Position numbers and translations under genes: made by a program. Shown here one piece after another: positions 1 through 64,000 of a stretch of DNA of 64,000 bases. How positions within the stretch are numbered: position 1 is the stretch's first letter; every line of letters begins with the position of its first letter. The notes under the pieces are model-generated. The model saw only the letters and a program-made list of their open reading frames with translations, was not told the DNA's origin and made no database searches. This DNA comes from Pseudomonas brassicacearum. GTDB taxonomy: Bacteria; Pseudomonadota; Gammaproteobacteria; Pseudomonadales; Pseudomonadaceae. The stretch covers positions 2,976,001-3,040,000 of the forward strand of contig NZ_CP045701.2 in assembly GCF_009601685.2 (NCBI RefSeq), in the 5' to 3' direction.

Positions 1-1
1 C

Positions 2-1876
2 GACGCGATTATCGCGATCGAAATGATGGTGGTGAAAATGGAGGAGGGCTACGACCGGATCAGAGCCTCCGCCTATGCCTGGAGCCACACCGCCGCACCG
101 ATGTTGTCCGGTACGCTGGTAACGGCGATTGGCTTCATGCCCAACGGTTTCGCGCAGTCGACCGCCGGCGAATACACCAGCAACATGTTCTGGATCGTCG
201 GCATTGCCCTGATCGCTTCTTGGGTGGTGGCGGTGGCGTTCACCCCTTACCTGGGGGTGAAGCTGTTGCCGGACATCAAGCAGGTCGAGGGCGGTCACGC
301 GGCAATCTACAACACCCGTCATTACAATCGCTTTCGCCAGGTCCTGACCCGCGTCATCGCGCGCAAGTGGTGGGTGGCCGGCACCGTGGTCGCGACATTT
401 GTCGTGGCGATTCTCGGCATGAGCCTGGTCAAGAAACAGTTCTTTCCGACGTCAGACCGTCCCGAGGTGATGGTCGAGGTGCAGATGCCCTATGGAACCT
501 CCATCGAGCAGACCAGCGCCGCCACTGCCAAGGTCGAGGCCTGGTTGCAGAAACAGGATGAGTCAAAAATCGTCACGGCCTACATCGGCCAAGGCGCGCC
601 ACGTTTCTACCTGGCGATGGCGCCGGAACTGCCCGACCCTTCGTTCGCCAAGATCGTGGTGTTGACGCAGAGCCAGGAAGCGCGCGAGGCCCTCAAGTTC
701 CGTCTCCGCGAGGCGGCTGCCGAGGGGCTCGCACCAGAGGCGCGTATCCGTGTGACGCAACTGGTGTTCGGTCCGTATTCGCCATTTCCGGTTGCCTACC
801 GGGTGATGGGGCCTGACCCGTCGAAATTGCGTGAAATCGCAGACCAGGTCCAGAGTGTCATGCAGGCGAGCCCGCTGATGCGGACCGTCAATACCGACTG
901 GGGGGCGCTGACGCCGACGTTGCATTTCAGTCTGGACCAGGATCGTTTGCAGGCGGTGGGGCTGACGTCAAATGCCGTTGCCCAGCAGTTGCAATTCCTG
1001 CTCTCGGGGGTACCGATCACGGCGGTTCGCGAGGACATCCGCTCAGTGCAGGTGGTCGGTCGTGCTGCCGGTGATATCCGGCTCGATCCGGCCAGGATCG
1101 AGGGGTTTACCCTGGTGGGTGCGGCAGGCCAGCGCATTCCGCTGTCCCAGGTCGCAGAGATTGATGTGCGTATGGAGGAGCCGATCCTGCGGCGACGTGA
1201 TCGCACGCCAACCATCACCGTGCGCGGTGACATTGCCGAAGACTTGCAGCCGCCAGACGTATCGAGCGCGATCGTCAAGCAACTGCAGCCGATCATCGCC
1301 AGCCTCCCTGACGGCTACCGGATCGAGCAGGCCGGGGCCATCGAGGAATCGGGCAAGGCCGGCAAGGCGATCGTGCCGCTGGTGCCGATCATGGTGGCCC
1401 TGACGCTGCTGATCATCATCGTGCAGGTGCGTTCGATCTCGGCCATGATCATGGTGTTCCTCACCGCACCGCTGGGCCTGATTGGCGTGGTGCCGACCCT
1501 GCTGATCTTCCAGCAGCCGTTTGGGATCAACGCCTTGGTCGGCCTGATCGCACTCTCGGGCATCCTGATGCGCAATACGCTGATCCTGATCGGGCAGATC
1601 CATCACAACAAACAGGAAGGACTGGACCCGTTCCATGCGGTCATCGAAGCCACGGTACAACGGGCCCGTCCGGTACTGCTGACGGCGCTGGCGGCCATCC
1701 TGGCGTTCATCCCCCTGACACACTCCGTTTTCTGGGGGACGCTGGCCTACACACTGATCGGGGGCACGTTCGTTGGCACCATCATGACGCTGGTGTTCCT
1801 GCCAGCGATGTATTCCATCTGGTTCAGGATCCGTCCTGACTATTCAACGCATGCTCAGACCGTTCCGCAGGTTTAA
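2..1876 (+). CDS. RND-family efflux transporter, inner-membrane pump (5' end outside window)
   Basis: C-terminal ~625 residues of a proton-driven resistance-nodulation-division pump; the reading frame is open from base 2, so the true start lies upstream. The visible part begins in the first membrane bundle (DAIIAIEMM, matching the conserved RND TM4 region), continues through hydrophobic segments (IVGIALIASWVVAVAF), a large periplasmic loop beginning KKQFFPTSDRPEV, and a second membrane bundle (LTLLIIIVQVRSISAMIMVF, IALSGILMRNTLILIGQIHH). It exports hydrophobic or amphiphilic compounds with a periplasmic adaptor and an outer-membrane channel, which would be encoded upstream. The substrate cannot be read from sequence. 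The sequence looks closer to TriC/VexF-like HAE1 pumps than to MexF. Confidence 0.93.
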   Translation, partial: DAIIAIEMMVVKMEEGYDRIRASAYAWSHTAAPMLSGTLVTAIGFMPNGFAQSTAGEYTSNMFWIVGIALIASWVVAVAFTPYLGVKLLPDIKQVEGGHAAIYNTRHYNRFRQVLTRVIARKWWVAGTVVATFVVAILGMSLVKKQFFPTSDRPEVMVEVQMPYGTSIEQTSAATAKVEAWLQKQDESKIVTAYIGQGAPRFYLAMAPELPDPSFAKIVVLTQSQEAREALKFRLREAAAEGLAPEARIRVTQLVFGPYSPFPVAYRVMGPDPSKLREIADQVQSVMQASPLMRTVNTDWGALTPTLHFSLDQDRLQAVGLTSNAVAQQLQFLLSGVPITAVREDIRSVQVVGRAAGDIRLDPARIEGFTLVGAAGQRIPLSQVAEIDVRMEEPILRRRDRTPTITVRGDIAEDLQPPDVSSAIVKQLQPIIASLPDGYRIEQAGAIEESGKAGKAIVPLVPIMVALTLLIIIVQVRSISAMIMVFLTAPLGLIGVVPTLLIFQQPFGINALVGLIALSGILMRNTLILIGQIHHNKQEGLDPFHAVIEATVQRARPVLLTALAAILAFIPLTHSVFWGTLAYTLIGGTFVGTIMTLVFLPAMYSIWFRIRPDYSTHAQTVPQV

Positions 1877-1929
1877 ACAAGCGCACTTGTGCTTTTTAGT
1901 GACATTGACTGAGATATGAAGAGGTTCCA

Positions 1930-3216
1930 ATGATGACTTCCCAAGGTCAAAAACGCATCGTCGTCACCGGCGTGGGCATTGTCGGCCCGTTGGGCTGTGG
2001 CGTCGAAGAAGTCTGGCAACGCCTGCTGGCCGGGCGCTCTGGCATTCGTATCCTGTCTGACGACATTACCGAGGGAACCGGCGTGGCCGTGGGCGGCCAG
2101 GTGCCTACGTTGGAAGAGGACGCCATCGCCGGTTACGACCCGGAGCGCATCATTGCGGCCAAGGATCGCAAGAAGATGGATCGCTTCATCGAGTTCGCGC
2201 TGGTGGCGGCCGAAGAAGCATTGCAACAGGCAGGTTGGCAACCGACCGATGCCAACGGCCAGGAACGGACGGCGACTCTCATCGCCTCGGGCGTGGGTGG
2301 CTTTGGCGCCATTGCCGGTGCCGTACGCACCACCGATGAGCGTGGCCCGCGCCGATTGTCGCCGTTCACGGCACCTGCTTTTCTCGCCAACATGGCCGCG
2401 GGGCACGTTTCCATTCGGCACGGTTTCAAAGGGCCTCTGGGCGCGCCGGTAACCGCCTGTGCGGCCGGGGTTCAGGCCATTGGCGACGCGGCCAGGCTCA
2501 TCCGAAGCGGCGAAGCGGATATCGCCATATGCGGCGGTACGGAAGCGGCGATCGACCGCGTGACCCTGGGTTGCTTTGCTGCCGCCCGCGCACTGTCCAC
2601 CGGTTTTGCCGAGCGCCCGCAAGAGGCCTCACGGCCCTTTGATCGTGATCGCGACGGCTTTGTCATGGCCGAGGGGGCCGGGTTGCTGGTGATCGAGTCG
2701 CTGGAGCACGCCCTCGCTCGTGGCGCCAAGCCCCTGGCGGAGCTGGTGGGTTATGGCACCAGCGCCGATGCCTATCACCTGACGGCGGGCCCGGAGGACG
2801 GCAACGGCGCCCGGCGTGCGATGGAACAGGCACTGCGCCAGGCCGCTGTCAGCCCCTCGGACGTGCAACATATCAATGCCCACGCGACGTCCACCCAGGT
2901 TGGTGACAGCGGGGAACTGGCGGCTGTTCGCTCGGTGTTCGGCACGGACTCCGGTGTGGCGATTACCTCCACCAAGTCGGCCACCGGGCATCTTCTGGGG
3001 GCAGCTGGTGGTATCGAGGCTATTTTTACGGTGTTGGCGCTTCGGGACCAGATTGTCCCGCCTACCCTGAACCTGGCTCATCCTGACGAGGCTGCTGCGG
3101 GGCTTGATCTGGTTGGCCTGAAGGCCAGGAAAATGCCGATTACCCATGCGCTTTCCAATGGATTTGGGTTCGGTGGGGTCAATGCCAGCGTGTTGTTTCG
3201 TCGTTGGGTACCGTAG
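1930..3216 (+). CDS. fabF: Beta-ketoacyl-ACP synthase II (KAS II)
   Basis: 428-residue condensing enzyme for fatty-acid chain elongation in the cytoplasm: malonyl-ACP is decarboxylated and condensed onto an acyl-enzyme. The thiolase-fold triad is complete: Cys177 (VTACAAG), His318 (NAHATST) and His354 (SATGHLLGAAGG). The start is a double ATG (1930/1933) after an AAGAGG site. It lies 53 bp downstream of the RND gene on the same strand. It is probably an accessory copy, because the usual housekeeping neighbours (acpP, pabC) are absent; that point is inference. Confidence 0.93.
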   Translation: MMTSQGQKRIVVTGVGIVGPLGCGVEEVWQRLLAGRSGIRILSDDITEGTGVAVGGQVPTLEEDAIAGYDPERIIAAKDRKKMDRFIEFALVAAEEALQQAGWQPTDANGQERTATLIASGVGGFGAIAGAVRTTDERGPRRLSPFTAPAFLANMAAGHVSIRHGFKGPLGAPVTACAAGVQAIGDAARLIRSGEADIAICGGTEAAIDRVTLGCFAAARALSTGFAERPQEASRPFDRDRDGFVMAEGAGLLVIESLEHALARGAKPLAELVGYGTSADAYHLTAGPEDGNGARRAMEQALRQAAVSPSDVQHINAHATSTQVGDSGELAAVRSVFGTDSGVAITSTKSATGHLLGAAGGIEAIFTVLALRDQIVPPTLNLAHPDEAAAGLDLVGLKARKMPITHALSNGFGFGGVNASVLFRRWVP

Positions 3217-3351
3217 GCTTGAACAGCTGATCTTCGATTTCGAGCATGGTTTTCATGAGTGGATTTTCGGCAGGGTATATATCCGTTGCTGCGGTAACGA
3301 ATAGCTTAAGCACCTGCCGATAATACTTGCATCACGCTCATATTGTGCCCC

Positions 3352-3380
3352 GAGGCATTGGCACCTTGCGCCAATGCCTC
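3352..3380. terminator. Perfect 11-bp inverted repeat between convergent genes
   Basis: GAGGCATTGGC and GCCAATGCCTC are separated by a 7-base loop. The hairpin sits between the ends of fabF and the convergent cytochrome b561 gene. There is no clear T-run on either strand, so it may act as a weak bidirectional terminator. Confidence 0.6.
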
Positions 3381-3392
3381 GTCAAGTCAGCG

Positions 3393-3956
3393 TCACAGCA
3401 TACGGCGCAAAACATCGCTTCGAGGGTCCCGGTCAAAGAACCGGTGCTTGAGGGCGCCGGCAATATGCACCAGGATCAGACCGAGCAGGGTGTAGGCGAG
3501 CACCTTATGCAGCCATTGGAAGACAACGAACCAGTCGTCATTTTTCCCAAGGAGCTCCGGAAGGTTTATCCCGAAAAAGAACACCCCGTCACTCATCGTG
3601 TAGGTGCTCGACATCGAATAGCCCATCAACGGCACGATCACCAGAAGTGCATACAAGGTGCGGTGCGCAAGCCTTGAGGAAACTCGCTCATACCGTGCCA
3701 GCGTCTGCGGCGGTTGCGGCAGCCTGGGGGTGCGCACGCGCAGGGTGATCTGAATCAGGGCCAGCAGAAACGCCAGTACCCCGAAGGATTTGTGCCACGG
3801 GTAATAGAGTTCATATTTGCTCGCCACTTCATCATCGAGCCCAGTCATGTGCCAGCCTGCCCAGAGGAGGCCGGCGATGAGCACGGCGCGCACCCAGTGC
3901 AACATACGCAGGGACGTCGGATACCGATCAATTATTGTTTGATTTACCGGATTCAT
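3393..3956 (-). CDS. Cytochrome b561 family protein
   Basis: 187-residue four-helix membrane cytochrome b. Likely heme-ligating histidines sit in HWVRAVLIAGLLWAGWH, PWHKSFG, LAHRTLYALL and LHKVLAYTLLGLILVHIAG, spread over four hydrophobic helices. Family members pass electrons from quinol or other donors, some to superoxide. The start at MNPVNQ is chosen over upstream in-frame ATGs because GGAGAG lies 5-8 bases before it. The gene ends 30 bp from the hairpin shared with fabF. The link to the upstream amine-oxidation genes on the same strand is uncertain (107-bp gap). Confidence 0.85.
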   Translation of the reverse strand: MNPVNQTIIDRYPTSLRMLHWVRAVLIAGLLWAGWHMTGLDDEVASKYELYYPWHKSFGVLAFLLALIQITLRVRTPRLPQPPQTLARYERVSSRLAHRTLYALLVIVPLMGYSMSSTYTMSDGVFFFGINLPELLGKNDDWFVVFQWLHKVLAYTLLGLILVHIAGALKHRFFDRDPRSDVLRRML

Positions 3957-4063
3957 CGCGGTCTCTCCATCGATCATCAAGGCATCGCAAATGCACGTTT
4001 GAACGGCCACCCTCCACGACACAGGGGCTTGGAGGGTGGTCCGGCCAGTGCGGTTTTTTGTTC

Positions 4064-5518
4064 TCAGCTAGGTAGTAGTACGGTGATGACTTTCTCCTCG
4101 GTATAGGCCAACGCGCCGCCAAATCCGCCTTCACGGCCAACGCCGCTGGCCTTGACGCCGCCCCAGGGCAGGTTGGCGTCCAGCGGGCTCCAGCAGTTGA
4201 TGCCCACGGCACCGGCCTTGACCGCCGCGGCTACGCGGTGCGCTCGCACCAGGTCGCTGGTCCAGACCGTGGCCGCCAGGCCGTAGTTGGAATCGTTGGC
4301 CAGTGCGACCGCCTCATCTTCGCTGTCGAACGTGATCACCGTGCCGACGGGGCCGAAGATCTCGTCCCGGGCGATCGCCATGTCATTGCGGGCATTGGCG
4401 AAGATCGTCGGCTGGACGAACCAGCCCCGCTCAGGGTTCGACACACCGCCGGCCAACAGGGTGGCACCTTGGTCGATGCCCAATTGGATGTAACGGTTGA
4501 CGCGATCCAATTGCGCTTTCTTGGCCACCGGTCCCATCTGTACGCCGGGTTGGCGAGGGTCGCCGACCTTGACGGCTCGCGCGGCATCGGCAAGCGCCGC
4601 GGCGAAGCGATCAGCGATGTTGCGTTGGACCAGGATGCGTGAGCCCGCCGCGCAGATCTGTCCCTGGTTGGCGAACAGGCCCAGTGAGCAGCCGAACAAC
4701 GCGTCCTCGAACGAAGCGTCGTCGAAGACAATCTGCGGGCTCTTGCCGCCCAGCTCCAAGGCCACGTGCTTGAAAAGTACGCCGGCGGTGCGCTGGATTT
4801 CGCGTCCGGCCTCGGGGCTGCCGGTGAAGCTGATCTTGGCGACGTGCGGGTGCTCGCACAGGGCGCGTCCCACCTCGTTGCCGTAGCCGGTGACCACGTT
4901 GATCACCCCATCGGGGAAGCCCGCTTCCTGAGCCAGCGCCGCCAGGTGCAGGGCCGACTGCGGCGTTTCTTCCGAGGGCTTGATGACCACGGTGCAGCCG
5001 GCTGCCAGCAAAGCGGCGAGCTTCCAGACTGTGATCATCAGCGGCGAGTTCCAGGGGACGATGGCACCGACCACGCCCACCGGCTCCCGGACCGTGTACG
5101 AGAGGGCCTTGGTGCCGAAGTAGCCGCTGGTGGGAATGGTGCGGCCTTCCAGCTGATTGGCCCAGCCGGCGGCGGCGCGCAGGTTGGCGATGGCGTTGGG
5201 TACGTCCAGCCGGCGCGGTTCGATCGGTGAGCGACCGATGGCATTGGCGTCCAGGTCCGCCAGCACGTCGGTGTCGCGCTCCACCAGGTCCGCCAGCTTC
5301 GACAACAGTCGGCCACGCTGGGCACCGTCGAGCTGGCTCCAGGCGCCACGCTCAAGTTGGGTGAGTGCCGCTGCTACGGCGCGGTCCACGTCCTCGGCCG
5401 TGCCGCGCGCGGAGCTGCCGTAGATCTGTTCTGTCACGGGGTCGACCAGTGTCATGCGACGGCCGTCGGAGGCCTCGAAGGACGCGCCTTCAATGAAGTG
5501 GTTCAGCTGTTGAGTCAT
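4064..5518 (-). CDS. NAD(P)-dependent aldehyde dehydrogenase
   Basis: 484-residue ALDH-superfamily enzyme. Visible motifs are the cofactor region FTGSPEAGREIQRTAG, the general-base region LELGGKSPQ and the nucleophile region FANQGQICAAGSR with its Cys. The start is MTQQLN, with GAGGGA just upstream; a longer in-frame start 14 codons upstream lacks a site. It lies 45 bp downstream of the class III aminotransferase, so the pair probably runs transamination of an omega-amine followed by oxidation of the resulting aldehyde to an acid, as in GABA, beta-alanine or polyamine catabolism. The exact amine cannot be read from sequence. Confidence 0.92.
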   Translation of the reverse strand: MTQQLNHFIEGASFEASDGRRMTLVDPVTEQIYGSSARGTAEDVDRAVAAALTQLERGAWSQLDGAQRGRLLSKLADLVERDTDVLADLDANAIGRSPIEPRRLDVPNAIANLRAAAGWANQLEGRTIPTSGYFGTKALSYTVREPVGVVGAIVPWNSPLMITVWKLAALLAAGCTVVIKPSEETPQSALHLAALAQEAGFPDGVINVVTGYGNEVGRALCEHPHVAKISFTGSPEAGREIQRTAGVLFKHVALELGGKSPQIVFDDASFEDALFGCSLGLFANQGQICAAGSRILVQRNIADRFAAALADAARAVKVGDPRQPGVQMGPVAKKAQLDRVNRYIQLGIDQGATLLAGGVSNPERGWFVQPTIFANARNDMAIARDEIFGPVGTVITFDSEDEAVALANDSNYGLAATVWTSDLVRAHRVAAAVKAGAVGINCWSPLDANLPWGGVKASGVGREGGFGGALAYTEEKVITVLLPS

Positions 5519-5563
5519 TTTGCAGTCCCTCAAATGATGTGGAGTAGTCGAGGTGTACACACC

Positions 5564-6937
5564 TCATCCCTTGAGGGAGGCCAGGGCGTCGCCAAAGATG
5601 TCCAGGGCCTTGAAGAACAGCGCGCGCGAAATCGTCAGCGAGGGCATGACCCGCATCACGTTGCTGTAGCGACCGCAGGGAATCATCAGCACCCCGTGGT
5701 TCAACAGGTAGCCCATGAGTTGGCCGATCTTGTCCGGTGCCAGTGGCGCCTTGGTGATCGGATCCTCGACCAGCTCGATGCCGATCATCAGGCCGCGACC
5801 GCGGACTTCACCGACCAACGGGCTGTCGAAACCACGGATACGTTCCTGCGCTTGGAGCCCCAGCGTGTGGGCACGGTTGAGCAGATCAAGCTCTGGGTCC
5901 TGGAGGATGCTGATATTGGTCAGCGCCACGGCCGCGGACAACGAGTTGGCGGCGAAGGTGTTGGGCATCGACCCGTCAGGAATCGCGGCTGCCAGGTCCG
6001 AACGCATGATCAGGCCCGCCATCGGCAGGTCGCTGCCGATGCCCTTGCCGAAGGTGAGCATGTCGGGCTTCACGCCCGAGTGCTCGACCGCCCACATCTT
6101 GCCGGTGCGCCCGGCGCCGGACTGCACTTCATCGACGATCAGCAGCGCGCCACTGCGGTCGCAGGCCTTGCGCAACAGTTGCAGGAATTCGGGTGAAGGT
6201 GGAACGTAACCGCCTTCGCCCTGCACCGGTTCGACGATCACGGCGGCCACGTCATCGGCGGCGGTGTAGGGGGTGTTCAGCAGGTAATCCACGTAGTCAC
6301 CGGCAATCTGCTCGGCGCTTTTGTGGGTGGTGTCGAAGGGGAAACGATAGGCATAAGGGTAGGGCGCATGAATGACCCCGCCCATCTGGGCGCCGTAGCC
6401 CTTGCGGTAGGCCGTGCCTGTGGTCAGCGCACCGGAGGCGTTCCACACGCCGTGGTAGCCGCCGTGGAAGGCGATGATCTGATGCCGCCCGGTGACACGT
6501 TTGGCGAACTTGATCGCCGCCTCCAGCGCATCGCTGCCGCTTTGCGTGAAGAACGTGATGCAGTCGCCGCGCAAGCCGTCGGGTGCGATTTCGGAGAGCT
6601 TGGCGGCCAGTTCGGTGCGCCGGGTGCTGTTGACTTCCAACGCATGCATCAGCACTTCGGATTGCTCGCGAATGGCCTGCACCACCTTCGGATGGCAGCG
6701 GCCTACGCTGCTGACGCCCACGCCAGCGGACAGGTCGATGTAGGTGTTGCCATCGGCGTCCTTGAAGGTCGCGCCGAAGGCCCGGTCCATGGCCACGGGC
6801 ATACGTCCGCCGCCGCGGGCCATCGACTCGGTACGCGCCGACAATGCCAGGGCCTCGGTGGTCCTTGGGCCAGGAATGGTGGTGGTGATCCGCGGGGCAT
6901 CCGCGAAATGGAGGGATTCTAGCTTGGCTTCACTCAT
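5564..6937 (-). CDS. Class III (omega) aminotransferase, GABA-aminotransferase-like
   Basis: 457-residue PLP enzyme of fold type I. Visible motifs: the phosphate-binding region TQSGSDALEAAIKFA, YHGVWNASG, the cofactor aspartate in DEVQSGAGRTGKM, and the Schiff-base lysine in TFGKGIGSDLPMAG. It belongs to the 4-aminobutyrate/diaminobutyrate-type group that transfers an amino group from an omega-amine to a keto acid. It is first in the leftward pair with the aldehyde dehydrogenase and diverges from an AraC-type gene that is the probable regulator. Confidence 0.92.
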   Translation of the reverse strand: MSEAKLESLHFADAPRITTTIPGPRTTEALALSARTESMARGGGRMPVAMDRAFGATFKDADGNTYIDLSAGVGVSSVGRCHPKVVQAIREQSEVLMHALEVNSTRRTELAAKLSEIAPDGLRGDCITFFTQSGSDALEAAIKFAKRVTGRHQIIAFHGGYHGVWNASGALTTGTAYRKGYGAQMGGVIHAPYPYAYRFPFDTTHKSAEQIAGDYVDYLLNTPYTAADDVAAVIVEPVQGEGGYVPPSPEFLQLLRKACDRSGALLIVDEVQSGAGRTGKMWAVEHSGVKPDMLTFGKGIGSDLPMAGLIMRSDLAAAIPDGSMPNTFAANSLSAAVALTNISILQDPELDLLNRAHTLGLQAQERIRGFDSPLVGEVRGRGLMIGIELVEDPITKAPLAPDKIGQLMGYLLNHGVLMIPCGRYSNVMRVMPSLTISRALFFKALDIFGDALASLKG

Positions 6938-7152
6938 GACGGTCTCTCAGGATGTCGGTTACAGTGCCCCGATCATCCTCGTGGCCCGTTCCTGGCCGGT
7001 AGCCCGAATCGGCACATTGGACGGGCCGGATCGAGCGTCAGCACGAGAGCACTGACATGAACCAAAGAAAATTTGCAGAATTCTCTTAATGTGAGAATAT
7101 CGCGCAACAAGGCATTCTAAAAACAAGAATATTGGCCGAGGCTTTCGTCATC

Positions 7153-8121
7153 ATGAAAAATCAGAACATCAGCCATTTTCGTGACATCCATGTCCACGCC
7201 GCCACCGTCCAGGAGTGGAGCCAGGACTACAACCAGTTAACCGCTGGTTCGGCCGAGAGTTCGCTTATCCAGTTGACGACGGGGCGATGCCACGTATTCC
7301 GCGAGCAGATCAACCAACGCGTGGTGCAGCATGGCGTCGCCCCCCGAGGCAAGATGTGCTTTGCCGTGCCCATCACCGTCCCGGGTTCGATTCGGATGCA
7401 GGGACGGGAGGTGGACGAGAGCAGCCTGTTCTTTCTTCATGGCGGCGAGGAGTTCATGTTCCACATGCCGATGGGCATGGAACTGCTGGCCATTACCTTC
7501 GAACGTGAATTGTTCGAACAGGCGTTGGCGCAAACCGCGTCGGTCAAGGAAATCAGCCAGTTACTCCGCCAGCCGGTGATCAGGCTCCCCACGCAACGCT
7601 ATGCTGACGCTCGACGTCGGATGCTGGCTGCATTCTCCCAGGCGCTCTCGAGCGAAGAGCTCGACCCTGCGCAAGATCGGGAGCTGGCACTGGAACAAGC
7701 CATGCTCGACGAGTTGCTGCAACTCATGACCGACCCTGCCTGTGACAAGCAGCAGCGTACGCCAAGCTCCACGCGCAGTTTCATTGTCGAAAAATGCCAT
7801 CGCCTGGCCACCGCGGAACTGAACAACGTGCCCAGCGTGGATGAGTTGTGCCAGCGACTCCAGGTGAGTCGACGTACCGTGCAGAACAGCTTCCGCTCGG
7901 TTGCCGAGACGACTCCGCTCAATTACTTGCGCTCCGTGCGGCTCAACGGTGTGCGCCGGACCTTGATGTCCACCCGCGCGTCGCATCTCTCGATCGGCGA
8001 TGCCGCTGCCCAATGGGGCTTCTATCATCTCAGCCATTTTGCAGCGGAATATCAGGAACTGTTCGCCGAATTGCCTTCCCAAACCGCACGCGCTGCCATC
8101 AACGGTTGCGCGCTTGCTTGA
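7153..8121 (+). CDS. AraC-family transcriptional regulator
   Basis: 322-residue regulator. The C-terminal half carries two helix-turn-helix units, the first around PSVDELCQRLQVSRRTVQNSFRS and the second around LSIGDAAAQWGFYHLSHFAAEYQELF. The N-terminal half resembles the sensing domain of EutR-like members. I prefer the ATG at 7153, which follows CCGAGG, over an upstream in-frame TTG at 7132. It is divergent from the aminotransferase gene and precedes an APC permease, so it probably controls amine uptake and breakdown in response to the substrate. Confidence 0.88.
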   Translation: MKNQNISHFRDIHVHAATVQEWSQDYNQLTAGSAESSLIQLTTGRCHVFREQINQRVVQHGVAPRGKMCFAVPITVPGSIRMQGREVDESSLFFLHGGEEFMFHMPMGMELLAITFERELFEQALAQTASVKEISQLLRQPVIRLPTQRYADARRRMLAAFSQALSSEELDPAQDRELALEQAMLDELLQLMTDPACDKQQRTPSSTRSFIVEKCHRLATAELNNVPSVDELCQRLQVSRRTVQNSFRSVAETTPLNYLRSVRLNGVRRTLMSTRASHLSIGDAAAQWGFYHLSHFAAEYQELFAELPSQTARAAINGCALA

Positions 8122-8304
8122 ATATTTGTCGCGGTTTTTTTGAGAAGAGGTCTCTGGTTACCGATTTGGGATAGTGGGACGTTCAGGGAGAGGCATAGGA
8201 TCGAATCCAGCGTGCGACAAGAACAATAACGCTATTCGGTGACGGTGAGCGGTTGACTGCATCGATCCTACAGCGCCTGCCTCATACCATAAGGTCAAGA
8301 AAAC

Positions 8305-9753
8305 ATGAGCGTATCTCTCCCGGTCAACAGCTCCACGGAGCTCAAGCGTGGGGCCCTGGGTGTGGGCTTCATCATCTTCTTCGTGGTGTCGGCGGCCAGC
8401 CCCTTGAGTGTCATCGCTGGCGGCTTTCCCATTGGCATCATGCTGGGCAACGGTGCGGGCACACCGGCGTTGCTGATCCTGGCCTTGCTGGTGTTACTGG
8501 CGTTCTCGGTGGGCTACACGACCATGTCCCGGCACGTCACCAATGCCGGCGGTTTCTACGCGTTCACCTCGCGCGGCCTGGGTGGCCTGGTGGGCGGTGC
8601 GGCGGGGGTGCTGGCGATGTTTGCCTACAACATTCTCCAGGTCGGCCTGTATGGCATGTTCGGTGGGGTGGTCAGCGGCACGATGCAAAGCGTGTTCGGC
8701 CTGGTGTTGCCCTGGTGGACGTACTCGCTGATGGCAATGGCCAGCATTGCGATTCTCGGCTATCGCAAGATCGATCTGTCGGCCCGGGTGTTGTCGGTCA
8801 TTGTGATCGCCGAATATCTGGCGATCCTGCTCCTGGACTTCGCCATTCTCAGGACCGGCGGCGACAGCGGCGTCAACCTCGATGCGTTTGATCGCAGCCA
8901 CGTGTTCAGCGGCACGCCGTCAATCGGCCTGCTGTTCTGTTTCGCCGCGTTCATCGGTTTCGAGGCCACCACTATCTACGGCGAAGAGGCCAAGAACCCG
9001 CAACGTACGATCCCGATTGCCACCTACTGTTCGGTCTTGCTGATCGGTGGTTTCTACGCGCTGTCGGTCTGGTCGATGGTGATCGGCGTAGGCGCGGACA
9101 AAATCGTCTCCACGCTTCAGGCCTTGCAAGACCCGACGACGTTTATCTATGGCATGTCCGATCACTTTGTCGGCCCGCACCTGACCCAGGTCATCCGCGT
9201 GCTGTTCATGGTCAGCATCTATGCCGGGTTGCTGGCGTTCCACAATGCCGCGGCCCGTTACTTCTACGCCATCGGGCGTGACGGTTTGCTTCACAGTCGC
9301 TTGGGCACCACTCATCGCGTCCATCAGAGCCCGCACATGGGCTCGGCGTTGCAGAGCTTGATCTCTGCGGTGGTCGTGCTGGTCTTCGCCGCGATGGATG
9401 CCGATCCGATCCTGCAACTGTTTGCCTGGCTGTCCAACCTGGCGACGCTTTGCGTGATTTTGCTGATGGCGCTCACGTCCGCGGCGGTATGGGTCTTTGC
9501 CCAGCGCCACCCCGAGCTCAAGCTGGGGATCTGGCGTGGGCGGATTTTTCCGGGCTTCTCTTGCCTGGCGCTATTGGCGGTGCTGTTTATCGCGGTGGTG
9601 CATTTCGATGTACTGACGGGTGCGAGCAAGGCCTTGTCGTACGGCCTCTGCGCCATCATCCCCGCAGCGCTGCTGGTTGGTGTGTTCCTCGCGGCGCGAC
9701 TGCGCAAGGCGGCACCGCAGCGGTATTGGGTGCTGGGTAGTCACAAGCTATAG
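8305..9753 (+). CDS. APC-superfamily amino acid/amine permease
   Basis: 482-residue inner-membrane transporter with about 12 hydrophobic segments. The first segment has the APC signature region VVSAASPLSVIAGGFPIG, and GFEATTIYGEEAKNP matches the conserved loop after TM6. It is a likely proton symporter for an amino acid or amine. It lies downstream of the AraC gene in the same orientation with a 183-bp gap. Given the neighbouring aminotransferase and dehydrogenase, it probably imports their substrate. Confidence 0.9.
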   Translation: MSVSLPVNSSTELKRGALGVGFIIFFVVSAASPLSVIAGGFPIGIMLGNGAGTPALLILALLVLLAFSVGYTTMSRHVTNAGGFYAFTSRGLGGLVGGAAGVLAMFAYNILQVGLYGMFGGVVSGTMQSVFGLVLPWWTYSLMAMASIAILGYRKIDLSARVLSVIVIAEYLAILLLDFAILRTGGDSGVNLDAFDRSHVFSGTPSIGLLFCFAAFIGFEATTIYGEEAKNPQRTIPIATYCSVLLIGGFYALSVWSMVIGVGADKIVSTLQALQDPTTFIYGMSDHFVGPHLTQVIRVLFMVSIYAGLLAFHNAAARYFYAIGRDGLLHSRLGTTHRVHQSPHMGSALQSLISAVVVLVFAAMDADPILQLFAWLSNLATLCVILLMALTSAAVWVFAQRHPELKLGIWRGRIFPGFSCLALLAVLFIAVVHFDVLTGASKALSYGLCAIIPAALLVGVFLAARLRKAAPQRYWVLGSHKL

Positions 9754-9874
9754 GTGCTCGCGCAGTATTGATGGCGCTTGAGAAGGATCAGGCTAAGCTC
9801 ATTGGGTTCCCGCGCTCCAGTGCCTCGGCGGCCGGAGTGCCAGGCTGGAGCGTAAATAGCTGAGGAGTCTTGCG

Positions 9875-10582
9875 ATGACGCTTCCACGAGCGTTGGCATT
9901 CGATGTGTTCGGTACGGTGGTTGACTGGCATTCAGGCATCGCACGTGAGGCGAGTCCATTCGTGTCGACCTACCTGCCCGCTGTCAGCCCTGCGGAATTT
10001 GCCATGCAATGGCGCCGGTTGTATGCGCCAGCGCTGCGCGAGTGCATCAAAGGGCATGGAGGCTTCGTTGTGCTGGACACATTGCACTACGAGACGCTGG
10101 TCCAGTTGTTGACGGCTTACGGGCTGGAAGTCGACCAGGTTGACCCCGAGGTATTGCACACGCTTGCCCATGCCTGGCGTCGCCTGGACCCTTGGCCTGA
10201 CGTGACCGAGGGCTTGGCCCTGCTGCGTCGGCGCTTTGCGGTGGTGACCTTGTCCAATGCCAATGTGGCCTTGATGATCGCCATGAACCGCTACAACGGT
10301 TTGCAATGGGACGCACTACTGGGGGCGGAGTTCGCGCAAACCTACAAACCGGATCCTGCGGCGTACCTGTCCACGGCCAGGGCATTGGACATCAAACCCG
10401 CTGAACTCTGCCTGGTGGCCTGCCACCACAGCGATCTTGCGGCGGCCAGGGCGTGCGGCCTGATGACGGCCTATATCGACCGGCCCATGGAATATGGCGG
10501 AGCGCCTGCACCCGATGCCGCCCAAGCCCAGGATTGGGATTGGCAGGCCGATAGTTTCATCGATCTTGAACATAAGCTCTAG
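9875..10582 (+). CDS. Haloacid dehalogenase type II-like HAD hydrolase
   Basis: 235-residue HAD enzyme. Motif I is LAFDVFGTVVDWHS with the nucleophilic Asp; motif II is VVTLSNAN; a lysine follows in TYKPDPAAY; motif IV is CLVACHHSDLAAARACGL. This matches the L-2-haloacid dehalogenase group, which hydrolyses 2-halo acids or related small molecules. GAGGAG lies 9 bases before the start. Whether it acts on halogenated substrates is unknown; many members with this annotation act on other compounds. Confidence 0.85.
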   Translation: MTLPRALAFDVFGTVVDWHSGIAREASPFVSTYLPAVSPAEFAMQWRRLYAPALRECIKGHGGFVVLDTLHYETLVQLLTAYGLEVDQVDPEVLHTLAHAWRRLDPWPDVTEGLALLRRRFAVVTLSNANVALMIAMNRYNGLQWDALLGAEFAQTYKPDPAAYLSTARALDIKPAELCLVACHHSDLAAARACGLMTAYIDRPMEYGGAPAPDAAQAQDWDWQADSFIDLEHKL

Positions 10583-10655
10583 CTGCTTGAGGGACTGGTC
10601 AACCGAAACCGCCAGCAGCGCGCGCTTGCGCCCGGATGCGAACGGCATGCCCCCC

Positions 10656-12335
10656 CTAAAGGTGGTAGCGCGATTGCACCCATTGTTGGATTTGTTCCAA
10701 TGCTTTGCTGGGGGCCAGGGTGCTGTCCGTTTCAATGAGGCGAGTCTTATTGGCAAGCACATCGTCCCGGATCACATGGCGGAACCAGTTGGAAAAATCG
10801 CCGGCCTTCATATGTTCGCCAAGAGCGACATCGGACAGTTGCATCGAGAGGGACAAGAACTCCGTCAGGTTTGTGGCACTTTTGCCTAGGGCCGGAAAGT
10901 GAAACGCATGCCATGCGCCTACATTTCCCGAGACGTACTTGCCGCTGTGCCGATGGTGCTTCTGGTCTGGCTGGACCTGGTCGAGCAGCAACACTTGTTC
11001 GCCTTCTCGCAGGTTCCACAGACAGGCATGTTCCAAGCCTGGCGAGCGCTCTGGAAAGGCGGGCCAGCTGCGTTGTATGCGTTTGGCGAACTGTTCGACC
11101 AGTTGCCGGGCAGTACTGCCGAACGTTACCAGTACGTTTACCTCCTCGAGGAGCGCCGGGCATATCTGATCGAAGTTCAGGGCAACGATGATAACCCCCA
11201 TGTTGCCGAGAAAGCCGGGGGGCCAGTTGGCACAGTGGGGAAGCATGTAGTGTGCTTCGTCCACGATCAGCCAATAGGGTCGGCCCGAAACGTTACGAAG
11301 ATGATGAATTGCGGGCAATAGCTCGCCAAACAGTTGCACACGCGCCGCCGGCTCCAGGGCCAGGGCGCTGACCACAACGTTAAGCCGTGCCTGTAGAAGC
11401 AGTTGCACCGACTCCTCGGTCGTCGGAGGTACGGTCAGGCCACCCACCGTTACCGCGTCGTCAAGGGTCAGATAGTCGCCTTCCGGATCAATGATGCAGA
11501 AATCCTGGCGAGCCTGGACCATTCGTTCTGTCAGCCAGGTAATGAAACTGGATTTGCCGGAGCCCGAATTGCCAACCACCAGCAGCACCGACTCTGCAGG
11601 CAACCAGGCCTTGTTCGCATCAACGGTCTGGCCTAACGAGACCCCGGTGCGCTCGATGGGCACCAACGCGACGTCTTTTTCCAACAGCATCTCCACCAGC
11701 TCGCAGACCCCACGGCCATGGTCTTGGCTGAGGCACACGTCTGCGCTGGACTTTATCGACGCAATGGCATTGTTCACGGCCGCGGCACAGCCACAGATCG
11801 ATAAAAAAGCGTGGTCGTTTTCCGCATCACCCACGCCCACCACATTCAGCTCACAGATCCCCAGTCGTCGCAGAGCCGCACTCAGGCCCGACGCTTTGTT
11901 CACACAAGGAGGCAAGACCATGATCGCATCCTTGTTGAACGTCATCTGCCACTCCAGGCCAAGCTCGCGGATGCTGCTGAGCACCGTGTTTTCAAACGGA
12001 CGCCACGTGGCGATGACCGATCGGCCGATCGACAACGGCCAGACCCCTTTGTCACGTAGGCTGGCCACCAGTTCGGTGGAAGCTGGATCCGCGATGAGTT
12101 CTTCGGTGTCCGTGGCGGGGTCGTACAAGAGCGCGCCGTTTTCGACGATCACCAGGTCAAACAGGTCAAGCTGTGGAAACTGGTGCTTGAGCGCTTGCAA
12201 CTCCCGGCCGGTCACCAGTAGCAACTTGCGTCCGCTCTCTTTTAGGCGCGTGAGCGCTGCACAGACCTGCGGCGGGACATTGCCGTTTTCGGCGATGGTT
12301 CCGTCGAAATCCATTGCCAAGGCTAAGAAGTGCAT
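10656..12335 (-). CDS. HAD hydrolase fused to HerA/DUF87-like ATPase
   Basis: 559-residue two-domain protein. Residues 1-215 are a Cof-type HAD phosphatase: motif I DFDGT (9-13), motif II VTGRE and motif IV VVGVGDAENDHAFL. Residues ~235-500 form a P-loop ATPase: Walker A GNSGSGKSS (255-263), a Walker B-like IDPEGDY region and a second acidic motif WLIVDEAHYML, resembling HerA/VirB4-type ATPases. The fusion suggests hydrolysis of a sugar phosphate or nucleotide coupled to an ATP-driven activity, but the substrate is not visible. It follows the BCAM0308-family gene with a 33-bp gap and should share its Anr-box promoter. Similar genes are recalled in low-oxygen stress islands. Confidence 0.8.
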   Translation of the reverse strand: MHFLALAMDFDGTIAENGNVPPQVCAALTRLKESGRKLLLVTGRELQALKHQFPQLDLFDLVIVENGALLYDPATDTEELIADPASTELVASLRDKGVWPLSIGRSVIATWRPFENTVLSSIRELGLEWQMTFNKDAIMVLPPCVNKASGLSAALRRLGICELNVVGVGDAENDHAFLSICGCAAAVNNAIASIKSSADVCLSQDHGRGVCELVEMLLEKDVALVPIERTGVSLGQTVDANKAWLPAESVLLVVGNSGSGKSSFITWLTERMVQARQDFCIIDPEGDYLTLDDAVTVGGLTVPPTTEESVQLLLQARLNVVVSALALEPAARVQLFGELLPAIHHLRNVSGRPYWLIVDEAHYMLPHCANWPPGFLGNMGVIIVALNFDQICPALLEEVNVLVTFGSTARQLVEQFAKRIQRSWPAFPERSPGLEHACLWNLREGEQVLLLDQVQPDQKHHRHSGKYVSGNVGAWHAFHFPALGKSATNLTEFLSLSMQLSDVALGEHMKAGDFSNWFRHVIRDDVLANKTRLIETDSTLAPSKALEQIQQWVQSRYHL

Positions 12336-12368
12336 GCTGTTTCCCGGCTTGGTTTAATCGGTTTTCGT

Positions 12369-12866
12369 CTATTCGTCGCGTGTCCAGCGGATGCTCACCC
12401 CATATTTATCCCCGCTGTATCGATAATCGGCCTTACCTTTGAAAGAACCCTCCAATGCATGGCCCAGGCAGTTGGCCAAGTGGATACCGGTCGTGGTCAC
12501 GACCAGATTCTGCTCTGATTCAGTCAGCTTCATGAGGCGCTCCAGGGCGTGCTCGGCTTTTTCCTTTTTTTCAGTGTTGTGAATCAGGTTGATGATTTCA
12601 CTTCGGTGTTTTTGCAAGAAGCCACCCGACAAGGTGAGTGTTCCTGCCGGTGCGTCGTCATCGATACGTCTACACGCTGGGCAGGCTGTTTCTTGTGCTT
12701 CATGAACCACGGTGTTTTCAGGACGACTCCAGGCCCAACTTCCGGCCTGGTAAACAGCACCACAGTGCGGACACACCGCTGAACCCTCGACGCGCTGCAA
12801 GCGATAGGGGTCATGAGCGGTGCTTTTGAACAACTTGTCTTTCTGGCTTTTCTGATACTTGTCCAT
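12369..12866 (-). CDS. BCAM0308-family zinc-ribbon-like protein
   Basis: 165-residue soluble protein with two Cys pairs, CPHCGAVY and CPACRR, consistent with a zinc ribbon, plus a charged helical C-terminal half. It matches the family named after B. cenocepacia BCAM0308, a member of the low-oxygen-activated (lxa) locus; biochemical function is unknown. The start MDKYQK is supported by GAGGGA 8 bases upstream; longer in-frame starts run into the promoter. It is first in a leftward operon with the HAD-ATPase gene, 113 bp downstream of an Anr box. Confidence 0.8.
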   Translation of the reverse strand: MDKYQKSQKDKLFKSTAHDPYRLQRVEGSAVCPHCGAVYQAGSWAWSRPENTVVHEAQETACPACRRIDDDAPAGTLTLSGGFLQKHRSEIINLIHNTEKKEKAEHALERLMKLTESEQNLVVTTTGIHLANCLGHALEGSFKGKADYRYSGDKYGVSIRWTRDE

Positions 12867-12978
12867 GGCGTTTCCCTCGGGCATTGAGATGAAAAAATCC
12901 ACGTTCAGTTGATTGAAAATCGAATACCCATCCCTGGATTCCATGACTTCATTTGGGACTCTGTTTCGGCCTCCAACG

Positions 12979-12992
12979 TTGATTTGTATCAA
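12979..12992. promoter_or_regulatory. Anr/FNR box (TTGATTTGTATCAA)
   Basis: Perfect match to TTGAT-N4-ATCAA, the site for the oxygen-sensing iron-sulfur regulator Anr. It lies on the leftward side of the divergent region and is assigned to the BCAM0308-family gene by position. Confidence 0.85.
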
Positions 12993-13051
12993 TCTATAGG
13001 CAGGTGCCGGCACGCGTTCATCCAAAGGCATGCGGTGAGGTTTTGAGTTTG

Positions 13052-13065
13052 TTGATAAAAATCAA
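13052..13065. promoter_or_regulatory. Anr/FNR box (TTGATAAAAATCAA)
   Basis: Perfect TTGAT-N4-ATCAA palindrome with its centre 77 bp before the groEL start. This suits class II activation at -41.5 with a leader of about 36 nt. Confidence 0.88.
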
Positions 13066-13135
13066 TATGGAACGGGACACTTCATAGAAGCTGCCAGCAC
13101 GCGTTGGTTATGCCTATAACCAGGAGAGCAGCCTG

Positions 13136-14752
13136 ATGGCCCACAGCAAAATGACGTTTCGCGCGGCAGCACGCGAGAAAATCCTCAATGGCGCCTCGCA
13201 ATTGGCGGATGCTGTGCGCATCACATTGGGGCCGAAATCGAAGTCGGTACTGATTCAGAACAAGTGGGGCAACCCCACGGTCTGTAACGACGGCGTGACG
13301 ATTGCCAAGCGTATTGACTTGCAGGACCCCGAGGAGAACCTCGGGGCGCAAATGCTGCGCCAGGCTGCGGAGCGTACGGGCGACGCGGTAGGGGATGGGA
13401 CCAGCACCTCCACGGTGCTGGCTCATGCAATCCTGGCCGATGGCATTCGCAACGTCGTCGCCGGCGCCAGTGCGATAGACCTCAAGCGCGGCCTGGATCG
13501 TGGGTTGTTGCTGGTCGTGGAATCGCTCGCAGCCCAGTCACGGCCGGTCAGCACGCTCAAGGAAAAAGCCCAGGTCGCCACGTTGTCGGCGCATAACGAT
13601 GCCGTCATCGGCCAACTGGTGGCAGACGCGCTGGAAAAGGTCGGCGTTGAAGGCGTCGTCAGCGTCGAGGAGTCCAAGACCACCGAAACAGTGGTCGAGG
13701 TCATGGAAGGGATGCGATTCGACCGGGGCTATGTCTCCCCCTATTTCGTCACCGACACCGAGAAAATGCAGGTCGAACTCGACGACGCCTATTTGCTGCT
13801 CTGTGACCATAAGATCGGCGCTCTCAAGGATTTGCTTCCATTGCTTGAACTCGTAGCCAAGAGCGGGCAACCCCTGGTTCTGATTGCCGACGACATTGAA
13901 GGCGAGGCGTTGACCACGTTGGTGGTGAATCAGATAAGAGGCATCTTGCGAGCGGTGGCCATCAAGGCGCCAGGCTTTGGCGATCGACGCAAAGAGATGC
14001 TTCAGGACATGGCCGTTCTGACAGGGGCGACGTTGGTTTCAAACGAACTGGGCATCAGCCTGGAACATTTGGAACTGGGCCAGTTGGGGCGGGCGCACCG
14101 CGTTGTGGTGCAAAAAGACAGTACGGCTTTGATTGGTGGGGCAGGTACACGCGAGGCCATCGAGGCGCGTCTGCAGCAGATTCGCACACAAATGGACAGC
14201 ACCACCAGCGCCTACGATCTTGAAAAACTTCAGGAGCGCTTGGCGAGGTTGTCCGGTGGTGTGGCGGTGATCCGCGTCGGGGCGCCTTCCGAAGCCGAAA
14301 TGAAGGCGCGCAAGGATGCGCTGGATGATGCCATTTCGGCGACGCGGGCGGCGATCGCCGAAGGCATTGTCCCGGGCGGGGGACTGGCGCTGCTCAAGGC
14401 TGTCCCGATTATCGCGGCCGAAGAGGCGCGCCATGAGGGCGACGCCAGGACTGGTCTGCAGATTCTTCGCCGGGCGCTGGAAGCCCCGGCCAGGCTCATT
14501 GCGGAAAATTCCGCGGTGGACGCTGGCGTCGTGGTTGCGCGCATGCTTGCCGAACCCAACAACATTGGCTTCGATGCGTCCGCCAATTGTTATGTCGACA
14601 TGTACGAAGCCGGTATCATCGATCCGACCAAAGTCGTGCGTATCGCCCTGGAGAATGCTGTTTCAGTCGCCAGTATCCTGCTGCTGACCGAGGCGACCAT
14701 GACTGATATCCCGGATAAGGAATCACCCATCCAGCCACCATTTCCTGAGTGA
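13136..14752 (+). CDS. groEL: GroEL (Hsp60) paralogue
   Basis: 538-residue chaperonin subunit. The ATP-binding signature GDGTSTSTVLA, NDGVTIAK, the apical-domain stretch PLVLIADDIEGEALTTLVVNQ and the conserved IPGGG-like VPGGGLALL are all present. The C-terminus ends PIQPPFPE and lacks the usual Gly-Gly-Met tail. No groES lies next to it, so it is an accessory paralogue that must borrow GroES or work without it. An Anr box upstream points to expression under low oxygen. It is convergent with the kinase-like gene, with a 22-bp gap. Confidence 0.92.
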   Translation: MAHSKMTFRAAAREKILNGASQLADAVRITLGPKSKSVLIQNKWGNPTVCNDGVTIAKRIDLQDPEENLGAQMLRQAAERTGDAVGDGTSTSTVLAHAILADGIRNVVAGASAIDLKRGLDRGLLLVVESLAAQSRPVSTLKEKAQVATLSAHNDAVIGQLVADALEKVGVEGVVSVEESKTTETVVEVMEGMRFDRGYVSPYFVTDTEKMQVELDDAYLLLCDHKIGALKDLLPLLELVAKSGQPLVLIADDIEGEALTTLVVNQIRGILRAVAIKAPGFGDRRKEMLQDMAVLTGATLVSNELGISLEHLELGQLGRAHRVVVQKDSTALIGGAGTREAIEARLQQIRTQMDSTTSAYDLEKLQERLARLSGGVAVIRVGAPSEAEMKARKDALDDAISATRAAIAEGIVPGGGLALLKAVPIIAAEEARHEGDARTGLQILRRALEAPARLIAENSAVDAGVVVARMLAEPNNIGFDASANCYVDMYEAGIIDPTKVVRIALENAVSVASILLLTEATMTDIPDKESPIQPPFPE

Positions 14753-14774
14753 TGGCTGTGGGCAAGGGGAGTGT

Positions 14775-15827
14775 TCATGTCCGTATGGACGTCTCGATCG
14801 AGGACAGGTGACCGAGCAGCGGGTTTTCGCCGTGCAGGTCATTCAATGCCTGGTGCATCAGCTGCACCGCTTCTACTTTCTTCTGATATCGCTTGTCCTG
14901 ATCGGCATGACGCAGTGCTGCGCCCGCAAGGGAGAAGCTGCGCGTGGCCGCACGCAAAGACAGGAAAAACGCCAGGGGCTTGCAGTCTTCCTCCCACGCA
15001 CAGTGGTTGATGTAACTGGACAACAGGCGTGCGCCTAAACTTTCCAGCCCATGGTGTCGCAGGTCCATCAATACAAAAGCCACGTCGTAGAGCACATCGA
15101 TGCAGGCAATCCGTTCACTGAACTCAATGCCATCGAAGAGTGTCGGCTGACCGTCGAGAAGACAGATGTTGGCCAAGCGCATGTCACCATGGCAGCGGCG
15201 AACGCGATTTTCACGGCGGCGATCTTCGATGCAGCGGGTCAAGGACTCCAGCAGGAGCCTTGAAGCGTGAGCAATCGCGGCGACTGTCGCGGTGTCGAGA
15301 ATAGACGGATAGCGAGACATTTCCCGATGGTTTTTTTCGATTTCTTCTTTCAAGTCCGGGAGGCCACCGAAAGAAGGGGTGATTTGTGCATGCCCATGAA
15401 AGCGCGCGATCTCGATCCCCAACTGATCCATCATCGGTTCAGTCAGACGCCCTTCAACGGCCATGCGATCGAACAGCCGGTCCTGATCGAAACGGCGCAT
15501 CACCACGAGCCAGTCAACCACTCGTCCGCGACCGTTGAGCGCCAATTGGCCATTAGCCTGGCGAGTAATTGAAAACAGCCTCAAGTACAGCGTCGGGGCT
15601 GTCCGTCGATTGAGCAATAACTCTGCCTGGCAGGCCTTTTTTCGGCTTTGCAGACTGAGGAAGTTCAGCTCGGCAAATGCCACGGCTCTTTTGAGTTTAT
15701 AGGCACGGTCGCCATGCAGGAAAATCACCGAGCCATGGGTCTCGATACGCTCCACCGGCTGGTTTGCAGTGTCGTAGCTCGACGGTTTGGAGAGAAAGGC
15801 AATCACCTCATCTTGCAGGATGTTCAT
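14775..15827 (-). CDS. Aminoglycoside-phosphotransferase-fold kinase-like protein (COG2187 type)
   Basis: 350-residue protein with the APH/ChoK fold. The catalytic loop CHGDMRLANICL carries the HGD motif and the metal-binding Asp lies in LFDGIEF. It resembles the N-terminal half of COG2187 proteins, which often carry a C-terminal P-loop domain that is absent here. The start MNIL is supported by GGAGA 7-11 bases upstream. It probably phosphorylates a small molecule; antibiotic resistance should not be inferred. Two Anr boxes lie between it and the divergent acetyl-CoA synthetase gene. Confidence 0.78.
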   Translation of the reverse strand: MNILQDEVIAFLSKPSSYDTANQPVERIETHGSVIFLHGDRAYKLKRAVAFAELNFLSLQSRKKACQAELLLNRRTAPTLYLRLFSITRQANGQLALNGRGRVVDWLVVMRRFDQDRLFDRMAVEGRLTEPMMDQLGIEIARFHGHAQITPSFGGLPDLKEEIEKNHREMSRYPSILDTATVAAIAHASRLLLESLTRCIEDRRRENRVRRCHGDMRLANICLLDGQPTLFDGIEFSERIACIDVLYDVAFVLMDLRHHGLESLGARLLSSYINHCAWEEDCKPLAFFLSLRAATRSFSLAGAALRHADQDKRYQKKVEAVQLMHQALNDLHGENPLLGHLSSIETSIRT

Positions 15828-15886
15828 GCTCGTCTCCATGTCGTCTGCGGCCTTTGGGCAGTGTGGAGAAAGGCAGGCCCGCGCGA

Positions 15887-15900
15887 TTGACATTAATCAA
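15887..15900. promoter_or_regulatory. Anr/FNR box (TTGACATTAATCAA)
   Basis: Match to TTGAC-N4-ATCAA, centred about 66 bp before the leftward kinase-like start. This fits class II activation of that gene. Confidence 0.8.
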
Positions 15901-15948
15901 GTCCAGTGGATTGGAGGTGCGCACTTCTTGAGGGCCTCACGCCGGTAT

Positions 15949-15962
15949 TTGATATTTATCAA
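15949..15962. promoter_or_regulatory. Anr/FNR box (TTGATATTTATCAA)
   Basis: Perfect TTGAT-N4-ATCAA site about 175 bp before the acetyl-CoA synthetase start. It probably drives the rightward acs/pdh-like operon. Confidence 0.85.
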
Positions 15963-16130
15963 CGTCAGGCAAATGCCAGCGGCGCACCCTGAGTCGACGC
16001 TGGGGCTTGATCCGGCGAGGACGAATCGATGGGTCGACGAAGACGTTCGCCCCCTGCTGTTGGTCGCTGTAACAAGCGCCGGTCGGGGGCGTTCGCTGTG
16101 TTGAACCGTTCGCGACTCAAAGAGGCGATC

Positions 16131-17890
<1,760 letters not shown>

Positions 17891-17894
<4 letters not shown>

Positions 17895-18874
17895 GCCTCC
17901 CACCACGGACCCAGGACATTGCGCTCGACTTGCTACGGGACATGGTGCGCATCCGCCGTCTTGAGGAGCGGGCTGGCGAGCTGTACGGCGAGGGCAAGAT
18001 TCGTGGCTTTCTGCACCTGTACATTGGCGAGGAGGCGGTGGCGGTCGGTGTCCTGCATGCACTGGCAGCCAACGACGCGGTGGTTGCGACATATCGCGAA
18101 CACGGCCACGCCCTGATCAAGGGAGTCTCCATCAATGCCATCATGGCCGAGATGTATGGACGCCAGGAAGGATGCTCCCGCGGGCGAGGCGGCTCAATGC
18201 ATCTGTTTGATGCCAGTACTCGGTTCTTCGGCGGCAATGCCATCGTAGCCGGTGGCCTGCCACTGACGGTGGGCATGGCGCTCGCTGAACGCATGCAAGG
18301 CGGGTCGCGTGTATCGGTGTGTTTTTTTGGTGAAGGCGCGATGGCGGAAGGGGCTTTCCATGAGTCCATCAACCTGGCCGCATTGTGGCAACTGCCGATG
18401 CTGTTTTGCTGCGAAAACAATCTCTATGCGATGGGGACTGCCCTGGACCGTTCGCAGTCGCAAACGGATCTGTGTGCCAAAGCATCGGCGTACAAAGTCG
18501 ATGCCAGGTCCGTCGATGGCATGGACGTGATCGCCGTGCATGAAGCCGCTTGTGATGCGGTCGAACACATCCGCGCGGGGCGTGGGCCTTTTTTCCTGGA
18601 ATGTCGCACCTATCGGTTTCGCGCCCACTCGATGTTCGACCCACAGTTGTATCGGGACAAGGACGAGGTGGAGCAATGGAAGGCGCGTGGGCCGATTCAT
18701 GCATACAGTGCCCGGCTCAAGGCCGAAGGCCTTCTGGACGAACCCGGGTTTCTGGCGATCCTGAGCCAGGTGGACGCTGAAGTGGAGGCCGCTGTTACCT
18801 ATGCCGAAAACGGTAGCCTGGAGCCGCTCGAGGACCTGTCTCGCGATGTCTACACCCCAAGGGCGACGCCATGA
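17891..18874 (+). CDS. pdhA: Thiamine-dependent dehydrogenase E1 component, alpha subunit (PDH-like)
   Basis: 327-residue alpha subunit of an alpha2beta2 2-oxoacid dehydrogenase E1. The thiamine-diphosphate motif is visible as [16 protein letters not shown]...CCENN, and [10 protein letters not shown] and [10 protein letters not shown] are family signatures. It decarboxylates pyruvate (or acetoin) and transfers the product to the lipoyl arm of E2. It overlaps the preceding ligase gene and the following beta-subunit gene by 4 bp each. Acetoin dehydrogenase is an alternative identity. Confidence 0.88.
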
Positions 18875-19899
18875 GTACGCGTATGAGCTATCGCGAAGCG
18901 CTTCGCGAGGCAATGCGTGAGGCGCTGGAGCGGGACCCACGGGTATTTCTGATGGGCGAAGACGTCGGTCGCTATGGTGGCAGCTATGCCGTCTCCCTGG
19001 GGTTGCTTGGGGCGTTTGGTCCCGAGCGTATCCGAGACACGCCATTGTCCGAGCTGGGTTTCGTGGGGGCCGGTATTGGGGCGGCGTTAGGGGGGATGCG
19101 ACCGATCGTTGAAATCATGACCGTGAACTTCAGTCTGCTCGCCCTCGATCCGTTGATCAACACGGCGGCAGCCTTGAGGCACATGTCCGGCGGACAGTTC
19201 TCCGTGCCCTTGGTTGTGCGGATGGCGACAGGCGCCGGACGCCAGCTTGCCGCGCAACACTCCCACAGCCTGGAGGGTTGGTATGCACATATCCCTGGCT
19301 TGAAGATCCTGGCGCCGGCGACCGTTGAAGACGCGCGCGGCATGCTCTGGCCAGCGCTGGAGGATCCTGATCCGGTGCTGATATTCGAACATGCCCAGCT
19401 CTACAACCTGGAGGGCGAGACGGGTGAGTGGGAAACGGTGGATATCAACCGCGCCAAGGTACGTCGAGCCGGCAAGGACCTGACCTTGATCACCTATGGC
19501 GGCACCCTCGGCAAGGCCCTGACGGCCGCGCAGGAGTTGGCCGCCGAGGGTATCGATTGCGAAGTCATCGATCTGCGGGTTTTGCGCCCGTTGGATGACG
19601 AGACGCTGATGGCTTCGGTCTGCAAGACCCATCGTGCCCTGGTGGTGGACGAAGGGTGGCGCAGCGGCAGCCTGTCCGCCGAGATCATTACGCGGATCGT
19701 AGAGCAAAGCTTTTTCGAGCTGGATGCTCCGCCGGCCCGGGTGTGCAGCGCCGAGACGCCGATACCTTATCCGCGGCATCTGGAGGAGGCGGCCTTGCCC
19801 CAGGTGTCGACGATCGTCGCGACCGCTCGTCAACTGTGCCAAGGGCACCAGGGTGAGCACAGTGACGCGGGGTATTCGGATTCCGGGCCAGGAAGGTAG
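18871..19899 (+). CDS. pdhB: Thiamine-dependent dehydrogenase E1 component, beta subunit (PDH-like)
   Basis: 342-residue beta subunit, partner of the preceding gene. The N-terminal [14 protein letters not shown], the central [23 protein letters not shown] and the C-terminal transketolase-C stretch [30 protein letters not shown] are typical. The start overlaps the alpha-subunit stop as ATGA. The E2 gene begins 3 bp after its stop. Confidence 0.9.
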
Positions 19900-19902
19900 A
19901 CG

Positions 19903-21021
19903 ATGATCGAATTCAAACTGCCCTCTCTGGGGGCCGATATGGATGAAGGCACGTTGCTGGAGTGGAAAGTCCATCCGGGCGATGTGGTCAAGCCGGGTCA
20001 GGTGATTGCTGTCGTCGATACCACCAAGGCCGCCATCGAAGTCGAATGCTGGCATGACGGCACGGTGTCGCAACTGTTGATCGACGTCGGCGCCAAAGTC
20101 CCTGTGGGCACTACCATCGCCTGGTTGGCGGAACCGGGCGAAAAACCACAGGCCCCGGAACGCACAACGACTGCCGCGCCTCTGCTGATCGAAAAGCCAG
20201 CCCCGCACGACAGGCGCCCGCGGATTTCTCCGGCGGCGCGCAAGCGTGCTGCCGAGTTGGGGGTCAGTACCGAGGATTTGAAAGGCCATGGTCCTCAGGG
20301 GGCCATTACCCTGGAGGACATCGAGGCAGCCGCCCGCGTGGCGAACACCCCGGATCCCGTGCAGGCCATGCGGCACACCATCGCTGCGGCCATGAGCCGT
20401 TCAAAACGCGAGATTCCCCATTACTACCTCAGCGAAACCATCGCCCTGGGCAAGGCCATGGCCTGGTTGCAGGCGCACAATGCGCAAAGCACGCTCGAAA
20501 CGCGCCTGTTGCCCGGTGTCTTGCTGCTCAAAGCAGTGGCGCTGGCCTTGCGCGACTATCCGCAGCTCAATGGGTTCTGGCTGGATAACGTCTTCAAACC
20601 CGCACTCGATACAGACCTTGGGGTGGCAATCAGCCTGCGCCAGGGGGGACTGGTCGCGCCGGTTCTGCATCATGTGGCAGATATTTCCCTGACTCATTTA
20701 ATGAGCGAACTGGCCAGCCTGGTGGAGCGTGCCCGCAACGGATCCCTGCGTAGCTCCGAACTGGGAGGCGCCGGCATGACGGTCACGCAACTCGGCGACC
20801 AGGGTGTGGACAGCGTATTGGGGGTGATCTACCCGCCCCAGGTGGCCTTGGTCGGTTTCGGCCGTATCAGTGAGCGCCCGTGGGTGAACGATGGCCAGCT
20901 GTGCGTCATGCCAACGGTCATTTGCAGTTTGTCGGCCGATCATCGAGTCAGCGATGGTCATTACGGCGCACGCTTTCTGAGCGAAGTCCGTCGTTTGTTG
21001 CAGACGCCAGAGGCGCTTTGA
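19903..21021 (+). CDS. pdhC: Dihydrolipoamide acyltransferase E2 (single lipoyl domain)
   Basis: 372-residue E2. Residues 1-80 are one lipoyl domain with the modified lysine in VDTTKAAIEV; ~105-145 is a peripheral-subunit-binding domain (RISPAARKRAAELGV); ~150-372 is the catalytic domain ending in DHRVSDGHYGARFLSEV, which has the His-X3-Asp-Gly active site. It accepts the acyl group from E1 and passes it to CoA. No E3 (lipoamide dehydrogenase) gene is in the operon, so E3 must be shared from another locus. Confidence 0.9.
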   Translation: MIEFKLPSLGADMDEGTLLEWKVHPGDVVKPGQVIAVVDTTKAAIEVECWHDGTVSQLLIDVGAKVPVGTTIAWLAEPGEKPQAPERTTTAAPLLIEKPAPHDRRPRISPAARKRAAELGVSTEDLKGHGPQGAITLEDIEAAARVANTPDPVQAMRHTIAAAMSRSKREIPHYYLSETIALGKAMAWLQAHNAQSTLETRLLPGVLLLKAVALALRDYPQLNGFWLDNVFKPALDTDLGVAISLRQGGLVAPVLHHVADISLTHLMSELASLVERARNGSLRSSELGGAGMTVTQLGDQGVDSVLGVIYPPQVALVGFGRISERPWVNDGQLCVMPTVICSLSADHRVSDGHYGARFLSEVRRLLQTPEAL

Positions 21022-21032
21022 GGAAAGGACAT

Positions 21033-21311
21033 ATGAACCGGAAAATGATCCGTGATGAAGTATTGAAGGCCTTGAAAGGCATCGCCCCGGAGCTTGAAAT
21101 CGAGCAGTTGCGTCCCGATCGGTCACTGCGCGAGGAGGTGGATCTGGATTCCATGGATTGGCTTCGTTTCATCGAGGCCATTGATCGAAGGCTGGGCATG
21201 GCAATTCCCGAAAGCGATTACCAACACGTGGACACCCTGGACAAGCTCATCACCTATCTGGAGCAAACAGGACGCTCCTCCACACCTGAGCCTTCGACCC
21301 ACAAGGGGTGA
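21033..21311 (+). CDS. Acyl carrier protein-like protein
   Basis: 92-residue acidic ACP. The 4'-phosphopantetheine attachment serine is in DLDSMDWLRFIEAI (DSMD replaces the usual DSLD). GAGGAAAGG precedes the start, 11 bp after the E2 stop. An ACP co-transcribed with pyruvate-dehydrogenase-like genes is unusual; it may carry an acyl group made by the upstream ligase or complex. The partner is unknown. Confidence 0.85.
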   Translation: MNRKMIRDEVLKALKGIAPELEIEQLRPDRSLREEVDLDSMDWLRFIEAIDRRLGMAIPESDYQHVDTLDKLITYLEQTGRSSTPEPSTHKG

Positions 21312-21343
21312 ATACGACATAACCTTCTTTGAGGAACGCACCG

Positions 21344-21424
21344 ATGAACATCGACCAAGCGATCTACGGCCGTCGCTCGACACGCGATCGATCCTCCGTA
21401 AAGTGCCGCAGATCCGTTGGCTAG
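21344..21424 (+). pseudogene. Truncated nitroreductase remnant
   Basis: A GAGGAA site and ATG open a 26-codon frame starting MNIDQAIYGRRSTRD, the usual N-terminus of nitroreductase-family FMN proteins, then run out into RSSVKCRRSVG and a stop. Nothing recognisable follows before the convergent PRPP synthetase gene, so the body of the gene has been deleted. Confidence 0.65.
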
Positions 21425-21458
21425 GCTGATCCAGGCGGGGCATCAGTGATCCACGTGT

Positions 21459-22424
21459 TCACAGGCGATCAAATGCACCATTCTCCGCCAGGAACGTCGC
21501 GACCAGGCCGGTGCTGTCGAGCACTTGCAAGTGTTGTGTGACGCAGTCGGGCGGCAGGCGAAACGGCGCAACGGTGTCGGTAATCGCGATGTGCTGGAAG
21601 ATCGGCGGGTCGAACAGGTGACGGCCAGCGGTAAACAAACCATGGGTGGCGGCGGCGAACAAACGTGTGGCGCCGGCCTTCTGACAAGCCAGGCCAGCAT
21701 GTTTGAGCGTGTCCCCGGTGCTGATCAGGTCATCGAAAACAATGGCGGTCTTGCCGGCAACATCGCCGATCAGCAGGCTGCCCGTGAGCGTGGTATGGGT
21801 ACGGTGCTTTTCCATCAAGGCGCTGCCGACCGTACGCCCCAGCTGCCGCTCCAGGGCCTGGCGAAAGTGTTCGGCGCGCTTGGTCCCTCCTGAGTCCGGC
21901 GACACCACCACCACGGCGGTGTCGCCGACTCGTGTGGCGAAATGCTCGGCGAACAGTTCTGAGCACTGCAGATTCCATGCAGGCAGGCGAAACGCGTTAT
22001 CGAACGCGGCGGGATTATGCACGTCCAGGGTCAGCAGGCGATCCACGCCACAGGCTTCGAAAAACGACGCCACGTAGCGGGTGATGATCGGGTCTTGAGG
22101 CTGGCTGCGGCGGTCCTTGCGCCCGTAGCAGAGATACGGTGAAACCACCTGCACCTGGCGCGCGCCGGCATCCTTGAGGGCGCCGCAAAAAAACAGCAGG
22201 CGACACAGCTTATCGTTGGCGCTCTGCCGGCCATCGCCGTACAAGGCGTGGAAGACCACGACCTCGCGACCGTTTACCGGATCCAACGGCCGACACTTGT
22301 GCTCGCCGTCTTCATAGTCACGTTCCTCATGGCGTGCCAACGGGCAAGCAAGTCGTTGAGCCACGCGAGCGGCATAGTGCTCGCTGCCTTGCAGGGCAAA
22401 AAGAAGGGGGGGCAGGGTAAGCAT
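21459..22424 (-). CDS. prs: Ribose-phosphate pyrophosphokinase (PRPP synthetase) homologue
   Basis: 321-residue enzyme resembling ribose-phosphate diphosphokinase (ribose 5-phosphate + ATP gives PRPP + AMP). Visible are SPYLCYGRKDRR in the ATP region, the metal-binding LDVHNP and the PRPP loop IVFDDLISTGDTL. The start MLTLPP has AGAGGAG 8 bases upstream. It diverges from standard Prs and is probably a second copy. It is second in a leftward operon after a phosphoribosyltransferase (113-bp gap), which suggests local supply of PRPP under Anr control. Confidence 0.88.
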   Translation of the reverse strand: MLTLPPLLFALQGSEHYAARVAQRLACPLARHEERDYEDGEHKCRPLDPVNGREVVVFHALYGDGRQSANDKLCRLLFFCGALKDAGARQVQVVSPYLCYGRKDRRSQPQDPIITRYVASFFEACGVDRLLTLDVHNPAAFDNAFRLPAWNLQCSELFAEHFATRVGDTAVVVVSPDSGGTKRAEHFRQALERQLGRTVGSALMEKHRTHTTLTGSLLIGDVAGKTAIVFDDLISTGDTLKHAGLACQKAGATRLFAAATHGLFTAGRHLFDPPIFQHIAITDTVAPFRLPPDCVTQHLQVLDSTGLVATFLAENGAFDRL

Positions 22425-22537
22425 GCAAGACTCCTCTGAGACTGCCGGCAATGGCGCCTCATTTCAGTGGCACGTATCCCTATGCATGTTTGCCATTGCG
22501 AGCCTGCATGGCCCGCCGGCCTTGATCGAGCGCATCC

Positions 22538-23104
22538 TCAACGGGCGGCGCCATGGCGTACCACCTCAATGCAATACGTCTCTTCGAAAGGCGGCACATG
22601 GCATTCGACGATGTCATCGGCGGCGACCTGCAAATGTATGCCAACAATGTCGGCCCGAATCGGTTGCTGGCAGATATGCCGGTCCACCAGTACGGCGGTA
22701 TGGACGCGGCGTGCCCCCAGTTGCGCCAGGTACGCACAGGTGCGCAAGAGCGAATGGCCTTCGAAGAGCACATCGTCGACCACCAGCAACGTGGTATTGG
22801 CCAGGTCGAGACCGCCCAGGGCCGGGTTTTCGGTCAATTGGGTGTAGGTATGCAGCACTTGCAGGTCGTCGGCGTAGCGCTTGACCTGGAGAGGGTAAAG
22901 AGGCAGTTGCGGCTGGCCGGTCCGATGCGCGATGTACTCGCGCAACCGTTGAGCCAGCGGTTCGCCCCGGCGCTGGATACCAATCAGTGCTGCGTGGGTC
23001 GGGGGCAGGAGGGTCGCGGCCTTGTGCGCCATTACCTGCAGCACGTCATCCAGCTCGTTGCTGTCATACAGGCGCACCCGCTGACTGGCCAATAGGATCG
23101 TCAT
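22538..23104 (-). CDS. PyrR-like phosphoribosyltransferase
   Basis: 188-residue type I phosphoribosyltransferase. The PRPP-binding loop is LLVVDDVLFEGHSLL, and IGIQRRGEPLAQRL matches the PyrR N-terminal region. It could be a uracil phosphoribosyltransferase/regulator or another salvage enzyme. The start MTILLA follows GGAGAAAGG. It is first in a leftward operon with the PRPP synthetase gene, 66 bp from an Anr box. Confidence 0.83.
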   Translation of the reverse strand: MTILLASQRVRLYDSNELDDVLQVMAHKAATLLPPTHAALIGIQRRGEPLAQRLREYIAHRTGQPQLPLYPLQVKRYADDLQVLHTYTQLTENPALGGLDLANTTLLVVDDVLFEGHSLLRTCAYLAQLGARRVHTAVLVDRHICQQPIRADIVGIHLQVAADDIVECHVPPFEETYCIEVVRHGAAR

Positions 23105-23169
23105 CGCCTTTCTCCTGTCCGTAGACCATGGGTTATGTACCCAAGGTAATCCGGTTGCCACTGACGAGA

Positions 23170-23183
23170 TTGACATTGATCAA
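23170..23183. promoter_or_regulatory. Anr/FNR box (TTGACATTGATCAA)
   Basis: Match to TTGAC-N4-ATCAA, centred about 72 bp before the leftward PyrR-like start. Confidence 0.83.
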
Positions 23184-23277
23184 TCGCGGTCCAAACAAAG
23201 GCCGGTGATTGACGAGGGCGAACCGCCAACCCGTCCCGACACGCATGCGCCGTTGAAGGCCTGGTCGTCGAAAGTAA

Positions 23278-23291
23278 TTGATATATATCAA
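23278..23291. promoter_or_regulatory. Anr/FNR box (TTGATATATATCAA)
   Basis: Fully symmetric TTGAT-ATAT-ATCAA palindrome, centred about 142 bp before the rightward universal stress gene. Confidence 0.88.
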
Positions 23292-23426
23292 CGCCACGGT
23301 CGCCCTGACGGAGGATGGTGAATCTACAACGAAGGTGCCCGTTGCAGCGGCAGATACGACAATGGCCCGCGGTGACAGGCAGTGACAAACGTGCCAGTTC
23401 CTATGCAAGTTCCATGGAGTCCGATC

Positions 23427-24317
23427 ATGAGCCAGTATCAACGGTTATTGCTGATCATCAACCCGGCCCTGCGCCACTCCCATGCCCTGGGACACGCTGC
23501 GGCCCTGGCCAAGGCCAGCGGTGCGAGCCTGCACGTCGCCGCCTTGATCCCTTCCTGGAAACTGTTGTCACTGCTCGAAGAAGGTGACCGGGAGCAGGCG
23601 CGCGAAGGCTACCTGCAAGACCATCGCGATTGGCTCAAGAACCAGGCGAATCACCTGCGCGACAGAGGCATCGACGTGACCACGGAGGTGACCTGGGCCG
23701 ATGACATGCAGCAAGACATTCTCGATCACGTCACCGAGATGCAGCCCGACCTGTTGATCAAGCAGGTGCAGCACGAGTCAGCGTTCAAACGGGCCTTTTT
23801 CACCCCCCTGGACTGGCGCTTGCTGCGCCATTGCCCGGTACCGGTGTACCTGCTGGGTGAAAGCGACCGTCCCTTGCCACGCAAGGTCGTGGCGGCGGTC
23901 GACGCGTCCAGTACCCTGGCGCAAGACAACGAGCTCAATGAGCGGATCATCCAGCAGGCATGCGGACTCGCCATCCAATGCGATGCCGAGTTGCACTTAC
24001 TGTACGCCTGCGACATTTCGATGGTGTACATGGGCGATATGGGCGGCGGCGGTCTAGCGCTCTCGGATCTTGGCGAGCAGTTGCGCAAAGAACATGAAAA
24101 GTCCTTTTTCGACCTGGCTGACCGACATGGCGTGGCCGCTGAGCGACGTCACTTCATTGAAGGGCACCCTGTCGCGGTGCTGAGCGCGTTCGCCGATGAG
24201 CAGCATATGGATGTGATTGTGATGGGCAGGGTCCAATCCCATGGCCTGGACAAGCTTTTGGGCAGCACGACCGAACATACCCTGTACCAGGTAACTTGCA
24301 GCGTCCTGGCCATCTAG
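23427..24317 (+). CDS. Tandem universal stress protein (UspE-like)
   Basis: 296-residue cytoplasmic protein with two Usp domains (about 1-145 and 150-296). The second ends with a nucleotide-loop-like VIVMGRVQSHGLDKLLGSTT. The start MSQYQR is chosen because GGAG lies 8 bases upstream; an in-frame GTG at 23382 would add 15 residues. Usp proteins in Pseudomonas support survival in anaerobic stationary phase. An Anr box lies upstream, and the next two genes follow in the same direction. Confidence 0.9.
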   Translation: MSQYQRLLLIINPALRHSHALGHAAALAKASGASLHVAALIPSWKLLSLLEEGDREQAREGYLQDHRDWLKNQANHLRDRGIDVTTEVTWADDMQQDILDHVTEMQPDLLIKQVQHESAFKRAFFTPLDWRLLRHCPVPVYLLGESDRPLPRKVVAAVDASSTLAQDNELNERIIQQACGLAIQCDAELHLLYACDISMVYMGDMGGGGLALSDLGEQLRKEHEKSFFDLADRHGVAAERRHFIEGHPVAVLSAFADEQHMDVIVMGRVQSHGLDKLLGSTTEHTLYQVTCSVLAI

Positions 24318-24373
24318 CGCGACCAGGATCGTCCATAACGAAGCGACAGGCATCATTGCCTCAGGAGGTTCCC

Positions 24374-25078
24374 ATGATTCAGAGCCCCTCATTGCAAACC
24401 ACTTTGCCGAACCGCACCGAGGCCGGTCGGCGGCTGGTCGAGCCCTTGTTCAAATATGCCAACAGACCTGACGTCATCATCCTTGCCTTGCCCCGTGGTG
24501 GCGTCCCGGTGGCTTATGAAGTCGCGACGGCCCTGAACGTTCGCCTGGACCTGATGCTGGTGCGCAAGCTTGGCGTCCCGTCGCACCCGGAGTTCGCCAT
24601 GGGCGCCATTGCCAGTGGTGGCATACAGATCCTCAACGACGAGGCGCTGCGGGTGCACCCGATCGACCGCGCCAGTTTCGATGCCGTCGTCGCCCGGGAA
24701 ACGCAGGAACTGTTGCGGCGCGAACAGGTGTATCGGGGTAATCGCCCGCCGTTGCAGCTCAAGGACCAGGTCGTGATCCTGGTCGACGACGGCCTGGCAA
24801 CCGGTTCCTCCATGATGGCCGCGGTCCATGCGGTACGCGTGCAGTCCCCGGCGCGCATCGTTGTCGCGGTGCCGGTTGCTCCCCTGGAAACGGTCGAGGC
24901 GTTGCGCAGCGAAGTGAATGAAGTGATTTGCCCGCTCATCCCCGAGTGGATGATGTCGATTGGTTATTGGTATTTGAGTTTTGCCCAGACGTCGGACGAT
25001 GAAGTCATCGATCTCATGCACCAAGCCTGGCAGCGGGAAGCGGCGAGCGGTTGCACGACGGAGCATCCTGATGCTTGA
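24374..25078 (+). CDS. Phosphoribosyltransferase-domain protein
   Basis: 234-residue type I PRTase with an atypical N-terminal part. ILALPRGGVPVAYEVATAL and VILVDDGLATGSSMMAA (PRPP loop) are the hallmarks, with a conserved VRKLGVPSHPEFAMGAIASGG. Such proteins are common in stress islands next to alpha/beta hydrolases. The start at 24374 follows AGGAGG. Its last 8 bp overlap the next gene. Confidence 0.85.
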   Translation: MIQSPSLQTTLPNRTEAGRRLVEPLFKYANRPDVIILALPRGGVPVAYEVATALNVRLDLMLVRKLGVPSHPEFAMGAIASGGIQILNDEALRVHPIDRASFDAVVARETQELLRREQVYRGNRPPLQLKDQVVILVDDGLATGSSMMAAVHAVRVQSPARIVVAVPVAPLETVEALRSEVNEVICPLIPEWMMSIGYWYLSFAQTSDDEVIDLMHQAWQREAASGCTTEHPDA

Positions 25079-25730
25079 ACCTCAATCTCGAACCATCGAC
25101 TTGCCAGGCGTCGAGTTATCGGCCGATCTGCGTTTGCCGGCGAACACCCGTGCCCTGGTGATCTTCGTCCATGGCAGCGGCAGTGGGCGTACCAGCCCAC
25201 GTAATCAATACGTGGCCGATGTCCTGGCCCGTCGTGGCCTGGGTTCGCTGTTGTTCGACCTGCTCACGGAACATGAGCAGCGTATGGACAATCTGACCGG
25301 CGAGTTGCGCTTCAATATCCCCCTGTTGGCCCGGCGCCTGATCCATGTGATCGACTGGGTTGGCCGCAACCCTGAACTGCACGCGCTGCGGATCGGACTG
25401 TTTGGCGCCAGCACCGGCGCAGCTGCGGCGCTGGTGGCGGCGGCCGAGCGGGTGAATGCGGTCGCGGCAGTGGTCAGCCGGGGAGGGCGAACCGACCTGG
25501 CGGGGCCGGCGTTGCTCAAGGTAGAGGCGCCGACCTTGCAGATTGTCGGTGCACTGGACCCGCTGGTGTTCGACTTGAATTGTCAAAGTCGCCAGGCCCT
25601 TCGGTGCGAGCAGGCATTGGAAGTCGTGGCGGGTGCCACGCATCTTTTCGAAGAGCCGGGCACCCTGGAAGAAGTCGCCAGGCTAGCCGGCGACTGGTTT
25701 GAAAAATACCTGCTGGCTTCCACCCCCTAA
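25071..25730 (+). CDS. Dienelactone-hydrolase-like alpha/beta hydrolase
   Basis: 219-residue alpha/beta hydrolase. The oxyanion region VIFVHGSGSGRTSPRNQ, the nucleophile elbow GLFGASTGAAAAL (Gly-X-Ser-like with Ser), the acid in VGALDPLV and the His in AGATHLFEE are all visible. It overlaps the phosphoribosyltransferase gene by 8 bp, so the two are co-translated. The substrate is unknown. Confidence 0.85.
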   Translation: MLEPQSRTIDLPGVELSADLRLPANTRALVIFVHGSGSGRTSPRNQYVADVLARRGLGSLLFDLLTEHEQRMDNLTGELRFNIPLLARRLIHVIDWVGRNPELHALRIGLFGASTGAAAALVAAAERVNAVAAVVSRGGRTDLAGPALLKVEAPTLQIVGALDPLVFDLNCQSRQALRCEQALEVVAGATHLFEEPGTLEEVARLAGDWFEKYLLASTP

Positions 25731-25747
25731 GCAGGCTGCCTACCTCC

Positions 25748-27115
25748 TCATACGCCAAACGGATAGGTTTCGTCTTCCGGTTCCAGTGGCTGGTTGTGCG
25801 GCAGGGGCAGCGCCGTGACCGGCGTGGTTTGCTCGAACCAGATCATGGCATCGAATTGTTCGGCCAGTACCGACTCGAAGTAATGGCTGGAACGCTCGCT
25901 CTCGGGGCGGTAAATCACCCCGATGGCCCGCTCCAGCAAAGGAGGGGACAAGACCCGTCGCAGCTCTTTTCGCTGCGGGTCCCGCCAGTCGGTCAGGGAC
26001 GCCGCAACCCCAGCTTTGAGGAACTGATGTTCCCAACTGTCCGGTCGGGAAGGGCGAATGTCCTTGATCCGCATCTCACCGTCCCAGTCATCGGCGGCAG
26101 CCACTTGGCCTCTGTCGGTGGCCATGCCGATCAGGACGGCGTCGCGCCCAAAGGTGCTACGGCACAGCTGACCGATGTTGAACTGCCCCTTCCAACCCAT
26201 TTCCGTGGCGCCTGCGTGGCCGATATGGGAGTTGTGTGCCCAAACCACCGCCTTGGCGTGCGGCCCCCGATGTTCGAGCAATGCACGCAACGTCTCGAAC
26301 ATGTGTCGGTCCCGCAGGTTCCAGGAGAGCGTCGATCCTCGATAAACCGCGCGGTAATACTGTTCCGCCGCCACCACCACCCTGGCGTTCTGCGTTGCGT
26401 TGAAGAACGCTTCGTCGTCGCGAATGAGCCCGGCCAATTGCTCGGCCAGCATGACGTTGAGCTGCTCGACCACCGGTTGCTCGCAGGGCATCACACCGTC
26501 GCGCTCGACAAAATGGCCATACAGCGCGGGATCATCCTGCCACGGGGTCAAGCAACCATAGCGTCGCCGGGCTTCATGGGCCAGCTGCGGGTCGACCCGC
26601 TCCAAATAGCTCAGCACCTCATGAATGGAGTTGCGCAAGCTATAGACGTCCAATCCGCGAAACTCGACGCGCTGCTCGGCAGCCAGTCGGTGATTGTGCT
26701 CATGAAGCCAATGGGTGAAGGCCTTCACTTCGCTGTTACGCCACATCCAGGTAGGGAACCTGCTGAAGATATGGCGCTTCCACGCCGAATGCGCCAGCCC
26801 CCGGACGTACTGGTCGACATGGCCGGCGTCCGGCCAATCGGCCTCAACCGCCACAATGTTGAACCCGTGACGCTCGATCAGTCGTTGGGTAATCGCCGCC
26901 CTGGCTCGATAGAATTCGTGGGTTCCATGGCTCGCCTCGCCGATCAGCACCACACGCGCGTCGGCGTAGCGATCGAACAGTTCGGCAAAACTGGGTGAGT
27001 CCAGGTCCGGCAGTGGTTCTGCGTATTGACGCAGCAAAGGGACTATGTGGGCTCTATCAACGTGATATTGCCGGCCATAGAGCTTTTCCATCAGTTTTTG
27101 CGAAGGTGAGTTCAT
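25748..27115 (-). CDS. Erythromycin esterase-like protein
   Basis: 455-residue member of the erythromycin-esterase/succinoglycan-biosynthesis (EreA-like) family. The conserved GEASHGTHEFYRAR near the N-terminus, VEADWPDAGHVDQYVRG and AHNSHIGHA give the acid and histidine residues of the family. Macrolide hydrolysis is not implied, as many chromosomal members have other roles. The start MNSPSQ is used because GAGGGA is 8 bases upstream; three codons earlier the site would be too close. It is convergent with the hydrolase gene (17 bp) and downstream of the BON gene. Confidence 0.83.
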   Translation of the reverse strand: MNSPSQKLMEKLYGRQYHVDRAHIVPLLRQYAEPLPDLDSPSFAELFDRYADARVVLIGEASHGTHEFYRARAAITQRLIERHGFNIVAVEADWPDAGHVDQYVRGLAHSAWKRHIFSRFPTWMWRNSEVKAFTHWLHEHNHRLAAEQRVEFRGLDVYSLRNSIHEVLSYLERVDPQLAHEARRRYGCLTPWQDDPALYGHFVERDGVMPCEQPVVEQLNVMLAEQLAGLIRDDEAFFNATQNARVVVAAEQYYRAVYRGSTLSWNLRDRHMFETLRALLEHRGPHAKAVVWAHNSHIGHAGATEMGWKGQFNIGQLCRSTFGRDAVLIGMATDRGQVAAADDWDGEMRIKDIRPSRPDSWEHQFLKAGVAASLTDWRDPQRKELRRVLSPPLLERAIGVIYRPESERSSHYFESVLAEQFDAMIWFEQTTPVTALPLPHNQPLEPEDETYPFGV

Positions 27116-27259
27116 GAACGTCATCCCTCAAAGTTGAGCACGCAGGTGGAATATCAAAATCCCTGAGAGAAGGTAATGCTGTTCAGTTCAAGAGTAGATT
27201 CAGCTACTTGCTTGAGTGAACAGCGTTGCGGGGCCAAGGGGTTCTTACGGGCTACAGTT

Positions 27260-27907
27260 TCAGGCGATCAGCAAATGATCCTCCACCTTGTTGACCCCCG
27301 GCACAGACCAGGCGGCCCGTTCCGCGATCTGGCGTTCACGCCACAGATGCACTCTGCCTTCAAGCTTGACCACACTGCCTTCAACCTTGATTTGAATCGC
27401 CTTGGCGTCGATTTCGGCATTGCGCTTGAGCGCTTCTTCAATGCGCCGCTGGATATCGGCCACGGCCACCTGGGGACGAAGCGTGAGCCGGTTGTCCACG
27501 CCGACCACCCCCGAAAGCTTGCGTACGGCCCGTTCTGCCGTTTCCTTCTGGTACTGCCAGTCCACCTGGCCTTCCAGGCTGACCCAGCCGTTCTCCACGA
27601 TCACCTTGACAGCGCCTATTGGAAGATCGGAACTCCAATCAATGATGTGCAGTGCGCGACTGGCGATGGCGTCATCCGCTGTACCGGCATCCTTGTTCAG
27701 TCTTACCTGGATTTCTTCGGCCACTGCGCGCACGCCTTTCACCGCCTTGACTGCACGTTCGGCACTGACTTTCTGGGCGTAGTCGCTGACGTGCCCAGTC
27801 AGGGTGACAACCCCATTGTGAACTGTAACGCCAATTTCCGCGGCATCTATGTGGGGTTGGAATTCAAGCTCTTCCAGGATGGTGTTACGCAGGCTCAGGT
27901 CGCTCAT
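27260..27907 (-). CDS. Triple BON-domain protein
   Basis: 215 residues forming three consecutive BON domains, each with the GxVxLxGxV pattern: NGVVTLTGHV, NGWVSLEGQV and GSVVKLEGRV. BON domains bind phospholipid or act in the envelope; no signal peptide is visible, so it may be cytoplasmic or membrane-associated. The start MSDLSL has GAGG 8 bases upstream. It diverges from the P-type ATPase-hemerythrin gene. Confidence 0.85.
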   Translation of the reverse strand: MSDLSLRNTILEELEFQPHIDAAEIGVTVHNGVVTLTGHVSDYAQKVSAERAVKAVKGVRAVAEEIQVRLNKDAGTADDAIASRALHIIDWSSDLPIGAVKVIVENGWVSLEGQVDWQYQKETAERAVRKLSGVVGVDNRLTLRPQVAVADIQRRIEEALKRNAEIDAKAIQIKVEGSVVKLEGRVHLWRERQIAERAAWSVPGVNKVEDHLLIA

Positions 27908-27977
27908 GACGATGTCCTCGGTAGAAGGGGCAGGAGTCGCCCGTTCCTCTTTTTTACCCTCGGTCAGCGTCAAGACA

Positions 27978-27991
27978 TTGAGCTAGGTCAA
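27978..27991. promoter_or_regulatory. Degenerate Anr-like site (TTGAGCTAGGTCAA)
   Basis: Has the TTGA...TCAA outer bases with correct spacing, but not the inner T/A of the consensus. It lies about 78 bp before the BON gene, the same geometry as the other boxes. Confidence 0.45.
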
Positions 27992-28146
27992 GTGGGTAAC
28001 AGTGCTCGCTGGCCGTTGATCGCTAGGATCGATAGGGTAAGGGCCATGTCCCGACGGGCAACGACACGGAAGCGGGGCGAGCCCTGAGCGCGCTGCCAAG
28101 ATTCGCACAACGAGGCAGGCCAATCGTTTTTGAGGAAGTTTTTCTT

Positions 28147-30429
28147 ATGCTCGATAAATGGCTGGACCCCGTTCTCTTGCTGCTCACCGCACTGACGCTG
28201 CTGGCTGGGGCCATTGCGCATGTTGCACAGCAACCCGAATGGGCGTCGATATGCTGGGCGGCGGGCAGCCTGGTAATGGCTGGGGTCCTGCTGGTTGAAA
28301 TCCTCAAGCGCCTGTCCCGGGGCGAGAGCGGTGTCGACCTGATCGCCCTGCTGTCGATCACCGCCGCTCTGGTCTTTGGGCAGGCCCTGGTGGCCGCGCT
28401 GATTGCCTTGATGCTGGCGAGCGGCCGGATCCTGGAGTTCTTCACCCGCCAACGTGCCGAGCGGGAGCTCAGTGCGCTCATCGATCGGGCGCCACGTTTC
28501 GCTTGGGTGCAGGAGGAGGACGGCCTACGCAAAATCCCCGTTGAGCAGGTACAGCCCGAGCAAACATTACTGGTGCGGCTGGGGGAAGTGATTCCGGTTG
28601 ATGGTCGCTTGCTGAGCCCTGTGGCCATTCTCGACGAATCGGCGCTCAGCGGCGAATCGTTACCGCGGACGCGCCGGGAAGGCGAGCAACTGTCCAGCGG
28701 GGTTTCCAATGTCGGTGACTCCATCCTGCTCATCGCCACAAGCACGGCGGCGCAAAGCACCTACGCCGGGATCGTGCGCCTGGCCGAGGCGGCACGCCAT
28801 TCGCGGGCGCCTTTCGTACGCCTGGCTGACCGTTATGCGCTGTTCTTCATCCCCTTGACGTTGCTGATGGCAGCCACGGCTTGGTACATGAGTGGTGATG
28901 CCTTGCGGGCACTGGCGGTGCTGGTGGTGGCCACACCGTGCCCTTTGATACTGGCAGTGCCGATTGCCATCATGTCCGGTATCTCGCGGGCGGCGCGGCG
29001 CGGAATACTGATCAAGGATGGCGTGACCCTGGAAGCGCTGGCCGGCATTAAACAGGTATTCCTCGACAAGACCGGCACCTTGACCAGCGGGCATGCCCGC
29101 TTGCAGTCGATCGAGACGAACGGACCCATCGATCCGCAACGCCTGCTTGGCCTGGCCGCTTCACTCGCCCAGGCTTCGACGCACCCCATCTCCCAGGCCA
29201 TCGTCGACGCGGCGCATCAGCGCAAACTGCCGCTCTTCGTCCCGCAAGGGGTAGAGGAGAGTCCCGGTGCAGGGCTGTCTGGGCAGGTCGACGGTGTACA
29301 GGTGCGTTTTGGTACATTGTCGTTTGCCAATCACGATGCGCCCGTGAGCGACTGGGCCACCACCATGCTGCGCCACATGGATTACCAGGCATGCAGCGCA
29401 AGCTTCATCGCCGTGGATGGCAAGCTCGCTGGCCTGCTGGTCTTTTTGGACACCGTTCGGCGCGAAACCCCGCAAACCCTGCGTCGACTGCGCAATAGAG
29501 GGATTGAACGGATCGTCATGCTCACCGGGGATCGCCTGGAAACGGCCGAAATGATTGCCCTGTCCGCCGGGATAGATGAACTGCGTGCCGGGTTGAGCCC
29601 CGAGGATAAAGTGCAGGCTGTACAGCAGGGTTGCCTGCGCGCCAGCACATTGATGGTCGGTGATGGCATCAACGACGCCCCCGCGCTGGCGGCGGCCAAC
29701 GTCGGCGTGGCGATGGGGGCCAGCGGTGCCACCGCTTCTGCGCAAGCGGCGGGCGTTGTGCTGCTGGTCGATCGCCTCGATCGCCTGGTCGAGGCATTGG
29801 ACATCGCCCGGCGAACCCGTTTTATCGCTCGTCAAGGCGTGCTGGTGGGGATGGGAATGTCATTGCTGGCCATGGTGCTGGCGGCCCTCGGTTATCTACC
29901 GCCGCTGGTTGGCGCCGTGGTGCAGGAGGGCATCGACGTGGTGATCATCGTCAACGCCTTGCGCGCCTTGGGGCCGCTGCAAGCGCTGGGGAAAAGAAAG
30001 CTGGCCGCTGAGCACATTGATCACCTGCAAGCTGAACACCAGCAACTCGGTGCTTTACTGAGCGATCTGCACCGAATGGCCAACGACTTTTCCCAGCGAC
30101 CACCTGAGCAGGCACGGACTGATCTGGCGGAGTTGGTCAGCCTTCTGCAGACATCACTGGCGCAGCATGAGCGCGAAGATGAGGACACACTGTACCCACT
30201 GCTGATACGAAACATGACAGGCGAGGACCCGCTATCGGCCATGAGCCACGTCCACCGGGAGATTTTTCGGCTTATTCATCTGCTGGCGCGCATGAGCGAC
30301 GACTTCAGTTGCGCCCCCGCCACGGCAACTGCCGATGAGATCCAGCATCAACTGATCCGGCTGGACACCCTGGTGCAACTGCATTTTGAACAGGAGGAAG
30401 AGCTGTTTCGTTATCTGGATTGGCGCTAG
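28147..30429 (+). CDS. P1B-like P-type ATPase with C-terminal hemerythrin domain
   Basis: 760-residue fusion. Residues 1-~610 are a heavy-metal-type P-type ATPase: ion-path motif TPCP with Cys265, phosphorylated Asp307 in DKTGT, the Ser/Thr-His-Pro of the N domain (STHPIS), and GDGINDAPA (Asp506). No N-terminal metal-binding Cys domain is visible. Residues ~620-760 are a hemerythrin-like four-helix domain with His631, His674 (HEREDED), His701/703 (SHVHREI) and His746 (HFEQEEE), which could bind a diiron centre and sense O2, NO or iron. It should pump a metal ion across the inner membrane, gated or supplied by the diiron domain. GAGGAAG precedes the start. Confidence 0.88.
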   Translation: MLDKWLDPVLLLLTALTLLAGAIAHVAQQPEWASICWAAGSLVMAGVLLVEILKRLSRGESGVDLIALLSITAALVFGQALVAALIALMLASGRILEFFTRQRAERELSALIDRAPRFAWVQEEDGLRKIPVEQVQPEQTLLVRLGEVIPVDGRLLSPVAILDESALSGESLPRTRREGEQLSSGVSNVGDSILLIATSTAAQSTYAGIVRLAEAARHSRAPFVRLADRYALFFIPLTLLMAATAWYMSGDALRALAVLVVATPCPLILAVPIAIMSGISRAARRGILIKDGVTLEALAGIKQVFLDKTGTLTSGHARLQSIETNGPIDPQRLLGLAASLAQASTHPISQAIVDAAHQRKLPLFVPQGVEESPGAGLSGQVDGVQVRFGTLSFANHDAPVSDWATTMLRHMDYQACSASFIAVDGKLAGLLVFLDTVRRETPQTLRRLRNRGIERIVMLTGDRLETAEMIALSAGIDELRAGLSPEDKVQAVQQGCLRASTLMVGDGINDAPALAAANVGVAMGASGATASAQAAGVVLLVDRLDRLVEALDIARRTRFIARQGVLVGMGMSLLAMVLAALGYLPPLVGAVVQEGIDVVIIVNALRALGPLQALGKRKLAAEHIDHLQAEHQQLGALLSDLHRMANDFSQRPPEQARTDLAELVSLLQTSLAQHEREDEDTLYPLLIRNMTGEDPLSAMSHVHREIFRLIHLLARMSDDFSCAPATATADEIQHQLIRLDTLVQLHFEQEEELFRYLDWR

Positions 30430-30469
30430 CGATTGAAGACGGGGGGAAAAGACTGTGTTGTCAGTCCTT

Positions 30470-30690
30470 TCAAAGACTATCCTGATCCCCGAAAAACATT
30501 TTGCCTGGGCTCTAGGACGGTTGTTTCAGGTGGAAAAAAAGAGTTGTGCCCCATTTTTTCCCCACGTGCCCCGGCTGCGCTAGCGATCGTGAATGGCGAT
30601 TTCTGATAACACCAATGTGACTTTGGCTGGCTTTCAGTGGACTTCCTTCCACGCCGTGTCATCTGGGTACTTGACTCTGCCCCATGGGAC
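30470..30690. repeat. Copy 1 of the mexT-3'-end repeat (putative att site plus adjoining arm)
   Basis: The first 30 bp, read on the minus strand, give MFFGDQDSL and a TGA stop, a variant of the mexT C-terminus. They are followed by the shared TTTTGCCTGGGCTCTAGGA and a C-rich stretch with GCCCC runs, also found at 32541, 45521 and 55379. The rest of 30430-30746 holds no gene. Confidence 0.75.
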
Positions 30691-30746
30691 ACCTCGTATG
30701 CTTTTTTCCAGCGCCCACTCTGGCGCGCTGCCAACAAGGAGTTCCT

Positions 30747-31790
30747 GTGAAAGGTTTATGTCTGGTGACAGGTGCCAACGGCCATCTGGGCAACACCTTG
30801 CTGCGAGCGCTGCTCGATCAGGGCTATCGGGTCCGAGCCGGCGTTCGTGACATCTGTAACCACACACCCTTTGTCGGGCTGGACTGCGAGTTGGTGTATG
30901 CCGAGCTGCTAGACAGTGCGGCCTTGGACAAGGCGCTGGAGGGGGTGCAGGTGCTGTTTCAAGTGGCCGCCGTGTTCAAGCACTGGGCTCGCAACCCGGA
31001 GGCCGAGATTGTCGAGCCGAATATCCAGGGCACGCGGCGTGTGCTGCAAGCCGCTTCACGGGCGGGGGTGCAGCGTGTGGTCTACGTCAGTTCGGTGGCC
31101 GCCGTCGGTCATGATGGTACGGCGCTGGATGAGGCGCACTGGAATACGGAAAGCGAAAACGCCTACTACAAATCGAAGATACTTTCCGAGCAGGCGGCTT
31201 GGCGGTGCGCTGAGACGTTGGGGTTGAACATGGTGTCGGTATTACCTTCGGCCATGGTTGGCCCCAATGCTGGCCACCTCACCGATACCATGGGATTTCT
31301 TCAGTCGGTTCGCCAGCGGCAGATGCCCTTTGACCCGGGGTTTCGTTTCAACTTCGTGGATGTTCGCGATGTGGCCGAGGGGATGATACTCGCCGCCGAA
31401 AAGGGGCGGCCAGGGCAGCGCTATATCCTGGCCAATGAGCGTTCGTCGCCGCTCAGCGATTTGATCGAGGCCGCCAACACCCAAGCGCCCGGGTATCGCC
31501 AGCCTGCCTCAGCACCACGCTGGTTACTGCTGGGCGTGGCGTGGTTCCAGGAACGCTGGGCGCAACGAGTTGGCAAACCCGCCCAGTTACTCTTGAGCCA
31601 GGTGCGCCTGTTTCACAACGTGGCGCAGGAATACGACATCACCAAGGCGAAAAACGAATTGGGATTCAACCCTCGGCCGCCTGAAGTGGCCTTGAGGCAA
31701 GCGTTTGCTTATCTGTACAGGCAGGCGCATCAACCTTATGAAGACCTGCGACAGGGCGAGGCGCAAACATTGAGTTCATCTCGCTTTTAA
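30747..31790 (+). CDS. NAD-dependent epimerase/dehydratase (extended SDR)
   Basis: 347-residue extended short-chain dehydrogenase/reductase. The Rossmann motif VTGANGHLGNTLL lies at the N-terminus; VVYVSSVAAVG, then YYKSK, supply the catalytic Ser and Tyr-X3-Lys. It resembles dihydroflavonol-4-reductase/sterol-dehydrogenase-like members. The GTG start is supported by AAGGAG 5-6 bases upstream. Its 3' end overlaps the convergent MerR gene by 125 bp. It is the first gene right of repeat copy 1. Confidence 0.85.
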   Translation: MKGLCLVTGANGHLGNTLLRALLDQGYRVRAGVRDICNHTPFVGLDCELVYAELLDSAALDKALEGVQVLFQVAAVFKHWARNPEAEIVEPNIQGTRRVLQAASRAGVQRVVYVSSVAAVGHDGTALDEAHWNTESENAYYKSKILSEQAAWRCAETLGLNMVSVLPSAMVGPNAGHLTDTMGFLQSVRQRQMPFDPGFRFNFVDVRDVAEGMILAAEKGRPGQRYILANERSSPLSDLIEAANTQAPGYRQPASAPRWLLLGVAWFQERWAQRVGKPAQLLLSQVRLFHNVAQEYDITKAKNELGFNPRPPEVALRQAFAYLYRQAHQPYEDLRQGEAQTLSSSRF

Positions 31791-32112
31791 GTTCAATCAA
31801 GTGAAGATCAAGCGCCTGCAGTTCCGCGATCCTGTCCCGGACCTGCTGGCGCTTGTCGTCGACTGCCTGGTTGGCCAATGCCAGCGGAAAGGATTTCAAC
31901 TTGTTTTTTGCAGCAATCAGCGGGTTCATCTCGGCCAGCTTGAACCCGGCAGTCTGCGCTTTGCGGATCAGGTGGACGATTTCCAAGTGATGAGCATTGT
32001 AGAGGCGATACCGCCCCTCACGCTCTGGCTCGCTGATCAGGCCCATTTGCTCGTACAGTCGAATGGCTTTTGGGGTGCAGCCGGTCAGTTCGGCGAGTCG
32101 TCCAATGAACAT
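31666..32112 (-). CDS. MerR-family transcriptional regulator
   Basis: 148-residue MerR regulator. The N-terminal winged helix is FIGRLAELTGCTPKAIRLYEQMGLI, with EGRYRLYNAHHLEIVHLIRKAQ, then the dimerising coiled coil. The C-terminal tail has one Cys (DAPACTD), so the inducer cannot be told. The gene runs 125 bp into the 3' end of the convergent epimerase gene; the last ~40 codons may be an extension beyond the conserved fold. Confidence 0.8.
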   Translation of the reverse strand: MFIGRLAELTGCTPKAIRLYEQMGLISEPEREGRYRLYNAHHLEIVHLIRKAQTAGFKLAEMNPLIAAKNKLKSFPLALANQAVDDKRQQVRDRIAELQALDLHLIELKSEMNSMFAPRPVAGLHKVDAPACTDKQTLASRPLQAAEG

Positions 32113-32179
32113 CTGTCAATTCCTTATGTGAGACGGCAAGTACTCTAGCGTTGTTTGATCGCCAGAGCTGCAAAAGCCG

Positions 32180-32529
32180 TTACATAAAAATCGAAAAATG
32201 TCGAGGTTGGGCTCGGTAGCGAATCATCACCGCTTTCAGCTCGAAGTAATCATCAACGAATGCGTTGCCGAACTGCCGGCCTATCCCCGAGGATTTTTGC
32301 CGCCAAAAGGCTCCGCTGGGTCCAGCATCGTGCTGGCTTCGATGGCGGGCACGATGCGCAGGGCTTTGCTCAAGTCTTTTGTCCAGAGGCTGGCGCTCAA
32401 GCCGTAGGGCGTGTTGTTCATCAAGGCCAGCAGTTTTTCTTCGCTGTCGTACGGCAAAAACATGGCGATGGGTCTGAAGGTTTCCTCGTTGAGCAGGGTG
32501 TCGTTGACGTTGTTGTCAGCATGATCGTC
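32180..32529 (-). pseudogene. C-terminal relic of an aldehyde dehydrogenase
   Basis: On the minus strand an open stretch reads NEETFRPIAMFLPYDSEEKL, then NNTPYGLSASLWTKDLSKAL, as in the ALDH C-terminal third. It hits a stop after PFGGKNPRG, and a shifted frame continues RQFGNAFVDDYFELKAVMIR. The N-terminal two thirds and the active-site Cys are missing; homology ends ~12 bp from repeat copy 2. Confidence 0.75.
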
Positions 32530-32540
32530 CCCGACGACGC

Positions 32541-32715
32541 CTAAAGACTCTCAGGGTCGCCGAAGAACATTTTGACTGGGCTCTAGGACAATGTTTTTAG
32601 GTCGATAACACTTTTGTTTGCCCCCACTTTTGCCCCCATTCGTACCGAGTGTGCGGGTGATCGCGAATGGCAATTTCCGACGGACTTCGCTATTCCTGGC
32701 CACTTAAGCCGTTGG
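32541..32715. repeat. Copy 2 of the mexT-3'-end repeat (putative att site plus arm)
   Basis: The minus strand of the first 30 bp encodes MFFGDPESL and TAG, identical to the end of MexT in this window. Then come TTTTGACTGGGCTCTAGGA and two GCCCCCA motifs near 32620 and 32632. The core and first 17 flanking bases are nearly identical to copy 3 at 45521. Confidence 0.82.
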
Positions 32716-32728
32716 GCCAGGTTGCTGA

Positions 32729-33085
32729 TCAATCGTTAGGCAAGTGCAACTGCACTTCCATGGCGTCATGAAGGAGCCTGACGACCTCGATCACGTCGTC
32801 GTTTGCCACACGATAGAACACGATATGGCGTGGGCTTTTGACCGTTCCATGGGTTTGTTTGGCCTGCTGGCGTGAATAGATGAGGTGATAGCTGCGAAGG
32901 CCCGGTGCAAGCTCATCGCGGTCGTGGCTGCCGATGCGATAAGGCGTGTCGGCAAGCGCTTGCAGCGCCGCGAGGATCAGCGCTTGGTAGCGCTGGCGAG
33001 CTTGATCGCCGAACTGCGTCTGCGAGAGCCTGAGAATGTCGACAATGTCGGCGCGCGCCGGGTTGGAAATCCGATACTGCGGCAT
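32729..33085 (-). CDS. parE: ParE/RelE-family toxin
   Basis: 118-residue toxin of the ParE/RelE superfamily. ISNPARADIVDILRLSQTQFGDQARQRY, then HIVFYRVANDDVIEVVRLLHDAM, are typical of the ParE N-terminal helices and C-terminal strands. ParE members usually poison DNA gyrase. The start is 2 bp downstream of the antitoxin stop on the minus strand. Confidence 0.88.
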   Translation of the reverse strand: MPQYRISNPARADIVDILRLSQTQFGDQARQRYQALILAALQALADTPYRIGSHDRDELAPGLRSYHLIYSRQQAKQTHGTVKSPRHIVFYRVANDDVIEVVRLLHDAMEVQLHLPND

Positions 33086-33087
33086 GC

Positions 33088-33378
33088 TCAGTGTTTCTCT
33101 CGCGCGGGGAGGGTTGCCTCCAGGCTCAAGCCCTCGAGGTAGTGCTCCAGATCCCCTTCGTTCACCTGAGTAAAGCGCCCGTGCTCAAGATCCATGATGC
33201 CGATTGAGGTCGCCTGACGCAGGGCCTCAATTTTGGCGGTGTCTTCGGCGACGCGCTGCTCCAATAAACGTAAACCTTCTCGCATCACTTCGCTGGCATT
33301 CTGATAACGGCCGGACTGCACCAAGTCATGGATAACCTGTTCCTGGTGAGGGGTGAGCACAACGTTTCGCGTCGCCAT
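33088..33378 (-). CDS. parD: ParD-family antitoxin
   Basis: 96-residue ribbon-helix-helix antitoxin. MATRNVVLTPHQEQVIHDLV and SGRYQNASEVMREGLRLLEQ match ParD/CC2985-type antitoxins. The start at MATRN is supported by GGAG 6 bases upstream; a longer in-frame stretch upstream is discarded. It binds and neutralises the ParE product and represses the operon. The 302 bp up to the next gene hold no recognised gene. Confidence 0.88.
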   Translation of the reverse strand: MATRNVVLTPHQEQVIHDLVQSGRYQNASEVMREGLRLLEQRVAEDTAKIEALRQATSIGIMDLEHGRFTQVNEGDLEHYLEGLSLEATLPAREKH

Positions 33379-33680
33379 AACTAGCTCCAGGTCTATGCAA
33401 ACAGGTACTTTTGATTGTTGGCATATTATGCCATTTTCGCTCAGGAGAATAGCTTGGGGCCGACATCCGGCGATCAGGTGATGGCTGACTCGGCGCCAAT
33501 CAGCAAGGTTCAAAGTCATCCGCCCATAATAAAGCGACCTGCAGATTGATTTGAAGATTGATATGCCTGACTGTGCGTGGGAGGAGACGCGCGATGTGTG
33601 CTTCTCGATCCGCCCTGAAATCGATCGGCATGTTCGATGCCCATCAATATTTGCGTTTAGAGGCATCAAGAGAGGTTCCA

Positions 33681-34664
33681 ATGCCCTACGAGTTAGAAAA
33701 TCGCCTGGTGATTGGCGTCGCTTCCAGCGCTGTGTTTGATTTGTTGGCATCGGACGCAGTGTTTCAGAGTCAGGGGGAGGAGGAATACCGCAAGTTTCAG
33801 CAAGAAAATCTTCACGTCCCGCTTCCTAAGGGGATAGCGTTCCCCTTCATCAAGCGCTTACTGTCAGTGAATGACCTTAGCGTCGATCCTACGGATCCGC
33901 TCGTCGAGGTAATACTTCTTTCGCGTAATGATCCCGACACTGGGCTGCGCGTACTGAAGACTATCGAGCACTATGGGCTTGGGATGACAAGGGCGATTTT
34001 CATGCAGGGAAAATCTCCTTATGAATACATACCAGCACTGAATATCGCTTTATTTTTGTCGGGTGACAAAAAAGACGTGGAAGCGGCTATCAGGGCCGGG
34101 TACCCGGCTGGCCAGGTGCTCGATTCAAAATTTGAAGACGACGAGACTGATAAAACCCTACGCATCGCATTCGACTTTGACGGCGTGCTCGCCGGCGATG
34201 AGTCCGAAACAATCATGCAGGCCTCTGGATTGTCTGAGTTCCATGCGCACGAAGTGAAGAACGTCATGCAGCCCCATAACCCTGGGCCGCTGAAGGAATT
34301 CATGGTGCGGATATCCAAAATCCAGTCGGTCGAGGAGAAGCACAAAAAGCTCAATCCTAAATACGAAAACCGCATACGCGTCTCGATCGTCACAGCCCGC
34401 AATGCTCCGTCTCATGAGCGTGCGATGAATACACTCAAGAGTTGGGGTGTTATGGCCAATGACGCATTCTTCCTAGGTGGCATCGAGAAAGGAAAAATTT
34501 TAGGTGTATTGAAACCACACATCTTCTTCGATGACCAATCAGGGCACCTTAAATCGACTAGCGCAGTTGCTCCATCCGTGCACATTCCTTTCGGCATCAC
34601 CAACCATGTCGCTACTGTGGATGCGCTAGAGCCTGAAGCGGATCAGGTCCAGCAGGTGGTGTAA
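33681..34664 (+). CDS. cN-I-like 5'-nucleotidase
   Basis: 327-residue protein matching the cytosolic 5'-nucleotidase I family (PF06189). PFIKRLLSVND, VEVILLSRNDPDTGLRVLKT, SPYEYIPALNIALFLS and the HAD-like IAFDFDGVLAGDESE are visible. It would hydrolyse nucleoside 5'-monophosphates. The ATG at 33681 follows AGAGG; upstream codons lack homology. It stands alone between parDE and an IS relic. Base composition (more A/T) differs from the flanking core genes, consistent with transfer. Confidence 0.82.
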   Translation: MPYELENRLVIGVASSAVFDLLASDAVFQSQGEEEYRKFQQENLHVPLPKGIAFPFIKRLLSVNDLSVDPTDPLVEVILLSRNDPDTGLRVLKTIEHYGLGMTRAIFMQGKSPYEYIPALNIALFLSGDKKDVEAAIRAGYPAGQVLDSKFEDDETDKTLRIAFDFDGVLAGDESETIMQASGLSEFHAHEVKNVMQPHNPGPLKEFMVRISKIQSVEEKHKKLNPKYENRIRVSIVTARNAPSHERAMNTLKSWGVMANDAFFLGGIEKGKILGVLKPHIFFDDQSGHLKSTSAVAPSVHIPFGITNHVATVDALEPEADQVQQVV

Positions 34665-34780
34665 CACGGTGGCTTGAGCGCGTAGTACCACAGGAATTCG
34701 TATCGGTTCTGTGCTTGAACTGGCCTAATGATCCCGGACACCTCTTAAGGGCGATATGATTCGCCCAATCAGGAGGTTCC

Positions 34781-34926
34781 ATGCAAGAGCGATAGACCTA
34801 CACCCGCGAGTTCAAGCAACGTGCTGCAAGCATGGTTCTTGATGATAGCTGCTCAGTTCCCGACGTCTGTGCATCTATGGACGTTGGGCCTACGGCTCTG
34901 CGCCGCTGGATTGGTCAGGTCCAATC
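34781..34926 (+). pseudogene. IS3-family OrfA transposase remnant
   Basis: An AGGAGG site and ATG are followed by an in-frame TAG at codon 5, then TYTREFKQRAASMVLDD and VCASMDVGPTALRRWIGQV, the N-terminal helix-turn-helix of IS3-group OrfA proteins. No OrfB or terminal repeats are visible. Confidence 0.7.
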
Positions 34927-34981
34927 GTTGTGTAGATACCTATGCCGATCAATGGGCCGATCAATGGGTTAAAACACGTGG

Positions 34982-35347
34982 CTACCAGCCACCGGGAAAC
35001 CATTGCCGGGCGAGCTGCACCGTTACGCGCAAGGTGTGCTGGCTTTGTTCGCACGCAAGCGCCTGTTCTTCAGGCGACGCCGGTTTGCTCCACTTTGGCT
35101 GGGTTGCCAAGCGCTGTGCATAGCTAGCTTTAAACGCAGGGCTGGCCTCGCCAGTCAGCCGCATCGCTTTAGCATAGTCCGCCTCGAGATCTTCGGGCAG
35201 CGAACCACAGGCCAGTTTGGCTTGCTGATAGCGCACGGCGTACATGAAGCCATCGGTGGGGGCTTCGTCGTAGGTGTAGCGGGAGGGTTCTGCGGCCATG
35301 GCAGTACCGGTGAGGAATAGGGCGATGAGGAGGGGGCGTCCGTGCAT
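34982..35347 (-). CDS. Small exported protein of unknown function
   Basis: 121 residues starting MHGRPLLIALFLTGTAMAAE, a clear signal peptide with cleavage after AMA or AMAA. The mature part is polar with two Cys residues (ACGSLPEDL and ALACEQS) that could form a disulfide in the periplasm. No family is recognised. It diverges from the helicase-topoisomerase operon. Confidence 0.6.
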   Translation of the reverse strand: MHGRPLLIALFLTGTAMAAEPSRYTYDEAPTDGFMYAVRYQQAKLACGSLPEDLEADYAKAMRLTGEASPAFKASYAQRLATQPKWSKPASPEEQALACEQSQHTLRVTVQLARQWFPGGW

Positions 35348-35532
35348 GGGCGGGGAAAGTCTCGGGTGGTTGACGGTGCGTTTGACCTGAACACGAGTTG
35401 TATAGCATTGAACAGGCCACTCGTTAACTATACGTGCCCGGTTTGAATTGCAGCGACCAAGGCAATGGGCCATCATTGTTGGCCGCTACGAGCCATTCTT
35501 CGTATGTCGTTCGGATTTATAGGGTGTAAGAA

Positions 35533-38500
35533 ATGTTTAGGCGTCTCATGGACTTGAGCAAGCGGTTGCGCAAGGATTTTGCTGCTGTAGCGGTTTCCAA
35601 GGAACAGGTTCTGCACTCGATGGAGGTGTACCCTCAGGCAGGCCCCGTCGGGTGTTTGCCCGCGAATGTGCTGGACTACTGGCACAGAGCGCTGATCGCC
35701 GATGACTTGGGTGGCCTGCAAGCCACCGATGTTCGCATTCCGTTGAAAAATTACGCGAGACTGGCCTGGCCCGACTTCAATCTTGGTTTCGGCACGCGCC
35801 CGGCGCTGGCGCTGGGCATTCTCACCGAGCGTGCCGCAGAGGCTCGGCGTAAACAGCAAGCGCAGGCGCTTGAGGCGTCAGAGGACGACGCAGAGGGTGA
35901 GCAGGAGGCGGACGAGCCGGATGACGATCCGCGCATTCCCATGGCGCTGGTGTTTCATCAAACCACTTCATCAAACGATGAGGTCCAGGTCACGTGGCCC
36001 GACCCGGATAAAAAGCCTGCGCCGGGCGCGAAAAAAATCCGCCTCAAGCCCGACCGGCTGAATATCGCGTTCTGGTTTCCTTTCGACCTGAACGACAAAA
36101 ACCAAATATGCCTGCCACGCGACCCCAACGATTGCCGGCCGCGTGTGGTCCGCCAATGGCTTGAACCGCAGCCATTGATGGCGGCCAACGACCTGCCGCC
36201 GGCCATTGGCCACTTCGATTGCTATCGCGACGAGCTCAAGCTATTTCTCGCGACGTTGAGCCAAAGCGCCAATTTGAGCGGTTATGTCGACGCCTGTTTT
36301 GCCTTGTTCGCCCGCGTTCAAGCGGATGGGGTTGAGACGGGAATGGCGCCGATCACGGGGCAATGGGTTGCGGTGCCGCGACAGCCTGGCTATGCAACAC
36401 GTGCGCTCGCCAACGTGTATGAAGCGATCCCCAATGCGCCGTCCATCGGCGCACTGGAGCAGCTCATAGGCGCCGGACGACACCGTTCGGCTGTCCAGGC
36501 AGGCGGCATGGCAGCGCCGCAGGTGACGATCCGGCACGTGGCCATGGTCGATAAGGCCACACACCTCGACAAGCCAGACGTCAATCGCGGCGCAGACCCC
36601 TTGAACGAATCGCAGCGCCGCGCATTGCACGCCCTCGGCCGGTTGGGTGAGCAGGTCGGGGTGGTTGCGGTCAGTGGGCCGCCGGGCACCGGGAAGACGG
36701 CCATGCTGCGTGCGATGATCGCCAACCAATGGGTGTTGGCGGCTTACGATAACCGCGAATATTGCCCCGTCACGTTTGTGTGCGGGGCGACCAACCAGAG
36801 TGTCGAGAATGTGATGGGCACGTTCAATGGTGCCGTAGGCAGGAAGCATGCCCTGGCACGTCGTTGGTTGGACCCTACGGGCAAGCCACTATTGGGTTTC
36901 ACCGCCAGCGCACCGTCCAAGGCCAAGGGGAAAACCCATCGCAGCAAGTTCACCACGCTTGAGATCCGGCAAAAGCAGTTGCGCATCTTGGGCGTCGGGT
37001 CCTCCAGCCTCAAGCAATCGTACGAAGACGGTGTTGCGGCAGCCCTTGCTTTGGCGCGGCACTTTGAAGATGCCTTCCGCGAGCTGCCAGAGTTGTTCAA
37101 TGCGTTGTTTAGCGTTGAGCAGAAACATCAGGTCAGTGATGCCACGCGTTTTATCTATCTCATGCAGAAGAGTGCTTCGACAACGCCTACGGCGTCGACC
37201 CTCTGCGAGCACTTGAACACGCTGACCCAGGTATTGCGCAGTGGGTTGGCCTCAGCAATCGAGCGCCAGGCTGACATCGACGCGTTCATCGAGCCCGGTG
37301 AACTGGCTGCGCGCTTTCCCAGTGAGGCATGGGTATCTTCCTGGGCCATCGACATCCTCGCGGATTTGCGTGTGGCTGCAACCCCCGAGGCGCGGCAGGC
37401 GCAGCAGCAGAAATTGCTGGATGTGGTGTGGCGGCCGATTATTTTCCAGTTGGCCGCGCGTTACTGGGAGACGCGTTGGCTGGCCAGTGTGATCGCAACC
37501 CCCGAGCCTGGCAGCCGAAAGAACGCACTCAGGCACACAGCCATGCTGTTTCCGTGCATTGTCGCCACCTTGCACAGCGCCCCACGGTTACTGGGAGAGG
37601 GCCGTAGGCCGCTGTTCGCGTTCCTGGATTTACTGATTATCGATGAGGCGGGGCAAGCTGCGCCGGAGCTGGGTGTGCCGGTGCTTAGCCTGGCTAAAAA
37701 AGCCGTGGTGGTCGGCGATATGAAGCAGCTCTCCCCCGTGTCTTCGGTAACACCCGAGGTCGATGCGCGCCAGGTGCAGGACCGTTGGGCCGATCCGTCG
37801 TCTTTGGACGCCTTGCTCGTGCGTGGCGCGGACTCCGCCACGGGTTCAATCATGAAGCTTGCCGCAACCGGGGCATCGTTTGCCGAGGCCATGCCGGACG
37901 GACGGCTACGGGACGGGCTGCTCCTGCGGGAGCACTACCGTTGTGCAGAGTCGATCATCAATGTGTGTATCGATTTGCTGTACCACGATCACGACCGTGA
38001 TGCCGAGGGCGGGTTGCTCAGCAAAGAGTTGGAACCCAAAGTGCCCAACCCGCTGGCAGGGCTGTTCGCGGATGCCGAGTTGCCCTTGCTCGAGGGCGAA
38101 GCTGAAATGCAGTTGCGCAAACGCATGAAGGCGACGTTCCCGCTACCGCCGCTCGGGTTCTATCAGACCGGTGGCCCGAACGATGAGCCCTGCAAAGGCG
38201 ACTCATGGTCCAACCCTGGAGAAGCCAAGGCCATCGTGGACTGGCTTAAAGAGCACGGACCGCGCCTGGCGAAGTGGGTCGCCAGGGTCGAAGGCCACCC
38301 GGAGCAGCCGATAGGGTTGGAAAAACTTGTCGCGGTCGTCACGCCATTTCGAGGCCAGGTCGAAGCGATAAAGCGTCGGGTGCGCGAAGAACTCGACCCT
38401 GATGACGCTGACCTGAGTGAGCGTTTGACCATCGGCACGGTTCATACCCTTCAAGGGGCGGAGAAACCTGTGGTGTTGTTCAGTGCCGTGAATCGGGAAA

Positions 38501-40689
38501 GCCGCGCCAGCCGTCGAACCGATACCAATCATCGTGAGCGGGTGTTTATCGATCGTGACGATGGGCGCCTGCTCAACGTAGCGATCAGTCGTGCGCAGAA
38601 AAGCTTCATTATGTTTGGCCATTCCGATCTGTTTTTTTCCCAGCAGGCGATGGACCCGAACAACGATTTGCCTTCGGCTGTGGTAGGACGATGCTTGGCC
38701 GGTGTGCGTGAGCCAGAGCATGAGCGGCTCACCTGCGCCCCGCGGGTGCCAGCGTGCAAGCTCGGTCCCGCCACGCTGATGGTTGTCGAATCCTTGCACA
38801 AGGCGAAAATCATTCAAGAACTGGTACCTGGCGGTACTCAGGTGTTCGGCTGTGGCGGTCATATTCGTGACCTCCCAGGCCCCGGTGCGATCAGTTGGCG
38901 TGATGGGTTCAAACCGCACTGGCAATTGAGCGAGCGCGAAGGCAGTGACCTGGCGGCGTCCCTACGCAATACCGGCAGCCGTTTACTGCAATGCACTGAG
39001 CTGGTGTTGGGGACGGACGATGATGCCCAAGGCGAAGCTATCGCCTGGCACATGATCCAGGTACTCAAGGAAGCACCGTGGTTCATGCATATCCAGAGGG
39101 TGCGTCGGGTAAGGTTTCATGCATTGACCACCCCCGAAATGGCCCGATCATTTGAGGAGGGTCGGTGTGTACAGGTCGAGGGCGCTACCGCCGACGAGCG
39201 AGCTGCCAGCGCTTGCCGGGCCTTGAATATGGGCTTGGCATATGGAGCCATTGCCCAGCGGGTGCTGGACAACCTCATCGGCTCGGTCTACATGCGTCAC
39301 GGTATTGTCGGGGGCGGACGGGTCAAGGGGCCCTTGCTCAGGGTACTGGCGGGCCATGGTGATTCCCCGGGGTTACCCGGTAAACGGTTGGGTGTCGCGA
39401 TAAACCTGAAAGTGAACGATACCCTCGTGCCGGCTCGCTTGATGGTGCGGCGCGGCAGCGAAGCTTGGCGCGCGTGGGGCAGTGACCGCACAGAGAGCGT
39501 TCACACCTTGATCGACCAACTGAGCGACGCGGTGGTTTCACCGACACCTTGCGTGCTCGAGCATGAGGACTTGCTGCTGGCACCTGCTCAAAGCCTGGGC
39601 ACTAACCTGGTCCTGCAAGAGGCGTTCAGGCGATTTGGCTGGATGCCGTCGAGCACCATGAGCACGTTGCAAAAACTGTATGAGATGCGCGAGGGGCAGG
39701 ACGAGCCCGAGTCAGCACCGAACGACAATGGTTGGGCTGCATTGGATGCGCAGGGACGCCTGTTCCTGACCGAGTCCGGACGGCGCCAGGCAGATAAGGT
39801 GCTGAACAACCCTTGGCTGAACACAATCAGCGCCAATGCGTTGTTGATGGCCTTCGACGATGCGCTGACTCACCTGTCCCAATTGCCGGATGCAGGGGAG
39901 GCGGACTACCTTGCGTTCGTGCACACCTGGGCGGCGCAGTTTGATGATCAGTGCGGCGCGCAGCCGGTTGCGGGCCCCCATGCACCAACGGTCGATGCGC
40001 AAGGCGCTGAGGTCGCGCTGTTTTCTCTGCAGCCCGCCGTCGAGCTGAATACGTGGGGCGCGCCTGCCGGTTCGCCTTCACCCGCTGAGGCCGAGCAGCA
40101 CGACGATGATCCCGCGCCTGGTGCGCAAACCCACCCGGTTTCGGACGGCGGCCGCAGCGGTGCCCACGGAGCACTGGTGCCTCTGGACATCAGCCTGGAG
40201 GCCGACAACCCCAAGATGGCCGCGCTTACCCCGAGGCAGCGGCAACTTTACGACCTGATGTCCAAACTGATGTTGGCCTCTTCCCTGCGAGATGGACAGT
40301 TTCAGACTGTACGCCGGATTTACACCCTGACGTGGCCGGGTAAACCGGCTGTCCGGCAGGTTGAAATTGGTGTCGAGGTGATAACAGGCAAGCCGGGCAG
40401 CTACCCAGGCTGGTTTACGCTGGACCCCGATGGCCTGCACCAGCACACGCGCAATTGGGCGTCGGCAGAGATGGAGGTAGTGCTCGATGAGCAAAGCCCT
40501 CGCTTGCAAGTGATAGTGCAAGACCACGGCATACGCACCCGCTCGCTACTTGAGCCGACAGTCGATCGTTTATTGGCGTGGATGCAAGCGCGTGGACACG
40601 GTAGGCCCTCGACATTCGGCAAGCACATCGATGATCTGGTACGTGGCAATACGTCGAACGCGCGCGCGGAGGGCACTGCCGATGAATAG
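35533..40689 (+). CDS. SF1 (UPF1/DNA2-like) helicase fused to a topoisomerase IA-like region lacking the catalytic Tyr
   Basis: 1718-residue protein. Residues 1-~360 match nothing I recognise and include an acidic linker near 115-135. The helicase has Walker A GPPGTGKT (382-389), DEAGQ (704-708), GDMKQLSP, a TVHTLQG motif and RLLNVAISRAQ. From ~1080 it follows topoisomerase IA. TOPRIM has VVESLHKAK (Glu1086, Lys1090), GHIRDLPG (His1110) and TDDDAQGEAIAWH (1161-). Then come GGGRVKGP (1260-1267), QEAFRRFGW...TLQKLYE (1362-1384), GRLFLTESG (1408-1416) and, at the extreme C-terminus, GHGRPSTF (1688-1695). The ITYxRTDS motif that should follow LYE is absent; the next, overlapping gene carries one. 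Overall this resembles a reverse-gyrase-like pairing built on an SF1 motor. It probably remodels or relaxes DNA, perhaps in phage defence; the function is inference. Confidence 0.8.
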   Translation: MFRRLMDLSKRLRKDFAAVAVSKEQVLHSMEVYPQAGPVGCLPANVLDYWHRALIADDLGGLQATDVRIPLKNYARLAWPDFNLGFGTRPALALGILTERAAEARRKQQAQALEASEDDAEGEQEADEPDDDPRIPMALVFHQTTSSNDEVQVTWPDPDKKPAPGAKKIRLKPDRLNIAFWFPFDLNDKNQICLPRDPNDCRPRVVRQWLEPQPLMAANDLPPAIGHFDCYRDELKLFLATLSQSANLSGYVDACFALFARVQADGVETGMAPITGQWVAVPRQPGYATRALANVYEAIPNAPSIGALEQLIGAGRHRSAVQAGGMAAPQVTIRHVAMVDKATHLDKPDVNRGADPLNESQRRALHALGRLGEQVGVVAVSGPPGTGKTAMLRAMIANQWVLAAYDNREYCPVTFVCGATNQSVENVMGTFNGAVGRKHALARRWLDPTGKPLLGFTASAPSKAKGKTHRSKFTTLEIRQKQLRILGVGSSSLKQSYEDGVAAALALARHFEDAFRELPELFNALFSVEQKHQVSDATRFIYLMQKSASTTPTASTLCEHLNTLTQVLRSGLASAIERQADIDAFIEPGELAARFPSEAWVSSWAIDILADLRVAATPEARQAQQQKLLDVVWRPIIFQLAARYWETRWLASVIATPEPGSRKNALRHTAMLFPCIVATLHSAPRLLGEGRRPLFAFLDLLIIDEAGQAAPELGVPVLSLAKKAVVVGDMKQLSPVSSVTPEVDARQVQDRWADPSSLDALLVRGADSATGSIMKLAATGASFAEAMPDGRLRDGLLLREHYRCAESIINVCIDLLYHDHDRDAEGGLLSKELEPKVPNPLAGLFADAELPLLEGEAEMQLRKRMKATFPLPPLGFYQTGGPNDEPCKGDSWSNPGEAKAIVDWLKEHGPRLAKWVARVEGHPEQPIGLEKLVAVVTPFRGQVEAIKRRVREELDPDDADLSERLTIGTVHTLQGAEKPVVLFSAVNRESRASRRTDTNHRERVFIDRDDGRLLNVAISRAQKSFIMFGHSDLFFSQQAMDPNNDLPSAVVGRCLAGVREPEHERLTCAPRVPACKLGPATLMVVESLHKAKIIQELVPGGTQVFGCGGHIRDLPGPGAISWRDGFKPHWQLSEREGSDLAASLRNTGSRLLQCTELVLGTDDDAQGEAIAWHMIQVLKEAPWFMHIQRVRRVRFHALTTPEMARSFEEGRCVQVEGATADERAASACRALNMGLAYGAIAQRVLDNLIGSVYMRHGIVGGGRVKGPLLRVLAGHGDSPGLPGKRLGVAINLKVNDTLVPARLMVRRGSEAWRAWGSDRTESVHTLIDQLSDAVVSPTPCVLEHEDLLLAPAQSLGTNLVLQEAFRRFGWMPSSTMSTLQKLYEMREGQDEPESAPNDNGWAALDAQGRLFLTESGRRQADKVLNNPWLNTISANALLMAFDDALTHLSQLPDAGEADYLAFVHTWAAQFDDQCGAQPVAGPHAPTVDAQGAEVALFSLQPAVELNTWGAPAGSPSPAEAEQHDDDPAPGAQTHPVSDGGRSGAHGALVPLDISLEADNPKMAALTPRQRQLYDLMSKLMLASSLRDGQFQTVRRIYTLTWPGKPAVRQVEIGVEVITGKPGSYPGWFTLDPDGLHQHTRNWASAEMEVVLDEQSPRLQVIVQDHGIRTRSLLEPTVDRLLAWMQARGHGRPSTFGKHIDDLVRGNTSNARAEGTADE

Positions 40690-41704
40690 CATTTTTGCCG
40701 CCATGACCCTGATGCGAAACGCCTATGAGGCCGCATTGCGCGACCCCTCGGACGCAGTTGCCCAGGCAGCGTTCGTCGCTGCGCACCAAGCGCAACAGCA
40801 CACGTTCGTTGATTCATTCGACGTCGCGGGCATTACCTACCCGCGTACTGATGGGCACACACTGAGTGAGCGTGAAGCGCGCGAGGTGATTTCCAGAATC
40901 CTGTCCAACCCGGCGTACAGCGTATCGGACCTGCGGCCCAGCGTCATTGAAGCGGCCTACCCGCTACAGGCAGACGTGCTGCGTGCGGAAATCGAAGCCA
41001 CGGTCGCGCGGGCCAATAAAATCAATGGGCTCGACTGGCGAACCGACGCGCTCGATGCCAGCACCAAGCAAGCGATGCGTGAACTGCTACGCATGCCCAC
41101 CTTGGCGGGCGGCTACAAAATCATTTCCCAGGTCAAGTCCGCGGCCAACGCCCAGGTGTTGAATATCTACCGTGGCTACGATGCCGATCACTTGATCCCC
41201 GACAAGGCACTGCGAGGGTCACTGCACAGGGGGCAGTCTTTCAGCCTTGACCAGAGCTACGCGACGTTTATGCAGGATTCACAGAACAGAGGATCGCAGC
41301 ATAAATTTGTGACGGACGCCCAGAAACACACACGCAAACGGCTGCGCTGCGATCCGAAACTGCTCGCGAAAAACCCAACGACTGGCGAGTACCTGGAGCA
41401 TGTGCTTGAGTGGATGACCCATGTCTATACCACCGCGGATCTGGGTGTGGATGTGGCCGTCAGGAACAGTGGCCTTGCCAACTCGGATGAATTCAAACGT
41501 TTCAACGTCAAAGGTTTTGACTTGGCGCAGGCAGGGTTCATGACGTGGAATGAACGCAAAAGTGTCGGCCGCGCTGTCGCCATGGTGCTCCTGATTGAGG
41601 CGCGTGAGTTCTACACGGCGGCCGGCTGGCCCATGGACAGGGAGTTGCCTTTGTTCTACGACGTACCTTCTACAGTGACCCAACAACCGGTGCCTGTGAC
41701 ATGA
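40682..41704 (+). CDS. Protein carrying a topoisomerase IA active-site motif in trans (ITYPRTDG)
   Basis: 340-residue protein starting MNSIFAAM; the start overlaps the stop of the helicase-topoisomerase gene by 8 bp. Residues 51-58 read ITYPRTDG, matching the catalytic ITYMRTDS/LTYPRTDS motif of topoisomerases I and III, with Tyr53 as candidate nucleophile and Arg55 as the conserved neighbour. The remainder shows no AHEAIRP or other topoisomerase motif and is otherwise unrecognised. The natural reading is that this subunit completes the active site of its partner. The alternative, a chance match of one short motif, is weakened by the adjacency. Confidence 0.7.
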   Translation: MNSIFAAMTLMRNAYEAALRDPSDAVAQAAFVAAHQAQQHTFVDSFDVAGITYPRTDGHTLSEREAREVISRILSNPAYSVSDLRPSVIEAAYPLQADVLRAEIEATVARANKINGLDWRTDALDASTKQAMRELLRMPTLAGGYKIISQVKSAANAQVLNIYRGYDADHLIPDKALRGSLHRGQSFSLDQSYATFMQDSQNRGSQHKFVTDAQKHTRKRLRCDPKLLAKNPTTGEYLEHVLEWMTHVYTTADLGVDVAVRNSGLANSDEFKRFNVKGFDLAQAGFMTWNERKSVGRAVAMVLLIEAREFYTAAGWPMDRELPLFYDVPSTVTQQPVPVT

Positions 41705-42723
41705 GCGACAACATAAACCCATCAACACCCGCCCATGGCGTCCGGCGCTACCAGCTTGCCGACCTGACAATGGCCGCCGGTGTGCCCTGGTTTGCCGTGC
41801 ACGTGTCGGACGAAAGCGGTCATACATCGTCCTGGATTATCAGGGGGGAACTGGACGGTGAGCATTTACGCCTGCAACCACAGGTTTGGGTGCCAGATGC
41901 CATCCAGGCCATCGTCAATGATAGCGACGGCCAAGTCTGGGCGATCACTAGCGAAGATGAACTGATCACCAACACCGTCCTTGGACAGGTGGCTGGATGG
42001 CGGCAGGTTACGCCCCATCCACAGCTCAACGCGCGCGATGAGTGGTACTCCCGCACACTGGGTTATGTGGCCACGGATGGCCAGAACGTCGAGCTTGCTG
42101 AATGCCTGTGTTGGGCGAGCGATGGCTTGTTGATCGGTACGTTCAGCCGCCGGTTGTATCGTTGGACATCGGGCGATGTTGCTCGCCTTGAACACGACGA
42201 TCACATTGTCGGAACGCTGGGTGGTGTCAACAACATTGTCCAGACGCAAGACGCAATATACGCGCTGGGGTATGCGGGCCTGATCCTGCGTCGGTTGGTG
42301 GACGGGACCTGGCAGCGAATTGATGGACCCTGGCCGATGGAGGCCCGCGCGTTCATCAATATGATTGCCGGTGTCGAAGGTCCGCGAGGGGAATTTTGGG
42401 CCATTGCGGCGGGCGGTTCGGTCGTCAGCGTTGCGGGTGATGTGACCCGCACCATTGCACAAGTACCCGGTGAGCCTCTGGGCATCACCCGGTTCCAGCG
42501 CCAGTGGTTCGTGTCGACCCTCGACGGTTGCTACGAACTACCGGGGGATGGTGACACGGTCCTGATCAAACGCGATATTTTGATGGGTAAATCGATTGAT
42601 GCCGGGAACTGCCTGATTGCCGTCGATGCCGAGCCACAACACGCCGATCACGCGCAGGTCCACCTGTGGTTGCGCACCAGAAACCGCGATGCTTGGCTGC
42701 GCCCAATCATTTGCCGGGCCTGA
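41701..42723 (+). CDS. Predicted beta-propeller protein, third gene of the helicase-topoisomerase operon
   Basis: 340 residues with no recognised family. A pattern recurs about every 45 residues of a short hydrophobic strand, Gly/aromatic turn and second strand: GQVWAITSEDEL, DGLLIGTFSRRLYRW, DAIYALGYAGLILRR, GEFWAIAAGGSVVSV and QWFVSTLDGCYEL. This suggests a WD40/YCF48-like propeller. The start overlaps the previous stop (ATGA), so it is co-translated. A protein-binding or sensor role is inference. Confidence 0.65.
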   Translation: MSDNINPSTPAHGVRRYQLADLTMAAGVPWFAVHVSDESGHTSSWIIRGELDGEHLRLQPQVWVPDAIQAIVNDSDGQVWAITSEDELITNTVLGQVAGWRQVTPHPQLNARDEWYSRTLGYVATDGQNVELAECLCWASDGLLIGTFSRRLYRWTSGDVARLEHDDHIVGTLGGVNNIVQTQDAIYALGYAGLILRRLVDGTWQRIDGPWPMEARAFINMIAGVEGPRGEFWAIAAGGSVVSVAGDVTRTIAQVPGEPLGITRFQRQWFVSTLDGCYELPGDGDTVLIKRDILMGKSIDAGNCLIAVDAEPQHADHAQVHLWLRTRNRDAWLRPIICRA

Positions 42724-42808
42724 TTGAGGCGTTAAGGTGCAAGCGCGCGGGATACGGGCTTGCTTTCGAGGCGCAAGCCCGTGGTTTCACCTGGTCGGCC
42801 AGGCAGGC

Positions 42809-43015
42809 TCAATTGGTTTGTGGGCCGCGCCCGCGATGCGCGGTGATGCGGTTGTAAATGTTGGGTGCCGTGACCGCCATTTCTTTGCTGATCTCCGGGA
42901 CTGAGTAGCCTTTGTCATAGAGATGTTGCAAGAAAGCGTCTTGGTCACGCCGGGCAAGCTGGCCGTAAAAGCCGCGATTTATTTCTTTCTGGATGCCTGA
43001 GAAAAAACCAAACAT
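42809..43015 (-). CDS. Small helix-turn-helix protein
   Basis: 68 residues. The C-terminal half, GYSVPEISKEMAVTAPNIYNRI, has a helix-turn-helix spacing like a resolvase or sigma-factor HTH. The N-terminus MFGFFSGIQKEINRGFYGQL is amphipathic. GAGG lies 6 bases before the start. It sits between the propeller gene and the 362-residue gene on the opposite strand, so it may regulate the system. Confidence 0.6.
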   Translation of the reverse strand: MFGFFSGIQKEINRGFYGQLARRDQDAFLQHLYDKGYSVPEISKEMAVTAPNIYNRITAHRGRGPQTN

Positions 43016-43206
43016 AGGGACCTCTGTATTCGACTCGCGTCATGTTGATGGTGGGAGGAGAAGGCGTGGCTTGGGCCGCTCCTTCTGTATGCAAGCCCCT
43101 TGTAAACCCCGGATTTGGAGTTTGAGTGAGCTAGCCGGTTGCAGGTTATTCACTCTGCTGCTTATCGGCCATCCCAACCTGGGTAGCACCCAGCATGGTG
43201 TGATTT

Positions 43207-44295
43207 ATGCGAACAGACGAATACACGGATGACGAAGTCGAGACAAAGGACAAGTGGGACAAACTGTTCTGGATTGAGCTCGCTAAGCGCAAAGAGCGCT
43301 TGGTAACCGGGGATGCACACCTGATGCTTGTTCAATTGCATGATCAAATAGCCCAGGCCATCGATACACCCGGCCAAGTGATGGATGAGCCCATCGAAGG
43401 CATAAGGGGGGCTGCGGTCCTTTTGGACGCGTTTCAGTGGCAGTACGACCCGGCTGATGAGGCTGATGACGAACACCAGGCTCAGTTGTTGCGGGACACG
43501 ATGAATCGCTTCGAAAGCCAGATTGATGAAGTGTGGTCAAGGTTGCAGTTCACGCGGGGCTTCCGACTTGCCGACCTAGCCGTGGAGAACGACCTTGAAG
43601 ACATGTGGCAGTGGTGGGTGTTCGTCAATTCTTCTGCCGGGCGCGCAGAGCTGGGGATCACCAGCGGAAAGTTCTCGCACCATGGCATACAGGCTCGAAT
43701 GGACGAGGACCATGAGCCGCCACGGATGATTGAGGTCCATACGTTCTATAACCGGCCCGGGCAGTCTCCAATCCCCATTTCCAATCGCAGTGTCAGGAGC
43801 TTCACCACTGACGTGGATGAAGTGATCATCAACGGCAAACGGGTCAGCGATAGTGTAATTGTGGTGTTTGACTCCGAAACTCCAGCGCCATCCAGAAGGG
43901 AAATCGTGAACGCCGCTTATTCCGGCAGAGGAATGATTCGGGCACGGCGTTTAGCGGATGCCCGTGCAAAAGGCGATTACGCCAGACTGCAACGCTTGCT
44001 AGACGAACCGTCGCCGACCACAGATTTTGTCGACTTATTCGAGCCTGTACAGGCGCATAAATTGTTCAAGACACTTACCAGCGTTGCGCCGTTGATTCGA
44101 GGGCTATTCGCCTGGGATCTTCACCATGACCAGGGACTCAGCAAAGCGCAGGCCTGCCGAGTTACGGCGGAAAAACTACCTGGAATGGGCACTACCCCAC
44201 GCAGCGTCAACAATGCGCTTATATCAGTGGGAAAAAAGATCAACGGCTACCAACCCGAGCAATTGCCTTGGATTTTTCAACGCTTTAGCGATTGA
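43207..44295 (+). CDS. Unknown protein downstream of the helicase-topoisomerase operon
   Basis: 362 residues, no recognised family. Rich in acidic and aromatic residues at the N-terminus (DDEVETKDKWDKLFWIEL); a central stretch PPRMIEVHTFYNRPG; the last ~80 residues are helical and may contain a winged-helix-like unit (SKAQACRVTAEKLPGMGTT). No strong ribosome binding site (GGTG 8-11 bases upstream). It may be a fifth component, or independent, since 483 bp and an opposite-strand gene separate it from the propeller gene. Confidence 0.65.
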   Translation: MRTDEYTDDEVETKDKWDKLFWIELAKRKERLVTGDAHLMLVQLHDQIAQAIDTPGQVMDEPIEGIRGAAVLLDAFQWQYDPADEADDEHQAQLLRDTMNRFESQIDEVWSRLQFTRGFRLADLAVENDLEDMWQWWVFVNSSAGRAELGITSGKFSHHGIQARMDEDHEPPRMIEVHTFYNRPGQSPIPISNRSVRSFTTDVDEVIINGKRVSDSVIVVFDSETPAPSRREIVNAAYSGRGMIRARRLADARAKGDYARLQRLLDEPSPTTDFVDLFEPVQAHKLFKTLTSVAPLIRGLFAWDLHHDQGLSKAQACRVTAEKLPGMGTTPRSVNNALISVGKKINGYQPEQLPWIFQRFSD

Positions 44296-44677
44296 GGGTT
44301 CCGTCGCCGGAACCCGGTCGCGTTGAGCTAGGCAGCGCCGTATTGGGCGATACGCCGTTGTGCCAGCGCTCGCCCTCGGCCTGCGTCGCCGCGGTTTCAT
44401 AACGAATGCCATAGGCTTGTTCGCCAATCTTGCTCATGGCATCGAAATGCGCACGACGCGCCTCATCGGCAAGCACGCTGATCAAGCTGATACACAAATG
44501 GCCAAAGGCCTCCTTGTGCGTCTTCAACCACAGGCTGCGCAGCTTGCGGTCGGCGTGGGCTTCGTCGTCCCCAGGTTCCAGGTAGATCAACACAAAGGGT
44601 ACGCCATGGGCCATGATGGCCTCGATTTCGGCTTGCCCCTGTGCACCGTAGCCCGGTACGACCACGTCGTTGCGCAC
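44285..44677 (-). CDS. Hypothetical protein, possibly a remnant
   Basis: 130 residues from a GTG that shares a base with the stop of the preceding thioesterase relic (TAGTG). IEAIMAHGVPFVLIYLEPGDDE, then an Ala-rich helical part, are not recognised. The last 4 codons overlap the convergent 362-residue gene. Since the upstream gene is broken, this may be decaying too. Confidence 0.4.
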   Translation of the reverse strand: MRNDVVVPGYGAQGQAEIEAIMAHGVPFVLIYLEPGDDEAHADRKLRSLWLKTHKEAFGHLCISLISVLADEARRAHFDAMSKIGEQAYGIRYETAATQAEGERWHNGVSPNTALPSSTRPGSGDGTLNR

Positions 44678-45209
44678 TATTCAGCGCGGCGGGTGTTGCA
44701 GGGCTTCAGAAGCCAGCCCAATAGCTGCGTGCGTTGCTGACGCAGGAAAAAGTGCCCGCCGTCCACCAGGCGCCAGTCGAAACCGGCTGCTGCGTGCCGT
44801 TTCCAGCGGCGCGCGGCTTCCACCGTGACCAGGTGATCATCGCTGGCGGCAATCATCACCATCGGCACCGCCAGGGTCGTATCGGTTGCTACGCAGTAGC
44901 CTTCCGACAAGGCACTGTCGCGTACCGCCCAGGTGTCGGACTTCGAGGGCGAATCCTCCTCGCTGTAGTCCGACACTTTGCGCTGGATCGGCAAACTCGG
45001 CGCCGGGCACGCCATCAGGACAGCAACTGCGGGTGGCGACCCTCGCTAGCCAAGGTCCGCGCCACTTCGAGGGCGATCTTGCACCCCAGGCTGCAACCCA
45101 GCAATGCCCAGGGTTTGTCGGTGTAGGGCCGGATCGCGTCCATGAGCTGGCGCATCAGTTGCGTCATGTCCTGAATGCTCGGTTCGGCGATGCGGCTTTC
45201 GCTGAAGGA
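44677..45209 (-). pseudogene. Type II thioesterase relic (frameshifted, 5'-truncated)
   Basis: The minus strand reads DAIRPYTDKPWALLGCSLG, then CKIALEVARTLASEG, with the GCSLG nucleophile elbow of NRPS/PKS-associated type II thioesterases. The frame then hits TGA near 45013; homology continues one base over as LMACPAPSLP, then VPMVMIAASDDHLV and DGGHFFLRQQ with the catalytic His. The N-terminus is missing, and an hxsD fragment abuts it. No biosynthetic cluster is nearby. Confidence 0.75.
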
Positions 45210-45210
45210 T

Positions 45211-45297
45211 CTACGAGTAAGCCTGTTCCGGGGAAAGCATTAACCTTGCTTTGGCGGGGTGGGCCATGAGGCTTATCTGATCGGTTTCAATACCGAC
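45211..45297 (-). pseudogene. hxsD fragment
   Basis: The minus strand reads VGIETDQISLMAHPAKARLM and then LSPEQAY, closely matching VGIETNQISLTAHPAEARLT in the intact hxsD at 60433-60732. It stops at TAG at the junction with the thioesterase relic. This is the trace of a second, lost HXS cluster. Confidence 0.85.
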
Positions 45298-45300
45298 ACG

Positions 45301-45520
45301 ACTCGGTCATTAATACGGGGTAGGGCTGAGGGCTCATATCTCCTTCAGTCCATTCATCCTCATCAATAGCCTGCTTGGCCTCAGACTGGCGGCATCATTT
45401 TCAAACCATCCAAAGCATGCCCTCAAATTTGCCCCAAATGTAGCAATTCGCTGGAAGTAAATGGCTATTCGAGACTAGAAAAACGCAGAAATGATCAGCT
45501 AACAAGCATGCGCGAAGCCT
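45301..45520. repeat. Left copy of a 220-bp direct repeat (other copy 60856-61077)
   Basis: Shares CTCGGTCATT, GCCTGCTTGGCCTCAG, TTTTCAAACCATCC and GCATGCCCTCA in the same order and spacing with 60856-61077. In both places it runs up to the mexT-end core. No gene is seen in it. Confidence 0.85.
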
Positions 45521-45695
45521 CTAAAGACTCTCAGGGTCGCCGAAGAACATTTTGACTTGGCTCTAGAACGGTAGTTTCAGATCATAAAAAACTAATGATG
45601 CCCCCAGTTTTGCCCCCAGTTACACAGGGTGCGAGAGCGCTCGCGAGCGGCGATTTCTCACGGACTCCAGTATGGCAGTGACTGGCTTTCGGTGT
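45521..45695. repeat. Copy 3 of the mexT-3'-end repeat (putative att site plus arm)
   Basis: The minus strand of the first 30 bp reads MFFGDPESL and TAG, as in mexT. TTTTGACTTGGCTCTAGAA follows, with two GCCCCCAGT motifs (45600, 45612). The remaining interval to 45986 contains nothing I can identify. Confidence 0.82.
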
Positions 45696-45986
45696 AACTC
45701 CTCATTGGATCTGGAGGTAGGTTGCAGGGCTCATCAAGGACACGCTAATCCGCTCTCGCTCGAGAGCAGCAACTCCGATCGGCCGTGTTCGACCCAATAT
45801 TTGCATCCGCGTAATTGGTTTGCTGGTCTTGGAGGTTTCTACGAAACCAGGGGCGATTCAGAGCCTAGCATGCACTTTTAGTTAGGGTGCTATCAATTTG
45901 ATAGATGACAAAGCTGTGTTGCGTTGCCAGCAATGATCGAACACCTGCGTTGAAAGCGTATGGACGGCCTGCCGGGTAAGCTTTGA

Positions 45987-47087
45987 TCAGACGAGGCGCT
46001 TCTCGAAACCAGCCAGATATTCGCGAACCATCGTCGAGTAGGGTGCTTGAGGCTTGGCCATCTCTTTCATATGTCGCACCGTACGGTCTATCAATGCTTC
46101 CATTCGTTTTATGATGCGCTTGTTTTCATCCGCGCACGGAGCATTCCTGCACACTTCGAGTTTCAGAATCATCGCGCAAAGATCCTTTACTGACTCCTCC
46201 ATAAAGGCGAGTTGGCGCAGTACTCGCGTGCGATCCTGGACCAATCCCAAACGGTTCAGCCCGTAGGTATGGATCGATACCGCGCCACGAAGACTGAGCT
46301 TGTTTTCAAGCGCCTTATCAATTTCACCTTTGAATTCCGGGAGTAGATCTTGGGTTGGAATGACTTCAGGTAGCCCCGCGCCATCGTGTGGTTTTGGTAA
46401 CACCAACCCAATGAGCTTTTCGCAGTCGACATGGAAGGCTAAATGCTCTTGTGGATCATCCCGGCAGGGATTGAGTAACAACGCGTATTCCGTTGAACAG
46501 TCCCTCGAGTCCTGTGTCGCGCGCGGCCCCAGGATTGGAAAATGGTTGCCTTTACCTGTAGTGACCCTGCGTTGCTTGCTGAAGCCTAAGTGGTCACTGC
46601 GCAGTTCAACCAATTGGGTTGAGAGCACCGGTGTGATGTGTTCGTTCAGTCGGTTGCAATGGATACAGCTGGGAAGCAGGTTTTCCCAATCCATCGCCAG
46701 CCACCAATACCCCGTATGGTCAGTATCATTTACGCCCCCCTTCGGCCTGTAATGCTCTACGTCAACCGGGGCCACGGCAGGGTAGAACGTTTCGCAATAC
46801 GCGCACTTGCCATGAAACAGCGCTAACAACTGGGTTTTGACCGAATTTTTGCGATAGGTCTTGAAAAGGGGTTTTTTCAAGGAGTCCACTGCCTTTGCGG
46901 CTTCAATCACAACCGGATCATCGGCCGCCAGCGTGGCTCTGGCGCGCGCCAAGGTCTCAAGTGCAGCCGTTTTTTCTTTGAAATAGGCGGTTAAATCAGT
47001 GAGTTCCTGATCCGCGGCACTGACTGTGGTCTTTCTCGGCAACATCGCCAGGGGCTTTTTCACGAGGGATCGGTCAACGAAGCGCAC
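45987..47087 (-). CDS. ptuB: HNH endonuclease, Septu PtuB-like
   Basis: 366 residues with a central HNH/zinc module: CAYC (95-98), VEHYRPKGG (Glu111-His112), YWWLAMDWENLLPSCIHCN (Cys141, Cys144, Asn145). This matches the PtuB/TIGR02646-type nucleases of Septu and some retron systems, which cut nucleic acid when released or activated by the partner ATPase. The GTG start has AAGGA about 9 bases upstream and lies 3 bp after the ATPase stop, so the two genes form an operon. A C-terminal helical region of ~130 residues follows the nuclease core. Confidence 0.83.
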   Translation of the reverse strand: MRFVDRSLVKKPLAMLPRKTTVSAADQELTDLTAYFKEKTAALETLARARATLAADDPVVIEAAKAVDSLKKPLFKTYRKNSVKTQLLALFHGKCAYCETFYPAVAPVDVEHYRPKGGVNDTDHTGYWWLAMDWENLLPSCIHCNRLNEHITPVLSTQLVELRSDHLGFSKQRRVTTGKGNHFPILGPRATQDSRDCSTEYALLLNPCRDDPQEHLAFHVDCEKLIGLVLPKPHDGAGLPEVIPTQDLLPEFKGEIDKALENKLSLRGAVSIHTYGLNRLGLVQDRTRVLRQLAFMEESVKDLCAMILKLEVCRNAPCADENKRIIKRMEALIDRTVRHMKEMAKPQAPYSTMVREYLAGFEKRLV

Positions 47088-47090
47088 GGT

Positions 47091-49439
47091 TCAAAAGTCC
47101 TTGAGGATATTCAGTATTTTGGTCTTGGTTTCCACACGTATCGTTTCCCACTCACTGGAAGGCTCCTTCTTTCGCCGCTGAAGAAATTCGGCGACAGCCT
47201 CCTGAACGACACGCTGGGCCTCACTGGTGCCAACGGGAAGCGCGTCCTTGACCTCATCTTCGAAATAGGCCATGACCCGCTGTTCTTGGGCGGTCAACAC
47301 TTCTCTGTTTTTGCGCTTGCTCAATAGATCGGCCACGCTGGCCAATTGCTTCTCCATTTCCGGCTGGTCAGTTGACATCAAATTGAAAAAATCGGACGTT
47401 AGCAACTGCTCGATCGTCAACCGGGAGGAGTCCGGTAGATCACTCAATTGCTCAATGCACGTGGCGTACTGAGTCTTTGCCCCGCCAGCCTTGGACCGAC
47501 GTTGAACGACCACGACTTCTCCTTTCTGCATGCCGCGCAGACATAGGGGGTCATGGCTGGTGGCGATGAACGTGACCTTGGGCAAGGCCTTGCGCAACAC
47601 ATGCATGATCTGAATTTTCCAGCGCGGGTGCAGGTGCGCTTCGACTTCGTCGATTAACACCACAGCCTGGGCATGCTCAAGTCCTTGAAAACGGGGATGG
47701 ACGCGACGGTCCATGAGCCGTTGCATGATGTCGCATACCATTGCCAGGATGGTTCTGTAGCCTGAGGACACATCATTGAGCGGTGTCCTAGTCACTACAC
47801 CGGCGGGGACCGTCACGATCAGGCAAGATTTACCGTCGGGCGCTTTTTCGATGACTTTTATGTCGCCGTCCACAGACATGATGATTTTCAATGCACGGGC
47901 TACGTCATTGAAGTCTTCGCCTTCCAGCCCGAGCAGCCAGTGCTCCGGATTGGCCAGTAGGCGATCCGTTTCGAACAGGTTGATGATCGCATGATCGGCT
48001 TCATGAGCCGGAGGAGATCTTTTCTGGTATTGGCGAAAGGCGCCATAAGCGAACACTGGCGGTACATCATCCGGTCCATCTGGTCGAAAGACGTTGTCAT
48101 CAATCCTCAAGACTTTGGCTTGCCCCTCGTCGAAACTCAAACGTACCTGTGCCGGGGTTTTAGAGGCCACGTCATCCGAGCCCAGTTGGGCTGGAGAAAG
48201 TACAAAGGAGGCAGGTGTCAGGTTCAAGGTGGCAGGTGTATCTGGATGGCTCAGAGCAAGCGCAATCGCTTCGAGAATCGAACTTTTTCCGGTGGCGTTT
48301 TCACCCAGTATCAGCAGTGCTGGCTGTAGAGTTTCATTGCTCAACTGCGATTCGGCGCTGAGTGTGCCGAGATTCAATTCGAGGTGCTCGATCGCCTTGA
48401 AATGCTGAAGTTCGATGGAATGCAAGGACGGGTAAACCAGCGGCACAGGTGTCTTCTGCTGGTCTGGCTCAGTGCCCAGAACGCCATAGTCCGTTGGCGG
48501 TATGTTCAAGGTTTTACGGCCGAAGTCAGTTTCTTTAATCCACCCCTGCAATTGTTCACGCGTCTGCTGATAGTCCCCGACTGAAAGCAGGGTTTTCAGT
48601 GTCTTTGCCACCCCGGAGCGGCCGGTAGGCATTGTCAGGCCAGCTCTTTGTGACAAGTACAGCGCAATTCGCCGGCATTGCAGGTACCACAGGCCACCGA
48701 ACTCAAGTTCGGCAAAGTCAAAATAGGTCTGAAAGGTAGCCTGGCGTAATCGCGGCAGGTGTTCACCAGACGCCAATAGTTCTTCACGGTACTGCCGAAG
48801 TCTGGCTTCCCGCAGTTCATTCAATTCTGGACGGTCCAGGCGAAAATTGGCGATTGTGATATCGCCCTCTTCAGACAGTGGCAGCAGCTCGCCATTAACG
48901 GAGGGGAAAAAGTGCTTTTCAAAACGCTGATCAACGCACGGATCAAGCAAAACGGCTGTCTCGCGGTATGTGGAGAAGCGCCATGAACCGAGATTGTCAT
49001 CGGCATACTGGCGCAATTGCTCAAGGTTCGGAATCGGAGCACGTTTGCCCTTGACCGGAAAGAACGAAGGCTGACGCGGAATACACTTCAGACAGATGGG
49101 ATAGATATTTTCCCAGGCATTGGCGAGCCAGACATAGTAGAGATGCGAGTCAATGCCTCCCATCGTAGAGGTTGCAGACGACGTTGGTCGGAATCGGTAG
49201 GGAAGTGGATGATCCTTGCTTTCGCAAAATGCGCATTTCCATCGAAACATTTGTCCCAGCGCATCATAAACAGGGCTGACCTGGTTCAGATTCAGTTCCA
49301 GGTCTTCCATGGGCACACGGGTTTGAGAGCGCTCCTGAGTGTCCAGACTGAAGAAATCCAGCAGTTGCTCTCTGGACTTCCTGAATTGCTCTTCGCGGAA
49401 AATGGAGGGAGGTACTTTGTTGCGTAAAAATCTTTGCAT
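47091..49439 (-). CDS. ptuA: AAA/ABC-type ATPase with N-terminal degenerate HNH-like domain, Septu PtuA-like
   Basis: 782 residues. The C-terminal ~440 form an SMC/ABC-type ATPase: Walker A GENATGKSS (379-387), signature NDVSSGYRTI, Walker B VVLIDEVEAHLHP, H-loop ATSHDPL. The N-terminal ~200 have the HNH zinc cysteines CAFC (69-72) and CLKC (116-119) with WENIYPIC, but the EHYRPK catalytic stretch is replaced by PYRFRPTSS. LLDPCVDQ mirrors LLNPCRDD in the partner nuclease. So the ATPase carries a catalytically dead-looking copy of its partner's domain. It probably senses infection and controls the HNH nuclease. Divergent from the helicase system, with a shared promoter region at 49440-49675. 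Confidence 0.83.
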   Translation of the reverse strand: MQRFLRNKVPPSIFREEQFRKSREQLLDFFSLDTQERSQTRVPMEDLELNLNQVSPVYDALGQMFRWKCAFCESKDHPLPYRFRPTSSATSTMGGIDSHLYYVWLANAWENIYPICLKCIPRQPSFFPVKGKRAPIPNLEQLRQYADDNLGSWRFSTYRETAVLLDPCVDQRFEKHFFPSVNGELLPLSEEGDITIANFRLDRPELNELREARLRQYREELLASGEHLPRLRQATFQTYFDFAELEFGGLWYLQCRRIALYLSQRAGLTMPTGRSGVAKTLKTLLSVGDYQQTREQLQGWIKETDFGRKTLNIPPTDYGVLGTEPDQQKTPVPLVYPSLHSIELQHFKAIEHLELNLGTLSAESQLSNETLQPALLILGENATGKSSILEAIALALSHPDTPATLNLTPASFVLSPAQLGSDDVASKTPAQVRLSFDEGQAKVLRIDDNVFRPDGPDDVPPVFAYGAFRQYQKRSPPAHEADHAIINLFETDRLLANPEHWLLGLEGEDFNDVARALKIIMSVDGDIKVIEKAPDGKSCLIVTVPAGVVTRTPLNDVSSGYRTILAMVCDIMQRLMDRRVHPRFQGLEHAQAVVLIDEVEAHLHPRWKIQIMHVLRKALPKVTFIATSHDPLCLRGMQKGEVVVVQRRSKAGGAKTQYATCIEQLSDLPDSSRLTIEQLLTSDFFNLMSTDQPEMEKQLASVADLLSKRKNREVLTAQEQRVMAYFEDEVKDALPVGTSEAQRVVQEAVAEFLQRRKKEPSSEWETIRVETKTKILNILKDF

Positions 49440-49675
49440 TGCTCATCTTCCCTGACACGGCGAAAAAAACCGCCACAGATCATCGCCAAACACAGGGTGC
49501 ACGATATAGCATGGGGCCACTATCGAAAAGTCTGTGATGGTCCGCGAAGGCTGTCACGCGTCATTGAGGCATACCTAATGTCCACGGCTTCAGGAATGGC
49601 TTGTTTCAAGCAATAACCTGGCACCCGCCCGTGTCGAGCCCTCGGGCTTTTGGAGAATCTGTACTTCAATGGACT

Positions 49676-50782
49676 GTGACCTTGATTCAAATCGACAAAC
49701 CCGTAACCTTTCTGCTGCCATTTGATCGGTACAGCCTGACGCTCTCACACCGGCTGCTGGACAGCATGGGCGGTGTATCGCGTTTTTTGCTCAGAGCCAT
49801 CGAACAGGAGCTGTCGCTCGCCGCACTGATAGAGGTAACGGCGCTTAGCGAGAGCGTGCTGCTTAATCAGCTGGCATACCTGCAGGCCCACCGGTATGTG
49901 CAAATAGAAGAGGGTGAAAATGGCCCGTTGCTGTGGCTGACGGCGCGGGGCACCTCTATCGTGCAAGTGGAGCACTTGCTTGAGGATTTCAGCCTCACGG
50001 TCTGGCTGGACGCTTTCACCCTTTCGCGTCACGCGGCGCACTTTGTGATGTTCGACTACGGTACGACAAACCCACAGACATTACCTGCGAATGACGCCCC
50101 ATCGACCGTTGTCACTCATGTGCCTCGTCGGACAGGTCGGGCAGGGCGCTCAAGGCTTTTTGATGATGCCAACCGCCTCAGAGGGCTGTTGGAGCAAGAC
50201 GGTCTGAAGCAGTTGCTCGAGTATTGCTGGGGAGCCGATTGCGAGTTGATAACGAGCGAGCTTGAACACTGGGCGTTCGAGCTGGGCATGGATGAGGGTG
50301 AGCAAGCCGGGCTGCAGGTGCCGATCGAGTACGCGGCCGGGGAACTGCAATTGCGCCTGAAGACGTCCAATCATCATTGCAAGTCGGATGCACTGCCGTC
50401 GCTGACCTTGCCCGTGGTCGAAATTGCTCATGTGTTCAAGCCAATAGCGAATTTCCCGTGGACGGTCGAGCTACCGTCCACGCGTGTTCAGCGGCTTGAA
50501 TTGGTCAGTTCGGGCACCTTGAGCCATTTCACAACGGCTGCCGTTGTGGAGAGCGAGGACGCCAGACATGCCAGGCTGCCCATGTGTCTTGGTGACGGCC
50601 TGCCAAGTGAACTTGATTCGTTGACCGTTGCGCCTGGCCTCTGCGTAGAAACCAACGCCAGAATCCTGCAACTCTTGTGCTCAATGGATGAGGTGCAGTT
50701 GGCCCGTCATCTACAGCGCACCCCTGACGCGTTCACCCTGTCCCACAACCTCATGACCGAAGAAGCGGCGGAATTAGCGTGA
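49676..50782 (+). CDS. Winged-helix-containing protein, first gene of a four-gene helicase system
   Basis: About 368 residues; the start is uncertain (GTG at 49676 chosen; the frame stays open to a TTG at 49601). Residues ~25-100 resemble a winged helix (LLDSMGGVSRFLLRAIEQ, then SESVLLNQLAYLQAHRYVQI and a wing). The remainder, including LRGLLEQDGLKQLLEYCWGAD and a phospholipase-D-like spacing that is not convincing, is unrecognised. Its stop overlaps the next start (GTGA). It may sense DNA or control expression. Confidence 0.65.
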   Translation: MTLIQIDKPVTFLLPFDRYSLTLSHRLLDSMGGVSRFLLRAIEQELSLAALIEVTALSESVLLNQLAYLQAHRYVQIEEGENGPLLWLTARGTSIVQVEHLLEDFSLTVWLDAFTLSRHAAHFVMFDYGTTNPQTLPANDAPSTVVTHVPRRTGRAGRSRLFDDANRLRGLLEQDGLKQLLEYCWGADCELITSELEHWAFELGMDEGEQAGLQVPIEYAAGELQLRLKTSNHHCKSDALPSLTLPVVEIAHVFKPIANFPWTVELPSTRVQRLELVSSGTLSHFTTAAVVESEDARHARLPMCLGDGLPSELDSLTVAPGLCVETNARILQLLCSMDEVQLARHLQRTPDAFTLSHNLMTEEAAELA

Positions 50783-51318
50783 TTACTGTCGATGTGTTCG
50801 CGACCTTGTTTGACTGGGACGACAAAACCACGGAACGGGTCAAACGTACCAGTGGCGTCAGCCGCACCCTGTATACGATGGCGCGTACGGGTAAAGCCGC
50901 CAGTCCGTTGATTTTCGTCGAGGCGGGGCTGGCATTTCTGGATGCTTTGGGGGCTTACGCTGATTATCGTCAAGCCAAAAGCAAAACACAGGCACTGGAG
51001 GCCGAAGGTGAAGCTCTTCGCCGTGAGTTCAAGGAACTTGAGAAGCAATTTCGCTTACAGGCCAAGGAGCGTGACCTGAAGTTCAGTGCGCAAATGAACG
51101 CGTTGCGCAACCAGTTGGAGGCTCGTGACGTAACGCTGCACATCGGAGTGACGAACCTGGAGAACCTGGGACGGCATATCAAGCGTCTGGGTGATCACGT
51201 GTCTCGGGAGCGTTTGGCGGTGACACCCAATTGCGTGCCATTGTTGAAGCTGGAGCGCACCTATTATCTGTTGGTTGATGCGCAGCTCAGTGCAGCGCTT
51301 TCGCTGTTGGACGAGTGA
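50779..51318 (+). CDS. Coiled-coil protein with hydrophobic N-terminal segment
   Basis: 179 residues from a GTG overlapping the previous stop. Residues ~40-62 are moderately hydrophobic (ASPLIFVEAGLAFLDALGAYA). Residues ~65-135 form a heptad-rich coiled coil (LEAEGEALRREFKELEKQFRL). The C-terminus is again apolar. No family recognised. Position suggests a structural or scaffolding partner of the membrane-anchored helicase. Confidence 0.7.
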   Translation: MITVDVFATLFDWDDKTTERVKRTSGVSRTLYTMARTGKAASPLIFVEAGLAFLDALGAYADYRQAKSKTQALEAEGEALRREFKELEKQFRLQAKERDLKFSAQMNALRNQLEARDVTLHIGVTNLENLGRHIKRLGDHVSRERLAVTPNCVPLLKLERTYYLLVDAQLSAALSLLDE

Positions 51319-51327
51319 GGACCCATC

Positions 51328-51768
51328 ATGAAAAAGGCAAAACCGCAAAAGACGAACACTGCCGAAAAGGCAGGCGATAGCGAGAAGGTCACAATGAAAA
51401 AACTCGACCAAGTGGCCGATATCGCCAAAGCCGCCATTTCTGTGACCGGCAAGCTCGCCGATTGGGGCAAGCAGACCTCGGTAACCAAAGCTTCCATTGA
51501 AGCTAGCAAGGCGCGCGTCAGCGCTGCCGAAGAGAAGACCAAGCAGGTGGCCTGGAACGCCGTACAAAAGATGTCTGAAACTGACCGCCTGCGGCAGAAA
51601 GACGCCAACGAGCACGATCAGGCAATGGCCAGGCTCCAGATGGAGCATGAACAGATGATGACGCTCGACCGTGAACGGGAGCGTGTTCTCGACAAAATTC
51701 TTGAAGAGCCAGCCTCCCTGGACCAACTGGCGCACAGCTACCGGGCGCTCATTCCGCTCAAGCCTTGA
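51328..51768 (+). CDS. Highly charged coiled-coil protein
   Basis: 146 residues, Lys/Glu/Ala-rich, predicted almost wholly helical (DQVADIAKAAISVTGKLADW, then EASKARVSAAEEKTKQVAWN). It lies 9 bp after the preceding gene and 12 bp before the helicase gene. No family recognised. Confidence 0.7.
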   Translation: MKKAKPQKTNTAEKAGDSEKVTMKKLDQVADIAKAAISVTGKLADWGKQTSVTKASIEASKARVSAAEEKTKQVAWNAVQKMSETDRLRQKDANEHDQAMARLQMEHEQMMTLDRERERVLDKILEEPASLDQLAHSYRALIPLKP

Positions 51769-51780
51769 GATCTACGACCT

Positions 51781-54700
51781 ATGTACCAATTTGTTGCTGC
51801 GGGGTTGTTCGTTCTGGGTGCGAGTGCCGTTGCCTGGTTTCTGGATCGTGAAACCGATGAAGAACGTGAGCTCCATGAAGAACTGAAGCAGCGCAATGCC
51901 CGGACGCGAAGTGATTTTCAGGCTACCAGCTGGGCAAACGCCATGGAGCAAGCTCGGGCCCACGAAAGTGCTGCGCTGCGGTACAAGGCCGAGAACCAGG
52001 ATTATTGCAAAAAGTTTCGGGCGCGCCTGCAAGGCACGGCCCAGGAGTTCGACATTCTGGCGCAACGGCTGGCCAACGATCTGTCGGACGTATCAATCAG
52101 TCCCTACAGACGCAACGCACTGCGCCTGCTCAATGGGCGCCTGCAAGATACGCAGAACCGCCTGGCAGGTTTTTTCGCATACTGCGAATGGTATCTGCAG
52201 ACATTAGACAAACTCGCTCAAAAGCAACAGTTCACTGAACTGATGAACATGGCACAGCCACAATCCCGGTTACCTGACGACTGGTTTTACGGCGGCAAGG
52301 TCGTTCTGGCATCGGTCTCAGAGATTGATAATGCATTCAACGCCTACGGGCAAAAGCTCGAACTGCGTGCGGAGAAGCAGGCCGACGTTTGGACCGATAC
52401 GCAACAGCGCGCACTGATGATGCAGTACCCCGATCAGGATGCGGTGCCGGTGCAGATGTCAGGTAACGTCAAGCGGCCGAATTTCTTCAAAGCCTGCGTT
52501 TTTCGGGGGGCATTGCACGCGGAACACATACTGGAAAGTGTGCCATGCACGGCTTTCATTGAAAGAGCGCAGACATCGCCACAATATGGCGACGGCTACC
52601 TCGTGCGTTGTTATCCAGGTTTCTGTTCTGTCGACAAGCAGCAGTCCGCAAACGGCGGTGTCGTCGCATTCTTGCCACGCAGCGAGTCGAGCTTCCCCGG
52701 AAAGAATTACCCGCGTGGTGATCGTATTGAAGTGTACGTTCATTACTACGACTTACTGCTGAGCAAAGGCCAAGTGACGGTCACTCAGCACCCGGAGTCG
52801 CTTCGCTACGGCGAACAGAGTGCAGCACCGGTGTTTATCCACGCGGACCGCGCTGTGTATGATCTTGAGGGGCTGGAACGCGAAAGTGGCAGTGCACAGT
52901 GGCAGTTGCGGGGCTCGGTCGAGATTGATGGCGAACTCATCGTCTCCCTGCAACTTGGGGCATGGCTGATCGAGGCCAAAGCCAGCTTCAAGGACTCTCA
53001 GTTGCACATTGTGAATGTGACGCGCACCGGTTTCGATAGCGTTGAGCTGGACGCTTTGCCTTGCCCGGTGCGGTTGATTGACGTGAGATTCAAGGACAGC
53101 GTCTTCTGCGACGTCCTGCAGTTCGAAGCCTTCGTGACCTTTTGTCGTCAGCAGTCATTTTTCGCCGGCGACAGTCAGGCACGCAAGCAGGCTGGACAGT
53201 TCTTCGAGCGTTGGAATGCAGTTACAGATTATCTGTTGGCTGAAACAGGGCATGCTGTATTTAACTTGAGTGATGTCACTGAAGTGGAAGAGCGAACGCT
53301 GGAGTGTTCCAGCAGTTCGAATCTGGTCGATGGCCTGCAGAAATTGATTGAAAAGGCTCGTAGTACGCCGCGGTTGTTCGTGGAGCAGCTGTGCCTGAGT
53401 GCCGATGGTGAAGAGCGCTGGTTGCAGGTCGCCGAGTTGCATGGGGTGCCAGAGGCCCGAGCTGCAAAACGTTACGAAATCTTCCATAAAGGGATGAAGC
53501 GCCCAGGCTCCGATAGCGGTTACGTCGATGTGCAGCCGTCGCAACACAGAATACGCTTTCCCAACCGGGGCGAGCTGGCAAATCTGGGTCGGCAGAAGAT
53601 CGCGCTTCAGGGGTTCCTGGGTGGGCGCCTGATTAATCGAAACCTGCAGCAAATTCTGCTGATGCCTGCCCGCTATGTTCCACAACCCGACCCATTCTGG
53701 AATGAACGGGTCAATAGTGGCCTGAACTGGCGGGACCCCAATTGGCAGGGGGCTGACAAAGCGAAGGCCGCAAAAAAGGTGATCGAGGCGGCGCTCGTCG
53801 AATCCAATTTGTATCTGATACAAGGGCCTCCGGGTACAGGCAAGACCACCTGCATCGTCGAGTTGTTGCACCAGTTGTTCTGCGCCAGACCAGACTCCAG
53901 GATTCTGGTAGTTTCGCAACAGAACACTGCGGTGGATAACGCTCTCGATCGCTTCCTTGAACAGTTCCCGGGTTTCAGCTCCAACGTATTGCGCATCGGC
54001 AACGATGTAGAAAAGGTGCAAGTGGAAGTTCGGCCGCGCATGACCGAAAACGTTTTGATGGAGTACCTGCGCGAGCGTCAGCAGGACTACAGTCTGGCGA
54101 GCCTCGAGAACCCCGAAAAAGCCGATTGGATCGAAACCTGGATGGACCGTATCTATCATCCTTCAGACCGGGGACGTTCACAGTTCGATGATGAACTGGC
54201 TGAGCTCGTTGTCCAGGATCACGGCCTGATCGGTGCTACCTGCGTAGGATTGTCATCGCGACGTTACGGTATGGATCGACTTGCATTCGACATCTGCATC
54301 GTCGACGAAGGAGGCAGGGCAACGGTTCCCGAACTCTTGATTCCACTTATGCGCAGCCGTAAAGCAATCATTATCGGGGATCATTTCCAGCTCCCCCCGA
54401 GCATCGGCCGCGCCTTGCAAGAGGCCGAGGCAAAGACGGTCTTGCCGTTTCTTGAGGAAACATTTCTCAAGACCAGCTTTTTCGAGCAGCTTTATGAAAA
54501 CCTGCCAGCGGCCTGTTCCGGCAGACTTGTGGAACAGTTTCGCATGGTCGAACCCATCGGCGATCTGGTAGCGGACCTGTTCTACACCGCCAATGACGTG
54601 AGGGGGCTGCACAACGGCAAGGTGCACGAACGTAAGGATTTTCTCGACGCAGAACACTGCATGCGCTGGGTGGACGTCCCTCATGGCAAGGAAGAAAACG

Positions 54701-55212
54701 AAGGCACCAGCCTGTTCAATGAGGCGGAGTCCAAAGCGATAGTCGATTTCCTGAAAGCGTCGGCGCATAAACTGGCATCGCGCCGAGCGGAAGGCACCCA
54801 TAGCGTTACGACTAAATCCGTGGCAATCATCACACCCTATGGAGCCCAGAAACGCGTAATCAATAAAGATTTCGCAGCGCTTAGAAAGAGCTTGCCGCTT
54901 ATCGACGACGTGTTTGAGGTAAAGATCGATACGGTGGACAGTTTCCAGGGAAGCGAAGCGGATATCGTGTTGTATTCAACTGTTCGTACTCAGGGGGGCA
55001 TCCGCTTCCTGCTCGACCGTCAACGTTTGAATGTGGCGTGCTCACGAGCGCGGGAAAACCTCACATTCTTTGGCCACGCCCAGTTTCTGCTCAAGCAGGA
55101 GCGCGGCAAGAATGCACTGTTTAGCCTGATCATCAAACGCAGCGCTCGAGCCACGGCTTCGAATCCTTTTCAGGCGAATACTCACAAGAGCAAGGTGCCA
55201 TTGAGTAGTTAG
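51781..55212 (+). CDS. Membrane-anchored SF1 (UPF1/DNA2-like) helicase
   Basis: 1143 residues. Residues 3-20 (QFVAAGLFVLGASAVAWF) are a single transmembrane anchor with the bulk cytoplasmic. Residues 22-160 are coiled coil. A beta-rich middle region (~200-640) is unrecognised. The helicase begins with Walker A GPPGTGKT (682-689). It continues with a Walker B variant DEGGR (842-846), GDHFQLPPS (866-), VEQFRM, TVDSFQGSEAD (1051-) and RLNVACSRAR (1082-1091). It should translocate on single-stranded nucleic acid at the inner membrane. No nuclease motif is seen. A role in defence is inferred from the island context and from the coupled unknown partners. Confidence 0.85.
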   Translation: MYQFVAAGLFVLGASAVAWFLDRETDEERELHEELKQRNARTRSDFQATSWANAMEQARAHESAALRYKAENQDYCKKFRARLQGTAQEFDILAQRLANDLSDVSISPYRRNALRLLNGRLQDTQNRLAGFFAYCEWYLQTLDKLAQKQQFTELMNMAQPQSRLPDDWFYGGKVVLASVSEIDNAFNAYGQKLELRAEKQADVWTDTQQRALMMQYPDQDAVPVQMSGNVKRPNFFKACVFRGALHAEHILESVPCTAFIERAQTSPQYGDGYLVRCYPGFCSVDKQQSANGGVVAFLPRSESSFPGKNYPRGDRIEVYVHYYDLLLSKGQVTVTQHPESLRYGEQSAAPVFIHADRAVYDLEGLERESGSAQWQLRGSVEIDGELIVSLQLGAWLIEAKASFKDSQLHIVNVTRTGFDSVELDALPCPVRLIDVRFKDSVFCDVLQFEAFVTFCRQQSFFAGDSQARKQAGQFFERWNAVTDYLLAETGHAVFNLSDVTEVEERTLECSSSSNLVDGLQKLIEKARSTPRLFVEQLCLSADGEERWLQVAELHGVPEARAAKRYEIFHKGMKRPGSDSGYVDVQPSQHRIRFPNRGELANLGRQKIALQGFLGGRLINRNLQQILLMPARYVPQPDPFWNERVNSGLNWRDPNWQGADKAKAAKKVIEAALVESNLYLIQGPPGTGKTTCIVELLHQLFCARPDSRILVVSQQNTAVDNALDRFLEQFPGFSSNVLRIGNDVEKVQVEVRPRMTENVLMEYLRERQQDYSLASLENPEKADWIETWMDRIYHPSDRGRSQFDDELAELVVQDHGLIGATCVGLSSRRYGMDRLAFDICIVDEGGRATVPELLIPLMRSRKAIIIGDHFQLPPSIGRALQEAEAKTVLPFLEETFLKTSFFEQLYENLPAACSGRLVEQFRMVEPIGDLVADLFYTANDVRGLHNGKVHERKDFLDAEHCMRWVDVPHGKEENEGTSLFNEAESKAIVDFLKASAHKLASRRAEGTHSVTTKSVAIITPYGAQKRVINKDFAALRKSLPLIDDVFEVKIDTVDSFQGSEADIVLYSTVRTQGGIRFLLDRQRLNVACSRARENLTFFGHAQFLLKQERGKNALFSLIIKRSARATASNPFQANTHKSKVPLSS

Positions 55213-55378
55213 TGTTTCCTGATGCAGTAGCTGGACTGGACGGACCTGCTTTCGGATTGCTCCGGTCGCTTGGCAAAAGCGGCCTCTGCGTCGGTCGGCG
55301 ACACCGTCCTGTTTGTCCGACTCAACAGCCGAACCCTGAGCCGACTTTCCAGATTGCGGACGGCATGAATAGCGGCGC

Positions 55379-55545
55379 CTAGAGACTATCCGGGCCCCCA
55401 AAAAACATTTTGACTGGGCTCTAGCGCTGTGTTTTCAGGCAGATAAGTTTCAGATATGCCCCCAGGTTGCCCCTAGGTGTATCAGGTTCTTGGTGGAGAT
55501 TTCCGACAGAAACCAGATGGATTCAGATGGCCTTCAGTAGTTCAT
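55379..55545. repeat. Copy 4 of the mexT-3'-end repeat (putative att site plus arm)
   Basis: The minus strand of the first 30 bp reads MFFGGPDSL and TAG. TTTTGACTGGGCTCTAGC follows, with GCCCCCAGG and GCCCCTAGG motifs near 55459-55475. The preceding 55213-55378 holds no gene. Confidence 0.78.
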
Positions 55546-55727
55546 AGGTTGAGGGTAAGCGACACGTTCCCCCTGGAAACGGTGAAGTCATCGAAACGAA
55601 AGGTGGCAATCACTCCGGCCTGAAGGCTTGGAAAGCTCAGTACGGTCCTCTGTCGTGAAAAGCTGAGGTCCTCGAGCCGTACGGTATTGGATAGGGTAAT
55701 TAGGGTTGCTCGCGAACCTGCATCCAT
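55542..55727 (-). CDS. Possible small ORF, unknown
   Basis: 61 codons overlapping the end of the DUF5710 gene by 28 bp; the product is beta-prone and Ser/Leu-rich with no recognised family. No clear ribosome binding site, and it ends within repeat copy 4, so it may not be real. Confidence 0.25.
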   Translation of the reverse strand: MDAGSRATLITLSNTVRLEDLSFSRQRTVLSFPSLQAGVIATFRFDDFTVSRGNVSLTLNL

Positions 55728-56377
55728 TCGAAAAAATCTTCGGATGCAAAGCCGACGCTGCAGTTCGCGTCGAACCGCTCGTTGATTCTGATTAGAGTCA
55801 TCCGCTGAGCTTCTTGTGGTGAGGTTGGGAAGAAAGCTCCACCAGGTTCGCTGTGCATGAAAAAATCGCCGAGCTTGGCTCCGCAGTTTTCGCAGTGATT
55901 CATCAGGTAACGGCTGCCTACCGTTTTGCTGTAGGCCTGCTTGAACTTGTTAGTGAAGTGATGGATCTGCTTCGCGACCCCGGGAGAGAGGCTGGCGATA
56001 TTGGAGACCGTTCCGCGATACCCATGGCACTTCCATTCGCCGAGGTTGCTTGTGAGCGCGAAATCTTCGTCCTCATCCTCGTAGTAATCGAACTCTTCGT
56101 GTTGCTCGGGCAGCTTGAACGAAAACACGCGGGTCAAATTAGAACAGCCCCAGCAGTCGGACACTGACTCTATGATGTAGTAATACGGTGCTCTGACACT
56201 AAATTCAGGTCCGTGCTCGAGGTCTGCGTGCTCTGTTACGGGTAGCCATTGAGCCAAGGGGCCGATGTCGACACCCTCGGGGATGTACCAAGTCTTCAGG
56301 CCCGGGTCCCACTTGGCACCGAGTGATTTCGCTTCATCTTTTTCTGAGAAGGGGACTTTCAGATCAATCCTTGCCAT
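55700..56377 (-). CDS. DUF5710-domain protein with zinc-ribbon-like cysteines
   Basis: 225 residues. The first ~35 (MARIDLKVPFSEKDEAKSLG...WYIPEG) are a DUF5710 domain, found on plasmid primases and mobile-element proteins and thought to bind DNA. Two Cys pairs follow, CWGC and CENC, which may bind zinc. Function unknown. The 267 bp upstream (56378-56644) contain nothing recognised. Confidence 0.7.
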   Translation of the reverse strand: MARIDLKVPFSEKDEAKSLGAKWDPGLKTWYIPEGVDIGPLAQWLPVTEHADLEHGPEFSVRAPYYYIIESVSDCWGCSNLTRVFSFKLPEQHEEFDYYEDEDEDFALTSNLGEWKCHGYRGTVSNIASLSPGVAKQIHHFTNKFKQAYSKTVGSRYLMNHCENCGAKLGDFFMHSEPGGAFFPTSPQEAQRMTLIRINERFDANCSVGFASEDFFEWMQVREQP

Positions 56378-56644
56378 TTCTGTATCCGTACGTATTGCTC
56401 ATCAGTAAGCGTCAGATCCCATGCTAGAGCCTTCTAGCCTTGTTGGGGACCTTCGAGTGACAAAGCAGGCTGATGGCGGGATGTGCTGCAATAGCCCGCT
56501 GGTCTGTCTTGGTCAGAGGTTAATTCATAACTGCGCTCAATGGTTGGGTCTTCAATCAGTCTGTATATGTTGCCTGCTAACCGACTATGGCTGTTATCTG
56601 AGGTCGACCAAGTTTAGGCCTTAAAAGGAGGCCTATAACTCGGC

Positions 56645-57058
56645 TCAGGGCAGCAGCCAATTGCTGTTTGGGGTGGTGAACCGGATGCCGACTGCCTGGC
56701 AATGCTCAAGAATCGGCAGAATGTAGGTGATGTTGGTACGGCCCGGCTTGCCTTCTGTTCTGTAACGAGCCGCCTGGCAAAGTGGGCCGGCTTTTTCGTG
56801 CGTATGGTTGGAGCTGATTTCCACAGCTTGTGCTTGGCCGAAATGATTGTTACCGGCGAGGTAGTCCAACGTTTGCTGGAACGCTGCTCGAGTCAGCGCC
56901 AACTGCGAGTCTTCCGATCCGGTCTCAATCACAACGCGATTTGCATCAACGGTCGTGATACGGAAACGGGCGCTACGCGACGGTGTTTGCAGTTCCTTGC
57001 CCTGCAAGCGGCTGATCAATGCCCAGAGAGTGTTGTCGACTTGAATGATGTGCTGCAT
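56645..57058 (-). CDS. Unknown protein
   Basis: 137 residues, no recognised family. An N-terminal beta-rich part (ALISRLQGKELQTPSRSARF) is followed by helix, and the C-terminus ends ILEHCQAVGIRFTTPNSNWL. It lies 50 bp downstream of hxsA on the same strand and may be read with the HXS operon. Confidence 0.55.
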   Translation of the reverse strand: MQHIIQVDNTLWALISRLQGKELQTPSRSARFRITTVDANRVVIETGSEDSQLALTRAAFQQTLDYLAGNNHFGQAQAVEISSNHTHEKAGPLCQAARYRTEGKPGRTNITYILPILEHCQAVGIRFTTPNSNWLLP

Positions 57059-57108
57059 GGGATAATTCCTTCGTTGCTGAACGGACGCTAGCTTTAACCT
57101 GAAGCGAC

Positions 57109-57717
57109 TTATGGAATCTTGATACCTAAAGCATTCAGCGACGGCGTATCCATCCGGCCATTCACGGTCAGCCCACTGTCCATCTGAAAGGCCATCAACG
57201 CACCACGTGTCGCCTTGCCCATCACCCCATCAATGGTGCCTTGGTAATACTGGCGCACCATCAGCGCGGTCTGCACACGGGTGACCAGGTTGCTTTTCTG
57301 CTCATTGGTCGCGCGGCTCTTTGAAGTGCTCGAACTTGTCCCTCTGGTAGTGCCAGACGACTGATAAAGGCTGTTGCTGCTTGAGGTGCTGCTCGAAGCA
57401 CTCGGCGCGCTGTAGCTTCGGGTACTGGTAGCGGGTGGGCTGTAGTAGCGAGGTGCGCTATAGCCACCCGAGCCGCTGTAGTGAGAACTATGCGAGCTAT
57501 GGGATCGGTGTGAACTGTGCGAGCGATGTGCCGCATAGATGTTGACGGTGTCTGGCGCATTGAGCGTATCGGCAAATACCGGGGGCTGTAGCTTGTCGTT
57601 GGGTTGCCAGTTCGCATCGGCGAGCGACAGATGGCCCGCCTGTGCCAGGGTGGTACCTGCCATTGGCAGCAAGCTGATTCCACTGATCAGGACTTTCCAG
57701 CGGTCGAGCAATTTCAC
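57109..57717 (-). CDS. hxsA: His-Xaa-Ser repeat protein HxsA
   Basis: 202 residues from a GTG that overlaps the hxsC stop (GTGA) with AAGGAG 6 bases upstream. Residues 1-27 are a signal peptide ending TTLAQA. Residues 64-79 hold five consecutive His-X-Ser triplets (HRSHSSHRSHSSHSS) with a sixth near-copy. A Ser/Tyr-rich linker follows, and ~143-200 is a peptidoglycan-binding-1 domain (VMGKATRGALMAFQ). In the HXS system the radical-SAM pair is thought to modify this repeat; the product would sit in the periplasm, bound to peptidoglycan. The modification is unknown. Confidence 0.88.
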   Translation of the reverse strand: MKLLDRWKVLISGISLLPMAGTTLAQAGHLSLADANWQPNDKLQPPVFADTLNAPDTVNIYAAHRSHSSHRSHSSHSSHYSGSGGYSAPRYYSPPATSTRSYSAPSASSSTSSSNSLYQSSGTTRGTSSSTSKSRATNEQKSNLVTRVQTALMVRQYYQGTIDGVMGKATRGALMAFQMDSGLTVNGRMDTPSLNALGIKIP

Positions 57718-58949
57718 TGTGCACTCCTTGCATAGGCACTGAAGGCCTCGGTCGATAGTAGTTGTACGCCGCGGCTCTGCCAGCGGTCGTTGTGGGATTT
57801 GAAGAAGCCAGAGCAATGTTTGACGGCAGCGCATTGCTGACAGGTATCGATAAACAGGTTCTTCCAGTCCGAGATGCTCTGGCGGGCGAAACGCGAGAGG
57901 TGGGCCGGGATCAGGCACAGGGGCAAGTTGTAGATCGAAACCGGCACTCCGCGGTTGAACAGGAAATACACGGCCTGGCTCAACGACTCCTGATAGTCCA
58001 ACGGGTCAATCCACAGTTCTTCGTAGTTCTTCCTGGCCAGGCCGGTACTTTCGATACCCATCAGCGCAACATGCCGCACGAAGGGCAGGTTCCTGAACAC
58101 GTAGTTGGCGAGCTCCGGCAAGCGTGGCGTGGTCAGGCGATTGAGCACCACGCGTATCTCGATGATCTGGTTGGCACGCGCCAGGTTGTAAAGACCTTGC
58201 AGGGTTTCGCTAAACGCGCCGGGAGCCTGCACCACATGGTCATGGTCTTCGGCATTGTCGGCATACAGCGGAATACCCCAGCTCAACTGAGGGTGGTCGA
58301 TAGTAGAGAGTGCTTGGATCCAGCTCGGATCTTTGAACAGGCGCCCATTGCTGAGCACATGAATGGATTTCTGCGGCAAAACGGCTTTGCACTTGGCCAG
58401 AGTTTCGAGTAGGCCGTCGCGATAGAGTGTTGGCTCGCCGCCGCTGATGCCCAGGTTTTCCTCGCCCGGGTCCATCAGGTCGATCAGCCGAAGGTTTTCC
58501 TCGATGTGCCAACGGTCATCGATATCTTTGGGCGGCTGCGAGCACATCAGGCAGAGGCTGTTGCAACGATCGGTCATGAACAGCAGGTTGCTGTCCGAGC
58601 CTCGTCGATACAGCACTCGCACCAAAGCGTTGCCTGGTGTGATGGCAATGACATCGCCGGGCTGCACGACATCCGCATCTTTGGGTGTGTGCAGGTGTAG
58701 CCGCTCGCTGTCGAAGTCGCCAATCAATGGCTCTGGGGTCAGGAATCCACCCACGGGCAATGAAAGCAGGTTCGGACTCCGTAGCCGTTCTTGGTTTGGC
58801 AGCCAAAGCAGCAGCTCACCGACCTCAGCGTTTCCGGCACATACAGCCAGGCCTTGTTCGATAAACTCATCCAGGGTGATGACTTTGAGCAGCTTTGGCT
58901 CATCCAGGTGATAGATTTCGAAATGGGTATCTTTGCGCAGCATCGCCAT
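57714..58949 (-). CDS. hxsC: Radical SAM/SPASM maturase HxsC
   Basis: 411 residues. The radical-SAM Cys motif is CNSLCLMC, followed by GISGGEPTL (SAM-binding). C-terminal CQQCAAVKHC is a SPASM-like cluster motif. The start shares a base with the hxsB stop (TGATG). It is one of two radical enzymes expected to act on HxsA. Confidence 0.9.
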   Translation of the reverse strand: MAMLRKDTHFEIYHLDEPKLLKVITLDEFIEQGLAVCAGNAEVGELLLWLPNQERLRSPNLLSLPVGGFLTPEPLIGDFDSERLHLHTPKDADVVQPGDVIAITPGNALVRVLYRRGSDSNLLFMTDRCNSLCLMCSQPPKDIDDRWHIEENLRLIDLMDPGEENLGISGGEPTLYRDGLLETLAKCKAVLPQKSIHVLSNGRLFKDPSWIQALSTIDHPQLSWGIPLYADNAEDHDHVVQAPGAFSETLQGLYNLARANQIIEIRVVLNRLTTPRLPELANYVFRNLPFVRHVALMGIESTGLARKNYEELWIDPLDYQESLSQAVYFLFNRGVPVSIYNLPLCLIPAHLSRFARQSISDWKNLFIDTCQQCAAVKHCSGFFKSHNDRWQSRGVQLLSTEAFSAYARSAQ

Positions 58950-60436
58950 CAGCCCCTGTAACCCGGGAACCGAACATCGCTGTAGGAGCGCCTGTTCAAC
59001 CAGGACAACAGCACCCTCTGCGCGTTGTCGTCGCCATCGCGAAGCAGGCCGAATAAATGCTTCAGCAGTCCCATGTTCTTCTTGCAGAAGCTGCTGAACA
59101 CCCGGTGTCCGATTGGGTCGCCTTGGCGCGCATAGTGTTCGATGGGGTCTGCGCCGCAGTAGGGGACCAGTGCGCAGTCCGAGCAGCCCGGCAGTGCCTC
59201 CGCAACACCACTGGCAAGCAATGCCTCCATGACGGGCGATGCCAGTAGTTCAGACAAGTGTTGCTGTACGGTGCCGAGCCTCAAGCCATCTTCACCCATC
59301 TCCAGCAACATTCGGGCTTCGTCCGAGGGATAGACATAACCGTCATAGTTGTAAACCAACGCCGCAGTGCCTGCGCCAGCAGGGGAGCGCAGGTCCACAT
59401 AGCCGGAGGAGAAGGGCGTGAGGATGTTCTTCAGCAGCAGGCTCGTGTAACTCTCCGACAGGTACACGCCCTGCTGGTTGATACGCAGCAAATAGTCCAG
59501 TGCCTTCTTGTAGAAGGCCAGGTATCGCTCAATCGGGTAATCAAGTCGATGGGCACTCTTGGTGGCAAACCCATAAGGGCTCAGAGGCCGAAGCGAGATG
59601 CTGGAGAAGCCCTGGCTTACATACTCATCGATGATCGCTTCAGGTTGTTCGAGGCTTCTTGAAGTCAGCGTGGTCAGCGCGGAAACTGCATCATGGCCAA
59701 GGCGCTGACGGACCCACTGGATGCCTTTTACAGTGCGTTCGTAGGAGTCTCGTGACGGGGTAGGGCGGTTGGCATTGTGCAAGGGCGCCGGCCCATCGAG
59801 CGAGGTCGAAAATTGGATGCGATTTTGTTCTGCGAAGTCGAGTATTTCCTCCGTCAGGTGGTGCAGCGTGGTGGTGATGACGAACTGGATATCCCGTTGT
59901 TCGACCACGTTCCGTTCAGCGACCCATTCGACAATCTGGCGGACGCGCTCGAAGGCCAGAAGCGGCTCGCCACCCTGAAACTCCACAGTCAGGGCGGGAG
60001 CGTTCGATTCGAACAGGCGATCGACCGCCGCCTGTGCATCCGCTTCCGACAGGTCGTGGCCGGATCCTCCCAGAGGGGCTCGCGACACCTGGCAGTACTG
60101 GCAGGTGTGGTTGCAGCGCAATGTAACCACGAACAAGTGCAGTGCAGGGCCCTGGAAGAGGAAGTCCTTGCGGCTGCGATACTGCGCGGCCATTTCCGGG
60201 AACGGGTCGTGGCGGGCTGGTTCGTAGATGAAGTGGCGGGCCAGCAGGTCCTTGTAAAAAGGCGTACTTGCTTGAACGTCGAAGTAACTGAGAGCTCGTA
60301 ATTGCGCGTCGTTCACGTGCATGTACTCACCGGTATCGGAGGTGAGCAGGATGTCACGTTCATGTCCCGTGTTCATGCGCATGAATCGAAAAGGCAGCAA
60401 GCGGTAGTGCTTGGCGTCTGTCGCAATCAGTGTCAC
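58949..60436 (-). CDS. hxsB: Radical SAM/SPASM maturase HxsB
   Basis: About 495 residues. The radical-SAM motif is CNHTCQYC, then VEFQGGEPLL; the SPASM region has CSDCALVPYCGAD and a late Cys in FSSFCKKN. The start is ambiguous: a GTG at 60436 overlaps the hxsD stop (GTGA), and an in-frame ATG at 60451 is 5 codons upstream. I chose the coupled GTG. It is the partner of HxsC in maturing the His-Xaa-Ser repeat. Confidence 0.9.
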   Translation of the reverse strand: MTLIATDAKHYRLLPFRFMRMNTGHERDILLTSDTGEYMHVNDAQLRALSYFDVQASTPFYKDLLARHFIYEPARHDPFPEMAAQYRSRKDFLFQGPALHLFVVTLRCNHTCQYCQVSRAPLGGSGHDLSEADAQAAVDRLFESNAPALTVEFQGGEPLLAFERVRQIVEWVAERNVVEQRDIQFVITTTLHHLTEEILDFAEQNRIQFSTSLDGPAPLHNANRPTPSRDSYERTVKGIQWVRQRLGHDAVSALTTLTSRSLEQPEAIIDEYVSQGFSSISLRPLSPYGFATKSAHRLDYPIERYLAFYKKALDYLLRINQQGVYLSESYTSLLLKNILTPFSSGYVDLRSPAGAGTAALVYNYDGYVYPSDEARMLLEMGEDGLRLGTVQQHLSELLASPVMEALLASGVAEALPGCSDCALVPYCGADPIEHYARQGDPIGHRVFSSFCKKNMGLLKHLFGLLRDGDDNAQRVLLSWLNRRSYSDVRFPGYRG

Positions 60437-60732
60437 TGCGAAACCCCACATCCAGCGAGTGCGGCTCGGGCCAGGACTTCGCGCAACCCTGCTGTTTCGC
60501 GGTTGATATGGTCGCGTAGGGCGAAGTCGTTCAGATGCTGGAGGATCAGCGAGTGAGCCTGCTCCGGGGAAAGCGTTAGCCTTGCTTCGGCGGGGTGGGC
60601 CGTGAGACTTATCTGATTGGTTTCAATACCGACCTGGATCGCGACAGTGTCGGCAAGGGAATAAGCGGCGCGTTGCACCACGCTGAGCGGGTAGGCTTCG
60701 CTGTCGAGTTTCAGCGTGACAGGCCATGTCAT
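60433..60732 (-). CDS. hxsD: HXS system protein HxsD
   Basis: 99 residues, first gene of the leftward HXS operon, with AAGGAG 8 bases before the start. It matches the short HxsD family (AAYSLADTVAIQVGIETN, then an acidic helical C-terminus), possibly a peptide-chaperone-like helper of the maturases. A fragment of a second copy is at 45211-45297. Confidence 0.87.
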   Translation of the reverse strand: MTWPVTLKLDSEAYPLSVVQRAAYSLADTVAIQVGIETNQISLTAHPAEARLTLSPEQAHSLILQHLNDFALRDHINRETAGLREVLARAALAGCGVSQ

Positions 60733-60855
60733 CGGAACCGCTCCTTCAAATCCGTTGGAAACGTGTGGATTTTGCAGGTTGCCGAGGCATTATGCCATCA
60801 TAACTTTTTACATTTGCACGCATTTGTCCAGCGTGGTGGGTGGTGCGCTCACTAC

Positions 60856-61077
60856 GGCTCGGTCATTGATACGGGTAGGGTCGAGGGTTCATATCTCCCT
60901 CAGTCCACCCATCTTCATCTATAACCTGCTTGGCCTCAGGCTGGGGGCATCCTTTTCAAACCATCCATAGCATGCCCTCAGATGTGCCCCCAATGGGGCA
61001 ATCCACTGGAAGTGAATGGAGCTCCATGGTTTGTGGAAAAGCAAAAATGATCAACTGAACCGCCTGCCCGACAACGC
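60856..61077. repeat. Right copy of the 220-bp direct repeat, next to mexT
   Basis: Matches 45301-45520 with scattered differences and abuts the mexT stop codon. The stretch 60733-61077 contains no gene; it includes the hxsD promoter region. Confidence 0.85.
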
Positions 61078-61107
61078 CTAAAGACTCTCAGGATCGCCGA
61101 AAAACAT
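61078..61107. other. Putative attachment core at the 3' end of mexT
   Basis: Thirty bp covering the mexT stop and the codons for MFFGDPESL. Near-identical copies start at 30470, 32541, 45521 and 55379. Each copy regenerates an intact C-terminus and stop, as expected for integration into the end of a gene. Confidence 0.75.
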
Positions 61108-61992
61108 CTGAATCCGCGACCGCAACCAGCGCTCCCCAGGGTCGTTGTCCTGGGAGCCGCGCCAGGCCATGTGCAGCTCGAAGCTGCGCACCGGTATGGG
61201 CGGGTCTTCGGCGCGTACGCCGCCGGCGGCGGTCAGCGCGTCGGCAGTGTAGTCGGGTACGGTGGCGATGATGTCGGTGCCCGACAGCAGCGTGCTCAGG
61301 CCGTTGAATTGCGGCACGGCCAGCACCACGTGGCGCTTGCGCTCGAGTTTGGCCAGTTCTTCGTCGATGAAGCCGCTCAAGTCACCGGCGAAGGACACCA
61401 AGGCATGGGGACGAGCGCAGAACTCGTCCAGGGTCAGACGTCCCGGCGCGGTGTCGGCTCGCAACACCTTGGGCAAGCTGCGTCGCAGGACCTTGCGCTT
61501 GGCGTTGGCCGGCAGGTCGTCGGTGTAGCTGACGCCGATGGAGATTTCACCGGATGCCAGCAAACCGGGCATCAAAATATAGTTGACCCGGCGCACCACC
61601 AGCACAATGCCGGGCGCTTCGGCCCGCAGGCGTTTGAGCAGCATCGGCAGCAGGGCGAATTCAGCGTCGTCCGACAGGCCAATGCGAAACACCGAGGTGC
61701 TGGTGGCCGGGTCGAATTCCGCCGCACGGCTGACCGCCGTGGAAATCGAATCCAGGGCCGGGGAGAGCAGGGCGAAGATCTCGACCGCCCGGGCCGAAGG
61801 CTCCATGCTGCGGCCGGTACGTACGAACAACGGGTCATCGAACAGGCTGCGCAGGCGCGATAGCGCGGCGCTGATGGCCGGCTGGCCTAGGAACAGTTTC
61901 TCGGCCGCGCGAGTCACACTGCGTTCATGCATCAATGTTTCGAACACGATCAACAGGTTCAGATCGACACGCCGCAGGTCATTACGATTCAT
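61078..61992 (-). CDS. mexT: MexT, LysR-type activator of the MexEF-OprN efflux pump
   Basis: 304-residue LysR regulator. Start MNRNDLRRVDLNLLIVFETL (the known MexT N-terminus), helix-turn-helix SVTRAAEKLFLGQPAISAALSRL, effector domain from ~95. In Pseudomonas it activates mexEF-oprN and the divergent mexS in response to disulfide/electrophile stress. The fold is complete. Its last codons, QMFFGDPESL and TAG, are the sequence repeated across the island, so the island is inserted exactly at the end of this gene. mexEF-oprN, which would normally follow, is displaced or absent. Confidence 0.93.
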   Translation of the reverse strand: MNRNDLRRVDLNLLIVFETLMHERSVTRAAEKLFLGQPAISAALSRLRSLFDDPLFVRTGRSMEPSARAVEIFALLSPALDSISTAVSRAAEFDPATSTSVFRIGLSDDAEFALLPMLLKRLRAEAPGIVLVVRRVNYILMPGLLASGEISIGVSYTDDLPANAKRKVLRRSLPKVLRADTAPGRLTLDEFCARPHALVSFAGDLSGFIDEELAKLERKRHVVLAVPQFNGLSTLLSGTDIIATVPDYTADALTAAGGVRAEDPPIPVRSFELHMAWRGSQDNDPGERWLRSRIQMFFGDPESL

Positions 61993-62249
61993 CTGGAGTC
62001 CTGGCAGATTCGGCAAGCTTGACGTGAGCGGCCATATGGGAACAATGGCCGGCATGAATCTTACGGGGAAAGGCTGGTACTCTGCACCGGCTAATTGAGT
62101 TTTCTTAGGTTAAGTCCTACAGGATTGGTTGGTTTTTCTTGCTGCGGAATCAATGACAGGCATGTCGACTATTAATAGCCACTGATGGTCTTGGGCACAA
62201 AGCCCGGATAGAGTTCATGGCATTAGAGGTTACTTTGACGAGGTTTGCG

Positions 62250-63275
62250 ATGTCCCGCACGATCCGTTTTCACAAGTTTGGTGGTGCCGAGGTGCTCAAA
62301 TGCGAAGAGCATGCGGCGGCTCTTCCTGCGCCAGGAGAAGTGCAGGTCCGCGTCGAAGCGATCGGCATCAGTTGGTACGACATTTTGTGGCGCCAGAACC
62401 TGGCGTCGTCCCAGGCGCGCCTGCCTTCGGGCCTGGGTCATGAAATGGCCGGTGTGGTAACGGCCGTTGGCGACGGGGTCGATGATTTGGCCGTGGGCGA
62501 CAAGGTCGCCAGCTTCCCGGCCGAGAGCCCGAACGATTATCCGGTGTACGGTGAAGTCATCGTGCTGCCACGCACCGCCCTGACCCGTTATCCCGACGTG
62601 CTCAGCCCGATCGAAGCCGCTGTGCATTACACGCCACTGCTGATCGCGTATTTCGCCTACATGGACCTGGCGCGGGTCAAGCCGGGGCAATTCGCCCTGG
62701 TTACCGATGCCAGTCATTGCGCCGGTCCTTCCTTCGTACAACTGGGCAAGGCCCTGGGTGTGCGGGTGATCGCCGCTACCAAGACGGCTGACGAGCGTGA
62801 GTACCTGTTATCGCTGGGCGCCGAGAAGGTCATCGTCACCGAAGAGCAGGACTTGCTGATGCAAATCAACAAGCTCACCGACAACCGTGGCGTCGATGTG
62901 GTATTCGACGGTCTCGGCGGGCCGCAGATGTCGCTGCTGGGCGACGTGCTGGCACCGCGCGGCAGCCTGGTGCTGTATGGCTTGCAGGGCGGCAACCAGA
63001 CGCCGTTTCCAGCCTGCGCGGCGTTCCAGAAGAACATTCAGTTCTTTGTGCACTGCATCGGCAATTTCACCGGCAAGCCGGAACTGGGCATTCTCCAGGA
63101 CCAGGTGGCCTTGCAACGAGCACTGCGCGATATCAACCAACTGACCGCCGACCGTGTGCTGCTGCCACTCAAGACTCGGGTCTTCCCGTTTTCCGAGTTT
63201 GTCGAGGCTCATCGTTACATGGGTGAATGCCCTTGCCGTGAGCGTGTTGCCCTTCAGGTCGTCGACCCGGCCTGA
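62250..63275 (+). CDS. mexS: MexS-like zinc-independent medium-chain oxidoreductase
   Basis: 341-residue quinone-oxidoreductase-like MDR enzyme. GHEMAGVVTAVGDGVDDLAVGDKVAS, the nucleotide-binding VTDASHCAGPSFVQLGKALG and VDVVFDGLGGPQM are visible; the structural-zinc cysteines are absent. It is thought to detoxify an electrophile that otherwise activates MexT. The start MSRTIRF is preferred (GAGG 6 bases upstream) over the ATG at 62217. It is divergent from mexT, as in P. aeruginosa. Confidence 0.9.
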   Translation: MSRTIRFHKFGGAEVLKCEEHAAALPAPGEVQVRVEAIGISWYDILWRQNLASSQARLPSGLGHEMAGVVTAVGDGVDDLAVGDKVASFPAESPNDYPVYGEVIVLPRTALTRYPDVLSPIEAAVHYTPLLIAYFAYMDLARVKPGQFALVTDASHCAGPSFVQLGKALGVRVIAATKTADEREYLLSLGAEKVIVTEEQDLLMQINKLTDNRGVDVVFDGLGGPQMSLLGDVLAPRGSLVLYGLQGGNQTPFPACAAFQKNIQFFVHCIGNFTGKPELGILQDQVALQRALRDINQLTADRVLLPLKTRVFPFSEFVEAHRYMGECPCRERVALQVVDPA

Positions 63276-63285
63276 ACCCTGTCTT

Positions 63286-63315
63286 GCGCAAGAGTCATCA
63301 CCCGGGCTCTTGCGC
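63286..63315. terminator. Inverted repeat downstream of mexS
   Basis: GCGCAAGAG and CTCTTGCGC flank a 12-base loop, 10 bp after the mexS stop. No T-run follows, so the terminator call rests on hairpin and position. Confidence 0.6.
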
Positions 63316-63947
63316 TGCCTTCGTCCTGACACTCCCTCCTTTCTTACGGCACCTCCTGCCTGGCGGTGCTGCGTTCGTACCTCACCTTTCGCGTCTTCAA
63401 TGGCCTGTCACGGTTCGTTCAAGACTGAAACGGTCTGTCGGCCAACATCTGAACTGGTTTTTGCCCTCAATCTGTATCTTCTAATCATTGTTTAAGTCTT
63501 GATAATTGAACGCTGATTTCCATATCAAGGAAGAAGTCGTGGTGCGGTATAACTTTTTCGAAGGTTTTCATCCTTCAAGATGCATTCAAGGGGCAATGAG
63601 CATTAATGGGTGCGAGGCTATCTATCGACTCTGGGGAAAACAGGGTGGGGTAGAGGGTCAATTGAAGTTCGGCAAGTTCTTTGTTTCTCGTACTCATTGT
63701 CTGTGGGACGTTGTCGGAATTCTCCTAGGACGTACCCTGCGGTCGGTTAGGTCCCCGGTTTCCGCTGCTTTCGGCGGGAGTGCGATGGGGTGTGATCCGA
63801 CTCTCAGTATATGTATCAAATAATTACGACAGGCAATGCTTGAGCGTATTGCTAATACTCTTTGAGTGCTAGAACAACCATCTAGACCAACACGTCGCGC
63901 AGTCACGTTGGTGCGGATGCGACGCCGATAGTTGAATTTCCAGGTAA
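63316..63947. other. Interval without recognised features
   Basis: More A/T-rich than its surroundings. Short open frames here have no binding sites and no familiar motifs. I see no gene, repeat or RNA. Confidence 0.6.
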
Positions 63948-64000
63948 ATGGCTATGAGTGCAATTCATGAGCAGGCAATGACTCACGTGTATCAACAGAT
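63948..64000 (+). CDS. Possible start of a gene cut by the window edge
   Basis: ATG at 63948 opens MAMSAIHEQAMTHVYQQ to the last base; a weak CAGGTAA precedes it. Too short to identify. Confidence 0.3.
   Translation, partial: MAMSAIHEQAMTHVYQQ

Follow-up and report, generated by a model that had tools for sequence, protein, structure and literature searches.

Can the active site of a type IA topoisomerase be divided between two proteins and still be kept in use, and if so, for what? The question is raised by a locus in Pseudomonas brassicacearum, which we analyzed within a 64,000-nt stretch of contig NZ_CP045701.2 (the window, within which all coordinates count). Three genes lie in series on the + strand and overlap one another in turn. 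P1 (35533..40689, 1718 aa) encodes an SF1 helicase resembling MkoC, followed in one fused chain by a type IA topoisomerase part without the catalytic tyrosine. P2 (40682..41704, 340 aa) carries the catalytic-tyrosine motif ITYPRTDG, and P3 (41701..42723, 340 aa) is a conserved third member of the operon with a weak beta-propeller match (Pfam Reg_prop, E 0.0028, 18.1 bits, below the cut-off of 20.4). The P1/P2 overlap is 8 bp (40682-40689, ATGAATAG) and that of P2 and P3 is 4 bp. Scans for promoters and terminators gave site numbers not above those of shuffled sequence. All helicase and topoisomerase motifs quoted in a preliminary description of this DNA were located in P1; the absence of the tyrosine site after LYE was confirmed, and so was the overlapping gene with Tyr53. 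That description had extended the tyrosine gene to 42723, which is the end of P3, a slip that may be explained by the equal length of P2 and P3.

The topoisomerase part of P1 begins with a TOPRIM domain (residues 1081-1197, 38773..39123, +; Pfam Toprim E 1.9e-10) containing VVES at 1084-1087 with E1086, and TDDDAQGEAIAWH at 1161-1173 with D1162, D1164, and Q1166. It continues to LQKLYE at 1379-1384 (residues 1198-1384, 39124..39684, +; assigned by profile alignment to TopA), with GGGRVKGP at 1260-1267, and resumes with a part running from AHGALVP to GRPSTF (residues 1537-1704, 40141..40644, +; GRPSTF at 1690-1695) that corresponds to Pfam Topoisom_bac positions 207-353. The Topoisom_bac match has an E of 1.2e-8, and its 34.8 bits are slightly below the cut-off of 35.1. 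The host's own TopA served as alignment reference, and 30 ordinary type IA enzymes from whole genomes as comparison set. In profile alignments, P1 residues 1075-1390 cover TopA 4-321 (E 6.5e-32) and residues 1535-1718 cover TopA 371-514 (E 1.3e-10). P1, the tyrosine segment excepted, has the type IA fold. The tyrosine expected within the chain between LYE and AHEAIRP is absent from all 17 P1 proteins, the one in the window included, and none of the 17 has a substitute Y-x-R-[T/S]-D motif elsewhere. With P0035 as query, no P1 relative with the tyrosine in cis was found among the matches listed. Three further candidates (P0037-P0039) were dropped as P1 relatives; they carry PF01396 and PF01131, and a helicase domain is absent from their precomputed domain list.

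The missing segment is found in P2. Its ITYPRTDG motif spans residues 51-58 and includes Tyr53 (codon 40838..40840, +), the nucleophile predicted from motif conservation. Profile alignment places P2 residues 49-76 on TopA 322-352, in the gap between the two blocks of P1, and the two proteins jointly cover TopA 4-514, tyrosine segment included. The same order emerges from piecewise Pfam scans, in which Topoisom_bac positions 119-155 are matched by P1, 158-185 by P2, and 212-353 again by P1. By itself P2 has a weak Pfam match (E 0.16). A profile of the P2 family, however, scored 49.2 against the 30 ordinary enzymes (E 2.4e-5), while the best of 100 column shuffles scored 27.2 and none reached 49.2. 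The assignment of both proteins to a type IA enzyme therefore holds beyond chance, through Toprim and Topoisom_bac in P1 and through the family profile that P2 needed. No Pfam, NCBIfam, PADLOC, or PHROGs family matched P2 above its cut-off, and fold comparison gave no match for the whole protein and none to a topoisomerase. Matches to SNARE proteins in a PDB sequence search (best E 0.55) and of the P2 profile to BepE (E 0.25) were taken as chance. In the structural model of P2, residues 48-53 are under 50 pLDDT and Tyr53 is placed without confidence. Such a loop would fit one that becomes ordered only on P1, and would fit a poor model equally well.

Many residues of P2 outside the tyrosine motif are also invariant, for example D169-H170, D199, N202, and Q206-H207. 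Residues 130-300 form a highly conserved C-terminal part with the consensus LLRMPT, DHLIPD, DSQNxGSQH, and VKGFxxxQAGF, for which no family match was found and which is possibly a second activity.

The preliminary description had called this a rearranged split enzyme rather than a simple frameshift. The split stands, and a frameshift or sequencing error is ruled out because the tyrosine part comes after the GRPST part and this layout is seen again in 16 other P1 proteins and at eight other loci. The re-ordering is probable. Between LYE and AHGALVP, P1 contains sequence that aligns to TopA 512-582, a region located after GRPST in TopA itself, and we therefore mark residues 1397-1474 (39721..39954, +) as a segment that may have moved to directly after LYE. 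A narrower alignment of this stretch without P0036 did not stand out from shuffled sequence, 12 of 100 shuffles being as high. Including P0036 and aligning the insert in full gave scores of 23.5-25.1 against four reference rows, with one of 150 shuffles as high each time and zero or one of 150 landing on TopA 512-582. Because we settled on the second test once the first had proved null, and because the four rows used identical shuffle seeds, we regard a re-ordered type IA chain as likely with moderate support.

Conservation across relatives indicates that both halves of the split site are maintained. Each of three protein searches scored roughly its 8000 best candidates, so the numbers of relatives are lower bounds. 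The P1 set consists of the window's protein, 15 relatives, and P0036 from a later search, 17 in all among the matches listed; the P2 set consists of the window's protein and at least 20 relatives, 21 in all, 20 of them in the alignment, from which P0015 was excluded as a chimera. The tyrosine, whose loss from homologues the preliminary description had named as a refutation, is kept: YPR[T/S]DGH occurs in 21 of 21 P2 proteins, and Y53, P54, R55, D57, and G58 are invariant in the 20 aligned. The 16 other P1 proteins have open reading frames and are conserved, with identity in the topoisomerase part as low as 31% (P0035). Two alignments, of 16 and 5 proteins and together covering all 17, show E1086, K1090, D1162, D1164, H1545, G1690, R1691, P1692, and T1694 of P1 to be invariant, which includes the catalytic glutamate and the DxD pair of the TOPRIM domain.

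One change in the TOPRIM site is just as uniform. DxDAQ replaces the canonical DxDRE in 17 of 17 P1 proteins, and the third acidic residue of the DDE triad (E115) is thus a glutamine in all of them. R and E occupy these positions (R114 and E115) in 30 of 30 ordinary type IA enzymes, counts that are unaffected by the choice of these enzymes as the longest frame with a tyrosine motif, which does make their tyrosine count uninformative. P1 is also changed at the arginine of AHEAIRP. According to passages of two published articles, mutations of the D111/D113/E115 triad are rejoining-deficient and lethal (PMC7823277), and the Mg2+ site is formed by a glutamate and two aspartates (PMC6101483). In the portions of the triad literature at hand, no statement on the effect of glutamine at the third position was met.

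The motor of P1 points to another relationship. Its SF1 motifs are complete, with GPPGTGKT at 382-389, DEAGQ at 704-708, GDMKQL at 728-733, TVHTLQG at 969-975, and ISRAQ at 1018-1022, and the motor residues are invariant in the alignment of relatives. The motor matches AAA_11/AAA_12 in Pfam, and UPF1/SEN1 are the nearest solved helicases in sequence comparison. Against PADLOC, P1 matches the MkoC model of Mokosh type II with an E of 1.9e-133, over residues 137-1046 (35941..38670, +) and MkoC positions 52-260 and 487-959, and so carries the helicase that characterizes that system. The motor is therefore an SF1 helicase of the UPF1/MkoC kind, most like MkoC. No PLD family was among the 13 Pfam matches of P1 at E <= 1, and no PADLOC family matched residues 1057-1718 at E 0.001. 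Its motor places P1 closest to Mokosh type II, with the topoisomerase part in place of the PLD nuclease domain. MkoC relatives were found in 14 of 350 genomes (own genome counted), and no topoisomerase part was seen in the longest frames of 7 of 14 MkoC-relative loci outside the own genome, of which L047 was domain-scanned and the rest were judged by eye.

Survey of homologues showed the conserved pairing anticipated in the preliminary description. P1 and P2 overlap at eight of eight loci, in seven Pseudomonas genomes and at L062; P3 is next at seven of seven, and five further putative P1-P2 pairs, matched through the equal length of their contigs, lie beyond these eight loci. Distances among P1 and among P2 proteins agree closely (r 0.967; 0 of 2000 permutations as high) over 10 pairs, reduced from 13 by leaving out L005, L006, and L062 as near copies, with five of the 10 being putative pairings and L004, L007, and L008 being close to one another. 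Hosts include Pseudomonas, Aeromonas, Massilia, Paraburkholderia, Bordetella, and Azospirillum, with P1 alone seen in Azospirillum and Bordetella, P2 alone in Paraburkholderia, and the two in different species of Aeromonas. In overlapping draws of genomes, P2 was present in 2 of 94 relatives and 3 of 297 genus genomes (own genome excluded), and in none of the 368 class and 397 phylum genomes sampled. Plasmid and phage collections gave no match to P2, and of 12 P2 pattern matches in viral contigs none was a relative. The system is thus rare and patchy in occurrence.

The operon lies in a mobile insert of 13 kb. Its edges are direct repeats, the left a copy of the 3' end of a LysR gene (32542..32570, +) and the other the next copy (45522..45550, +). 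Further copies at 55380-55408 and 61079-61107 complete a row of tandem inserts of about 13.0, 9.9, and 5.7 kb, which begin alike with TTTTGACT-GGCTCTAG and a TGCCCC-type sequence. Allowing <=3 mismatches, the 28-base repeat pattern is present at three sites in the 6.58-Mb genome, all within the window; the copy at 55380 is a fourth, more diverged one. Repeats also flank the trio at L005, L006, and L007 (0-4 mismatches), while the stretches examined hold one copy at L004, L008, and L062 and none at L009 and L010. No integrase was recognized among the frames scanned. These inserts resemble one family of integrating elements that are non-autonomous and carry defence genes, and the defence-rich setting of the preliminary description is borne out by defence genes nearby in this window.

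The cargo is varied. Beside the trio, the first insert holds ParDE and a 5'-nucleotidase (33558-34664; PF06189, E 2.7e-126) that is the PADLOC defence candidate PDC-S08 and adjoins the trio at two of seven other loci (L004 and L006). In the second insert are a Septu-like PtuB/PtuA pair (45987-49439, minus strand) and an MkoA-like SF1 helicase (E 2.9e-111), whose upstream gene is weakly like MkoB (E 0.002); by these matches the two genes (49601-55212) are a putative divergent Mokosh type I-like pair. At seven other loci, no Septu was detected in the 21 kb examined. The third insert (55700-60451) encodes two radical SAM proteins and a DUF5710 protein, which may be a peptide-modifying system of a His-Xaa-Ser-like kind.

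We consider it fairly probable, at about 0.6, that P1 and P2 are one enzyme assembled in trans with a defence-type helicase and likely an anti-phage role, and assembly of the active site from both proteins is the simplest reading of their sequences. From P1 would come the motor, the TOPRIM site that binds metal, the domains that bind DNA, H1545 as catalytic histidine, and the helix with GRPST; P2 would add the strand and helix that P1 lacks, bearing Tyr53, Arg55, and Asp57. The helicase would open duplex DNA and pass a single strand into the cleft, where Tyr53 would attack a phosphodiester and leave P2 bound to the 5' end. The assembled site would then break or topologically block foreign DNA. 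Anti-phage defence is the most likely role because a motor of the MkoC kind has had its nuclease replaced, which suggests an effector, and because the mobile insert lies beside defence genes. Weak rejoining is suggested by DxDAQ, and motor and DxDAQ together favor cutting and capping of unwound foreign DNA. Computation shows the fold of P1, the conserved motifs and operon, the fit of P2 to the gap in P1, and the kinship with MkoC; that the two proteins form a complex, that it cleaves DNA in a cutting or trapping function, that it serves defence, and that it may rejoin weakly, we infer. A full topoisomerase cycle is possible. If the site does form in trans, a topoisomerase gate has been dismantled yet kept by selection, and its nucleophile would sit on a protein without a recognized fold, the other parts being probably re-ordered. 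A more specific version, which we offer tentatively, is an immune DNA-tagging enzyme derived from a topoisomerase, in which the helicase feeds single-stranded phage DNA to the site, Tyr53 cuts it, and P2 stays behind as a covalent 5' cap, since a DxDAQ site would rejoin poorly and the tyrosine is on a separable subunit. The gate would then be a suicide nuclease that is inactive until its subunits meet, and the invariant DxDAQ makes cleavage without rejoining directly testable.

These proteins could instead form a true two-subunit topoisomerase that rejoins DNA normally while relaxing, unlinking, or positively supercoiling it, its helicase driving strand passage, and that serves replication or upkeep of the insert or host rather than defence. 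The joint coverage of TopA 4-514 with its tyrosine segment, the type IA fold of P1, and the invariant motor and TOPRIM residues all agree with this, and reverse gyrase is a precedent for supercoiling by a helicase-topoisomerase pairing, as described in passages of PMC8185306. We think it rather unlikely, as two ordinary type IA enzymes are already encoded by the host, the motor is MkoC-like and not reverse-gyrase-like, the genes are patchily present with defence neighbors in the window, and DxDAQ is found in 17 of 17 proteins when triad mutations, in the parts of PMC7823277 cited above, impair rejoining.

The substitutions of R114, of E115, and of the arginine in AHEAIRP might alternatively mean that the topoisomerase part is a non-catalytic DNA sensor or clamp, that the P2 motif is structural, and that the effector is elsewhere, in P3 or in the C-terminal part of P2, where the many invariant residues outside the tyrosine motif are such as an enzyme might have. 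This seems doubtful, since a dead site has no need of E1086, D1162, D1164, H1545, R1691, and Y53/R55/D57, all of which are invariant. Least probable by far is that the P2 motif is a chance resemblance and P1 a decayed fusion. P2 is indeed missed by Pfam and by topoisomerase fold matching, but no shuffle of 100 reached its score, it aligns onto the missing stretch, the motif is in 21 of 21 proteins, the genes overlap at eight of eight loci, and 16 other P1 proteins are open and conserved down to 31% identity. Decay is further disfavored because each side of the split has retained its catalytic residues and the proteins are co-encoded and diverge together.

An enzyme assembled from P1 and P2 would share with reverse gyrase the union of a helicase and a type IA topoisomerase in one machine, and the preliminary description had called it reverse-gyrase-like. 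This likeness does not extend to the motor, because the helicase of reverse gyrase is SF2-like and that of P1 is SF1 of the UPF1/MkoC type. P1 lacks a reverse-gyrase-type helicase in front and scores 21.8 bits against the reverse gyrase model TIGR01054 (cut-off 471.7), with its best stretch at residues 1155-1211. Nor is a split enzyme new in itself, according to passages of PMC8185306. The reverse gyrase of Methanopyrus kandleri is split inside the topoisomerase part (Krah 1996, as cited in PMC8185306), so that the cut, as here, is not at the helicase-topoisomerase border, but in our case the tyrosine segment is all that the small subunit contains of the enzyme, and the order of the other parts is probably changed. 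That of Nanoarchaeum equitans consists of two polypeptides (Capp 2010, as cited in PMC8185306) cut between two domains, so that, unlike here, the active site stays within one chain. The earlier claim that no system of this layout had been described is therefore narrowed: a split within the topoisomerase part of a reverse gyrase is published, and for the P1-P2 layout, or for P1-P2-P3 as a system, no description was found among the papers listed, as judged by titles and abstract openings.

TopA shares its TOPRIM domain, fold, and H and GRPST motifs with P1 and its tyrosine motif with P2. It differs in that here the tyrosine is on a separate protein, a helicase is fused in front, DxDAQ stands for DxDRE, and the post-GRPST segment is probably located after LYE. 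Closest by motor is Mokosh type II, whose MkoC is likewise an SF1 helicase with an N-terminal extension (model length 1136). Mokosh type II is one gene and there are three here, and MkoC has a PLD nuclease domain where P1 has its topoisomerase part, so that, if our reading is true, a topoisomerase-derived effector joins the SF1-helicase defence systems.
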